64,000 nucleotides of DNA from Cenococcum geophilum 1.58 (taxonomy: Eukaryota; Ascomycota; Dothideomycetes; Gloniales; Gloniaceae). How positions within the stretch are numbered: the stretch's first letter is position 1; each line of letters begins with the position of its first letter. Below are positions 1 through 64,000 of the stretch, piece by piece. The stretch is taken from the NCBI GenBank assembly GCA_001692895.1, contig KV748249.1, forward strand, positions 248,001-312,000. The letters run 5' to 3'. The notes beneath the pieces are model-generated. The model did no database searches, was not told where the DNA came from, and worked only from the letters and a program-made list of their open reading frames with translations. The translations under genes were made by a program, and so were the position numbers.

Positions 1-600
1 TAGCTCTACAAACGGCTCTACGAACGCCTATATAATTAGTTAATTAATTAATTAATTGCCTATATAAACGCCTATATAATTAATTAATTAATTAACTAAA
101 CGCCTGTATAAACGTTTCTACAAACGGCTCTATAAATAGCTCTATGTACGGCTTTACGCACAGCTCTATAAACGTCCATATAATTAATTAATTAATTAAT
201 TGCCTATACAAACGCCTATATAAATAATTAATTAAACGCCTATATAATTGCCTATACAATTATCTCTATAAATATCTCTGCAATTAATCGCCAGAATAAA
301 CGGCTGCACGTCTGTACGTCTGTATATGGCTCTGCGCAAGGCTCTATACAAAGCTCCGTATAAGGCTCTACCAAAGCTCTACATAAGGCTCTACTAAAGC
401 CCTGCACAAGGCTCTACCAAAGCTCTACATAAGGCTCTATTAAAGCTCTACATAAGGCTCTACCTAAAGCTTACCCCCTACTGCAAAGCATGACGGAGGT
501 ATAAGATTTACGAAATAAATCTATACCTACTAGTATATGTTAATTAAGCTCTATACAATAAGGCTCTAAATTAAAGCTTTGTATTAATTAATCGGCTTAT
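1..600. repeat. AT-rich tandem-repeat margin
   Basis: Degenerate short tandem repeats. The first 270 bases repeat units such as GCCTATATAAACG with runs of TTAATTAATTAA, and 300-480 repeats AAGGCTCTACCAAAGCTCTACAT-like units of about 23 bases. No open frame is present. The GGCTCT/AAGCTCT words are shared with the array at 54377-54770, so both probably belong to one repeat family. RIP-like TpA enrichment is evident. Confidence 0.75.
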
Positions 601-1260
601 TAACTATAAAGTCGGGTCAAAATTTTCGTTGGGGGGTACTAACGATCCGCATGTTTAACTACTAAATTAGCCCTAAGTCCTACATAGCTCTCCCTAACCT
701 TTACTTTATCTAACCTCCTCCCCGCTATTCCCGCCCTCCTTACTAACTCCCTATCTCTGTCGCCTACATCCTATACAATACCTAAATCGCCCTAAAATAA
801 GCGCCCCTCTACCTCCCTACCCTAACTACTTACTAACCTCCATAATCGCCCTAACTCCCCAAACGCTACCGGCTACGTCCGGCCGCCACCTCGCTACCTA
901 CCTACCCCGCTAAGACCCCTACTAGCAGCGCTAGCGCCCCTAGCGGCAGTACCGCCACAAACACGAATAAATTGCACGATACTGCGAATCCAAAGACGGA
1001 GTTTACGAGCGCCTTAAACGCAAACAGCGCCTACACCTCCTAGTAGGTTAGCGCGTCGTGCATGAACGAGTCCTACGCGTCAAACCGTGCGCTACTGCGC
1101 TACAATGCGCGGCACCACACTTTTTCGCCCCTTATAATCGCCACGACAGCTTTAGCGCCGTACAGGTTAAGTATAAGAAAGGCTTATACGGCAACTTAGA
1201 TAAGTAGCCCAATATAGTCGTAGCGCGCGTCGTATAGGTTACTATACGGGAAGTAATAGG
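601..1260. other. Degenerate repeat relic, no gene
   Basis: Sequence with many TA dinucleotides and stops in all frames. A GC-rich island at 860-1100 carries serine/alanine-codon-like runs. It resembles a RIP-damaged transposon remnant, but I cannot assign a family and see no terminal repeats. Confidence 0.4.
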
Positions 1261-2572
1261 AGGTGACAGGTTTGTACTAAAACCACGCTTCCTGAATGCA
1301 TCAAAATCGTCATAAGATAGTGTTAAGATTACCGCTTTCGAGCATGTGCTACTGATCCTCTGTCCACATGCGAAGTCGTAGTATGTGGTATGCCATGTGT
1401 CCAATCAATATGCCTTGCGCTTCCTTCGAAAGAGATCGTGGCCACAGGCATGAATGTCAATAAATGCAGCAAAAGGTGTCATATATCCAGGTAGTTAATT
1501 TCTGTGAGTACAACCATGTATTTTACTTGCAAAGCACTAATGCTCATTCGTTACCCTCTTGACGGAAACTACTACGCCTCACAGGATTTTGATGGCGCTC
1601 GGACGCACCGCTCATTTTGGTCCCCCACGTCCCCACATCCTTTCGGAGGATGCATCGCAGATTAATGCACCAACTACAAACGAGCAGCCGACCTAATCCC
1701 TTTGTGTGGCAGAAGAGACTTCTCGTATTCGGCGCTTTGGGCGCTCCTGCCTCACCAAAACGCGTCAATATTGCGATGCCGATGAAATACTGCACAAGGC
1801 CACCACTAAAAACACCTAACTATATATATACTTAAAGAAGTTGGGCAAAAGGTCGTAATATATGACATCATGACTATAGGTTTCTGCCCTTCCTACATCA
1901 ACCAGCTGCTAATTATATAGAAAAATCCTCCATTAGAGTCCTCCCCTGAACTGCCACCTATCCGCTTTATACGCGCCCTTAACGTCAATAAGGATAAGCC
2001 GGTAAAGGATCAGCTCAAGGTTATAAGGGAGGACGTACTATATACGTTAAATGAGGTATATTAAGTGCTACAAGTGGTTGAACGGTTCAACTAGCGGTTA
2101 TTCGATATTTAAGCGTCAATGAGGCGCCAGCACCTTGCTGCCGAGAAATCGCACTGACCAGAGGCTTAACACCAAGCTCTATACGGTATAAAGCCTCTGG
2201 ATTGGCTTATGAGGCGTGCATATACGAAAAGTCCTTGAAATGGTTGCCACACAAAGGGATGGCACCGACTAACATCCAACGAGCAGTTCTTGCGAACATA
2301 GTCCACAGCACTAGTCCCGGAAGGGCTGTCATATTACTCTCCATGCACATGAAATTGCACGACGCCGCCCAAGGCCCATATGGCCTTTTATCCTCTCAGG
2401 CCTTGCTTCCCGTCTGACGGGCCGTCTTTATGCCTACTACTTCGTAAACCGTCTTACTACAGCAACGCTGTTCAAGGATTCTACGGAGCTGCGCTCCCAG
2501 ATAGCTGTATACTTACATCTAACTAAATAGCATCACTCCATCCTTATAGACTTAGCTCCCACCACTACCAAG
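1261..2572. other. Intergenic, no convincing gene
   Basis: Only short random-looking ORFs (under 90 codons). Around 1930-2130 there is a more codon-like stretch broken by stops, perhaps a repeat relic. The last 100 bases before 2573 are the P450 promoter and leader, but I see no clear TATA element. Confidence 0.4.
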
Positions 2573-4749
2573 ATGCTCGAGCTCATCCTCTCCAACCTAA
2601 CAGTAACCAACACGCTCCTCTCCCTCTTCGCCGTATATCTCCTCCGCGGGCTCATCCGCAACACGCTCGAATCGCGCCGCATCCGGCGTCTGGGCGCCCG
2701 CGCGCCCGTCCGCCGGACTTATATGCCGCTGGGGCTGGACATGCTGTACGGTGCCATCACGAGCGCGCTCGCTGACCGCAACTACGAGTTCTGGCTCGGC
2801 GTCTTCACCCAGTACGGCAACCCGGCGAACCCGTGGACTGTCGAGGCCGGCAAGGGCGCCGCGAGGCTCGTGTTTACGGCCGATCCGGAGAATATTAAGG
2901 CCTTGTTGGCGACGCAGTTTAAAGATTATGGGAAGGGCGCCAATTTTAATAGGGATTGGCATGATTTTTTGGGGGATAGTGAGTGCAGTCTTTCTTTTTG
3001 AGGGTGGTCCGAAAGGATTGGGTTGGAGGGGAGGTGAGAGAAAGGAGGGTTGTGGGCATAGGATGAATGAGCTTGGAAATTCATGATCGGGAGTTGGTGA
3101 TGATGGCGATGCTAGGGTGGTGATGATGTTGGAAGGGTGGCGATGATGTCGGAAGGGTGGTGATGATGTCGGAAGAGGGGTGATAGTGGGGATGGGAGGC
3201 TGATAGATTGGAGGAAGAGTTTTAGGATGGTATGAAGGGACCCAAACATGATGCTAATGATTATACAGGCATCTTCACCACCGATGGAGATAGATGGCAC
3301 AATTCGCGCCAATTAATTCGACCTCAGTTCATTAAGAATCGATTGAGTGATTTGGATATCTTCGAGAAACATTTTAATGTATTAGTTACCAAACTAGGGG
3401 GGAAAGGAGAGGTTGTGGATATCGCGGATTTGTTTTTCAGGTATTTTTGTCTATGGTTGCATATGGCTGAAGTTTTTTAAAATGATACACCCTTAGGTAC
3501 ACCCTTGACGCTGCAACGGATTTCCTGCTTGGCCGAAGCGTAGACAGTCTTGAAAATCCGCAAACCGAGTTTGCACACGCCTTTGCTAAAGCACAGCGCG
3601 TACAGAGTCTGATAGCAAGGATGGGGTAGATCTCTTATTCTTCTTTTCCACTTCTTCGCTATTCTTACAGAAGGGTAACTATGCTGAGGCTATAATAGCC
3701 CTATAAATTGGGTCCTACCCCGCAAGGCCCTCTTCGACTCCGTTAAGGTTATCGATGACTTTGTAAACTCGTATATTGAAGACGCCCTACGCCTACCCCC
3801 CGACGAACTTGAGAAGAAGACGAAAGGAGACTCAGGGTACACCTTTCTTCACGCACTTGCCGCGTACACCAGGGATAGGGTTGCGTTGCGCGATCAGCTT
3901 GTTGCAGTCCTGCTTGCAGGCAGAGACACGACAGCTTGTACTCTCAGTTGGGTGGTGTACCAGCTCTCCATCCACTCACATATTGTACAGAAGTTACGTC
4001 AAGAGATCCTACAGTATGTAGGACTGGAGAGACTACCAACCTACGACGATCTTAAGTCGATGAAGTACCTGCAGGTAAGCCCGTCCCTCTCGCCATCCCC
4101 CTCACCGTATGAACTGTGGGCACATCGCTAACCAACACCCCAGCACATCCTCAACGAAACACTACGCCTCTACCCCGTCGTCCCCTTCAACGTACGCCTG
4201 GCCCTGCACGACACGACGCTGCCGCACGGTGGTGGACCTGATGGTAACGAGCCAATTGGTATCTTGAAGGACACCCCGATCGGCTACTCGACGATCATCA
4301 TGCAGCGCCGCGAGGACCTCTACCCGCCCGTTACGTCCGGCTTCCCGCCTGTTGACCAGTTTGTGCCGGAGAGATGGGACGGGTGGACACCCAAGAGCTG
4401 GACGTAAGTGTTTCTCCCCCTTACCTCTAGCATACCCTCTTCTTTCATTAGACTTCCCAGCGCTTAGGGTACCTGTAACTGTGGCTCGGAGGTGTTGACT
4501 GAATTACCCAGCTACATCCCCTTCAACGGTGGCCCCCGCATCTGCATCGGACAACAGTTCGCGCTGACCGAGATGGCGTACACCGTCGTGCGACTCTTCC
4601 AGCGCTTCGGCACTATCGAGACGCGTATGGACGGGGAGGATCCGGGTATGCACTGCGACATCGTGCTGCAGCCGGCCAAAGTGGTTAAGGTGGCGTTTTT
4701 GGATACTGCCGAGGGACAAGGGCAGCAAGGTGTTGGAGGAAAGGTTTAG
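2573..4749 (+). CDS. CYP52-type cytochrome P450
   Basis: Six exons: 2573-2978, 3269-3440, 3497-3625, 3699-4074, 4144-4403 and 4512-4749. All introns are GT-AG and all phases agree, giving 526 residues, the usual length for the family. A hydrophobic N-terminal anchor (about residues 5-25) implies ER membrane attachment facing the cytosol. The I-helix motif AGRDTT lies near residues 309-314, ETLR of the K-helix at 366-369, and the haem loop [10 protein letters not shown] has its cysteine at 459. CYP52-clan enzymes hydroxylate the terminal carbon of n-alkanes and fatty acids; the substrate here is inferred only. The third intron (3626-3698) must be spliced to skip several stops, and doing so restores the family-typical sequence [10 protein letters not shown]. 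Intron 1 is unusually long (290 bases) and holds a minisatellite. The gene appears intact although the next gene downstream is decayed. Confidence 0.9.
3115..3174. repeat. 20-bp minisatellite in P450 intron 1
   Basis: Three consecutive copies of a 20-base unit, GGGTGGTGATGATGTCGGAA, with one difference in each of the first two copies. They lie wholly inside intron 1 of the P450 gene. Partial GATGATG-rich units extend on both sides. Confidence 0.85.
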
Positions 4750-5180
4750 GATGTTGGATGTTGGACGGTAGGTGTCATGATAACGATTTTCTTGTATCCA
4801 ATGCCCGGAAATTTAGTAGCTTGCTGCCTACTTCAGCAATTCGTCAGACTTTCCATCAAGTCTAGGCGCTACATCTAAGACCCTTCAATCATAGGGACTC
4901 AGCATACGAATACTAGAGTAATAATAAATGTAGGAGCAAAAAGCATTCCCTTTGTTTCATAGTATATGGCATGTATCGTTACCCAAGACCCAAACAGCCA
5001 GTGCACGTAGGTTTACAAAATCCTCCCTAGATGAAGCCAGCGTTCCACGTCGTAACCCAATAAGTGCGTCTCTCACAATACTGTCTGGTCTGAATAATCT
5101 ACCACTAGTTTCCTTGCCTTCATCACTCCTCTCCTGGATATACTTTCCCCTGCCCACCAGCTGGTAGCAGGCTAGAACAT
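4750..5180. other. Intergenic between convergent genes
   Basis: 3' flanks of the P450 (+) and of the decayed secreted-protein gene (-). Contains only small random ORFs. AATAAATG-like A-rich sequence near 4922 could serve the P450 polyadenylation site. Nothing else seen. Confidence 0.5.
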
Positions 5181-6323
5181 TCAAGTCGACACACCCAAAG
5201 CGCTACCCCACGCATCCGCAGCCGCCCGCCCCGTCAGCGTATTCGCCGCCGTCGCGGCCGACTCCGCCGCACTGATGGCCCTGGTGCTGGCCTTGCACCC
5301 GGCCTGCAGCTGGCTGATAATGAAGCCGGTGATGACCTTGATATTGAGTGTAGAGCCGTGCGTGAACGTCGCCGTGTCGGCCGGCTCGAAGCTGTCCTCC
5401 TTGCGGCCGTCGAAGCCCGCGCCGAAGATGATGGTGGGATCGGAGCAGGAGCCGAGGTCGGGATTTGAAGCTCCTACGGCGGCTGCGGGCGTAGCGGCAG
5501 CAGTGTCGTTGGAAACTGCGGAGGCCAGGCAAGCACTGGCGGTGCTGTTTGCTGCGGCTGAGGTGGCGGCAGCGATACCGGCGACGGCGGCGTTGATTTC
5601 GTCGGCTGAGGCGTCCTCTATGAGCAGATTCTGCGTGAAGATGCAACCATCGGTGTCGTCTTGGACGTCGCAGGTGTTGCCGGCTCCGGTGTTGTCGTCG
5701 AGGTTGCCAGGTGCGAAGGTACCAGATTTGAGAGCGTCTTGAGGATCATCGCTAACGGAGGCGATTTATTTGGCCAATTCAAGGACAATGGCCTTGTTGG
5801 TGGCGACGGATCCAGAGGAGGCCGGGTCCTGATGTTGCTGGATAGCGACAATCTCGGGATTGACGGCCTTGATGGAGGCGCAGGCCACGCTGGCTAGGCC
5901 AACTTTGCTGGTGTTGCGCTCCAAAGCGCGGTAGATGAGAGCTGCAGTCATGCCTGCCACGTCACCAGCCGCTTCGTGTTGGTGAGGGCTTGATCGGCTG
6001 TTGTTTGTTGTAAGCAATCTGTGGAGAAAGTATCCCGTTAGTCTACAAGCTATATAAACGAGCATTGCTACAGGAAGAACTTACCAGTGTCGGTGATATC
6101 ACCCTGGCCTTGCGAGGCAGCGGCGTTACCCAAAAGCCAAAGACAGCATCTACAATGTTGTCTGGGTTGTTTGTTTTCAGATTCGTGTTCACCGTTGCGA
6201 TGAACTGGCTGTGAGAGTGCTCCTGAGCACCTCTCGCTTGATGAGGCCTTCCAAAGGCGTCGACGGCCTAGCGTAGGCTGCGCTCAGCAACAAAGGGAGC
6301 GAGAGAAGGATTTACTGCTTCAT
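5181..6323 (-). pseudogene. Decayed alanine-rich secreted protein gene
   Basis: Read on the minus strand from an ATG at 6323-6321, the sequence gives a signal-peptide-like stretch (LLSLPLLLSAAYA), then coding segments spread over all three frames. They include VDAVF, an intron-like GTAAGT...CACAG (about 6086-6016), the segment DVAGMTAALIYRALERNTSK, and the C-terminal part (about 5765-5181) ending in SALGVST before TGA. Coding is interrupted by an early TAA after three codons, a TAA at 5768-5766 where glutamine (CAA) would fit, and at least three frame changes. The product would have been an Ala/Thr-rich secreted protein with paired cysteines. I recognise it as a conserved fungal hypothetical family but cannot name it. 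The C-to-T type nonsense change fits RIP or drift. Confidence 0.7.
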
Positions 6324-7580
6324 TCTCGTTGACGTGATTCAATCAATTCCAAAGAGGATTCGTAATGGCTCAAGGAAGTGTAGAGAAGAGAAGAAAAAGT
6401 ATACACTAAAAAGTAAGGACCGACCGTAATCGATTCTCCAGGAACGACGAAGCGAAGAGAATGTGGAAGTTGAGAAAGAAGGACGGCAGGACTTAACGAA
6501 AGACTCTTTAAAACTCAGAACCAAATATCTGGTGGGCTACCAAATGATGGGGAGGGCTTGGCATGCCTTCATTATTTACAGCATCGTCCTCTGCGCTCCG
6601 AATGTCGTGGCTGGCCCGGGAGCTCGTTTGAAGGAGCTCAGGCCGGTCGCACGAGAGAGCCTCCTGAATAGTCTACCACCAGTGATCGCCGTCGGCGGCT
6701 CTATTGAAATGCGTTTCGCAGCGGGGGAGGTTCGGGTAGCGAGACCTGAGGGGCCGAGGAGATTGGTGGAGGCGAGCCAAGACACCCACGGACGCTCACG
6801 GACGCCCTCGCCAACACTGCTAAACATTTGAAAACCAACAGACGCGTCGAGCCACGATGAACAGGGACATCACCGCAGCTCCGCGTACTCTCTTGCGGTA
6901 TAGCGCTGCAGAGGACTGGCCACGACGCGCAGCCTACCCTAGCGATATCTAATGGCGTAATACGCCAGCGGTCGTAAGAACATTCCACCATAGAGAACCC
7001 CAGCTAATACGAAGAACGTAGTCTAGCAACATGTTGGATACCTCTTGAACTAGAAATACTACAATCAATCATTCATGACCACGTTGAAGAAGGGAGTTAA
7101 TTGCCATGACAACCGCGTCCGAAATATGAGCACGATTCCTCGCCAGCTGCCTGCATAAGCATGAATTATGTCCGCCTGTCATTACAACTGCTCATTATCA
7201 TGATGTCGTTTGAGAATGCGATTGACCACTATGCCTGAATGCCTTCAGCTCGTAATACCACTGGTAGCAGGTGGCTCTTGACAGATCTGCGGGGAGAAAG
7301 TTTGGAAAATGAATGTGCATCTCGATCAGATCATCACACTGGTCGCTGAAGAGTTGGTGTAAGCCTTGGGATTTGTCGTCAGGGCAGAGGTTGGACAAAC
7401 CAAAGAGCTAGCCAGGCTTTCCGCGTTGAAGTAGGTAAAGTGATGACGACCCACTCTTAAAAAATATTTAGGAGGCCAATTGAAAAAGACAGACTAAAAA
7501 AGCTTCAACTATCCGGCCATTCAATTTTGATATTGAGGGTAAGCTAACTTCGTATTTGGTAGACCTGCATTAGTTCTACT
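6324..7580. other. Intergenic, no convincing gene
   Basis: ORFs up to 122 codons (for example 6463-6831 on +) have no domain-like composition, and their antisense frames are similarly open because of GC bias. I see no splice-linked coding series. The part next to 6324 would be the promoter of the decayed secreted-protein gene. Confidence 0.45.
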
Positions 7581-9300
7581 AGATCTCTACCCAACAAGAT
7601 CTGGTAGTGCATGATGCAGGAAGAGAGCCCAAAAGAACTCGTACATTAATCCACTCCTAGAGTCCGCCCCAGAAAAAGTATACACCGATCCAGCAGTGAA
7701 AAACAAGATTCTGCCCAACGCTATCGCCATGGCAAAGAGCAGGAAAACCAACGTGCATAACCTATAGAAGTGAGAGATGAGAAATCCGGACAGCCACCCC
7801 CACAACATGTAACAATATCTTGTTTGCGCGATTTAGGACACGAATGCAGAATGCAGTCCAGGCAAACTAACGGGAGATCAACACGGCTTCCGAGCCTCCT
7901 CTCACAATGCAGCCACGCCATGCCGCTGACCTAGAGCTTCGACAGCATACTCCGATCTCGCTCGCGCTTGGCACAGCCCGAGCTAGCCATCATGAACGGC
8001 TTCGGCATTTGAATATTCTTATTGTCCAGCTTCTTATCCACTTACGCCTCTTTGAAAGGATCCACCGTCTCCATACTCTTGGCCAGCCTTCCGACCAAAC
8101 GGTCACTGCGCCGTAACAAGTAATCCCAAACTACTCGTATACAGCACCGCGGCGGCGCCGCGCGTCGTCCTGGAACCCTTCTTCACAGCATCTCCTCCCG
8201 TGCCCCGCCCATCCAGCCATATCCGCAGGCCCTTCATGCCGCCTCGCTCCCGAGCCACCGTCGCGCCCACCACGGCATCAACTCCAGGCACAGGCTCCTC
8301 CAGACATTGACCCGGCCGGCCTGCCATCGCGGGCTCCTTCACGCCATCGACCTCCCTCGCCGCAGGAGCTGCCACCACCTCCTCTTGCACCTCCTGCACC
8401 ACCTCCCCTCGCACCCTCCCCAGCGCCCAATTCGCCCTGGCAATCGGCCCAAAGTAACTCGACACCCCCGGATCCTTGCACCGCCATCCCATGCTGCTCC
8501 CCTGCACCGCTCCTCCCTCGCCCCCTCCCCCCGCCGCGCGCTCTTCTCCAGACCGAAGTCTTCGGCCCCCGTCACGGCGCCGTCCCGCAGCGCACACTCC
8601 GGACAGCGGGCTTCCGGGGCAGTCAGCACTCAGCACGACATCGTGGCCCGCGGCCGCGCTGGCGGGAGCGCGGAAGCGTACGGGAACTGTGCCGCACGGC
8701 GGAGGAGCGGCTCGAGGGCTGTGGGGCAGAGGGTGATGCGGTCGCGGGTGTGGGCGCGGGCGAAGGTCGTGCGGTGGTTGCGGCACTTGTGGGCCTTTGG
8801 GCTCGGGGTCTGGGATCTGGGGGATCTGAGACCTGAGATCTGAGGGATCCGAGGGTGCTCGTGGGTGTTCGTGGGTGGTTGTGTGAGGAGCGCTGGGCGG
8901 GGAGACGATAGGTTGGTTGCGAGGGAGAAGGCGTGGTCGGTTCGGGTTGGTGGGGAGGGGGGTTTGGGTGGGGGGTTTGAGGGTGGTGGTATGGGGTGGG
9001 TATCTCGTCTTGGCGTGTTTAACGTAGTTTTGCGCGATATAGATGGTGTTTAGTTGTGTTGTATAAGCATAATTTCCGTACCTGGTAAGTGGCTGGTTGT
9101 TGTGGTTGTGCAGATCCTCGAAGGCAAGAGATTGAGGACATGTATAGAGCCACTCACCGTGAATTACTGCCCCGTGGAACCGCTGCACGAGGACAATAAC
9201 TCGGGCATCGTGAAAGATGCCGCCTCTAGCCATCGTGGTGGGTCAGTAGGGTGGGGGAATTCCGAGACCTGATGACCGTGCGGTGCTGTAGATTTGATCA
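7581..9300 (-). other. Possible decayed minus-strand gene region
   Basis: A GC-rich island. On the minus strand, protein-like text occurs in changing frames: KCRNHRTTFARAH and RITLCPTALEP around 8790-8690, VVQEVQEEVVAAPAAREVDG around 8400-8340, and a lysine/arginine-rich segment around 8110-7910 interrupted by TAG stops. The longest ORF (9233-8103, 376 codons) changes character midway from Pro/His-rich to Gly/Val-rich, so it is probably not one real protein. This could be a degraded gene or simply a GC-biased tract. No function can be named. Confidence 0.3.
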
Positions 9301-12300
9301 GATGAGAGAAAGACGTGAGGGAATTGATGAATCGCGGGCTGGAGGGCATATGACTAAGAAATTGAATGTTGTTTTATGCGGAGAGGGACTTGGTGACTGG
9401 GCTACAAGCTTTTCTATGTTTTAGTATAAGATCTTAGTATTAGGCTTATGACATGAATCGCGTTAGCGAGAGAATAGGTAGAGATTAACGTTGTATTTGC
9501 GACTTGTGAAAGTGAAGTATAGAGTCATATTTTTGGTTGCTATCGATGCAAGATAGACGTTGTGATCAGAATATAACCATCCACTTCAACGTTCAACTCT
9601 ACCATCAAAAGAGAAAATGTGCCACCCAGAGCTCCTCCTCTAGCTGTAAGATGGTATGGGAGCATAGTCGGCATGAATCTAGCTAAGAAACTATTCAAAT
9701 CCGTCAAACCCGTCTTTGTAGTTTGGTGTTCAAGATCGTGACTCGTGTTCTCTTGGTAGGATCGATTAATTCTTGTCCTCACCATAGGGTTATTTGAGCG
9801 TCTGTAAATGATCTGTCTGGCTATGGTCTTCCCTAAGTTGCATCATGAAAAGTCTACATTCATTAGTGAACTGTTTGCAAATGTCAGCGAAGAGCTTCTC
9901 ACCACTATCGTTCGAATGCCTTTCGAGATAGAGAGTGAATTAACCTACACCTTTAGGGACACCACAAAAACAGAACGGTTGTCTGATTTATAAAATCTCA
10001 CTTCCTGAAAGATTAAAAGCGTATCTTGCGCGTCGTCAGAGTTTTTATCTTGTTGAATGGTCTTCGGACTGTTGCCAGCGACCTATAGCTCGGACGTTCA
10101 TCGCTTCTCGAGTGCTGAACATTCTCGGCACTCTAGTTCGATATTCGAGTCGAGTCGAGGACTGTGTCACAGAAGTTAGAAGGTATCTAAGTGTCTGCGT
10201 TGGCTCAGAATGAGTTGTCGGATAGCAATGACGATACTAACAAAGCCTTCCCATGCTGGAGAGCTGAGATTAAGGATTGCTTCGTTGACAACTATTCATC
10301 TTAGGAACAGGGTTGCAGGTTGAAATTGGTGGAAAGACGATATGGCAAGGAGGGCATGGCGATGTGGAAGAGACATCTTGCTGCGAGTCTACGGAAATGA
10401 GCAGGTACGAATAATGGGCGCTCAGCTGACTGACATGGACGGCACGGGTGTTCGCTGTGGAGCCATCGCCGGTTACACAGAACACATCCCAAAGATAAAT
10501 CTGCATAAGCCATGCTTAGGAATGAAGAGACTTTATCCACCCTGTTCGAAGCGCGGGGCACAATGCTATCCAACCTGACTCTAAGCTCTACGCACTGAAG
10601 ATTGAAGGTATTATCAGCCAACCGGTTTCCCTTTTGGACATCACGTCTGAGGATTACAAGAGTCAATGAGCTCCCAGTCAGTTGAAATCAATGCAGAAGC
10701 CAACGTCATCCAGGTTTCCGTCTCCAACGGCAGTTCCAAGCGTTGTGAACGCTAAGACGGTCTTGATAGTGTCGGGCCGTCTAACAGCTCAGCGGGCCCG
10801 AACGAGGCCCGTGGTGAGACCGGGTATAAAAGAAATCAATGTTTCTCGTGAAGAAGCAAGACAGCGAATCAGGACGTGTCTCTTTTTGGAGGCATCTGTT
10901 CATTGGTGGTAAAGGATGACGATTTTTGCGGGATGATGGCGAGCAGGGTCAGGAAATTGCTCGTTGATAGATCGACCATCAATGACATGGAGGCTGGCTG
11001 CAGCGTAAGCAAGTGATGGCAGAGGCCTCGAAGCACGTCGGTCGGCAGGATAGGCAGGACAGTGGTGAAGCTGGAGAAGAGCATTGACGTGATCCACAGC
11101 TATCAAAATGGTTGCAGTTGGGATAGAGCGAATCGAGAGGCTAAAGGTGTCTCAACCCACGCCTGTCGCGAGTTCGTTCATTCAGTCGAGCCAAACTGGG
11201 ACTCTCAGCGCTGGGCCAAGTGCCGATACGTCTGTTACTTATGCACCCGCGAGACGAGGCGTGTTTCTGGGCCCATGGGATACATGCGGCGAGCTGGCTC
11301 CAAGTGGGGAAAAGCGCGCAGGGCCACGGAAACGGACAGCGGGTGTCCAGTTGAGCAGCAGCTGGGGGGGACAGGACCACGACCGTTGGCACTTTTCCGA
11401 TGCATGCGAGGGCAAGGGTGTCTGCTGAGAACGAGCGAGCGTAGCGCGACATTGACAAGTGTTCCCGCATGCGCAGGGGCTGAGTTCGGCCTGAGCACAC
11501 ACAATTCGTGGGTTTGGGAGGGTCACGGCAGGGTCGCGGCAGGGCCAGTGGTGATAGTTAGTGACGGGGCCGAGGGTACGAAGGCACACCGCAGCCCGAC
11601 GCGAAAGGCACGCGTCCCAGTCGCGTCGAGTGCTTGGGGGGGCTTGCGGATGGGGCAGATGTCGGCGCAGCGCCCCTCTTTCCCCTCACGGGGGCTCGCA
11701 GGCTAATTGGGCATCTGGGGAAAGTGTTTGGAAAGTCGTCTGGGTCCAGCCTATCCCACTCGCTGAATATTGCGCGCTCTTGTGCTGGAAAAAAAACCCC
11801 GTGGCCCAGCGCCGAGTCCGCACATCGTCTGCCTTGGCTGCCCAGTTAGCGCCGTTTTGGCCATCACCCGCCCACGGCGCCTGCACCTCCCGCGCCGACT
11901 TTCATCTTCTACTTCAACCCTCCCCACGACTTCGCCCAGGCTACTTCCGCTTCTCTGTAGCCATGCCCTGAATAATACCAGCGACGTTGTCACGACTCCT
12001 CACCTCTTTGCTTCGGTACACCCTGCCCATTCCCCCGGCATTCCCCCATCTTCGCCATCTTCGCCATCACCACCCTCTTCACTCTCCCCGTCACGTCGCC
12101 TGCCCCATGGACTCGTGCTTCGACTGACCTGCGAGTACTCGCTTCTCAGCCGCTTTGCCGCTTCACCCAACTTTTCCCAACCACCGCAATTTCGACTCCC
12201 CCAGTTTACTCCCTTCCGGCATGACCCTTTTGGGCGCCTGCAATAGCTTTAGCGGACCTTCCCCGACTTTTGGTTGACCCATTTTGAATGCGCAAGCTTG

Positions 12301-12754
12301 GCAGCTCTGCGCTTCACGACCTTCGTTTGAGATTCTTTTGCTTCCTTGGACATCTTCTACAGTCCCCATCCGCAACCCCAGCCCTTGAATTGAGTGTCCT
12401 GCGACACTCCCTCACAAACACACCTTAATCGAATTTCCTTTGTTGTTCGTGCGACCGTTCGTGCGACCGTCCGCACGTCGCGTTTGCCGTGCAGAGCAGA
12501 GAACACCCGCTGTTTGGACCCGACACGCAGGACGCAACCATTACCCTAGCCTTTGGCTGAAATTAAATCTGCAGGCCAGCTTGTTCCTTCTCGACAAATG
12601 CGCTGAAAGCCTTATTGCGCTCGATTTTTCCCACGTCTCCTTGCAGGAGTCTTCGTTTTGGGTTTGGGTTGCTGTTCTCTTGCGCCCAAGGTGTTGGATA
12701 CAATTGCGCAAATACTGTTCCTTGCTGCTAGAGCATCTTCCAGCCGATACCAGA
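9301..12754. other. Intergenic and long leader region
   Basis: No supported gene. 9301-11060 holds only short ORFs. 11060-11720 is GC-rich, with several overlapping ORFs on both strands that look like compositional artefacts. 11880-12450 is pyrimidine-rich (CT-rich runs), typical of fungal promoter and 5' leader DNA, and probably belongs to the gene starting at 12755. A GGGTATAAAAG element at about 10820 is TATA-like but has no gene placed properly behind it. Confidence 0.45.
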
Positions 12755-14695
12755 ATGATGCCGCCTATTCGACCCCACCTCTCCATTACACTCCCGCGAA
12801 ACTTCACTTTTCACTACACCGATGGTCAGCCACCAAGGACACCAGAACCAGAAGAGCGCGCCGAGATCCTACAGCCTCCGGAGCCTCCTCGACAAATATA
12901 TCGTGTGCGGCGGCGTCGCGCTGGCATTCCGACCTATGATATACCCTCGATCCGCCAACAGCCTTCCCAGGACGACCCCATACCCACCATTGAAGCACCA
13001 GAGATCTCTACAGATGAATCCATAGCTTTGCCGGAACCGACTCCTTCACCGGTAGAGGGCTTTCTTGCGCCTACTCCATCTTTTGCTCGGCTTATGTCTC
13101 CCCCAAAAACACCCGTCGCGCAAATCTCGACCAGGATTGAAGACACCTGCGGAGCTGCTCAGGACTGGGAAGATATGGACAATGCTAGCCGAGGCGAGAG
13201 CATCAGCCGGCCATCGTCCGCTTGTTCAGGAATATCCGACTCTTCTACTTCCTCTCAAGGAAGCCTAGAGTCATTCCCCTCCTATGGTGGAAGTTGCACA
13301 AGCCCCGAGAGCGATGCCGCAGATCCTTTTATCTATCCTCCATCGGGCATGAAATACCGCGTCGATTCCTCGCCACTCCAAGCTTACCAGCAACATCACA
13401 GTAAGAGGATCAACTTGCGCAAGGAAACCATCTGGACTGAGGACATGGATAACCACCTGTGGATGGCCTATATGAGATATCTGCAGGATCCCACTGTAAC
13501 ACCTTTCAAGATGCTTCCTGGTACTGCACCACCTCTAGGAGTGTGTCATCGTGTGGTCCGGGATGCGAAGAAGACTTGGAAAGGCCCGCGGGTTGCTAGT
13601 ACGTCCTGCAACAGCAGTCAATTCCCTCAGCACATCTTCCGAGCAGGGTCCCCAGACACCATCAAGCCCGCAAAGAGTGGGAGCAGCACACCTATAGCGA
13701 ACGACGCGCGTAAACCATACCCGAAATGGCCGCGTTCCGAATCTGCTACCCGACGAAGACTTCGACAGCTGTGCAAGCGGAAGCCATCATTGTCTGCGCA
13801 CTATCAACGTCTTCTTCATTGCAGATCTCCATCCCCTTTCCCATCCTCTCCTCGATCAAGCGTGGAACCTCAACCTGCAAGCCTTTCCTCTCCGTTCTCC
13901 GAACATCTCGCCACCTTCTCAACTCGTGATATGAATATTTCGCTTTCAACCAGTACGGCATCTACAATGCAATACGGCAATCCTCTCTCTCAACTGACGA
14001 GCGACAATACTCCGCGGGCTCGAAACGATGAGTGGTTTGGCCAGCCTTTAGGAAGGTCTTCGGCTCATCAGAAGAGTCAATCACTCCACGTTGGTCTTGG
14101 GATTGGTAGCATGCTTGGTTCTCCATTCAATTCTGTGCCTGAAATGCCCCGTATGGGCACTAGGCCTTCATCACGGGCCGGTAACGTGCCTTCACTGGCA
14201 CCGAGATTGGATCCGCCGTTAGAGCTTCACTCGCCTATGCCACTTCCCCGCTCGTTTAAGCGACGCGCCCAACACCATCTTGAAGACGAAGGTAGCTCGC
14301 ATGGATCCGGGATGCGCCAGAATCTTCTTCAGGAGCTCTTTGGTGCGCCTGCTGAGAGCAGCCATCGTCGGGTTCGCAGTCGTGGTTTCAGTTTGGGAGA
14401 TATGGGTGAAGGCGCTCGTCGTCTTTCGTCTCTTTTCACGCCTCCGGCTGTGTTCGACCAGATGGGCAGTCCAGAGATGGATACCACTACGCTTCAATCT
14501 GAGACAAACACGCTGCATCCGCCTGCGCAATCAACCATCCGACTGGGGTCTCCCTTCGGTGGGCGCTCCACCAATGTACATTTTAGCAACACATTCCCAA
14601 GAAACTTCACTCCTCATGGATTCGAGGCTGCCGCTTCTTTCGAAGATCGGCTTGGGGAGATGCCGACCGATTCCCTGTCTAAAGATCGAATGTAG
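12755..14695 (+). CDS. Conserved fungal disordered protein with WTEDMDNHLW module
   Basis: Single exon of 646 codons from tandem ATG codons at 12755 and 12758. The frame stays open upstream to 12440, but those 105 residues are Cys/Arg/Leu-rich and look like translated leader, so the downstream ATG (A at -3) is preferred. The N-terminus begins MMPPIRPHLSITLPRNF and is followed by Pro/Glu-rich text. The only folded-looking module is near residues 220-275 (KRINLRKETIWTED, then HLWMAYMRYLQDP and CHRVVRDAKKTWKG). It is Trp-rich, helical and reminiscent of a Myb/SANT-like or other DNA-binding fold, but I cannot assign it. The remainder is Ser/Pro-rich and basic, with a GDMGEGARRLSSLF-like helix near the C-terminus, suggesting a regulated nuclear or cytoplasmic protein. 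No function is claimed. The reading frame is clean and codon use is normal, so the gene looks active. Confidence 0.8.
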   Translation: MMPPIRPHLSITLPRNFTFHYTDGQPPRTPEPEERAEILQPPEPPRQIYRVRRRRAGIPTYDIPSIRQQPSQDDPIPTIEAPEISTDESIALPEPTPSPVEGFLAPTPSFARLMSPPKTPVAQISTRIEDTCGAAQDWEDMDNASRGESISRPSSACSGISDSSTSSQGSLESFPSYGGSCTSPESDAADPFIYPPSGMKYRVDSSPLQAYQQHHSKRINLRKETIWTEDMDNHLWMAYMRYLQDPTVTPFKMLPGTAPPLGVCHRVVRDAKKTWKGPRVASTSCNSSQFPQHIFRAGSPDTIKPAKSGSSTPIANDARKPYPKWPRSESATRRRLRQLCKRKPSLSAHYQRLLHCRSPSPFPSSPRSSVEPQPASLSSPFSEHLATFSTRDMNISLSTSTASTMQYGNPLSQLTSDNTPRARNDEWFGQPLGRSSAHQKSQSLHVGLGIGSMLGSPFNSVPEMPRMGTRPSSRAGNVPSLAPRLDPPLELHSPMPLPRSFKRRAQHHLEDEGSSHGSGMRQNLLQELFGAPAESSHRRVRSRGFSLGDMGEGARRLSSLFTPPAVFDQMGSPEMDTTTLQSETNTLHPPAQSTIRLGSPFGGRSTNVHFSNTFPRNFTPHGFEAAASFEDRLGEMPTDSLSKDRM

Positions 14696-15685
14696 ACTCA
14701 GCTAATTCTGCCCCAATCGTCTCACTGCTCTCTTCCGTGCTGTAGGTGCACATGTGCAGCATTCGATTGCATTCTCGGCGTTGTAATTGCATCGGCCACC
14801 AGCGAGCATTTACTGCAGCATCTTGCATGTTCTCAACTTTTCAACACAAAATCTTGGATTTGGCCTTTGGCCCTTATTTGCTCAAAAGCGCTGGTCTCTG
14901 TGGATGTCACACCTCCAATTTCATACATTTACATCTTCTCATGTTTTACATCCCTTCTCAACATGCTTCTAAATTTCTTTCTGTATTGCATTTCTTGTTC
15001 CGAGGGAGGCTTTATTACATATTTTGACGGATTTACGACAGCGATGGATGATGTTTTTCATGTCCTCTTTCACTCTTCTTTTAATGCAGGAGTGAGGGAG
15101 AGAGGATAATGGATTGGCGGCGAACAGGCAAGACGGTGTTTGGCAAAGGCATTTTATGGGTCGGGCGGACATTACCATTTTTCTTTTAATGTCGCCAGAC
15201 CTTTTCAGGTGCGCTCGTCTTTGGTCTGCTTGTCGAGGTGGCTAAATAAGGAACATATAGCCTTCACATTTTGTCCCTCAAGCTTTCGGCGTCTGGCATT
15301 TGGTGGCCTCGTTTTTTTCTTCTTCGACGACACAGTTCTCTTGTACTTTTCCTTTCTCTTCATTACGATGGAACGTGCATTACGACGATTGGATGGTTAG
15401 CAGTTTTGGTTGTCATGTCTTGCACGCTCGGATATACTACTCCAGTTGGTAAACTTCTTCTGCTTAATGGCGTTGACGATCCACTGCACCACTGTATCTA
15501 GAGACTAGTTTCTCCTCCAGCCGACCCAAGGTCGTGGCTGGCTTATGAATTACTTTCTATGCTCTTGGAATCTGAAATGTGCGATACTTGCATTGCACGT
15601 TCGTTGGACGTTGGAAAAAGGTTAACCCTGCGCGTTATGCTCACGAGAAGAGACAGGAAGACCCTTGCGGTTGGAGGGGTAGCTA
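14696..15685. other. 3' flank, T-rich, no gene
   Basis: T-rich sequence directly after the stop at 14695, consistent with a long 3' UTR and terminator region. The ORFs are short and composed of Phe/Leu/Ser codons from T-rich DNA. No coding gene is seen. Confidence 0.5.
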
Positions 15686-15880
15686 ATTCTAGGATCGCAT
15701 CGAGTCAACTTTTTACATCTCTCAAACCCCCACTTAGATATACGACATGAATTCTAGGATCGCATCGAGTCAACTTTTTACATCTCTCAAACCCCCACTT
15801 AGATATACGACATGAATTCTAGGATCGCATCGAGTCAACTTTTTACATCTCTCAAACCCCCACTTAGATATACGACATGC
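15686..15880 (+). repeat. Three tandem 65-bp copies ending at an ATG
   Basis: Three head-to-tail copies at 15686-15750, 15751-15815 and 15816-15880, identical except for the last base. Each starts ATTCTAGGATCGCATCGAG and ends with ACGACATGA (ACGACATGC in the third). The ATG of the last copy is the presumptive start codon of the ketopantoate reductase pseudogene, so the immediate 5' leader and start codon have been triplicated. In copies 1 and 2 the ATG opens a 22-codon frame that ends in a TGA overlapping the ATG of the next copy. Confidence 0.95.
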
Positions 15881-17179
15881 GCCCTATCAACACCAGAGCT
15901 CTCGAGTACATGTAAGCCCGTCAACCTCTCCAATCCCCTCAATCCCCCTCAATTCCTCGCTCATAGCTGACAATCGCAAGGAGAATGTCCTCATCATCGG
16001 CAGCGGCGCAGTCGGCGCCATCGCAGCGCTCAACCTCGAAGTTGGCGGGCTCGCAACCATAACAGTCGTACAGCGTTCGAACTTCGCCGCCGTCAACTCG
16101 TCCAGCTACAGCATCACCTCATGCGACCACGGCGTGCTGAAAGGCTAGAAGCCAAGCCACGGTTCGCGCCCGCTCCTCCCTACCCAGCACCACCCCTCCC
16201 TCCATCCCTCTCTCCCAGCCCACCCACCATCTGACCACCCACCCCAGTCCGCGCCTCCATCCCAACGTCGCGACTGAAGCCCTCCCACCCTACGACGACA
16301 CCGTGCTCACCACCAAAAACACACCCAACATCCCGCCATACCTCCCCTCCCTCCTCCCCCCCGCCCTCACCCCTCCCACACCACGCTCCTCCTCCCCCAA
16401 AACGGCCTCAACATCGACCGCCCCTTCCGCGCCGCCTTCCTCTTCACCCCGCCGCCCAGCAGCGTCTCGCTCACCGGCTCCGCCAAGCCCGCCCCGGGCA
16501 CCATCGTCCAGGACGACGCGGACAGGCTGCCGATCGGCGCGTTCCGCAACCCCGCCCTCCCGGCCTCGCGCGAAGACGCGGTCGCGCGGGAGTTCGTGGC
16601 GCTGTGCGCTGCTGGCGGGAAGACGGTGCGCGCGTTCTCGCGCGACGTGGCGGCGGGGAGGTGGAGGAGGCTGGTGTGCAGTGCGTGTCTGGGCCCGATC
16701 TGTGCGGTGACGGGGCTGGATACGGGCGGGGTGCGGTTGGCGGCGGGGTGTGTGGAGGGGCTGGTGCGGCTGGCGATGGAGGAGATTGTTGCGGTTGCGG
16801 GGAGGAAGAAGGGCGTCTGGCTGGGGGAGGGGGTTGTGGAGAGGACGATTGGGGTTGATCCGTTGGAGATTTATTTGTGTCCGGGTATGCTTGCGGATGT
16901 GCGGAAGGTGGGTTGGCCTCTTTTTTCTTTGGGGCTGGCCGGGATTGCTGTTGGTTGAGTGGAGTTGGGTTGGGCTGGTTGAGAGTGTTGACGGGAGTGT
17001 ATAGGGCAATTTCATCGAGTTTGAGAATCCGATTGGGAGCCATTGCGAGAGGACAAGACGCTGTGCCGATGCCAACGCTAGAGGTGCTGTATAACCTCTG
17101 TAAGGCTATACAATGGCGGACGAAGGAGGCGAAAGGAATAGTTTCGGTGCCGCCGAAACGAGATCCCGTGAAGCAGTAG
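15877..17179 (+). pseudogene. Ketopantoate reductase family pseudogene
   Basis: The Rossmann nucleotide-binding start is clear near 15985 (ENVLIIGSGAVGAIAALNLE). Further pieces are VLTTKNTPNIPPYLPSLL near 16300, QNGLNIDRPF near 16410, a long C-terminal domain in one frame to 16908 with ICAVTGLDTG, and a last piece near 17062-17179 with PMPTLEVLYNLCKAIQWRTK. Intact members (ApbA/PanE fold) reduce 2-dehydropantoate with NADPH in pantothenate synthesis, although many fungal paralogues have unknown substrates. The copy is broken: a TAG at about 16147 where tryptophan is expected, frame changes near 16270, 16380 and 17050, and poor splice context. An intron is likely after the short first exon (GTAAGC at 15912) and another after DVRK (about 16908). 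The domain order is complete, so this is a recently decayed gene rather than a fragment. Confidence 0.85.
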
Positions 17180-17510
17180 CTCTTAACCCTATCAGGATTC
17201 TGAATCTGGATGCGCCATTGGCAGCCAGAATTCCGCGCGCAAAATATCATGTACGAAAGGCGCAATTGCACCCGTCACGCTCAAGTTCTGTGGAGCAGAA
17301 TTGCAAGCCCTCAACCCAGTCGCATTGAATGTGTTTTGGCGATACAATCGATCCCTGTGATCGAGAATCTAGGCTATCCGACCCTGAGCTCCCCGCACCA
17401 CCTACACCACCGTATCTCGTTTCCTTTCATCGAGTGTGAAATGTATTTCCACCAATATGCACCACGTGAAACCATGCCGAGGACAAGCAAAAGGAGAGAA
17501 GAGAAAACGC
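17180..17510. other. Intergenic, 3' flanks of convergent genes
   Basis: About 330 bases between the ketopantoate reductase pseudogene (+) and eL42 (-). Contains no ORF of note. Part of it is the 3' UTR of eL42. Confidence 0.5.
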
Positions 17511-18492
17511 TTAGAAGACCAATGCCGCACCCTTCGTCTTCTTGTCGCCACTATACAAAAAGTACCCATTAGCATAAACACCCTTAATTATTTTGGCCGA
17601 AGGGAAGTAAAGTGGTATTGGGAATTGGCATGTGGTGTGTAGGAGAAGAAGAGTGACGTACCCCAACTCAAAGTGCTTGCACCGCTTCAACGCTAGCTGT
17701 GCCTTTGTCTTGCACTGCGTGCACTCTAATCTCAGCACGACCTTCTTGGTTGTCTTGGCCCTCTTGTGGAAGACGGGCTTCGTTTGACCACCGTAACCGG
17801 ATTGTTTGCGATCATAACGGCGCTTTCCCTGAGCGAACAGCGATGCCTGTGTGCCGGAGAAGAAGGTTGTGTCAGGGCGTTATTCATATGGCAGCGCTAA
17901 AGCGAAAGTATGTACCTTGCCGGCTTTGTACTGTGTAACCTTGTGCTGGGTGTGCTTCTTGCAGTCCTTGCCCTTGCAGTACGTCCGCCTTGTCTTAGGA
18001 ACGTTGACCTGAGAACCAAAAATTGTCAGCCATGTATTCGTCTGCTTTTCGTGTTTGAGCCCAAGTCTAATCCTCTCCTTAACTCGCTTGTTTCGATCGT
18101 GTCGCGGCTGGAAACTATATTTGTAACTATCGACGTCAAAGGTTTTGGGGGTTGAGATGTTGCAAAGTTGGAAATACGCCTGATATCCAGATCGATATGA
18201 AGTGTGGATCATTGCGAGTATCAGGTTGTGGTGTGCGTCTGGATCTTGGTGGCCCTTTATCCAACCCATTTTGATCCCAGAAAGGCCCAGCAAACGCTCC
18301 GGCGAGTAGTCCTCCATCATATGTATCCTCTCTTGAGACCTTCTCATTGTCCGTATTTTCAATTTACGCGATAGTCGATCTCGCGTCGTCTCTCAAGTTG
18401 TGTACCGCGAAGTCGTAACGTTATCCCGAGTCCCCAGATATTCAACCAACCTCCTGATCTCTCAAATAAAGAAATTGGATGTAACTCACCAT
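17511..18492 (-). CDS. rpl42: 60S ribosomal protein eL42 (L44)
   Basis: Four exons on the minus strand: 18492-18490 (ATG only), 18008-17916, 17846-17662 and 17550-17511. The GT-AG introns are 481, 69 and 111 bases. The product has 106 residues, exactly the family length: [20 protein letters not shown] at the start, [12 protein letters not shown] in the middle, and CKHFELGGDKK before the C-terminal GAALVF. Cysteine pairs at 12/17 and in ECTQCK fit the zinc-binding ribosomal fold at the 60S E-site. Residue 56 is proline, the residue associated with cycloheximide sensitivity in yeasts. The first exon is just the start codon, followed by the longest intron, as in many fungal ribosomal protein genes, where it often carries expression signals. 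Intact and surely expressed. Confidence 0.96.
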
Positions 18493-18875
18493 CTTGACAG
18501 GTTACTGCAGTGTTAGTTTCGTTGGACGAGGTCGGGTTTTGTCGTCGATGACTGACGTTCAGGTTGGCGTTGTCCCAAATTCGTTTGTGGGCTTCTCGGC
18601 TGTGGCACGTGATCTTGAAATCATTCACCAGGGCTTGGATTGATTATGCGATGCCTTAAGAAAATCAGATGGTGTATGTTCGGAAACCAGAATCATGCTA
18701 ATTATTTTCAAGATTATAAATCATACTCGATCACAGTATCTATCTAGAAGTTGCGACTAATTAAACAGCTAGAAGAATCGCAAATCCGTCTCCGCATAGC
18801 TCCCGAAATATGACAAGCTTACTCGTCTTCGTCTTCCAACTTACCCAATCTAATACCTGAAAACTTCTTTAATCT

Positions 18876-19578
18876 TTACAATCTCACCACAGCCATAGCG
18901 CCTAGCACCGCGCCCACTGCCGGCATCGCTGCTCTCGCTAAGTTGAGCCAGTACCACCTGCTCACCAGCTCCTGCACATAATTCGCCATGAAGGCCGTCT
19001 CCTCCATGCCTTCTTGGTCTAGCTCCGCTGCCTCGGCCAGCGCGAGCAATTTATTGTTGGTGGACCGCATGGCTAGTAGTGTCCATGGCACGATGCTGGG
19101 GACAAGGACGGCGGCGGTGGTGTAGAGCCCGAAACCATTAGATGGGAAAAGCGAGGGGTTTTTAGACGCTACTCGAAGGATGAGAAGTTAGCTCAACTGG
19201 CACTAACGCCGCGTATACAGAAGCTTCCATAGACTTCAGATCGGGAAGCCAGCCGTGTTTCTGCAGCCAAACAAAGCCCAAGAGTGAGCACCTTCAGTTG
19301 CGAGATAGCTGAACGCCGCGCCGCCTATAAACGCCAGCCATGGCGCGGTCGCTTTGCCGACATCAAATGCCGTTTGCCATTGGCGTGCTAGAAGCCCAGA
19401 AGGGGCGAGTTTGAGGGACGGAATTGTACCGATACTGTAGCCCGCGATGTATCCTTAGGATGGCTTTAGTCTATCATCGTACATGAAGTCAAGAACTTTA
19501 CGCACCCGAAAGGGCTGCGGAGGTCGTCAGGCCTACTATTTGGGCTATGGGGATGTATGAGGGGAGCTGCCCTGCCAT
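18876..19578 (-). CDS. DUF1772 family small membrane protein
   Basis: Three exons on the minus strand: 19578-19506, 19453-19292 and 19168-18876, with introns of 52 and 123 bases (GT-AG; a CTAAC branch site in the second). Product of 175 residues starting MAGQLPSYIPIAQIVGLTTS. Four hydrophobic segments are visible at about 8-28, 53-74, 93-112 and 150-172, and the C-terminal part has WYWLNLARAAMPAVGAVLGA. This matches DUF1772, the anthrone-oxygenase-like family. Some members oxidise anthrones in polyketide pathways, but many are unassigned. There is no polyketide synthase in the window, so the role here is unknown. It lies 383 bases upstream of eL42 on the same strand. Frames and splice sites are all intact. 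Confidence 0.87.
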
Positions 19579-21079
19579 AATGAAGGTGTATAAAGATTGT
19601 TGTGGTAATGATTTGGAAACATAGCAGGCTTTTGAACGCGTGCTCGGTTTTATGGTGGACGGCAGCTTGAGGTGGCACGGTGGTCGGCATCGGCGATTGC
19701 GTAAAGTTCCGTTCAGCATGCCGAGCTACTACCACTAGGCTCTATATAGGTATGCTAAAAGGGTCTAACAAGGATTTCATGAATAAAAAACAAGTCAAGT
19801 GATATTTTGACCGACATAGGGCCTTTGAGGATTTTGAGTGGCCTAAAACACTTTATCCGCGCATTATTCTAGCAAAAATTTAGTCTCCTCCTGTTTGACA
19901 ACCGTCATCATAACCCAATGCATACTACCTCTGCTAGGCAGAAGACAATGGGCAAAAGAAAAAAATGCGTTGCTCTGTGAAGGTTGAACAATAGTGAAAG
20001 ATTTTTATTTAATTTATATTGTACATATTTTATACTAAAACCAACCAACGTCAGCCTCTCAAACTTTATTTTCTGACGATAAACTGTTCTCCAACCCTAT
20101 TGAAACAACCAACTATGTCTAGGTGTTAATTGTAGAATATCAAGATCAGGGGCGAATATTTTGTTCATCGCATTCAGAACATTGAAGCCTTCTCACTGGT
20201 GCCTTCAATGAAGTTCTGGCCTAGTTGTTTTCTAACCGCAGTCAATACAAAATGCAAAAGAAAGACCTACAGTCTATCCTTTGTCTATCGGATGCAGGAT
20301 CTCCGACCTGAATAGGAGGACCTTTCGCACCAAATTAACGCTAGAAATCAACCAGCCCCACGCCCGCACAATGTATGTGCGATGGCACGCGAAGGGTTAT
20401 ATCACCCCATTGGAACGGATAATTTTACGTTTCTGTATCACTTCTCAGAGACATGTGGGTGTAGTTAACGCGATCCGAGCGCCGGGTATTACGGACGCCT
20501 TGCAATCGTTCTCCGCCTAGTCACCACTTGTCCCCGAGGCAGACTCACGACGCCTGGCCAAGAGCTGCGGTAACCTAACTTCGAAACCAGTAATGGAATT
20601 ACCTTTTGATTCGTCTATTTTAAGCTTAATGTGGCTAATCAGAAATAGGAGCCTTGCATACAAGCCTGACGCGTTCATGCTGGCCAGACCCCTCTGTGGC
20701 TGCCTTACGAGGCTCACAGCGACATTACGTTTATCATTTGGATGCGACAACCTCGTTCCACTAACTTCTCTTCTCATGCTGTAACGATAGTACTGTGTTT
20801 AAGGTTATAATAAGTTTTGGCTTCCCCGTATGCCACTTTATTACGGTCTTTTAGCTTGCAAACAATACCCGTAAGCAGTTTATTGATGGTCCAAACTAGT
20901 TCAAGGGATTCCTGAAGAGTGAGTAGTCCCAGAAGGAATTAATGCATGGATGCTTATTGTTCACTTCAATAGCGTGAATATTCCGAAGAAGTCGCGGATT
21001 TGAGCAGAGCCCCTTACCTATATCACCGGAGACTTCGTAGAGACCCTATCGCTTTAGCTGCTAGCCTCGAGTATTTGTT
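19579..21079. other. Intergenic, no gene seen
   Basis: AT-rich to moderately AT-rich sequence with only short ORFs and no splice-linked coding series. It separates the DUF1772 gene (-) from the NACHT-ankyrin gene (+), so it should contain both promoters. No recognisable repeats or RNA genes. Confidence 0.5.
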
Positions 21080-24000
21080 ATGGCGGGCGCGAGTACAAAT
21101 GACGACCCCTGGTCACTTGCATGTAGCCGCTACATGGAAGACTTGGATGAAGAGGAGAAAAAATTATTTGAGACTGCTTCACTGGACAATCTATTTCGCA
21201 GCGCCAGTGCAGCACAGAAACATCACGAGGAACAGAGCAAGGCCCGAGCTATGTCGAGAAAGCTGGAGCCATTCGTTAGTGCCATATGTCAGTACGGCGA
21301 GGCACTCGACGTATACTCTAATACATACTCCCTTGCCATGGCCCCACTGTGGGGGAGCATCAGGGTGTTGCTACATGTAAAGTCTAATCCCCAGCTAGTT
21401 TCTGCGTTGGCCACTGTACTATATAAGCAGACTCTCATACATGCGGATATCAGATAGCTAAAGCATTCGAAAAATACTTCAAAAACCTCATCAACATGTT
21501 CACACGAATTGGCGATAACCTTCCGAGATGTCAGATCTACCAATCACTTTTCCCTAGCCATAACCGACTGCTGCAAGCGATGTCTGTGGTATACTTAGAC
21601 GTCATACACTTTTGTGTTGAGGCGAAGACGATTTTCCGAAAGTTGAAGAAATCGTCAACTTGTGAGCCCTTTACATCTCAACCTGGGATTCCCGGATTAA
21701 CTTGATACCCTGATAGTTCCCTTTATATTGAAGTCGCTATAGAAAGATTTCAATGGGGAATTTGAAGACAAGACTCTAGCCAAATTTCGTTATGACTTAA
21801 GAAACGTGGAGAAGGAGGTCATGGTGTCATATATGATTGAGGGTTCAAACGATCGAGCCGTAGTCCAAGCTGAGAGAGAGGGAAGGGAGAGGCAGAGAAA
21901 GGGCAAGCTTCCAACGACTATAAGATATGTGCCTATTACTGATCCATCCCGCAGTTAAAAAGAGAAACCTCCTCTTATCAAAGCTATCATCTCTTCCCTA
22001 TGTTAATAAACATATAAAAGAGCGCAAAAGACATCATTCTGGAACAGGCAGGTGGCTGATTAAAACCAATGAATTCAAAGAGTGGATGAGAGGAAACAGC
22101 TCAGCCTGTTTTTGGTGTTATGGAATTCGTAAGTATATCTACATTTGCTCTACTCCGCAATACTGTGGTGTAAGACTTACGCAGAAGCTCTTCTAGCCGG
22201 ATCTGGAAAAACAATTCTAGCGTAAATATTTCCTACCCCTTCTAAACCATGTCAGCAGCTAAATGAAGTTGATACAGGTCTTCCCTCATAGATACGCTTT
22301 CCAGGGAAACTGGCGGGAAGGACATCACTATCCAGGAATTCACCAGTCAGGACATAATAAGCAAAAACATCACTAGGCAAGATACTGGTATCATATTCCA
22401 CTACTGTGATTTCTCTGATCCCAGATCGCTTGAGACACGGAACATTCTCGGAACAATAGCCAGGCAGCTACTCGAGAGAATAAACATTTCAGACGATTTG
22501 GAGCAACAGATGGACCAACTGTACAGAGGAGATACCAGAGCTATGACAGACGACGAATTAGCCGCTATCCTTTTCGCCATCATCAAACATTTCTCCAAAG
22601 TGTATCTCTTCCTTGATGGGTTAGACGAATGCAGAGAAGAAGTGCAGGCCACGGTCTTATCGATTGTGATTCGACTTTCTGAATCTATTCAACCAGCCGT
22701 AAAGATAGTTATATCAAGTCGCGATGAGTATCTCATCTCAAAGTCATTGAAAGAATTTCCTCAGATCCAAATTTCAGCGGAAAACAACTCAGACGATATT
22801 GCTCTTTTCGTAGAGGAGACGGTGAAATCTAATATAAGATCTGGAGCACTGAATATTCAAGATCCCCGTCTGGAATCCGAGGTTATATCAGCACTCACAA
22901 GCCAGGCGCATGGGATGTTCGTCGCCCGCACATACCGTTCTTTGGCTAAGCTTCCATGGCTAACTTATTACATCAGGTTCCTTTGGGTGCATTTCCAACT
23001 TGCCGATCTTTGTGACACAGTCTCCGATTTTGGTATAAGAAAAGTCCTTCAAGACCTTCCAGATGGTATGGCAGCAACATACGCGAGAGCAGTGCAAAAG
23101 ATTGGACAAAATCCTGTCAAGATGAATCTAGCCCAGCAGATTTTTAAGTGGATCGCTTGTGCCAAACGTCCATTGCTCATGGCAGAGCTGGCGGAGGCTA
23201 TTGCGTTTGGGCCATCTGATGCATCTTGGGACTCAACGAAAATTCCTGATGCTTCGCGCTTAATCCGAGCTTGTGGACATCTTGCGGTCCTTGATGATGA
23301 TGGGACCGCTCGATTTGCCCATCATACTGTTCAACAGTTTCTAATTGGACTCCCATTAAAAGACTCAATCTCTGAATTTCACTTCGACCTGTCGAAAGCT
23401 GATGCCAGGGCCGGAGAGATCTGCATCACGTACCTACTATTCTCAGACTTTGAGAAACAAATCACTATATCAAGGCCTAATAATCTCCGACAAGAAAGCA
23501 ATCTTCCCAGTCCAAAAGCTATCGTAGGGAGTGTGATCTCTGGATTAGGCACCAGCTATGCCATACACAGCATGCTAAAACTTTGGGGATATTTAGGTTT
23601 TAGGAACTTGGAATCGCAGCCGCCAACTATTGACGTTACAAAGATTACCGAACCGAAGAAGCTGCCACCGCCGGATCTGGGCAAGAAGTACCGATTGTTA
23701 AACTACGCTCTCGAGAATTGGTTAATGCATACGTCAATGATCGCGGAGGACAACATCTTGTGGAATAAGTTCAAACACCTGGCCATAGATAAATACACCC
23801 CATTTGACATCAGGCCTTGGGGCAACAGCGATGCGTCAAACCGCTTACCCCACATGGGACTATTCCGCTGGGCTGTTGATGTAGGACACGTACCCCTCCT
23901 GAAGCTTTTATCGAAATTACCAAGAGGTCTTGATCTTCATGCCTATTGTCGCCAAATGTCAGAAGAGGGTCAATCTATTGCGACTAATGCATCACTTCGT

Positions 24001-25881
24001 GGTCATAAGAACATGGTTAAATTTCTAGCGAATCAAAACTGTATTGATGCAACAGATGGCAGGCCTCTTCTCTCATTAGCAGCTACTGGGAATGATTCTG
24101 CAGTGCGACTTCTCCTGGAGCTTGAACTCTGCGTAGATGCGAAAATCGAGGCATTGCAGATAGCAACAGGATCTGGGCATGCAGCGGTGATGCATATGCT
24201 GCTGGAGAGTGAACCTCCACTTGATTTACAAGATGGATGGGGCAAATTGGCGTTGGCGGATGCCGCGAAAAGATATTCCGAAGAGGTTCTAGCGGTACTA
24301 CTCGGAAAAGCAGCCAATTTTGAGATTGCTATAATTGATGTTAGAAACATCTGGGGCAATGATGTGCTGCTTGAAGCCGCAAAGCAGGGCATGGATAAGG
24401 TAGTCAAACAGCTGCTAGCGAGGGACGGCGTCGGCCTTGACTCCAAGGACAAGAACGGTCAGACGCCGCTGTCGTGGGCGGCAGAGAAGGGGCATAAGGC
24501 GGTGGTAAAGCAGCTGCTGGCGACAGACGGCGTTGATCCTGACTCTAAGGACGCTCAGTACGGTCGGACGCCGCTGTCGTGGGCGGCAGCGAATGGGTAC
24601 GAGGCGGTGGTAAAGCAGCTACTGGCGACGGACGGCGTCGACCCTAACTCCAAGGACACTGTGAACGGGTGGACACCGCTGTTGTGCGCGGCAGCGGGCG
24701 GGTACGAGGCGGTGGTAAAGCAGCTACTGGCGACGGACGGCGTCGACCCTGACTCCAGGGACAGGAACGGTCAGACGCCGCTGTCATGGGCGGCAGCGAA
24801 CGGGCTCGAGGCGGTGGTAAAGCAGCTACTGGCGACGGACGTCGACCTTGACTCTAAGGACACTGAGTACGGTTGGACGCCGCTGTCGTGGGCGGCAGAG
24901 AAGGGGCACGAGGCGGTGGTGAAGCAGCTGCTGGCGACGGATGGCGTTGACCCTGACTCCAAGGACAAGAACGGTCGGACGCCGCTGTCGTGGGCGGCAG
25001 AGAAGGGGCATAAGGCGGTGGTAAAGCAGCTGCTGGCGACAGACGGCGTTGACCCTGACTCTAAGGACACTCGGTACGGTTGGACGCCACTGTCGTTGGC
25101 GGCAGCGAATGGGTACGAGGCAGTGGTAAAGCAGCTACTGGCGACGGACGGCGTCGACCTTGACTCCAAGGACACTGATAGCGGTCGGACGCCGCTGTCG
25201 TGGGCGGCAGAGAACGGGCACGAGGCGGTGGTGAAGCAGCTGCTAGAGACGGACGGTGTCGACCCTGACTCCAAGGACAAGTACGGTCGGACGCCGCTGT
25301 TGTGGGCGGCAAAGGAGGGGCGCGAGGAGGTGGTAAAGCAGCTGCTGGCGATGGACGGCGTCGACCCTAACTCTGAGGACACCTGGCACTGTCGGACGCC
25401 GCTGTCGTGGGCGGCAGCGATTGGGTACGGGGCAGTGGTAAAGCAGCTGCTGGCGGCGGACGGCGTCAACCCTGACTCGAAGGACAGGTATGGTTGGACG
25501 CCGCTATCATGGGCGGCAGCGAACGGGCACGAGGTGGTGGTGAAGCAACTGCTGGAGACGGACGGCGTCAACCCTGACTCCAAGGACAAGTACGGTCGGA
25601 CGCCGCTGTCGTGGGCGGCAGAGAACGGGCACGAGGCGGTGGTGAAGCAGCTGCTGGAGACGGACGGCGTCGACCCTGACTCTAAGGACAAGAACGGTCG
25701 AACGCCGCTGTCGTGGGCGGCAGAGAAGGGGCGCGAGGCGGTGGTAAATCATCTACTGGCGACAGACGGCGTCGACCTTGACTCTAAGGACACTGAGTAC
25801 GGTTGGACGCCGCTGTCGCGGGCGGTAGAGAATGGGCATGAGGCGGTAGTGAAGCTGTTAGAGTTGTATCATGTATTATAA
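21080..25881 (+). CDS. NACHT-ankyrin NLR-like protein
   Basis: Fungal STAND protein. Exon 1 (21080-21376) and the start of exon 2 (from 21454) encode a DUF7708-type N-terminal domain (EALDVYSNTYSLAMAPLWGS, then RIGDNLPRCQIYQSLFPSH). Between about 21690 and 21960 the frame changes at least twice with no splice solution I could find, so this part may be damaged. The P-loop GIPGSGKTILA is assembled from exon ends 22128, 22197-22221 (25 bases) and 22278, across introns 22129-22196 and 22222-22277. From 22278 one frame runs to 25881 (about 1,200 residues): Walker B-like VYLFLDGLDE near 22600, a winged-helix-like region (LLMAELAEAIAFG, then RFAHHTVQQFLIG) at 23170-23360, and about 14 ankyrin repeats. 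Such proteins are thought to sense non-self ligands through the repeats and trigger cell death or defence. No effector domain beyond the N-terminus is seen. Confidence 0.8.
24370..25865 (+). repeat. About 14 near-identical ankyrin-coding repeats
   Basis: In-frame tandem units of 102 or 105 bases encode the consensus GRTPLSWAAENGHEAVVKQL followed by LATDGVDPDSKD. Copies are nearly identical at the framework positions. They differ mainly just before TPL (KNGR, TEYGW, AQYGR, TWHCR) and after WAA (EKGHK, ANGYE, AGGYE, KEGRE, AIGYG). One copy (about 24840) lacks a single codon. The homogeneity implies recent duplication or gene conversion. Long antisense ORFs over this tract are by-products of the repeats. 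Confidence 0.93.
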
Positions 25882-26619
25882 TGCGTCTTTATGAACTATA
25901 TTTCTACTAAACCTCCTCCCCACCCACCACCTAATGCTAGCTTTCTTTTATATATTTATATAGCGTAGCAAATAGATGGCTATAGAAAGCGGTAGAAACT
26001 TAGTTGGTAAAAATTTTTTTACGTGCTGAGAATGAAAGGAATTAGAGAATACTTAAGGCGGTACAATAGGAATATTAACGCGGAGATTGAAAATTTTAAA
26101 CGCGCGAAAACATGGAATAAAGTTTCTTTGTCTTTTATAAGCTATAAAATCACTGTAGGGGGCGGAGCCGTAGCGCAATGCCTAATACCAGACTCTTTAT
26201 AAGATTATATCGTTCTTTAGCATTTGCAGTAACGTTATTGCGAAAACTTTTTTATAACCTTGGGACCCTAAAACCATAGAACCTCATGTCTCGCCACTGG
26301 CAGGCAACGCAAGTGCGGAGCCGCAGCGCGACGCTGTACCTCTGGCTACTTGCGAAGACAGCTAAATACAAATTTTATAATCCGCCGTTGATCGACGACT
26401 ATATTTAGAAAGTAAATTGATACAAGACCTAAATAACTAGCTGAAGCTGCAGAATTACCAGCATCAATGCGATATCGAAATCAAGGAATCGTCAATAACC
26501 AACCATAGCGATAATATGTAGGTATCTCGGAAGCCATAAAACTCCGATTACCATCCCAGAGGCCCTCGTAACCCGTAGACAGACATGAATGTGCCTTACG
26601 AACAATGAACCATAAACAC
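25882..26619. other. AT-rich intergenic, possible repeat relic
   Basis: Between the 3' ends of the NACHT-ankyrin gene and Src1. TATA-rich, with stops in every frame. Two short GC-rich words, GGCGGAGCCGTAGCGC near 26162 and GCGGAGCCGCAGCGCGA near 26316, look like paired remnants of one repeat. No gene. Confidence 0.4.
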
Positions 26620-28847
26620 TTAATACATCGGCCGTCCCTCGTCCCAATTCCTAACCTCCTTCATTTCATGCCTGTCTCCTTCCTCCTTTGTCGGACCCAT
26701 CCTAGCAGGGCTGCTCCCCCCAATCATAGACCCGAGACTGAACCTAGAACTCTCACGCCTCCCACTCCTCCCGTCTTCGATCAGCTGGACCGGCCCAACC
26801 CACTCCCACATCCTCGCAACGTCTCCACTACGCCCCTCTCTAACCGCGGCTCGCACGTTGGAGTTATGCTCCACCTTCTTCTGCACCTTCTCCCACAGCC
26901 TCTGCCTCCTCTTCGCCGAAAACTCGTCGCGCAGAATATCATCGCGCAGTTGCGTCATACTGATCCCGACCTCAGGATACGCGCCCGGCTCCTGGACATT
27001 GAGCGCCGCGTGCGTAGCCAGGCGGTCAAGTGCATACTTCGCGAGCTGCTTGGCCCGGTCCTCCGTCTCGCGGCTATATGCGATGGACGAGCGCGTGTAA
27101 AGCCCGCTGGCGCACAGCAGCACTATCCCGATAAGCTCCCAAATATGTCGTTCCAGCGAGAGGCGGAGCCATCGTCGGAAGGCGCATGTGAGAGGGACAC
27201 GGGCGAGCGAGGTGGAGGTGAGAGTACGACGACTGGTGGTTCTGTAGGCGTGGCGACGAATCTGATTAGTTACAGATTCGAGTCAGAAAAGTATTTGCGA
27301 TGGGAGAATTGAAGATGGGTGAGAGAGGAGGGGGAGTGTGAGAATGGAGAAACTTACCCGTCGACGTCGCTGAGGATCTCGTCGCGGCTGAGGATCTCGC
27401 CAATCGCGCCTTTCCATAGGTTTTCGAATTCATCTTGGGACATGCCTTTGCGGCGCTTGGCGGACATTTCTTGCTTCAGCTCTTCTTCGGGCATTTCTAT
27501 GGCAGGTACAGGCTTGCCATTGTCGTCTACCAGGTCACCGCACTCCCATTTGGCTCTCCTATCTCTGAGGATCTCAACGGTCCTATCTGTCACTGCATTT
27601 ATTCTCCGCGCCTTCTCGCTGTCTGGCTCGCATGTTGGAGGAAGCGGGACTATACCACCAAGGGACAGAGGATGCGGTTTGAGAATGAAGTCCGGCTCGC
27701 AGACAGTATGTAGATTTGGGTAACAGTAGGCATGTTGGGGACAAGGTTCGCACCTTGGTAGGATGTCTGAGGCCCACGGCGGAAGATCTATGCCAGCCAG
27801 CGATGTTGGCTCACGCCCCACGCCGCAGTATCCAACTTCTAGCTTTTCCTGCCGCCATGCTGTTCCTAAGCCACCAAGTAAAGCGAGTATGATAGCCCAT
27901 GCCCCAGCTTTTACCACGCCGGTAGATTTAGTCGCTCGTTTGCCCCTTCGCGGCGGTAGGATATCTATTTGACCATTCTTTGCCCGTTCACGAACCAGCT
28001 CGAGTTGCTCTTCCGTCGTAAACTCCTCTCCGGCTTCCACGCCTTCCGGTTCCTCTGAATGTTCTTCCTTCTTGATATGTGCAATTGGCATCTCGAAGGT
28101 TCGTCGTGTAGGAACAACGATGCCATCGTCTTGCTGTTCAACCTTGGGTTGGTCTGTCTTCCTCCTTGCGGCACTGCTTTTACGCTTCTCCATATGTTCC
28201 AGTGGCCCTAACGTTTTACGCCTCCGATCCCTACCAGCTGTCCTGGACTCTGGGACAGGAGAGCTGCCACTCTGAAAGGGATTGTCAGAGGTAAAAGGAC
28301 TCTCCGAATCGTTGCGATGCCAAGCTTCCGGCTCTGATTCTTCGTCCTTGATAGTAGGTGTTATGCTATGCCGCGTTCGCCTTGCGGCAGGTCGTTCATC
28401 GATTTCGGCATCGGAAGCTCTGGCATGCTTAGCAGACGCAGGTTTAGGTGGTGTTTTGCCCCTACTCGCAGGAAGTCGAGCAGTCGGTTGCGCCTCGGGT
28501 TCTTCCTCGGTTACTGCACGTGTAGTTCGTCTTGAGGTTCTTTTTGCGGTGTTCAGAGGAGGCATTGAGACTTCCTCTTCTTCTGCTTCGCCTACCGTGC
28601 TCGCCTGGCTAGACGGTACATCCTGGATGCCTCTCGCAGAGCGTTTGGTCCGCGACTGTGACTTTAATATCTTCGACGCTTGTGGTGCGACGTGCTGGTT
28701 GAACAGCTCAATAAGCTGGGGTTTCTTTGCCGACGAAGGATAAGCAACTTCGTATTGGACGAGGATGGAGCGCAGCTTCGGGACGGTGAGGGATGAAGGG
28801 TCGAAAGACGGGTCAAGATACTCGTGCCCATCCGGGGTTGATGCCAT
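26620..28847 (-). CDS. SRC1: Inner nuclear membrane protein Src1/Heh1 (LEM/HeH family)
   Basis: Two exons on the minus strand, 28847-27358 and 27241-26620, joined across a 116-base GT-AG intron, giving 703 residues. The ATG at 28847 sits in a strong context (CACCATGG). An open extension of 30 residues upstream is probably untranslated. The HeH/LEM-like helix-extension-helix motif lies at residues 17-53 (SLTVPKLRSILVQYEVAYP). A long basic, Ser/Thr-rich nucleoplasmic linker follows. Transmembrane segments lie near 310-332 (KAGAWAIILALLGGLG) and 531-548 (IWELIGIVLLCASGLY), with a Cys-rich lumenal loop between them (CEPCPQHAYCYPNL) and a C-terminal MAN1/Src1-type domain. The family tethers chromatin, rDNA and telomeres to the nuclear envelope and helps nuclear pore quality control. 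The acceptor at 27242 (CTACAG) is chosen over an earlier AG because it alone keeps the C-terminal frame. Intact. Confidence 0.92.
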
Positions 28848-30059
28848 GGTGGCGATAGATGCGCAAACAGCGTCTAGTCCGTCAGATCCGGAATATCGAA
28901 GCTTGTCTTGATCAAATAGTCGTTCGTCTGTTGACAAAGGAAGCCCGGAAGCTGGAGAGACTATTTCATGAGTTAGTCTTAAGTTTTAGAGGTGGCGAGC
29001 ATAGTAGTAACGCATTGGAGAGCTGGTAGAGCAGGCGACGACCTCATGTTTTCGCGGGACAAACAGACCTTGGCGTTCTTGGCACTTCTCCGCCAACCAA
29101 GAGAATCACTCACGCCACTCACCATTCCAACCATCCGTAGTCTCAAACTCGATATCGAGATGTGTATGGGATATTAGTACTTGCTTAGGACATCCCCTAG
29201 TTTAATATAAAGACAATCTCTTCATTATGCACAATTGACTAAGGGGTAGTAATGTTTAAAACATTGTTTCTTATTCATCAGAATGTCCTGTAAATCTCTA
29301 ATGAATTGTAACATCTGACCATTCGCGTGAGGCAATGTTGTACTGTTCTAGGTATTTTCTTTTGGAGAAAACATTTTTGGTCGGTGTCTTCAAACCAGTA
29401 AGGTCCATTTGCTTTGCAGAAGATCTCGGAAGGCTGCGAGATGGTGTGACAACTTATTCAGTGGTGAGATGTTTGATAGGTGCATGAGGCCGGTTGCTAC
29501 CGTCTCGGCTGGGAGTATACTGTGAAACCGGTGTGTCTTGCGAAAGGACACTGGTGAATGTGCTTTCATGCATGGAGTCTCTTTATGCGCGGAGAGGATC
29601 GCATATTGCACAGACAGGAGTTGTTCACGTGTGGATTTGTCAAGGTGCTGCCCGGTCCTGGCTACCCTTAACTACTTAGTTGAATGCCATTGCTCAGCGC
29701 AGTCCAAATTAGAACTTTGTCCTCTCATAGACGATTTCTTAAGCAATACCAGTTATTCGGCAGTTATTGACTTCCAATCAAAAAAATACGTCAGGCTTAA
29801 AAATAGAATAAGATGTTTTGTAAACGACATATTTGACTCGGGTATTTGTGCTATCTAGAAGTGCTTTTGATATGAACTTTTCGTACAAGTTTGTTTGTCG
29901 ACATCTTGGTGTATACCGTAAGGGAGTGGACCTTTGGTGGGGCAAATAAACCATTTATGGTGAAACCGGTCTAATTTATGGGCCGCAATACACCGAAAGG
30001 TCACGGGAATTTTGAGCCAATTCAACACTAGCCGCGGAACACGCCACTTCCTAGACCCA
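28848..30059. other. Intergenic, no gene seen
   Basis: Upstream region of Src1. Short ORFs only (up to 106 codons) without protein-like character. From about 29930 the sequence becomes repeat-like (GGTGAAACCGGTCTAATTTATG), approaching the transposon relic that starts near 30060. Confidence 0.5.
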
Positions 30060-30314
30060 TCCTCGTTCTGTTTTCTTAGCCATATCTATCACATATCGGG
30101 GGGGCTGATTTGGCGCGGTTACGACCCGGGTTAATACGAGGTTAGGGCCACCCCTGCTGATAACGCGCCCGAACCCCGCACGAGGTCGCGCAGTGACCGC
30201 CCCCGAGTACTTTCGCACGCGATTTTGGGCGAAAAGGTACATAATTTGTGTTAGATCGGTACTTCTNGACGGTCGCGTAATNTTNCTCTNAATTTACAAC
30301 ACCTAAACGGGCTC

Positions 30315-30663
30315 TATTCCTACATTAAGGCGTCTTAGTTGCTNTAGTATAGTCCTATATTAAGACGTCTCGGTCACTGTAGTATAGTCCTATATTAAGG
30401 CGTCTCGGTCAATACAGTGCAGTCCTATATTAAGACGTTTCGGTTACTGTAGTGCAGTCATACATTAAGGCGTCTTGGTCACTGCAGTGCAGTCCTATAT
30501 CAAGACGTCTCGGTCACTAGTACAGTCCTATATTGAGACGTCTTGGTTACTGCAGTGCAGTCGTACATTAAGGCGTCTTAGTTACTGCAGTGCAATTGTA
30601 TATAGAGGCGTCTTAGTCACCATAGTGCAGTTATATATTAAGGCGTCTTAGTCACTGCAGTAA
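30315..30663. repeat. 35-bp tandem array, about 10 copies
   Basis: Head-to-tail degenerate copies of a 35-base unit of the form GTCCTATATTAAGACGTCTC followed by GGTCACTGTAGTGCA. Variation is mainly C/T and G/A, as expected from RIP. Located inside the end of the Crypton-like element. There are no unique spacers, so it is not CRISPR-like. Confidence 0.9.
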
Positions 30664-31014
30664 AATAACTATTTAGATATTCTTATAAAGCCAATCCAAA
30701 GAACGCCGACCTTATAGCTGTTCCAGCTGGTCGATAGCCTGTCTCTTATCTCTTGCCGTACCGTCTTCTACGCGCCGTCTTACATCCTTAATTATCCTAC
30801 GGCGACAGCTGTAGAATATAGCCTTGCCGTCAACCCGCTAGTATACCCCCTAGCAGCAATTAAAAGCTTTAATCAACGGCTTACCCGCTAGCCCTAAAGT
30901 CCACTTAGTCCAGAGCTAGAAGACCAAATTACCGCCTTAAAGCATTTTATATTTCCTTAGCGGCGCCTATGGGTTAAGGATAAATAGGAGAGATAGTTAA
31001 GTATTAGCTTATGC

Positions 31015-31220
31015 CTGCGCTAATAGGAGCGATACGGATATAGTAAACGGCTAAGCGGGCGGTGTGGATATTATAGACGGCTAAGCGGACGGTGCGGATA
31101 TTATAGACGGCTGAGCGGACGGTGCGGATATTGTAGACGGCGGCTAAGCGGGTAGTACGGATATTGTAGACAGCAGAGCAGGCGGCGCGGATATAGTAAA
31201 CGCTATAGTAGACAGCGCGG
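31015..31220. repeat. 30-bp tandem array, about 6 copies
   Basis: Copies of a unit like GGCTAAGCGGACGGTGCGGA followed by TATTATAGAC, degenerating at both ends. It lies inside the Crypton-like element, downstream of its recombinase region. Confidence 0.85.
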
Positions 31221-33640
31221 GCTTACCTAAAGGTGGACGTACGGACTCCGTAGGCCCTATCTAGATACCCGTCTTCCCTTACTAGATCTATATAGGTGCG
31301 AATAATACTAATAACCTTTTTATTTCGCTAAGGCGTTCTAAGATCATCTGCACGCGTAATTAAACCCCCTTTATCTCAGAGATTATGGCCTTATATCTTA
31401 GCTTAGCTACGGCCTTATAGGCGGGCCAGTATTTCCGCATTATTAGCTTATCTAGCGTAACTATATTAGCCAGCAAGCTTTTTACCCGCGTGGTGAACCT
31501 CTAGTACTCCTTATAGCTAAAGAGGGGGTCCTTTTATAGGGGGTAAAGCGGGAACTACTTACGTAGGATTACTAAGTCTTATAATAGGATTACCTTAAGC
31601 GCGCGGAGGAGGCGTAGAAATCCTAAGCCCGTAAGGTTAAGCTATATAACCTTATTATCGGCCCTACCTAGGTAGTAGGCCTCTATGCATTTTAGCTAGA
31701 CGTTAGTCTTAGGCCATATCTTTAAACAGAGGGTCTCCTCTAGCACCTCCTGTGCGCGGGGAAGAAAGTAGCCCTTTCCTTCCTTTAGGAAGCCGGCAAT
31801 TAACTATATAAACGCATGGGGTAGGTAGCTAAGGTAGGCTCCTGTTATTACGTCTATATTCTAGCGTCCGGCCCATTTAATTTAGGTTTCCTTAACGCCG
31901 CTAAGCTTAGTATGCCAGACGCTCTGCTTATAGGCGCTATAGGTTTTCTCCTTTAAATAAATTTCTACCCCCTAGAATATCTTTTTATTCCATTTAAACT
32001 GCGTATAATAGCTTAGCGGCCGTTACGGTACTTTAATACTACTAGGGAAGACGTATAGGTTATAGTAGTCCTCTAGCTACCAAAAGGATAGAAAGCTCTT
32101 AGCGCCGTCTTTACCCTAGCGGTTAAAGAAGTAGAAGGCTACTATAGAGAGGGGGTAGAGGATAGGGTTAGCGTTCCGTATACAGCCTATATACTTAACC
32201 TTACCGTACTAATTCTGCTTTCCTTATATTATTAACATAATTATATATAGCGCTAACTCGTCCAGTTTAGGCCCTTTATTCTCTAATTTAATAAAAATAA
32301 GGTTAGTAAGCTAAACGTCTCGTCTACTTTTACTATAGGTAATAGTAGTATGGCCTAAGGAACGGGTTAGAAAACGGCAGCTATATAGACTGGGTAGGGT
32401 ATATACAAACCTAATAAATGCTTAGCTGTAGTTTAAAGGTAAGACTTAACTAAACCTGGTATCTTAGAGCCCGTCTCCTAGCACTAAATAATTACCTTTT
32501 TAAGCCCTTTAACGTTATAGCCGCCAGTAATTATAAATAGGCCTTAATTAATAAAGTTAACGCGTTAAATCCGGTCCTTGTTATAGCGGACGCTATCTAG
32601 TACTGCCAAGAGCTTCGCCCCCCGCAGTGGCTGCGAGGTCTTGCCTTCTAACTACTATGCATAAAGCTTAGTAATAGCGGAGATGTAGCTATTTACAACT
32701 AAGTATTGGACTATCTCGTTAAATAGAGCGTCTAGGGCCTCCTCGTCCCATATCTCCCCTTCCTCCTTTACAGCTTCCTCCCCTATGCCTGCGGCTGCCC
32801 CTACAGCTGCCCCTACGGCTACCCCTACGGCTAACTTCCCCTCTAGCTACCCTACCCGCTTAACCGTCTTCTACCTCTTCTTTACCCGCTCGCCATTTTT
32901 CCATATCTCTTTCCGTTTTAACTTCCGTTTTTAATAGCCAGCAGCCTATAATTCTCGGTTAATAACTTGCTACTCTAAAAATAGGTAAAGCTTATCTTCT
33001 GTTACCCAGGCGCCATCTATATTACCTTCTAGTCTCGCGCACCAGTCTTCCCACTTTTTCTACTTTGGCTCGTACGCCCTTATGGTATTCTTTAAGCGCT
33101 AGGCCTTATAAATATCGTATAGCCGTGCCGTCTGGGCCTTGAATTCGTTCTAGAGGCTATAGGAAGAGGGGGAGGAGGAGGCTAGGGGGGCTTCCTTCGA
33201 CTACAAAGTAGACCGTAGGGTAAGAAGATTCTTAAAAGACTCCATCTCCGTAAGAGGTTAGGGGGAAGACGCGTAAGCGCAGCGCGGGTATAGGTAAATA
33301 AAGCCACCGAACGCGTAAATATTAATAGAGGAGGAGAAGAAGAGAGCTCTATATTATAGAATTAGAATTACAGCAGGCCGTTCTATATAAAACCAGAAGC
33401 CCCGCGCGAGCCAGGAGCCAGCGCGGGCACGAGAATAGGAAGAGGGTCAAAAAATGGATTGTCGAGGCGACGATGAGGTCGAAGGCGCGCGACGAGGTCC
33501 TCCATACTAACCCAGTACTAACCTAGGCCTCAAAAACGCGTCCAAAAAGTAGGGGCCACCACCAAAAGGGGGGGGTGATATTTGGACGATATGTCGCGGA
33601 CCTTGGGGGGTCGTGCGTAACCCGAGGTTATGCCAAGCCT

Positions 33641-34866
33641 AACCCGGACCTCCGATACCTATTTTCTCTCAACCCTAGCGGCCGCCTTTTTATCGACATC
33701 AATTATCATTGCTAAGTATCAGGCCTGACGAAAGGCTGCCTTTTACTGAGTTTACCGCCCCATGCGCACCTTCAACCATTTTAAAGACATCCCAGGCTTC
33801 GGTTCGTTTAGAAGTTCCATCAATTGATTCCTTGGCCAATACCTGTTAGATTAATTGCCAGGGTCACCACATACTATCATGTCATTATTCGGCAGATGTC
33901 ATGACAAGGTTTCTCAATCGCGAATCTACAGGAACATTCACCGAATCTCAAGAGCCTCCAGAAAGAACTTGTTTCGAGCATTACCCAGCTCTTGTTAGCG
34001 TACGCTAGCTCAACATGTCGGCGTCACAGATTGCATGCCTAGCAGTGGCCGCTGACCTCTTTCCTCCAATACGGTAAGTATAGCATAGATCTGGATAGTA
34101 ACGCAGGGCTAGCGGAACGGCTCTCCAGAAAGCCTGTCTATGCAATTAAGCCCTGACGATGGCGGGGTAGTCCCGCCCCATGGTCATATGGTACCTCGAG
34201 AATTGTCTTCAGTCACGCCCGCAATCCCCTCGCCTCATTTGATCGCGCTTCGGCCTCCCGCAAATTCATTCCGATGCCCCTCATACACTTTACTGAGCCC
34301 ATGACTATTATGGTGCCACCACTGCTTAGGCGCGTGTGGCGTAGGATTTACACATGGGTGTTTGTCCATGCTTGCGGCGACGCGTGGAGCGAACCCGGTT
34401 TAAGCTCCGCGCTGTGGACGTGGATTCGACATCATGGCTAGGGAAACGGGAATGCTTGATCAAGCCTCTACACATGCTCAACCGCGCCTCCGGCAGCGTG
34501 ATCGGCAAGAACTTCGTTGGGGTATTGTTTCCTCCTGCAGCGGAACACTTTGGAATCTTCCGTGAGCGAGATTATGGACGGCCCTGAGAGCCGACATTTC
34601 CCCCTTAACAGACCTCTAGGTCAATTCAATCACTTGATTGTTTCCCCACTATCACATTTCTTATTCCTGCTCTGGAAGATGGCCTTCGTCCGCCGGAGTT
34701 AGCTATGGGAGGGGAATACCATTGGCATATCTCTAGACCTATATAATGTGCCTCCTGCTGTATCCCATTTTATCCCCACTGGCCTTGCATTGAAGTTTCA
34801 CGGTAAAACACTAAAAACTAGGTTTTATTCTTTTCAATTATTCTTAGCTTTTCTCTATCGGTAATC
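33641..34866. other. Upstream region of the GH6 pseudogene
   Basis: Non-repetitive flank after the transposon relic. No coding gene is visible, only short ORFs. The proximal part is the former GH6 promoter, with a TATA element at 34740. Confidence 0.5.
34740..34746 (+). promoter_or_regulatory. TATA box of the GH6 gene
   Basis: TATATAA, 127 bases before the ATG at 34867. An AT-rich leader follows. Placement is typical for a highly inducible fungal cellulase gene. Confidence 0.5.
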
Positions 34867-36669
34867 ATGAAGAGCACAGGCGTCCCTCCGGCGGCCGCAT
34901 TGGCGGCCGCTGTTCGAGCTCAAGTTGCCGTCTATGGACAATGTAAGCTTCCCGACAACCAGCAACCGCTCCTGGATTCTTGCTCACTTTGATGTAGGTG
35001 GTGGAAATGGCTACTCTGGCTCAACGGCGTGCGCATCTGGAAGCTATTGCTCTAAAGTTAACGACTGTGTGTGCAAGTGCTGGTTCATTTTGTCCGAATT
35101 CGGCGAAGATATTCAAGTTCACTGACCGCTATGCGGATTATTCACAATGTCTTCCTGGCTCTAGTGGCGCTACCACAATAGTAGCTGCTGGAGGAACGAC
35201 TCTTACCACTACGACGACGGGCGGATCAGGCGGATCAGCCACGACGACTGCCCTGTCAGTGGCTTCCGGCAAATCCTATGGCAGGCAAAAGCTTCTACGC
35301 CAACTCATACTATGCTTCTGAGATCTCGAGCCTTGCAGTACCATCCATGTCGGCAGCGGGAAGCGCTGCTTGGGCGACCAAGGCAACTGAAGTGGTCAAG
35401 ATTGGTACTTTCGTGTGACTGTAAGTGTCATTGTTGTCTTCGGGCGACATCAAATGCTGATATCAATCTAAGCGATGCTCGGGCAAAGGTTCCGTCTATT
35501 GAAACCTATGCAGCGGATGTTCAGAGGCAGAATGCTGCTGGTGCCAACTTGGTGCTCTCATTGGTGGTTTATGATTTGCTAGATCGAGACTGCACTGCGC
35601 TTGCTTCCAATGGCGAACTCTCAATTGCCAACAACATTTCTACTCTCTACTAAGAGTACATCAACTCCATTGTTGCTCAAATCAACGCATATCCCAGCGT
35701 GCAATTCAAGTTAGCCATTGGTGAAGTCACTGAGACGCATATTCATAAAAAGCAATACTGATTTATTCCAAGAGCCTGGTAGTTTGGCCAACTTGGTGAC
35801 GAATCTCAACGTTGCCAAAATGCGCAAATACAGAGAGCGCTTACAAAACTCTCGTGACCTATGCAATAGAGAAGCTTAACTTGCCAAACGTCGCCATGTA
35901 TCTCGATGCTGGTCACGCAGGTTGGCTTGGCTGGACTGGCAACATTACACAGGCAGCCCAGCTCTTCGGTACTCTCTACGCCAAGGCAGGCAAGCCGGCT
36001 GCTGTTCGTGGGTTGGCTACAAATGTTGCCAACTACGACGCCTGGTCAATTTCTACATGTCCATCATACGCATCGGGCCATTCGAACTGCGACGAGAAGA
36101 GATACATCAATACTTTGGCACCTCTGCTCACAACCAATGGCTTCCTAGCCCGCTTCATCATGGACACCTGTATGTCTCCAATGGATCATACCATCGTGAA
36201 GAAAAAAGTGCTAACGAAATTTTGTTGCCCGCAACGGTGTTTAACCTACCAAGCAAAACCAATGGGGTGACTGGTGCAATGTTATTGGCACCGGTTTCGG
36301 TATCCGCCCTGCGTCCTCCACTGATGACTCACTTCTCGATGCCTGGGTCTGGGTTAAGCCGGGCGGAGAGTGCGGTGGCACATCTAACTCTAGCTCAGCC
36401 CGATACGACGCGCACTGCGGCTATCCCTTAATCCGCTGGCGTCTATGGAGTATGTGGTCCGTGTAGAACACACGAATCCAAACAACGCGTACAGTCGATT
36501 ACATTGATCTAATTGGCTAATTCTTATCGATAACGAATGGACGAATTTCAGCGGGTTAAGGGATAGCGACGCTCTTCAACCTGTGCCCGAGGCGAGAACC
36601 TGGTGCAAGGCTTACTTCGAGCAACTCCTTGTTAATGCAAACCCGGCCTTCCAAAGTAAAAACGCTTAG
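34867..36669 (+). pseudogene. cbh2: GH6 cellobiohydrolase with CBM1, decayed
   Basis: The start MKSTGVPPAAALAAAVRAQ is a signal peptide. A CBM1 follows (YGQ, then CGGNGYSGSTACASGSYCSK across intron 34943-34997, then YSQCLPGSSG), then a Thr/Gly/Ser linker and the GH6 domain. GH6 pieces include SFYANSYYASEISSLAVPSM, the catalytic-acid loop VVYDLLDRDC, VAMYLDAGHAGWLGWTGNIT, DEKRYINTLAPLLTTNGF, and the C-terminal DAWVWVKPGGECGGTS and AYFEQLLVNANPAF. Cel6A-type enzymes release cellobiose from the non-reducing ends of cellulose outside the cell. This copy is broken by several frame changes (for example near 35275 and 35820), nonsense codons at Trp and Gln positions (35417 region, 36242), a probable lost acceptor in the CBM1, and a 146-base inverted-repeat element inserted near the C-terminus. 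Domain order is complete. A linker intron pattern typical of the family is still visible. Confidence 0.9.
36421..36566. mobile_element. 146-bp MITE-like inverted-repeat element, copy A
   Basis: Begins CTATCCCTTAATCCGCTG and ends CAGCGGGTTAAGGGATAG, an inverted pair with one mismatch over 18 bases. It splits the GH6 coding sequence between the codons for HCG and DAL. A second element of exactly the same length lies at 45464-45609 and shares an interior CTAATTGGCTA(A/G)TTCTTATC. Too short to encode a transposase. A target-site duplication is not clear. Confidence 0.8.
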
Positions 36670-37792
36670 CTATGGGCTTGGCTGTCATGTATTAGTACCG
36701 GCTACCGGAAATGTCCTGTCTTATTTCTCTTGGCTTACTGTCGACCTGAATCGGATTTCTTTGCCACCTTGACTCGGTCACCGACCCCTTGACTCGGTCA
36801 CCGACTCAGTCATCCACGTGTATATATAGCCTCATTTTCTTCATAGATCAATCTTCACATGAGTTCTTCTTTCCTGAAATCTGCGCCCGGGCTTCCAATT
36901 GACACTTACATTGAAATTCCCAGGCCAGATGGTTTCTTAGTTTGCCAAGTCGTTAGGCTTACTGTACCGCTGATGGTTGTGTTAAGGGATTGGAGTTAGT
37001 TGTTTTTAGATGGATCTGTAGATATTATCGAGAGTAATTCATTCTTTGTGCGAAACGATTTGTTACACAATGCTTAACTTTCATGCAACTGGTTGATCAA
37101 TACCTCGCGATCCTGCCCCTGATGACAATCGTACAATCTTCAAGGTAACTAATCGTTATAGCTATGCTAAACACAGAACAGGAAAAGAGCATCTATTGGC
37201 TTACGGAGGCGATGATCGCCAGGAGGTGTGGTCTCCGCGTTCCCAGAAAGGGGAAATGCGGGGTTGGAGAGCCGCGAATTTTATGCATGTTTTGACGTCC
37301 CCAAACTCCTTCCTCATCGCAGCCACCATTCTAGGGCGGTCTCACGCTCTCTAACTTCAAGATGTTGTGAATCTAGAGTATGGCCTCATTGTATCAGCAT
37401 GCTCGTCGATGATGAGGTGAGGGCTAATATATGCGACGCGGAAGCTGCACCCCCGGACCAGTCGCACGTAACTAGGATGCCTGTGCCTGAAATGCCGGCC
37501 TACAAATTGAACTATTATAGAGTACGGATCATGTAGCCACTGTTTCCAGCAAATAAGCGCACCGGATTAAATATTTCTACGTGTTTTGTTTCTTGGACAT
37601 TGCCGCGAAAGTAGTGGGTCGAGGCGGATCCTCTCATCTGTCTTGGACTTGATGCGGGAATGCAATACTCCAGGTGATGGTATTTGGTTCCGTAAATAAC
37701 AATGCCAGACTCTGGGTTTCCTCGCCCCCTGCTTTGCTGTTTTCGTTCTCCCTCTACCGCTATCGAGATTTTGTGGTTGCTTTGTCTCTGCC
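36670..37792. other. Intergenic between the two CAZyme pseudogenes
   Basis: No gene supported. Short ORFs on both strands only. The last few hundred bases are the former PL20 promoter. Confidence 0.5.
36766..36807. repeat. Two tandem 20-bp copies
   Basis: CTTGACTCGGTCACCGAC occurs twice with a 20-base period, followed by a partial third unit (TCAGTCATCC). Intergenic, 3' of the GH6 pseudogene. Confidence 0.8.
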
Positions 37793-39184
37793 ATGATTAG
37801 TTACGCTGCGCTTTTGGTGCTCCTGTTAACACAGCATGTGCTGGTATGGGAACTGGATAGGGAAACTGGTTTCGCATTTTACTAATGCAACGCTTCAGGA
37901 ATCGTCCTCTGCGATGGCCGCTTCAATGAATTCACCACTAGCACCAATTTGAACGACTGTATGGAACTCTCCAGCTCTTCTTCATTTGATCAGTGAAACT
38001 TATTCCGCTATCTTCAGGGTCATGGTCCAACCAAGTCCGTCCTACTAGTACTACATCCACGGCAGCGGTCCGGTACAGAATATGTCAACCTCGTCACAAG
38101 CTACAAGAACCCTGCAGATACTGCCTCCAAGCAAGGTGTCAAGGTCGCCATTGACAGCACCTCGAAATGGGACAGTGACATGTGGAGGATGGAGCTGATC
38201 CCTCAGATGACGGCTGCCATCAACGAAGGCCATGTGTACTACCACTTCTCGATCAAGCGGTCCAGCACGAATGTGCCAAGTGCAACGAATGAGCATCAGA
38301 TCTGCTTCTTGTAAGCGCAGAGACGATCATACTGGGGAGCGACAAATTAGCTGATTTAGGGAAATAGTGAGCCACTTCACCGAGCTGAAGTACGGTTAGA
38401 TTAGTAAGTAGCAGCCGCAATTTCTATTCGGAAACATTATCATGCTTATCAGCCCTTTAAGACGGCGAGTCGGGAACTTTAGACACGAACCTTCAGTGGA
38501 TGGTCGGCAACACGAGCAAGTGGACGACGACATTTGAGGCTGATGTGTGACACAATGCGGCCTATGAAATAGTACGCCACTCTCGAATCCCTTTACTTGA
38601 TAAACGCCAATTCAATGTCTTTATAGGACTTCTCCGGCGGCACGGTAACTTTTTGGCACTCCACCGGCTACGGCCCGCTTACCAAGACCGCTGGTCCGTT
38701 CTCCGCCGGAATTTCCATCCATAGCCTTTTATTCTTCTAAACGTGGACTAACAAGTTCCCACAGACCGGCGCAGACTGGCATCTGGGCGTGCTCCGCCTC
38801 TCCCGCAAGGGCTACGGCGGCACAGCTGAGGACTAGTACTTCAGCGGCGTGTACCTCGAGACCGGCTCGCTCACAACCTTCGCCACCGAGCCCAGCGGTG
38901 CGTCTAGCGGCTCCGACACCACTGGTGCTGGCACGGCTGCGGCTGGCACGACCGCTACGGGCGATTACCACGATGCTGCAGACGACCACTGCTGCCCGGA
39001 CCACGACTGGCTCGTCCGGCACGATGGCTACAGGCACGGTCGCGCAGTATAGGCGGTGTGGCGGGATTGGGTATACGGGGGTGAGTAATCCTTTTCTTCC
39101 CCCCCCTTCGATTCTGGAGGTGACGCAGTCATTGCAGTGCGTTTCTGCACGAAAGTCAACGACTACTACTCCCAGTGCTTGTGA
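37793..39184 (+). pseudogene. PL20 glucuronan lyase with C-terminal CBM1, decayed
   Basis: A secretory start (MISYAALLVLLLTQHVL) at 37793. Lyase segments follow in changing frames: KNPADTASKQGVKVAIDS near 38110, HVYYHFSIKRSSTNVPS near 38230, NEHQICFF up to an intron at about 38311-38358, and SHFTELKYG after it. Then come NLQWMVGNTSKWTTTFEADV near 38490, GADWHLGVLRLSRKGYGGTA near 38770 and YFSGVYLETGSLTTF near 38840. A Ser/Thr/Gly/Ala linker and a CBM1 end it (CGGIGYTG, intron, CTKVNDYYSQCL, TGA at 39182). The order matches polysaccharide lyase family 20, which cleaves beta-1,4-glucuronan by beta-elimination outside the cell. The copy has several in-frame stops (including TAG or TGA at expected Trp codons) and frame changes. 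Fusion to a CBM1 suggests the enzyme acted at a cellulose-containing surface. Confidence 0.82.
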
Positions 39185-40955
39185 GTGGTTTATAAAACCC
39201 GAGGAGCGGCAGGGTAGAGAAAGAAGCAGTTGGGGTTTGAAGCGACTTGTGCAGGCAGGGCGTCCTCTGTACATACCCCCTAGCCTATGATACGCAAAAT
39301 ATGCTTCGCTGAATCATTCTTAGTTAGAAGTAACGATCGAGATCGCCGAAATACCCGGGTGCCGTCGATAAATGCGTGCACGTGATGGGCCATTCATTTC
39401 AGTATAGTCCTCACTACGTTGTGTAGGCTTGGGATAAACGTCTGAATGACGTCATACTATGAGCTTACGGGTGAGAATTCCGGTAGCCGCACGTGCGTCG
39501 CCCTGATCCCGCCCGCCATACCGGCTCAGCAAGGGAGGTCGCGTTTCGGCCGTGCGACATATTGATCACAGACGCCATGAAAAATGGAAGCGGCTCTAGT
39601 GAAAAAAGAAGCTTGTCCGGCAGCGACGGCGACGATTCCGTCACGTCAAGTCCCCAGAAAGCCTGGGCTAGAACGTGCCGATCTTGTGCGCGGCGTTCCA
39701 CAGAGTGGTTGCTCTCTCTATTGGACGTTGAGGCATCAATCTTAACTTGGCAATGGGACTGTGTTGAGCCCAAGCAATCTGGCCTGCATGACAACCTTAA
39801 AATCTATGCCCAATTGTGGCCTTATTGGACCCAGTAGAACCCAATCGCACATCGAATCGACTGCCGCGCGTGCATTAACTCAAGTTCTCAGCCGTTAGAC
39901 TGAGCTGCAATTTGCCCAATGTTGCGGCGAATGCAACCCCAGCATCCCCAGAATGGAGAATATTGATTGTGGGCAACAAAGGATGGCCCGTGCGTAGGCT
40001 TACTGTCTTGCGAGGTCTCTGCTTTTGCCTTGTTTCTGCCTTCGCCTAGGCATGCTGCGCCCCCACACGCACGGTTCACCTCTTTTTGAGCACGGTCTTT
40101 ACCCCGCGTCCCGCGCTGACATACGGAGCAATCGCGTGGGGTGCACCTTTGTTCAAGGTCGTGCGGTATATACCACGGAACACTATTTTCTTCAGTGTGG
40201 TTTCAAACCAGAAACAATCCGATCTAACTTCAAACAGCTCTGTTGAAATACAAGTTTACAACGCATTGGGGAATCTTTAGCGTTATTGTGCTCTGGAAAA
40301 CTCGATCTGGAAAATGTCCTGTGAGAAATTCGCTCAAGATTCGCAGGATCAGAAGGAGTGAGGAGTGGGGGAAGAATTGTAACAGGAACTCTACACCGAG
40401 GATGTACTGTTGCTACTTACTCGCGAACGGTGCATATAACACGTTTTGCCCCCTTTTCCGGCTCCTCGTCCTGCTCCTCATGCATCTCAGAGGTGGGATA
40501 GGATTACTTGGCATTCTTAGCCCAATAGCGGGATTTAAAGTGGGTAAGCTATGCAGTCGAACTGTGGTCGACTATCCAATCAGCACACTAAGTGTGCGAC
40601 ATCTTTTTCACTGCTCATAAAAGGTGTTTTGAGAATGACCTAAACCGCTGATTTGCGGTGAATTCTCTATGAAAGCCTGCCTTCAGATTTGACGCAGAGT
40701 CAGCCCACACGTGCAAACTCCGCGTTGGTTTGGGCATCTCCATACTCTAAGTCGGGCGACTCTCTGCTCTTACTTAAGTAACTATGGCGCCGCTTGAGAC
40801 TACGTGCTTTTTCGCTGCGACGATGCTCCTCTCCTTCTCGTGTTCAGAGTGATCTAGTCTTGTTTTTCAACACGGAAAATACTGTAGGCATTCTCTCAGG
40901 CCAGAAGTTCTTCATCCCTTAATGCTAACGGTTAATAGCGTTGCTTAGTATCATC
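39185..40955. other. Intergenic, no convincing gene
   Basis: A 114-codon ORF (39493-39837, +) has a Ser/Asp/Gly-rich segment and four cysteines but no recognisable domain. It may be a gene scrap. The rest holds only short ORFs and no repeats of note. Confidence 0.4.
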
Positions 40956-41314
40956 ATGGACGATACGCAAGCAAAACCTTCGAGTGGTACGGAACAGCCC
41001 GGCAATAGTGCTGAAGCTACATCCTGTACGCAAGACAAGTGCTCCCATGACGAGTGCGTTCAAGTTGGAGACCCTGAAGACAAGGTAATTTTATTCGATC
41101 CCCCCAGGCTATAGCGCTAATGTTTTGTCTCATCATCTAGGATGCAAAGGTTCCAAACGGACATAGCCCTAGCTGTAAAAATGTGACCGCATCGACCACA
41201 GGCGGGCAGCAACGATCGGAAACCCATAGAGCCCCCGATACGTACTCGCTTGCCCGTTGGCTTGGCGAAGGACCAGGAGAGGGATATTGGAATAGCCAAA
41301 CCCGTGGCGGCTAG
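40956..41314 (+). CDS. Possible small two-exon gene, 100 residues
   Basis: The ATG at 40956 sits in a good context (ATCATCATGG). Exon 1 (40956-41084, 43 codons) ends at a canonical GTAATT donor. A 56-base intron has a GCTAAT branch and CATCTAG acceptor, and exon 2 (41141-41314) continues in phase to TAG. The product is hydrophilic and Ser/Thr/Gly-rich with several cysteines (TSCTQDKCSHDECVQVGD, later SPSCKN), and has no signal peptide or known domain. A nearby frame at 41400-41599 encodes two hydrophobic segments (GWIIGFVVGYCPLYVWHGF) and could be a further exon of the same gene, which would make it a membrane protein. Function unknown. Confidence 0.4.
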
Positions 41315-43058
41315 GAGCGATAGTATATTTGGACACCGGACAGCCGGATCTGAGATACCATATAGGTCCTGGAGTAACGTGGGATGTTTAATGGATGTGT
41401 ATTCTTTTGATATCTCTTGGGTTGGATTATCGGATTCGTTGTGGGATATTGTCCTCTTTATGTATGGCATGGTTTCCTGATATGTACGCTTGTCTGGGTT
41501 GGTATGACTGGATGTATCCATGTCATAGTCGTCTCATGCATCTTTCTCAAATGTTTACTATTCCCGTGCTGGTCATGGTTTTCTTACCAGACTGGCTGAT
41601 TCTTGAAGGCCTTGCAAAAGCATGCAAAGATAAGCCTTGATAGCATGATATCAGATCTTGACACTAACAAAGAGAAAATCTTGATTCAGGGGGAACGAGT
41701 TACCTGTTCAAATGGTCCCCATCGGGACGGTTGGAAACTGCAGCATTTGAGTTATTTAGGATAGATATAACGTGTCTTATCGGCAGCATTATTCGCCAAA
41801 CATGTTGTGAGTGGGTGGTGAGGTTACATGTTTTTGGACCACCTGGAAGTGATATTTCAAAACAAAAAGAGCCTCTTCCCCACATCCTCTTAGCCGCCAT
41901 CATCGGACCTCTACGCTCCTCTTCTCAAACTCCGCATCTTGACCGGCTATTGTGTATCTCCTGAAGCCACTTTGGGAGTTCGAACCACCCAACGGTCGGG
42001 TGGGGCGGTGGGGCCCCGCACTCTCGAGGTGGGCTCAAGCGGAGATCGTTACCCTGCCTTACTATTATCTCACAAATCAGGCGCTCCGCAGTAGAATTCG
42101 GTTATGTGGTAACAAGCGTTTTGTTAATTCATCTGTCTAGGAGCTCGGCTACTGTCAAATTTTATGTGCCAAGAACACACTGTATATAATTGGGAAATCA
42201 CGTGAAAAGAACCACATCCTCCTCTACTAAGCCGATTGCAAGGAGCTAGTAATGCTTAGTATAGTACTATAGAATATCTCTAAACTTCCTCTTATTACAG
42301 TGTCAAGACATTAGTTTGTGCACACACGAATTCTCACTGTCACGGAAGTAGGCACGAACCAGAATACAATGTACTAAACGGGTAGTAATTGGGAAGGCTA
42401 CATACGCGTAACTATGCGTGGTTGATACAAAGACATTTGGATGAAGAAGACTCTTCGTGTGCCAGGTACGAGGTATAAATAGGGGTTGTAGGGGAACGTG
42501 CGTAGGTGTCACGGGACGAACGTGAGCACGGGTCAAGAACGTCAGAACGCGCAGGGACGTGAGAACGGACGGAGCAAAAAGAGATTTCTTCTTCCTATTT
42601 GGGAAAAGCGTGGTTTTGGTGCCAAGATCCCACCTAAACTACGCTTTTCCCAAATAGGAAGTAGAAATATCTTTTTGCTCCGTCCTCCGTATTATACATC
42701 TACAATACTATCACAGTAGGCGAAGTCAGTCGTGTCATTAAGGCAACAAGGCAGCAACGCCAGAACCGTCAAACCACGGCCAATTTCATCAAGAAAAGTC
42801 GCGCAATTAACAAACCCAGCCTGCTTCAAGAGTTTTAGCTACTTTTCTTAGGGTTTCGCTTACTCGTTGTGGTGTTCTGGGGGGTAGTAAAGTCCTGATT
42901 TGGTCTTGGCAATGACACGACTAACTTCGCCTACTGTGCTATCTTAAAATACTCGGGCTATCACCAAAACCTTTTAAGTACATTTCTCTTGCCGTTAATA
43001 CAAGAGAGAATATGTGGTCTCATCTGTACTACCGATCGCAAATCCTAGGTGAATCTAG
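41315..43058. other. Intergenic with hydrophobic ORF and hairpin
   Basis: Holds the hydrophobic frame at 41400-41599 described with the small gene, the 120-base inverted repeat at 42566-42685, and a codon-like stretch at 42726-42836 (VSRVIKATRQQRQNRQTTAN, ending in TAG). That stretch may be a scrap of a gene or the 5' part of the next one. No complete gene is seen. Confidence 0.4.
42566..42685. repeat. 120-bp near-perfect inverted repeat
   Basis: The left arm (GGACGGAGCAAAAAGAGATT, then CTTCCTATTTGGGAAAAGCG) and right arm (CGCTTTTCCCAAATAGGAAG, then ATCTTTTTGCTCCGTCC) are reverse complements over about 50 bases, around a loop of some 25 bases. It could be a foldback MITE or a hairpin RNA. 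The flanking bases show no clear duplication. Confidence 0.85.
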
Positions 43059-44903
43059 GCTATCTCTTATCGTTTCTATCTGCTTATAACGATAGTAGCA
43101 AACTGCAGGTTCCTTTACGGAGGAGATGTAGAGATCCTCACGGTTACCGAACCGTCTGAGTCTGGTAATATCCAAGCTGTAGTTATACAGATCGATGCTG
43201 TCAATGGAAGTTGGCGAACTTTACTATACGGCGTTCCCAACCAGGACCAGCTGACTGCACTGGCATCGCTTCTACATATATCAGAAGGACACGTTGCAGA
43301 GCGTCTTCTAAACAGCGGCTGTGAGGTTCCTCTGCGCTCTGACCGATTATACAGCGGACGTTTCCCATCAGAGACCGCAACCGACGCAGCCTATACTCCT
43401 ACCGAAGACTCATCCACTGCCGAAATAAATCCTGTCATCGATACGCTTACTATGGAAACAGCTAATGGGGAGGACACGTCTACTCTAGAGGAAACGCCAT
43501 CTCGAGAGGAGCCTGCTAAAGACGTGATACCTACTTCTACGGATAAGCCTACTGAGGATGAGACNCATGACTTGTGGGAGACGCTCGCTGCTGCGGATAT
43601 GCCTACTGAGGAGCCGGCTAAGGACGAGATACCGGCTGAGGACGACATTCACGCTGAGGAGGCCATAGCGGCTGAGGAGACGGCTGCTGAGGAGGATATA
43701 CCCGCTGAGGAGATAACTGCTTCGTGGGAGGAGCCTGCTGGGAAGGACATTCCCGCTGAGGAGGAAACGCTTGCAGCAGAGGAGATGCCTAGTCCGGATG
43801 ACACACCCGAGGAGGCGGCTGAAGAAGAGACTCCAGCTCCGGCGGAGGAATCCACGCCTATTACAGAAGAGACTGCTCCAGAAGAGCCCGCAGCAGCTGA
43901 ACCTGAGCCTGAGCAGGAAGAGGAACCCGCACCCGCTCCTGAAGAGACTCCATCCGACGAAGCTCCCACCGCCGAAGGCACTAACGAAGAAGCTGCACTA
44001 GAGGAGCCCGCACTAGAGGGAGCCGCAACAGAGGAAGCTGCACCGGAGGAGGCAGCCGGGCCTGTGGAAGAAAAGGATACACCTACTGAGGCTGAACCTG
44101 AGGCTGAACCTGAGGCCGAACTTGAAGCCGAACCCGAGGCTGAGGCCGAAGCTGCCGCAGATCAAGAAGAAACTACCCCTGAGCCCGAGGAAGCCGAGCC
44201 ATATGCTGAACCTGCCGTTGAGGAAACCCCAAAGGAAGAAGCTCAGCTAGAAGAGCTAGCAGCTGATGAAGCACCTACCGAGGAACCCCTAGCAAATGAA
44301 GCTGCTCCAGAGGAAACCCCTGAGGGAGAAGCTGATGGAGAGGCTCCTGCTAAAAAGACTCCAGAGGAAGAGACGGCTGAGGATCCTGAGCCAGAAACTG
44401 AGGAAAAATCTGCACCAGCTGAACCAGAGCTGTCCCTTGAAGCTGCAAAACCGGTAGACACCGACGTGACAAATAATGAAGAACCCACTGCAGAGACTCC
44501 TACGGTAGATACTCTTGTTGGCTACCAATCTACTGGCCGGCCGGCTTCTGTTAATCGTGCACCCGTTGCTGACGGCCTAGCTGAAGTGGGAATTGATATT
44601 CAGACTCACCTAGAAAAGCCTGTTGATATGATGTTAAAGATTGAATGGAATTATAGAGGTGTCTATAACGTCCTACAGCTAGGGAGACCTACCAAGACAT
44701 CAATCCAGAATCTTGCAATTCGGTATATCTGGCCTATGGCGTCTAAGGATGAAAGAACTAGTCTTCACTGTTCTCTGAAGGCTGCAATGATAGGAAATGA
44801 AGTTTGTGATGTTTCAATGTACCCTAGCGATGACTTAACAAAGATCTTTAATGTTATGTCAAGGGTGGATACAATTCCTAGATTTATTGTTAATGTGGCA
44901 TAA
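43059..44903 (+). CDS. Unrecognised acidic Glu/Pro/Ala-rich protein
   Basis: One open frame of 614 codons from just after an in-frame TAG (43056-43058) to TAA at 44903. The first ATG is at 43452, but the 130 codons before it read as normal protein (GGDVEILTVTEPSESGN, then NQDQLTALASLLHISEGHVA), so an upstream exon is likely, with an acceptor near 43058 or 43108. The middle (about 43480-44500) is a low-complexity acidic tract of EETPAEE/PEAEPEAE repeats, probably disordered. The C-terminal 130 residues look folded (GIDIQTHLEKPVDMMLKIEW, then SKDERTSLHCSLKAA). No signal peptide or membrane segment is seen. One ambiguous base (N) lies at 43564. Neither folded end is known to me. The frame is undamaged although retroelement fossils begin within 1 kb. 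Confidence 0.65.
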   Translation, partial: AISYRFYLLITIVANCRFLYGGDVEILTVTEPSESGNIQAVVIQIDAVNGSWRTLLYGVPNQDQLTALASLLHISEGHVAERLLNSGCEVPLRSDRLYSGRFPSETATDAAYTPTEDSSTAEINPVIDTLTMETANGEDTSTLEETPSREEPAKDVIPTSTDKPTEDEXHDLWETLAAADMPTEEPAKDEIPAEDDIHAEEAIAAEETAAEEDIPAEEITASWEEPAGKDIPAEEETLAAEEMPSPDDTPEEAAEEETPAPAEESTPITEETAPEEPAAAEPEPEQEEEPAPAPEETPSDEAPTAEGTNEEAALEEPALEGAATEEAAPEEAAGPVEEKDTPTEAEPEAEPEAELEAEPEAEAEAAADQEETTPEPEEAEPYAEPAVEETPKEEAQLEELAADEAPTEEPLANEAAPEETPEGEADGEAPAKKTPEEETAEDPEPETEEKSAPAEPELSLEAAKPVDTDVTNNEEPTAETPTVDTLVGYQSTGRPASVNRAPVADGLAEVGIDIQTHLEKPVDMMLKIEWNYRGVYNVLQLGRPTKTSIQNLAIRYIWPMASKDERTSLHCSLKAAMIGNEVCDVSMYPSDDLTKIFNVMSRVDTIPRFIVNVA

Positions 44904-45463
44904 GCTATATTATTTGAATACTCTTGCAGTCAAGCTATTACCCAGGAACTGTAGAATTTGATATCCGCATCGCCGTGCTACTAAACTCGCTGGCCTATAA
45001 CTAGATTAACTCGAGCCTGAGCGAAGGTTGATAGGTACTGCTAGGCATTTAGGAGATCGAGTAGACCCTGAAAATGGAGTACCTAATTTTAGGCGCTCGA
45101 AATATTCAAAATTCGGTCCCTCCTAGCCCTTCGTTCCCACCTAAAACTGGATGCTCGGAGCCTACTTGATCCCCTTCTTTCTTTCTCTCCGAGTCCAGGC
45201 AGCAGCCTTGGATAAAACTCACATAAAACGGCGCAGGACAACTACACCTCCCCGGCGCATCTCGTTGTAAGTGCGTGTCGATCAAGCCTTCCACTAACCG
45301 TATGTATATTGATCGCCGATATCAAATGGAAATATCCGAACAACCTCACCTTGTGATCGTAGGAAGAAAATGAGGCCAAAGCATTGATCAACGATTAGGT
45401 GCCTACCTGGTAGAGTTATAATAAGGCTCTTTTTAATTTTATATTACTAAATAATGTTCGCGA
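44904..45463. other. Intergenic, no gene
   Basis: 3' flank of the acidic-protein gene, becoming AT-rich towards 45420. Nothing else identified. Confidence 0.5.
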
Positions 45464-45609
45464 TTATCCCTCAGCACGGTAGCGTCCTACGAGCAATTAG
45501 TCCGTGCGTAAAGCTTCGAATTCCTAAGTACAGGCACTAAATTCAGTTCCTCTAATTGGCTAGTTCTTATCGATACCGGTAGGACGCAAATTACTGTGCT
45601 AAGGGATAA
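45464..45609. mobile_element. 146-bp MITE-like inverted-repeat element, copy B
   Basis: Begins TTATCCCTCAGCACGGTA and ends TACTGTGCTAAGGGATAA: inverted ends with two mismatches over 18 bases. Same length as copy A at 36421-36566, same end motif (TATCCCTTA) and same interior word near the right end. CGCG occurs on both sides one base out from the ends and may relate to target choice. Confidence 0.75.
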
Positions 45610-45756
45610 CGCGTTTCCCTTACTAAGGAAGGCTTATCGCCTCCTTAAGGGGTTATATACTTATAAAGAAAGGGTTATACGCCTCTTTAAGGGGTTATAT
45701 ATAAAATAGTAGAGAGTAGGCATCAATTGGGGTAGGCAATTAGGTAAGCGATTAGG

Positions 45757-46023
45757 TGTTACGGCGCTGGTGGAAACTGGTGGATTGTGGCTGATGGATA
45801 TTGGTGGATATCGGTGGATTATGGCGGACAGTCGCAGACAGTTTCACACAGTTTTAGATAATTGCTGTCACGTAACCAGAGGATTATATATAACGCCAAG
45901 CGGCGCCACCCTCCATCTCCTCTCCTTTCTCTAGCTTTGGATCCTCGTTTATAGACTACTAATCGTATAGGCTTGCGCGTCCCTCTTGCTATACTTATGC
46001 CTTAATTAACTAAGTCGCTAATA
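45757..46023 (+). repeat. 5' LTR of the gypsy fossil
   Basis: Starts TGTTACGGCGCTGG after TTAGG and ends GCTAATA. Matches the 3' LTR at 60961-61244 and the LTR at 62436-62659. This copy is less AT-converted than the 3' copy. Confidence 0.88.
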
Positions 46024-47040
46024 TTATCTAAAGCTTAAACCNCCCTTTTTTTTTTTTAAAAAAAAGGAACTTAAATATATTTATAGGACTATAAATAAAA
46101 ATAAAATATAGAAGTAGACCTAAAAACTACTACCAGAACTTAAAAAATAGAAAAGAATAATAAGACCTATAAAATAAATATAGACTAAAACCCCTATAGA
46201 ATCCTACTAGAAGTTACCCTAATAACTATACTACTATACTAAGAAATATAGTAGCCGGTAAAGTAGCTATAGGACCCTTAAATACCTCTAATAGTAAAAT
46301 AGTAACTAACTTAAACTCCTAAGAGGAGCTTATAGTAGCTAATACTAAAATTAAATAACTTTAAAAGCTACTTAAAGCTAAAGAACCCCCTATACCTAGT
46401 AAAGAGTTATTAGATACCTAGAGACTTACTATAGTCCTTAAAACCCTAGCCTAATATATAGTATTAGTATTATTATAGTCTATAAAGGTTATAAACCTCT
46501 TATTACTTATAGATAGAACTAACCCTATATTTAATAATTAGAAGCTTTAACTATAGGATAAGCTTAAAGTTAATACAGACTACTTCCCTACTACTTAGGC
46601 TAAAATAGCTTATATCTTTAGACGTACCTACGTCTATAATACGCATAGGACTTAGTAAATCCCTTCCTCTTTAGAGAAGAGATAATTATTTACCTATCTT
46701 CTATTTATAAGGACCCCTTTAAAGTTTAAAACGCCTAACTTAATTATAAAAGCCTAAATATAAAAACAATAGAGATCTTTTTAGATTTTTAGACCCGCTT
46801 TCTATACCTAGCTAGCTAGGCTTAAATTTCCTAAAAAGATTTAATACTAAACCTATTTAATAAGCTTACCCTAAACCTATAGTAAGCCGTATTACTAGTT
46901 TTTACTACTATATAGACGCTAAAGGAACTTATAAACTAGTGCTTAGCTATTAACTAAGGCCTCTATTAAACTAAGGCATGCGCTAAATAATATAAGGCTA
47001 GAAACCCTTTAAATTAAACTATAAGCAATATAAGAATAGC

Positions 47041-47219
47041 TGTCGGGAATGAGGCAAGCGGTTGTCACGTGTCGTCACGTGTCGCCGCGGCACTAGCGTG
47101 GTGAGGAACCTTAGGTTCCTTACCCACCCCCTAATTCTTAATAATAAGCTTTATTAACTAACATTACTGTAACCCTACTCGAGTAGTCGTTATTAGTAAG
47201 TTACCCTATATAACTAATA
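47041..47219 (+). repeat. 5' LTR of the copia fossil
   Basis: TGTCGGGAATGAGGCAAGCG at the start. Pairs with the LTR at 52964-53142, of equal length. Confidence 0.9.
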
Positions 47220-50200
47220 CTAATTAGTAGTTAAATATACAGTTAACTATAGAGCAGCTAGGTTTTTAAATAGAAGAGACAGTCTTGTATAGGGGTGCTA
47301 TATACGCTTATATGGAATGGATCCCGGCGATACTATACTACCTTAGACTTGCGGAAAACTAGTAATAGAAGTGTTACTAAGTACTAGGAGATACTAAGTT
47401 GCGTCTATTACGTAGAACAATTACGTTTACGAAGATTTAGTTAAGTACTTTAGGTTAGAAGTGTTACTAAACCTAAGGTCCTAAGTCAACGTCTAAAACG
47501 CGTTAAATAACATCTTAAATTGCCTACCTTTAGATAGTAAACCTACGAGATCCTATAAAACCGAAAATCCTACCTACCTTTAATATATAATACCTCGTTA
47601 ATTCTACCTACTATAGTATTAACCTATCCGAAGAAGTATGAGAAAGATATTAACCTGGAGATATAGGATAGAGCTATAACTAACTTTATAACCGCTAAGT
47701 AATAGGACCTAAATAGATTTTTAGTATACCGTATAGAACACTATAAAGATAGTAAATATAATAATACCGCGCTATAGTATTATATAAAGGAGGACTTTAT
47801 TAGATAGATAAAGGAAATATAGGTTCCTATAAATAAAGATATTATATGGGACTTCCGTAACTTCCTTTAGGAGTATAAAGTATTTGTCCCTATAGATAGG
47901 GGTAGTATTAGGGATAATATTTAGGAACACGTTATTAATGTAAAGAAAGAGCATAAATGGACTCTATAAGAGATTAAGTACTAACTACGCACTATAAAGA
48001 AGCTTAAATTACGATGGAACCTAAGTAATATACTACTAGAGACGCGTTCTAACTCTATTACTCTAGGTATAAGTTCTAACGTTCTATATCTATTGCCTCC
48101 ACCTCTGTCTTTAACTCCCTTATATTAACTAGCTTAACCCACAGCCTTAATTAATAACCCCTAATAAGCGCAAGATCCCCTTACTTCGCGGTTTAATAAC
48201 CTTTAAACTCCGCCGACTAGATTTACGTTACTATTATAACCTGCAATATAATATAGCCAAATACTAATTAGAGGCACCTTAAAAATGCTTATAGAGCTTA
48301 TAAAGCTCTATTTGGAATAGGAGAAGAAGTTTAGCGGAGAACTATATAATATCCTTAATTTAAAGTTACGTATCTTCTACGACTATTACTAGAAGGTTGG
48401 ACTAGAACCCAATTAATACCATATTACTTATTTAGTTATGCTTAAGGGCCAAGCTAGTACCTTCTATTATAATTGTTTGGTAGGAAAAGGATATGATTTT
48501 AACCGAATAATATATAAAATAAGATGCCACTTTAAAATAGAGGAGAATAAGCAGTAGTATATATTGGAGTAAAGAGAGACTACCTTCCTAAGAATTATTG
48601 CTATAAACCTAGGTACCTCTTAACTTAATTATCTTTAAAAGCTCTTTAATTAACTCTAGATAATTTAGCGTGGTTTATCTAAATTATATTAAGAGGACTT
48701 TAGCCTACGTAATTAAGTTATTAGCGTATACTAAGGTATTAAAGAATATAACCTTGCTCTCTTTAACCCTATAAGTACTTATAAAGGAATATATACTTAA
48801 TTAAGATCCTCTATTAGCACTGCCCTACGCTCTTAAGAAGTATAGTAATTTAACGCCTAACTCTAACCTACTTTAATCAACCCGGCTAACTAATATAATT
48901 ATAACTAGACTAATTAAATATATAGTAGTCGTAATAGGGGATACAGTAGAGGGTACGATTAATGTTAACTATAAAGTAATTATGGAGGTCCTTATAGAGG
49001 TTCATTTTGCAATAATTGGTAGAAGAAATGCTACATTTATAAGAAGCCAAATTGCTAGTTAACTAGACACCCCCTTAATAGACAAAAGGAGGTATATAAT
49101 AAGTTTTGCTAGAGCGCACAAAATGTTAGAAACTAAGAAGTTATTATAGCCTACTTCTAAAGCTTCCTGGTTTAATATAAAGGCGAAGAAGATCTTAAGG
49201 GTAAGATTAACGAGGCTAAATAGCTCCTTATAGATATGGAAATTAAGGACTACTCTCCTAACTAATACTTTACCGAGTATGGTAAGGTAAATAGTACATA
49301 AACTATTGCTGTCCTTAATAACTAATCTACGCTCTATTCTGTTATAAGGTTAAATATCTTTAATAAGCTAAAGGAAAGTTCCGCGTTCTCCTTTAACGAC
49401 AGATACTCGGCGAACGTCTTTTATAGTATTATGCTAGATATTAAAGCCGCAGGAGTATCTATAGTAAGAGAACCTTAAGTCCGAGCTCTTTAGCAGCTTA
49501 ATAGTTCTATTTAGATTAACCAATTAATAGTAGGCTAATATACAATTCGCTTTAGTAAGGGTACTATAATCTCTCTTAGTATAATTAAGGTCCAAACCCT
49601 ATTAGGATATATTACTTTCTATATTATTCCCATAAATACCCTATTCCTATTCTGCATCCAAGATATAGATAAATTAGGTATTAAGCTTAATAACCTTAAG
49701 AATATGCTTGTTTAGGGAGATAATTAAGTGCCCGTTATACGCAAGTAGGGTTACCCTTAGTTGCTCCTTTAATAGCTAGAAAGGAGCGTTGCTTAAAGTT
49801 ACTTAACTAAGTTAGAGCTATGTTAACTATATTATCGTTTTAGCCACCTATTTATTTACCAACTACTTAGGATTCTTTAACGAGTAGGTTATAAAGTTAA
49901 GGTTAAGGCGATTAAACATCTTATAAAGTACTGCTATTACTGCTAAATAAACTAGAAGTCCCCTAGCCGATTTAAGTTTACCCTTAAAGATAACTATAAC
50001 TTTAACTTCTATATCATTATAGATGTTATATATTTTAGCGGCAAGCCAGTACTCTAAGTTGTTAACTTCTTAACCTCCTTCTAAGCCGCACGCTTTTTAA
50101 AAGATATATTAGCTAGGAACGCATAGGATACTCTTTAATTATGCTAGATTAATATCTACCTAGGACCCCCTAATTAAATTATTTATAATATAGGAAAGAA

Positions 50201-52963
50201 CTTCTTATCTACGGAGTTTTGATAATAGGTAAAGGCAATAACAATTAAGGTTAAGGAAGTCCCCATTAAGGCATATAATAGTATTAGAAAGGTAAAATAA
50301 TACTATATACTATTACGCCGCGTATATAAGATTATTTCTTTAAAACTAAAGGGTGCTAGTAAAGAGCTTATCCTATAGATGGCTATTAAGGCTATTAACG
50401 ATACCGCTGGCCCAGATAGGCTCGTACCTACGTTACTAGTCTTTAGCGCCTACCCTTAAATAACTAACGATTCTTTACTATCTCCCTCTATTATATAATA
50501 AGCTAAGGCGATTTATAAGGTAATAAAGGAGGTATAACGTTTCTACGCTACGCGCTAGGTTAACAACGCACTAGGAATAAGAAATAGCCTAAATACCTTA
50601 ACTACACTTAATCTACCACTCTAATCTAAGGTACGCGTATGGCGTAAAAAGGGAGGATAGTTAAGCCTATATAAACTTATTATAATTAATGGTTAGACTT
50701 ACACTTTTTAGATACCCTATAGACCTACTTAATTCCGTTTAACTATTATTAAGCCTTACTATAAAAATAATAGTTCTGAGCCTTTATAGGATACTCCAGA
50801 AGATACCTTAGGAGATGCCCCAGAGGAGAACCACGATTAATATGCCCTAGAAGGCGACTACGACCCTAATATAACTATAGTAGATACGCCGCAACCACGA
50901 CGCGGTAAAGGTCGCCTAAAAGGATTACAAAACCGCTAACACCTTATCGATTTTAAAAAGCAACTTATTACCGCTATCGAGAATAGAGTCGAGCTATTAA
51001 TAGCCTTTATAACAGCTAAAGAGAAGGCTAACTTTAAGCTTATAAAATAGCTCCGAAAGGAAGGCCGTATTATAACTCTAGGAGCTCCTTTCTAAGCATC
51101 TGATAAGTAGGAGATTGACGGTCTTATTATAAGAGGAGTCTTTAAGTTTAAGAAGTATAACCCTGCTAAGTTCGATAGGGTTTATATATTTAGGTTAAGA
51201 ATAGTTAATAAGATTAAAGGCAAAGCTACTAATACCCTATTCGAGAAGTTAAGGCTAGTTATTTAAGGTTATAACAACAACAATAAGGAAGTAATTCTTA
51301 TATAATCCCCTATAATTTAACGAGCTAGTTAGCAAGTTATTATTACGCTAGCTCCCTCCTTAATAAAGAATGGAATAGTGGTTTATTTATAAGATATTAC
51401 CTAGGCCTATACCCAATTAGAGACACGCCTTTAGCACTTAATACTAGCATACCTTCTAGAGTAAATTTGCCACCAATATCCTAAAGATACGATTATAGTT
51501 ATACTTAAGCCACTATATGGAATCGTAGAGGTAGGAACTTATTAGTAGGCTACTTATAGCAAGCACCATAAAGAGAAGCTTTTAATAACTACTTCTATAT
51601 TCGATCCCTGCTTCCTTATTATAGCTATAGGAACTCTATTTAGAATCGTTAGCATATAAACGGACGATATAATTATCTTAGGAGACAACTAATTCTTAGC
51701 TCTTAAAGAAGATAAGCTAGTAAAGGTAAATCTTATAATAAAGCCAAAGGAAAGACTTAATTTAATAACACTATTACTCTTTAATAGATGCATTATTTCC
51801 CTAAATAAGGATTCTATTACCCTATGCTAGAAAGGTTAAGGTAAGAAGATTAACGTTATTAACGTTAATTTTTTAAAGTAAGGATATGTAGAGCAACGCG
51901 CTTATAGAGCTTATATAGCTTCTATCTATTAACCTAAAGCTTCCTTTAATCTCTCTATTACCGCTTAATACTAAGAACCAACTAAGGAGGATATCCTTGC
52001 CCTAAATAAGCGTCTTTTCTGGTAAAGGAGCCATCTTAATTAAGGACTACTCTATATACCTATTAACCTTCCTACCGCTAAGCTTTTTATATTTATTAAT
52101 AGATCATTTATAAATAATAAAGATTTTAGCTTTTAGCTAGGATATAAAATTATTATCGCAAACAAATCTACCGGAGAGAGTAACTTTATAATCTACAGTA
52201 ATCTTATCTATTAGAGCTTAACTAAGAGTAAATACATTACTTAAAGCGTTCTAGTATTAGAGATATATGGAATAGTTAGCGAAGTTAATATAGTAATTGC
52301 AATTAGAACTACCTTAAAGATAATTACAGATTAACTTAAACTCCCTATTATCCCTACAATTGTATACACCGACTTATATTCCCTCTATAAGTATTTAATT
52401 AAGCTTAGTACTACAAAGGAGAAGCGCCTTATAATTAATATTATGGCACTTCGGCAGTCCTATAAGCGTTAAAAACTCTTTAAAATCTAATAGATTAATA
52501 GCTAAGATAACCCAGTAGATATAATAACAAAGGCAAACCCAAATAAGGCACTAGAGACGTTTGTTAATATAAATACTCTATATATACGAGTTAAAGGTTA
52601 GGTTAAAAGGGAAATTTAGAGAAGTTAAGATCTTACGGAACTTTAACCGCCGGTTAAAGTTGTCTAATTAGTAAGATGTTTGCCAAGAGCGCCACGCCTA
52701 ATTAATTTAGGTAGTGGTGTAAAGTTCTACCGACGCTATTTGTTAAGCTAGCTAATTAGGATTTTCTATCCCCGGGATAGAAAATCGCCATTAGCTCGGC
52801 TAAGAGCGGTAAGCAGAACTAACATCTTTATATAAACCCGTATATCTACCTACGCTATCCCTTCCCCTTTATTTCTTCTTCTTCTTTTTCTTAGCTTTAT
52901 ATCTTTATATATTAGCAATCTATAAGTATATATAAATAGTAACTATAAAAGAAGAGTTGCTAG

Positions 52964-53142
52964 TGTTGAGAATAAGGCAAGCAGTTGTTACGTATTGTTA
53001 CGTATTGCCACGGCACTAGCGTAGTAAGGAACCTTAGGTTCCTTACCTACCCCCTAATTCTTAACAACAAGCTTTATTAACCAACATCACTGTAACCCTA
53101 CTCGAGTAGTCGTTATTGGTAAGTCACCCTATATGACCAATA
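52964..53142 (+). repeat. 3' LTR of the copia fossil
   Basis: TGTTGAGAATAAGGCAAGCA at the start. Differs from the 5' LTR mostly by C-to-T and G-to-A changes. Confidence 0.9.
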
Positions 53143-53929
53143 ATAGTCTATAATGCCCTAGCATAATTAGTAAACCCTATAGCACTACCTATATAACCTA
53201 CTGCTAATTTAGCAGCTAGCTATACGGCCAGTCCTACTATAGGTTTAGTAAATGCTCAGCCTATATATAGGCCCTTAGTAATTAAGGAGCTTACTTCTCT
53301 TATAGTTAAAAAGGCTATTATATAAAGGGTTGCCTAATAAATATAAAAGCGGATAAGGTCCTATTAATCTAAAAAAATAGTATAAAGTTAAAAAAAGAGG
53401 AACCCTAGAGAAAGACTCCTTTTTAGGGTTAAAAGGGATTAATATATTATATATTAACCTAGGTTAGCAAGTTAGTAAAAGAAGCCTTACTATCCCTTAT
53501 ACTTTATTCCGCAATAAATATTAAGTTTTAATCTCTACTTTAGCTAACTCTAGAGTAAATACCTTTGCCTTAATAGATACCTAATATATTATAAAGCTAG
53601 CTAACTTTTTAAATACACCTATTAAAGAACTGCTTAAACTAATTCTTATTTATAGGTATAATAGGCGGATAAAACTACCTATTATAACTATCTTATAGAT
53701 TTACCTCTATATTAACGGACAAAGGTAGTATAATATCCCTTTCCTTATTACGGACCTAGAAAGTTATAATATAATCTTAAAAAGAAAATAGCTAGCCTAT
53801 TTAGGCTTATAGCTTAATATATAAAGTAGGCGGCTTATTTAGCCTAAAACCTTACCCCTAACCCCTTCTTTTATAATATCGGGAAAATATTCGCAGGATA
53901 AGATTTAAGTAGACTTTGGTTTTCGCGTT

Positions 53930-54250
53930 TCGCGTAATTAACATGCAATTTGACCAACTTAACACGCAATTAACCAACTTAACACGCAGTTGACCTACTT
54001 AATATGCAATTTAACCAACTTAACACGCAGTTAACNTACTTAACATGCAATTTAACTAACTTAACACGCAGTTAACCTACTTAATATACAATTTAACTAA
54101 CTTAATACGCAGTTAATCTACTTAATATGCAATTTAACTAACTTAATATATAGTTGACCTACTTAATATACAATTTAACTAACTTAATACGTAGTTAACC
54201 TACTTAACATATAATTTAACTAACTCAATATGCAGTTAACCTACTTAATA
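53930..54250. repeat. 41-bp tandem array, 7-8 copies
   Basis: Unit of the form ACGCAGTTGACCTACTTAAT then ATGCAATTTAACCAACTTAAC, strongly RIP-varied. It is the first of four different arrays stacked between the protease and reverse transcriptase parts of the gypsy fossil. Confidence 0.88.
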
Positions 54251-54376
54251 ACTTTAAAAGCTAACTGTATATTTCTTAACGTACGATTAAGGTAAAGTTA
54301 TATACTATATATTTAACTATTATATATAATCTTATACAATCTTATACAATCTCATACAATCTTATAGTCTTATTAC

Positions 54377-54770
54377 TTGGAGGCTCTGCACAAGGCTCTA
54401 CACAAAGCTCTACACGAAGCTCTGCGTACAGAGGCTCTGCACGAAGCTCTGTGTATAGAGGCTCTGCACAAAGCTCTGCACGAAGCTTCGCATAAGGCTC
54501 TACACGAGGCTCTACACGAAGCTCTGCGTACAGAGGCTCTGCACGAAGCTCTGCACGAAGCTCTGCACGAGGGTCTGCGCGAAGCTCTACACGAAGCTCT
54601 GCACGAGGGTCTGCGCGAGGGTCTGCGCGAGGGTCTGCGCGAAGCTCTGCGTATAGAGGCTCTGCACGAGGCTCTGCGAGAAGCTCTGCGTATAGAGGCT
54701 CTGCACGAGGCTCTGCGCGAAGCTCTGCGTACAGAGGCTCTACACGAAGCTCTGCATTGGGTCCCCGCTA
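54377..54770. repeat. 12-bp based GCTCTGCACGAA tandem array
   Basis: Units of AAGCTCTGCACG and AGGCTCTGCGTACAG in a higher-order pattern. It happens to leave one frame open for 160 codons (EALHEALR repeats), which is an artefact of a unit length divisible by three. Shares words with the array at 300-480. Confidence 0.9.
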
Positions 54771-54869
54771 TATTCCCAATAGCCTCTATACGTGCCTCTA
54801 CCCTATATAGCCACCTTATTTTTTACCCTTCTTTCCTTTTTTATATCCTCCCTACCTAGGGAGGCACCA

Positions 54870-55500
54870 GAACGGCAGCTAGTAGAGGACTGTTACTAGA
54901 ACTAGACGACCGTCGCTAGAACTAAATAACCGTTACTAGAACTAGACGACTATTACTAGCTAGACGACCGTCGCTAGAACCAGATAACCATTGCTAAAGC
55001 TAGATAATTATTACCAGAACTAGACAACCGTCGCTAGCTAGACAACTGTTACCAGAACTAGATAACTATCGCTAGCTAGACGACTATTACTAGAACTAGA
55101 CGACTGTCGCCAGAACTAGACAACTGTCGCTAGCTAGATAACTGTTACTAAAACTAGACAACCGTCGCCAGAACTAGACGACCGTCACCAGCCAGACGAC
55201 CGTTACCAGAACCAGACGACCGTTGCCAGAGCTAGACGACCGTCGCCAGCTAGACGACCGTTACCAGAACCAGACGACCGTCGCTAGCCAGATGACCGTC
55301 GCCAGAACCAGACGACTGTCGCTAGAATTAGACGACCATCGCCAGCTAGACGACCGTTACCAGAACTAGACGACCGTTGCTAGAACCAGACGACCGTTAC
55401 TAGAACTAGACGACCGTTGCTAGAGCTAGACGACTATTGCTAAAACTAAACGACCGTCGCCAGAACCAGACAACCGTTGCTAGAGCTAGATAATAATAAC
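54870..55500. repeat. About 20-bp CTAGACGACCGTCGC tandem array
   Basis: Roughly 30 irregular copies of ACTAGACGACCGTCGCTAGA-like units of 14-20 bases with C/T and G/A variation. The third array in the block. Confidence 0.88.
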
Positions 55501-55544
55501 TAGCTAGCCAACACTATAAACGATTTAATCCATTAATTGAATTA

Positions 55545-55930
55545 AGGTAGTATAGACAGGTAGGCATAAATAGGTAAATGCTAATGGGTAGGTAGATGTA
55601 GATAGGTAGGTAGATATAAACAGGTAAGTAGATATAGATAGGTAGGTAAATATAGATAGGTAAGTAGATGTAGATAGGTAAGTAGATATAGATAGGTAGG
55701 TAGATACTAATAGGTAGGTAGATATAGATAGGTAAGTAGATATAGACAAGTAGATATAAATAGGTAGGTAAATGTAGATAGGTAAGTAGATATAGATAAG
55801 TAAGTAGATGCTAATGGGTAGGTAAATGTAGATAGGTAAGCAAATGCAGATAGGTAGATATAGATAGGTAGGCGATGTAAATAGGCAGGCGATGTAGGTA
55901 GGTAGGTAAGTTAATAGGTAGATAGGTAAA
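55545..55930. repeat. About 18-bp GATAGGTAAGTAGATATA tandem array
   Basis: About 20 copies of TAGATAGGTAAGTAGATA-like units with 4-base GGTA/AGTA sub-periodicity. The fourth array in the block. A minus-strand 74-codon ORF over it is a by-product. Confidence 0.88.
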
Positions 55931-56597
55931 AGAGAACCATTGCTATATTATATTAAATTATCTAAAATAATAATATTTATTTTTGCTAGCCTTATAAATA
56001 GCTTTAAAATAGCTTTTATTTATTTAAAATATATTATTAGTATAAAAGAGGTAAATATAATTATGGTTGCTAAATACGCAGATTGCTGGCAGGTTGCGCG
56101 TAGATTGCGCGTAGGTTGCGCGTAGGCTGCGCGTAGGCTGCGTGTTAAAAAAACACGATATAGGCTAGTCGGTCGAGTTGCTAAATGCCCTTAACTGCGC
56201 GCCAATTGCGTTAACCACCAACCATTGAGGCCATTGAAAGGGTACCATATTTTGCCGATGAAAAGAAATTAATATTATAATAGAAAACCTTATACGGCCC
56301 TAGATTAATACTATTTACTAGGTAGATACTATATATAGGGACTAGGCCTTTAAGAAAGATATATAGCTTAACCTATAACAGATCCGTATACTACGCCGTC
56401 CCTAAACTAGTTATACTACGCCACCTATATTAGAGACCTAAGAAGCTAGTAATAACCTAGCTAAGTTAACTATAAAGGACTTAGGCCCTATATAGCTATA
56501 AAGGAAAGCTAGAAATATTAGACGCTATACTAAACTAATAGATAGAAAAGATAACTTATAGAAAATAAAATATAAGCTAAGAAAGATTATAAACCCT

Positions 56598-57467
56598 TGT
56601 CACGGATTCCGACCGTAGCACCGCCAAGGGCTCGCCTAGCGAGCCTTGGCACCCACAGTATATAGAGCCACGGTGCCTTCGCACCTCTTTGCACCTTCGT
56701 GCAATATCCTGTCGTNTANATAGCCAATNCTACNACGTTCCCAGAGCCTCCTGACCGCGCTCCGTGACATTATATTGCACCCAACGACTCGCATAGGCCT
56801 GCCTACCGCCTATGGAGCCGGTACGACGACTTTGACCCATGCCGACCGTTGGACGATGATTCGATACCCTTAATTCTACCTCTCAATTTCTACCGCATCA
56901 ACGTCTCTGCCTACTACTGCCTCTATGATTCTACCTGCCTGCGTACACGACTACGACAATGCCTATCCAATAGCAGCATCTCCGCTTTCCCGCTGTGTGT
57001 TTACGACCGAGCAAGACCAGCACCTCTGCTGTCCCGCTGTGAGGATACTACTTCGACCTAGGACTGTAAATAGTTATCTACGACTTAACGAGCTTGGAAG
57101 AACAGTTATAAGATACCTTAGATATTGAGTCATTAATCTACCTATCGAATCGTCATTACCCTCGTTAACCGTTCGAGCTATATTCTGCCAGCGAACGCCT
57201 CTGATAAGCTCTGCCAGTCACTAGTAAGCACCACAGCACCGTATGGAGGGAGGATCTGCCTTAAGGGACTTTGGCTTTGTATAAGGGGGGGGTAGTGTTA
57301 CGGATTCCGACCGTAGCACCGCTAAGGGCTCGCCTAGCGAGCCTTGGCACCCACAGTATATAGAGCCACGGTGCCTTTGCACCTCTTTGCACCTTCGTGC
57401 AATATCCTGTCGTGTATATAGCCAATGCTACGACGTTCCCAGAGCCTCCTGACCGCGCTCCGTGACA
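56598..57467 (+). mobile_element. 870-bp TRIM-type non-autonomous LTR element
   Basis: Two 172-base LTRs (56598-56769 and 57296-57467) start TGT(C/T)ACGG and end CCGTGACA, flanked by the 5-base duplication ACCCT (56593-56597 and 57468-57472). The 526-base interior has no retroelement protein domains and ends in a purine tract (AAGGGGGGGG-like) just before the 3' LTR. The LTRs are nearly identical apart from ambiguous bases, and the GC content is much higher than in the surrounding gypsy fossil, so it inserted late. It looks whole as a non-coding element. Confidence 0.88.
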
Positions 57468-60400
57468 ACCCTATACTGTAAAATATAACCTAATAGGTAT
57501 CTGTAAAGAAACTAGCGGACCTCCTACTAGTTAATATCTACTATATTAGTGCCGTAGGATTTTATTAGAACTTAGTTTAGCCTAATACTATTACCTTTAT
57601 AACTGGCTTATACAAAATTAATTAAATAATTAAAGAAAAAAAAGGTAAGGTTAGCGGATAAGAAAGTAAGCTTATAGATAAGGAACTAGTAGAATAAAAG
57701 CTGTCCTATTAATACCAGAAATTTAAAGATATATTCTCTAAAGTAGCATTTAATATACTTCTACCTTACTAACTATATAATTATAAGATTAAGCAGGGCA
57801 AAAAAAATACCCTTAGCTTTAACCCCCTCTATAAGTAGTCTATTACTAAATTATAGGCTATAAAATAGTATTTTATTAATAACCTAAATAAGGGCTTTAT
57901 TAAGCCTAGCTAAGCCCTTTTACTTTACCTATTTTCTTTATTAAAAAGCTAAATAGAGGACTCCGCTTCTATATTAACTACTATAAGCTAAATAATATAA
58001 GCTATAAGGACTACTATCCACTACCCCTATTTAATAAGACTCTAGCCTAAATAAGTAGAGCTAAGGTCTTTATAAAGCTTAATATCTACTAGGCCTTCTA
58101 CTGAATTAAAATAAACCCTAAGTCTAAAAATCTTACTAAATTTTAGACCCGTTACGGAACGTATAAATATAAGATACTTCCTTTTAGACTAACTAACGGA
58201 CTAGCTATATACTAGCGGTATATAAATAATATACTCTTTAATTACTTTAACGACTTCTATACAGCCTATTTAGATAATATTATAATCTACTTTAAGAATA
58301 AGCTAAAATATAAGGAGTACGTCTATAAAGTCCTATAACGGCTTTATAAGGCTAGCCTCTAGGTTAATATTAAAAAGTTAAAGTTTAGTGTTAAGCGTAT
58401 AAAGTACTTAGGTTTTATTATTAGTATAAATAGAATTAAAGCTAACCTAGAGAAAACGGGCGTAATTAACTAGTAGGCACCCCTACGGACCGTAAAGGGG
58501 GTATAATTATTTCTAGGTTTTTATAACTTCTACTAACACTTTATTAAGAACTATAGTAGGATTGCCTAGCCTCTTAACCGTCTTACTAAAAAAGACTAGC
58601 CCTTTTACTTTAACGCTATATATAGGCAGGCCTTTAATAAGCTTAAAAAACGGCTAGTATTAACTCCCCTACTTACCTATTTTAACCTAGAACGGCCCTT
58701 AATACTAAAAACTAATACCTTAAATAGTGTAACAGCTAGTATTTTTCCCTAAAAGCAACCGGATAGAGAATAGCACCCTATATATACCATTTAAAAACTA
58801 TAATAAATACTAAGCTAAACTACCATATCTATAATAAAGAAATGCTGGCTATTATCTCTAGCTTTTAGCACTGGCGTATATAGCTAAAGGGGACCCCTAA
58901 GCTAATTAAGGTAGTTTTAGATTATAAGGCCCTAGAATACTTTATAATAACTAAGGCCCTTATAGCCTAGCAGGCACGCTAGGCAGATACCCTATCTTAG
59001 TTTAACTTCTTAATTATATATAGACTAGGCGCTATAAACTATATAAACGCTCTTATAAGGCGTAAATAAGACCTAAATAACTAGATGGCTATAAGGATCT
59101 TATTACGGACCTAGACGCTACTATAATTAAAACACCTTAACCCCTAAATATAGGTAGAACTAAGTATAGACTCCTTAAGCGCTAAGATATATCCTATTAA
59201 TTCCTCTAAACTTAACCTTATTAATAAACTACTATAGGCCAACTAAATAACCACCTCTCTATAAAAGTACTGTAAAAAGGCAAAGAATGTTACTAGCCTA
59301 TAGTCCTTTAAAAACGGACTACTTAAGCACTAGGAACGGCTAGTAGTAGCTAAAAAATAAAACTTATAGACCTAGCTTATTGCCAAAGCTTATACCTAAG
59401 TCTCTACGGCTTACTCTAGAAAAAAAAGACCTATAAGATTATTAATAACCGCTATTACTAGCCCGGAATAGTTATAAATATTAACCATTATATACGGAAC
59501 TGCGACAGCTACTATAGTTCTATAATCCCATAAAATAAGACCCTAGGACTATTAAAACCACTCCTAATACTAAAACGCCCCTAGTAATATATCTTTATAG
59601 ACTTCTATAAGCTACCTATAGACCGTAACGGATATAATATAGTTATAATTCTAGTTAATTGCTTTAGTAAGCGCCTGTTTTTAATCCTATATTATAAAAA
59701 TATTAGTACTAAAGAAGCGGCTTAACTATATATCTATTCCATCTACCAAATCTATAGACTACTAGATACTATTATATTTAATTATAGGCTATAATTTATA
59801 TTAGCTTTCTAGAATAAGTTTACCTAGATCTTAGGTGTTAAGCTAAAGCTTTCTATAGCATACCACCCCTAGATAAATAGTTAGACGGAAATTGTAAATT
59901 AATACTTAGATTAGAGACTTCGGCCCATTATTAACTACTTCTAAAATAACTAGGCTAAACTACTACCCCTAATAAACTATGCCTAAGCAACCCTACCCTA
60001 TAACTCTACAGGATTTGCCCCTATTTAACTAGAAATGGGTTACTTTCCCTATATAAGCTTTGACTAGGAAAGACTAGAAGGACCCCAAACTATACGCGAA
60101 AAACTATCTTATAAGGAAGCACGGTAGTACGCTAAGCGCTTAGAAGAAGCCTAGGCGGTAGCCTATACAAATCTAGAAAAGGCTTAAAAATTAATGCAAT
60201 AGTAGGTGAATAAGTATAGGCGAGAGCCTAACTTTACTATAGGAGATATAGTTTAGGTTATAATAAAGAACTAAAAGACGAAACGACCTAGCTATTCCTT
60301 CCCCTAGTAGCGTTTTACGAAAATTGGACTATACGCGGAACACTAAAACACTAAAGTTATAAGTACGTATTTTTAATCACGGAGCTTAATTCAATTGCTC

Positions 60401-60960
60401 CTATTGGCGAGCTCTTATTAATAACTATAGGACATATTTTACCAGGCGAAGGGATAAGCTAAACTATTAAATAGTAGGACCATATAAGGTTCTTAAGAAG
60501 ATAGGTAACTTATATAAAGTAAAGCTCCTAAATTTAATTAAAGTTCACCCTATTTTCTCTCTGGATAAACTATAAAAAGCTATAAATAACCTATTACCTA
60601 GATAAAAGAATAAACTTCCCCTACCGATTTAAGTTAATAGTAACGATGAATAGGAAATTAAAGAAATACTGGCCTATAAGCTTATAAGGGGAACGTTACA
60701 ATATTATATTAGTTAGAAAGGGTACAACCTAAACCCTACTTAGTACCCTATATAGAACTTTATAAGTAGTCCCTATAAGCTTTAAAAGTTTTATAGTTAT
60801 TACCCTAATAAACCCAGACCCCTAAAGTACCTTAATAACTAAATAAAGTATTAAAATAGTAAAGACAATAAGCTAGCTATTAAGTATAAAGATAAAAATA
60901 CCTTATAGGTATAATACGGGCGTATAAAGCCTAAGGGCAGGCTTTTTAGATAGGGGGTAA

Positions 60961-61244
60961 TATTATAGCGCTAGTGGAAACTAGTAGATTGTGGCTAATA
61001 GATATTAGTAAATATTAGTAGATTATAGCGGATAGTTATAAATAGTTATAAATAGTCGCAGATAGTTTTATATAGTTTTAGATAATTGCTATTATAATTA
61101 GAGGATTATATATAACGCTAAGCGGCGCTACCCTCCGTCTCCTTTTCTTTTTCTAGCTTTAGATCCTTATTTATAAAATACTAATTATATAGGCTTACGC
61201 GCCCTCTTACTATACTTATGCCTTAATTAACTAAGTCGCTAATA
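60961..61244 (+). repeat. 3' LTR of the gypsy fossil
   Basis: Strongly AT-converted partner of 45757-46023, ending GCTAATA, with the TTAGG duplication directly after it. Confidence 0.87.
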
Positions 61245-61249
61245 TTAGG

Positions 61250-62435
61250 TAGCCTTTTTATAGCAGATTTTTTAGAGCTAATATTGCCTACCTATTTTAC
61301 TATGTTTAATATTATATCTGGCTGTCGAAAACGGACTCTGCACCTGTACGTGGTGACGGCTACGAACCTGAGTTTCAGACTTAGAGCCAACGCAGAGACG
61401 TCGCACAGCGTGCGATACGACCTAGTGGTGGTGGTTATGAGTATTGTGGGCGGTAGTGAAAATTTTTTATATGGGATGGTGAGATCTTAAAAACCACCAC
61501 TGAGTGCCCCCTACGATAACAGCAACACTATTCTCCTATTAAGGCACCTATACGATCCAATATGGATATATAGCACTCAATAGCATCCCCTGACCCCCAA
61601 TAGAAAGCATCGACGACCTCCTATTAATAAATAAGCTATTGCAAACGGATAAGCAACGAGTAAATATACGGCCCCTTCTAACCCCTAGGGCGATCGCCCG
61701 CGGAGCATGCGGTTACTCGCCATTAATTATCGAATACCAAGAAATACCTGGCAGCCTGGACGACACCGTACGGTTTTCCTGTCTCCTCTTAAGGAGTGGT
61801 GACCCTTGGCGAGGGCCTAGTGACTGGGGCCTAGGTACAAAAGATACCCAGGCATACACGTCCCGCTCGCCTTATGGTATAGTGTGGTAGTAGTTTATAG
61901 ATGAATCCCCCTTACGCCTTTAATAGGCCTTAGGGGGGGGGAGGCATGGCGTATATGGCAATAGTTAAATAAAGAGATAGCACACAGGGGATGGCTAAGA
62001 TATGGGAAATAATAGTATAGCAATCAATCAATCACAAGGACTATATGTCCTGGTAAAGGAAGCAGTGGTTCCTAAGGAGTTTAAATATCTAAGGAGGATA
62101 GGACGTAGCCGTAGGCCCGCAGGGCCGCCGCTACGGACAAACATGGCAAAACGGGGTTTTTCATCCTACTGAGGTGGCTCATAGGGTTTTTCCTCCCCTA
62201 ACTATAGGGTTTTTCTTCCTGTAAACTATAAGTTTTTCCCCCTATAACGAAGTAGTCTGTGTGGGCCGTATAGGATCCGTATCAGACGTTAAGCAATAAG
62301 AATATTATTATTATTATATTAATATTATATCTATACTTATAAGGGTATAGAGAGGCTTTAGAGTAGATTTAAAGGAATAAAATATATTCTATCTAAATCT
62401 AGGGGTATAGCTCTTATAGAGAATAAGACGTTGCG
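61250..62435. other. Repeat-rich spacer between two gypsy copies
   Basis: 61250-61900 contains less AT-rich sequence with short ORFs (up to 83 codons) that look like scraps. 62140-62260 carries three direct copies of an AGGGTTTTTC(C/T)TCC motif. No gene is supported. Confidence 0.4.
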
Positions 62436-63486
62436 TATTACGGCACTAATAGAAAACGGTGGATTATGGCGGATAATTTTAGACAGTTTTATATAGTTGC
62501 AGTTACGTGACTAGAGGATCGTATATAGCTTCAAGCGGCGCTCCCCTTCTTCTCCTTTCCTTTTTTTAGCTTTAGATTCTCGTTTATAGACAATCCAATT
62601 ATATAGGCTTGCGCGTCCCTTTTACTGTACCCATGCCTTAATTAACTAAGTCGCTAATATTATCTAAAGCTTACTCTACTCTTTCTTCCTAAGAAGGAAC
62701 TTAAAAATATTTACAAGACTATAAATAGGACAAGAACATAAAATAGGACCCTAAGGACATTAATAGGACCCTAAGGACATTACTAGGACTATAAGGATAG
62801 GACCTAAAAGAAAAGAATAAAACTATAAGGAAAGGACCTATAAGATATATATAGACTAAAACCCCTAAAGAAATTACCTAATACCTTTACTACTATGCCA
62901 CGAAATATAGTAGTAGGTAAAGCAGCTATAGGACCCTTAAATACTTTAGATAAAAAAACAATTAACGTTTTAACCCCCTAGGCGGAGCTTACAGCTACTA
63001 ATACCGAAATTAAATAACTATAAGAGCTGCTTAAAGCTAGAGATACCCCTATATCTAATAATAAGTCATTATTAAACAACTAAAGACTTACTATAGTCCT
63101 TTAGGCCCTATCCTAGCGCCTTAGTAGATCCACTAAGGCCTATATAGTACTAAAGCGGTTAGTAAAGGTTACGGATCCCCTACTACTTATAAACGGAACC
63201 AACCCTATATTTAATAATTGGAAGCTTTAATTACGGAATAAGCTTAAAGTTAATATAGATTACTTCCCTAACGCCTAAGCCAGAATAGCCTATATCTTTA
63301 GCCGTACTAGCGGAGACGCCTAAACGCATTTACGCCCGTAATATACTAAAGACTTAGTAAAACCCTTTATCTCTAAAGAAGAAATAATTAAATACTTATC
63401 TTCTATTTATAGACCCTTTTAAAGTATAAAACGCCCGCCTTAGCTATAAAAGCCTAAATATAAAAACAATAGAGACCTTTTTAGCC
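62436..63486 (+). mobile_element. Second copy of the gypsy family, LTR and gag start only
   Basis: A 224-base LTR at 62436-62659, followed by the same leader and gag sequence as at 46024-46770. It stops abruptly at about 63486, where another element begins. Broken and RIP-affected, though somewhat less AT-converted than the 45757 copy. Confidence 0.8.
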
Positions 63487-64000
63487 TGTAACGGGACTAG
63501 CCCAGTTACAGTAGGAATGTCTCGGTGAAACACTCGACAGACGAATTCCGACGCTTTAACCGAATTCTGCTAGATTAATCGAATTACCGAAGTCCGTTAA
63601 AGACCGCGTGCGTATATGCGCACGTATTAACCACCAAGCCCCTAACTATTTAATTATATAATTCTCTTATTATTCCCTTCTCTTCTTTATATAACGTCTT
63701 ATTCTTAGCAAGAGCTATATACCCTTAGATTTAGATAGAATTTATATTATTCCTTTAAATCTTCCTAAAGTCTCTCCGCGCCCTTATATTACGTTGCGTT
63801 AATACTAATACCCTTAAAATAGCAAACGAACTTAAATCCGCTATAATAACTATTATAGCCCTAGTTAGGGAATAAATAACTATAATATAACAGTCCTTTA
63901 TGAATGCCTTAGCCTAGCAATAAACTATACTAGAAGCTTAGCATTAGTAATTGATTAAAGCAATATATAAAGAACTCTACGACGTCAAAGTACTTGCGTT
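63487..64000 (+). mobile_element. Start of another LTR-type element, continues past the window
   Basis: Sequence beginning TGTAACGGGACTAGCCCAGT interrupts the gypsy gag. TG start, AT-rich leader-like interior and position suggest an LTR element that inserted into the gypsy copy. Only about 514 bases are visible, so family and state cannot be judged. Confidence 0.5.

Follow-up and report, generated by a model that had tools for sequence, protein, structure and literature searches.

A tandem ankyrin array with clustered hypervariable positions at the 3' end of an NLR-type receptor gene of Cenococcum geophilum

Introduction

The closest described systems are NLR receptors of Podospora. Dyrka et al. 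(2014) reported repeat number polymorphism in the ankyrin (ANK) repeats of Podospora NLRs, together with five ANK positions showing signs of positive selection, all but one of which lie on the inner helices and the hairpin/loop (PMC4986451). In the cited text of that paper, the criteria for fungal NLRs with highly conserved repeats include an internal conservation of >85% over at least 100 amino acids (PMC4986451). In the WD40 repeats of Podospora, turnover occurs mostly within a gene and occasionally between genes (PMC12222747). Some members of the NWD family have RIP-damaged bodies with nearly intact repeats, and the authors suggested exchange with live genes (PMC1805685).

Here, we analyzed a stretch of 64,000 nucleotides of Cenococcum geophilum 1.58, called the window below. 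An NLR-type receptor gene of the fungal NACHT kind lies at about 21080-25881 (+), and an ankyrin array forms its 3' end. Two class features of fungal NLRs with highly conserved repeats were found, a nucleotide-binding domain and C-terminal superstructure-forming repeats. Relative to the >85% conservation figure, the units of the window are 85% identical in DNA and 26.1 of 35 columns in protein, as counted here. Like the conserved-ANK NLRs of Podospora anserina, the gene combines NACHT with tandem ANK repeats, differs in repeat number (here against P0001, which may be a strain or a sister species), and has a few variable or selected positions that, one exception aside, lie on the concave surface. 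It differs from them by another N-terminal domain, by units less alike than theirs, and by six variable columns that were replicated in 18 arrays of one genome. A comparison of silent and replacement spectra is what this study adds to that system. With the het-d/het-e/NWD family, the shared features are within-array concerted evolution, rarer between-gene exchange and hypervariable surface codons and, further, background RIP and dead members with nearly intact repeats (PMC1805685; PMC12222747). That family has WD40 propellers and a known partner, HET-C (PMC1805685; PMC12222747), whereas the window has an ankyrin solenoid and a putative partner. A WD40 sensor, as expected of the het-d/het-e family, was not what Pfam found in the window, where the sensor is ankyrin. 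Among the titles and abstract openings listed from a mainly open literature, no DARPin or transition/transversion (ts/tv) comparison was found for fungal NLR ankyrin repeats.

Results

The gene structure was examined by comparison with P0003 (labelled Geoglossum umbratile), residues 1-900 of which match window positions 21080-24111 in five pieces. The features are as follows.

21080..21406 (+): exon 1, N-terminal domain, DUF7708-like at best; 69.7% identity to P0003 residues 1-109; 3' end uncertain
21451..21660 (+): exon 2; 72.9% identity to P0003 residues 110-179
21716..21901 (+): exon 3, with an in-frame stop flanked by aligned sequence; 54.8% identity to P0003 residues 180-240
21740-21742 (+): in-frame stop TAG within exon 3, from the P0003 alignment
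21954..22128 (+): exon 4, ending just 5' of the P-loop; 65.5% identity to P0003 residues 241-298, match to 22127; splice end placed by eye
22197..22221 (+): putative short exon carrying the Walker A motif, GIPGSGKT once spliced; placed by eye against P0003
22278..24399 (+): remaining NACHT-type NTPase, then winged-helix domain, linker and a degenerate stretch resembling ankyrin; from Pfam, and 52.9% identical to P0003 as far as 24111
24400..25845 (+): ankyrin array, 14 full units of 34/35 amino acids, six hypervariable codons in each; from repeat, Pfam, codon and model evidence
25846..25881 (+): terminal half-unit VVKLLELYHVL and stop; identical in P0001

The open frame at 22273-25881 (+) encodes NPHP3_N, a winged helix, a linker, the 14 full units and the half-unit. 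Pfam recognized NPHP3_N (E 7.7e-15, above the cut-off) and GPIID_WHD (E 4.6e-8) in it; the NACHT model itself reached 13.7 bits, under its cut-off, in this frame, which lacks the P-loop exon. The Walker A motif GIPGSGKT would be formed on removal of two introns whose ends were set by eye. With NPHP3_N, the winged-helix domain and this spliced motif, the description of the gene as NLR-like in the original prediction was borne out. Positions 22917-22976 are probably an in-frame intron missing from P0003, again with ends set by eye. For exon 1, Pfam gave no domain at E 1e-4, and DUF7708 scored 13.5 bits, below the cut-off of 25; the precomputed Pfam list of P0003 includes DUF7708 (PF24809).

The original prediction also called the gene live. 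The 1202-codon frame 3' of the stop is open, but for this allele "live" is doubtful because the P0003-aligned exon 3 carries the in-frame stop at 21740-21742. As judged by eye, the 55-base gap before exon 3 resembles a GT..AG intron and the 52-base gap after it a GC..AG intron, with a one-base shift. The TAG may reflect real damage to the gene, a splice that was not recognised or an error in base calling, the last being possible because ambiguous bases (N) are present in the window. The copy could thus be a dead one whose array has stayed open and homogeneous through exchange with live arrays, as has been proposed for the nwdp genes of Podospora. A stop inside an otherwise alignable exon, with a probable GC splice donor adjoining it, speaks for this, as do the Podospora genes in which the body is mutated and the repeats are nearly intact (PMC1805685). 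The long open frame after the stop, the lack of a RIP-like composition in the N-terminal region (TpA/ApT 0.85) and the chance of a base error at the stop itself speak against it, and we regard a pseudogene as possible but doubtful.

Next, the array itself was examined. Tandem Repeats Finder reported 14.0 copies of period 102 at 24409-25855 (score 1844), and Pfam gave Ank_2 with E 1.2e-137. The array had been predicted at 24370..25865 with about 14 tandem ankyrin units; this extent was right, with 14 full units (24400-25845) followed by the half-unit. The units had also been called homogenised and almost identical. Homogenisation was in fact moderate and this wording was too strong: the mean pairwise DNA identity was 85% (0.765-0.941), with a silent diversity of about 0.2 per site, and the protein identity averaged 26.1 of 35 columns, matched gaps counted. 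An AlphaFold2 model of the array was run on the single sequence. The best of five models showed a continuous helix-loop-helix ankyrin solenoid with a mean pLDDT of 92.2; one other reached 88.0, and three were poor at 37.7-48.2. The top Foldseek entries for the model were DARPins and ankyrins. Of these, 4rlv (TMq 0.87) and 6mol (0.74) superposed best, and several DARPin rows in the list had low TM scores.

To locate the variation within the unit, the 14 units of the window were codon-aligned, and the patch columns were defined as ankyrin positions 2, 2' (an extra residue beside 2), 3, 5, 13 and 14. In these columns pN was 0.395 and pS 0.280, against a pN of 0.077 and a pS of 0.214 in the remaining ones, giving pN/pS ratios of 1.4 (bootstrap 0.91-2.2) and 0.36 (0.25-0.51), respectively. 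The amino acid entropy of the six patch columns far exceeded that of six random columns (P = 1.5e-5). This test was not blind, the patches having been named in the original prediction, and alternative position sets, including one with DARPin positions 26 and 33, which lie outside the main set, likewise passed it (P = 1e-5 to 7e-4). The two variable patches are therefore real, clustered and replacement-rich, and the variation is neither even over the unit nor mostly silent at the patches. Diversifying selection had been claimed as well; with a patch ratio of 1.4 and an interval of 0.91-2.2, positive selection on the window array taken alone is not proven.

The pattern was replicated in other arrays of the genome (described below). 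When the 35 columns were ranked by mean variability over 18 arrays, the top six were exactly positions 2, 2', 3, 5, 13 and 14; the same positions led in the 17 arrays without the window and in P0001 alone. Each patch column was among the top eight in only 10 to 16 of the 18 arrays, and none in all of them. The patch pN/pS exceeded the framework pN/pS in 18/18 arrays, and pN exceeded pS at the patches in 12/18 only. Position 16 (H/Y/R/L) was variable in the window (entropy 1.69) and outside the first six over all arrays. In the window, position 26 varied somewhat (entropy 1.09); positions 26 and 33 ranked 22 and 17 of 35 in the 17 other arrays.

Apart from 2', the patch set corresponds to positions 2, 3, 5, 13 and 14, which we take to be the DARPin design positions; this design set reportedly originated with Binz in 2003. 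The array and the DARPins share a fixed framework with diversity at these five positions; the repeats of 6mol, a DARPin of solved structure, vary there and also at 26 and 33. Unlike DARPins, the array is natural, has units of 34/35 amino acids with an extra hairpin residue, and does not have 26 and 33 among its most variable positions. In DARPins, the binding surface is formed by the library diversity (PMC8683736) and is the concave surface (PMC8229355).

We then compared the array with that of P0001, as protein. The source of P0001 is labelled jgi and is probably a metagenome; it may represent another strain or a sister species. The bodies share 569/630 residues (90%), and the arrays contain 11 full units in P0001 versus 14 in the window. 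No unit was identical between the two. The best colinear match of the arrays was no better than with the inner units shuffled (P = 0.43), and units were as similar between the arrays (26.3/35) as within each (26.1/35). Only one six-residue contact word was common to both, out of 13 distinct words in the window and 11 in P0001. Thus, the whole array has turned over on a 90% identical body. Since the predicted contact residues vary and no unit is shared with P0001, the array has the look of a recognition surface that changes fast, of a kind already described in fungi. A change of repeat number and order among strains had been proposed as a check; both differ in P0001, which may be a sister species instead of a strain. 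The claim that specificity can change by repeat shuffling agrees with this turnover and with the variation at the predicted binding surface, while the binding of a ligand is itself presumed.

Repeat number and order would be unreal if the assembly had collapsed or scrambled the units. Podospora repeats of such a kind are recoverable from long reads and not from Illumina assemblies (PMC12222747), and N letters occur in the window. An artefact is nevertheless extremely unlikely: the reading frame is unbroken across 14/14 units, framework and patch positions recur in P0001, which comes from another data source, and the patch positions recur in 17 more arrays.

To obtain the arrays of the same genome (177 Mb), it was searched at the DNA level with the window array; this gave 69 matches, and 40/52 candidates were scored. 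Twenty stretches from the top of the match list, that is, paralogs picked for array similarity, made up 21 arrays with the window. The 18 with at least 8 usable units were analyzed, L040, L047 and L048 being dropped. Frameworks were array-specific: QLLATDGVDPDSKD in the window, LLLETGKVDVESKD in L036 and LLLARNDVEADSKD in L033, with LLLETGKVDVDSKD common to several. Silent divergence of the framework was 0.21 within and 0.43 between arrays (the latter from 40 sampled units per unit), and it was lower within in 18/18. The closest unit belonged to the same array for 222/241 units and to another array for 19/241. The predicted signature of concerted evolution, known from fungal NLRs, was thus found. 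Only one cross-array pair (L031/L036) reached 95% framework identity. Neighbouring units were barely closer than distant ones (0.207 versus 0.236 over 18 arrays); similarity showed no trend with distance along the window array and no useful gradient overall. Internal stops or units in more than one frame were seen in L030, L033, L035, L036, L037, L039, L040, L041, L045 and L048; some of these irregular arrays may be broken, or else a stretch may include a second array, introns or a chance match farther away.

Receptors with unrelated bodies can carry similar arrays. Silent identity between arrays exceeded the codon-usage expectation in 153/153 pairs (mean 0.62 versus 0.47); we interpret this as a common DNA ancestry younger than the one the bodies have. 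An alignable body was available for 19 genes (L034 and L045 gave none), and array DNA similarity was uncorrelated with body similarity among them (rho 0.11, P = 0.14; 171 pairs). In the 15 closest array pairs, the bodies were 21-29% identical in 14 and 66% in one; the frameworks of L041 and L042, for example, are 89% identical in DNA and their bodies 27%. No body fragment more than 30% identical to the window's body was found among the 18 compared from the 20 fetched paralogs. N-terminal domains were taken from 29 of the paralog frames, a same-strand upstream frame being assumed to be part of the gene. PNP_UDP_1 was found upstream of arrays L031, L032, L039, L041, L042 and L044, and NACHT_N upstream of L030 and L037. 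In addition, a HET-domain frame lies at L045 4234-4821 (-), upstream of an array of the same type, and is a candidate incompatibility gene.

Orthologous bodies elsewhere (P0002, P0003, P0004, P0007 and P0008; 53-57% identity) carry arrays with a framework identity to the window of 0.41-0.55, based on 2 to 12 units each, compared with 0.60-0.75 for the paralogs in the window's own genome. P0011 and P0012, with 64% identical bodies, have arrays at 0.74 and 0.73, and P0010 is at 0.65; P0005, P0006 and P0009 had too few units for the comparison. The arrays of P0011 and P0012 are as near to the window's as those of its own paralogs; therefore, arrays do not simply track the genome.

Over 18 arrays, the frequency of silent C-to-T change against the array consensus was 0.136 at CpA, 0.090 at CpG, 0.031 at CpC and 0.021 at CpT. 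Silent change is RIP-like plus CpG decay, and the high value at CpA suggests that the arrays are exposed to a mutator resembling RIP. The context-specific change was used in place of the RIP index of the array (TpA/ApT 2.47) because codon composition dominates the latter. About 20 kb from the gene, an AT-rich block at 46001-64000 is strongly RIP-like (TpA/ApT 1.6-2.0, GC 0.31-0.41).

The ts/tv ratio was 6.7 for fourfold silent changes, 3.8 for framework replacements and 1.33 for patch replacements. These were counted over unit pairs, which are not independent, so the per-array sign is the safer figure: the transition fraction was lower at the patches in 17/18 arrays, the exception being L035. 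A transition-only mutator is therefore unlikely to have produced the patch diversity directly, and we infer that this diversity consists of old variants, retained and then reshuffled. RIP hypermutation as the author of the patches, although proposed as an extra mutation source by Paoletti in 2007 (PMC1805685) and in keeping with the CpA bias of silent change, is very unlikely: RIP makes no transversions, in which the patch replacements are rich.

The same spectrum bears on relaxed constraint, under which the six positions would vary through a low importance for folding, in the absence of diversifying selection. These positions are weakly conserved in ankyrins generally, the patch pN/pS of the window does not significantly exceed 1, and just 12 of the 18 arrays have a patch pN greater than pS. 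Replacements under relaxed constraint should follow the mutation spectrum, but the patches show 1.33 where silent sites show 6.7, with fewer transitions in 17 of the 18 arrays; moreover, positions 26 and 33, variable in DARPins, hold only low ranks in the 17 other arrays. We consider relaxed constraint unlikely.

The arrays also stand out by their GC content at third codon positions (GC3), which was 0.79 in the window array versus 0.45 in the body. Array GC3 exceeded that of the upstream frame in 20/21 loci with enough upstream frame, namely in 17/17 of the window's type (L041 only marginally) and in 3/4 others. Over all 33 arrays (L054 dropped for too few units and L006, with one unit, left out), GC3 rose with unit identity (rho 0.61, P = 1.6e-4), a contrast of this type against the rest, since rho was -0.11 for the 12 arrays outside the type and 0.28 (P = 0.22) for the 21 within it. 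High GC3 thus looks like a mark of the array type and not a general result of homogenisation. GC-biased gene conversion as its source was rejected, there being no rise outside the type, a weak one within it, and a homogenised array of low GC3, L055. L055 (G000:C32:650700-652700) is a strongly homogenised 17-unit ankyrin array with 84% DNA identity and a GC3 of only 0.44.

Discussion

Our reading is that the array serves an NLR-like receptor of this fungus as its sensor, marked by repeat turnover, variation of contact residues and movement of arrays between bodies; we give it a probability of roughly 0.8. The clustering and the kind of the variation, the turnover relative to P0001 and the decoupling of arrays from bodies were observed. 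Together, they support for this gene the regime described for Podospora NLRs, repeat turnover with variation confined to the predicted binding surface.

According to this model, the units would fold as an ankyrin solenoid, with purifying selection and recombination among units of the same array preserving its framework. The hairpin residues 2, 2', 3 and 5 and the residues 13 and 14 at the end of the inner helix would contact the target. Unequal crossing-over or conversion may insert, delete and reorder units; the string of six-residue contact words would thereby change on a constant receptor body and framework. On a longer time scale, such arrays may also have moved between NLR genes with unrelated bodies. 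Target binding would lead to oligomerisation through NACHT and, in the manner of heterokaryon incompatibility, to a response by the N-terminal effector. Ligand binding, signalling and the working of this allele are all presumed here.

More tentatively, a single GC-rich type of ankyrin sensor may form a common pool in this genome and be fitted to unrelated NLR bodies, whose effectors are PNP_UDP_1, HET, NACHT_N and the N-terminal domain seen in the window. The six contact codons could then make up a standing library, rich in transversions, that balancing selection maintains in the face of a RIP-like mutator producing only transitions. If so, this fungus would re-use and reshuffle old contact residues instead of hypermutating new ones.

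These results extend to another fungus the model of non-self receptors developed in Podospora, and they place the hypervariable codons, in 18 arrays of one genome, on positions that are varied in designed ankyrin binders. The comparison of silent with replacement spectra offers a means of weighing RIP against the retention of old variants as the source of receptor diversity.

Around the gene, the window has three further features. The neighbour at 27354-28985 (-) encodes a Src1/Man1-type protein with HeH and MSC domains, whose nearest named relative is in Lepidopterella palustris (74%). About 10 copies of a 35-base tandem unit occur at 30318-30661 with 79% matches and some ambiguous bases in the stretch, and a 65-base unit is present in three perfect copies at 15685-15879.
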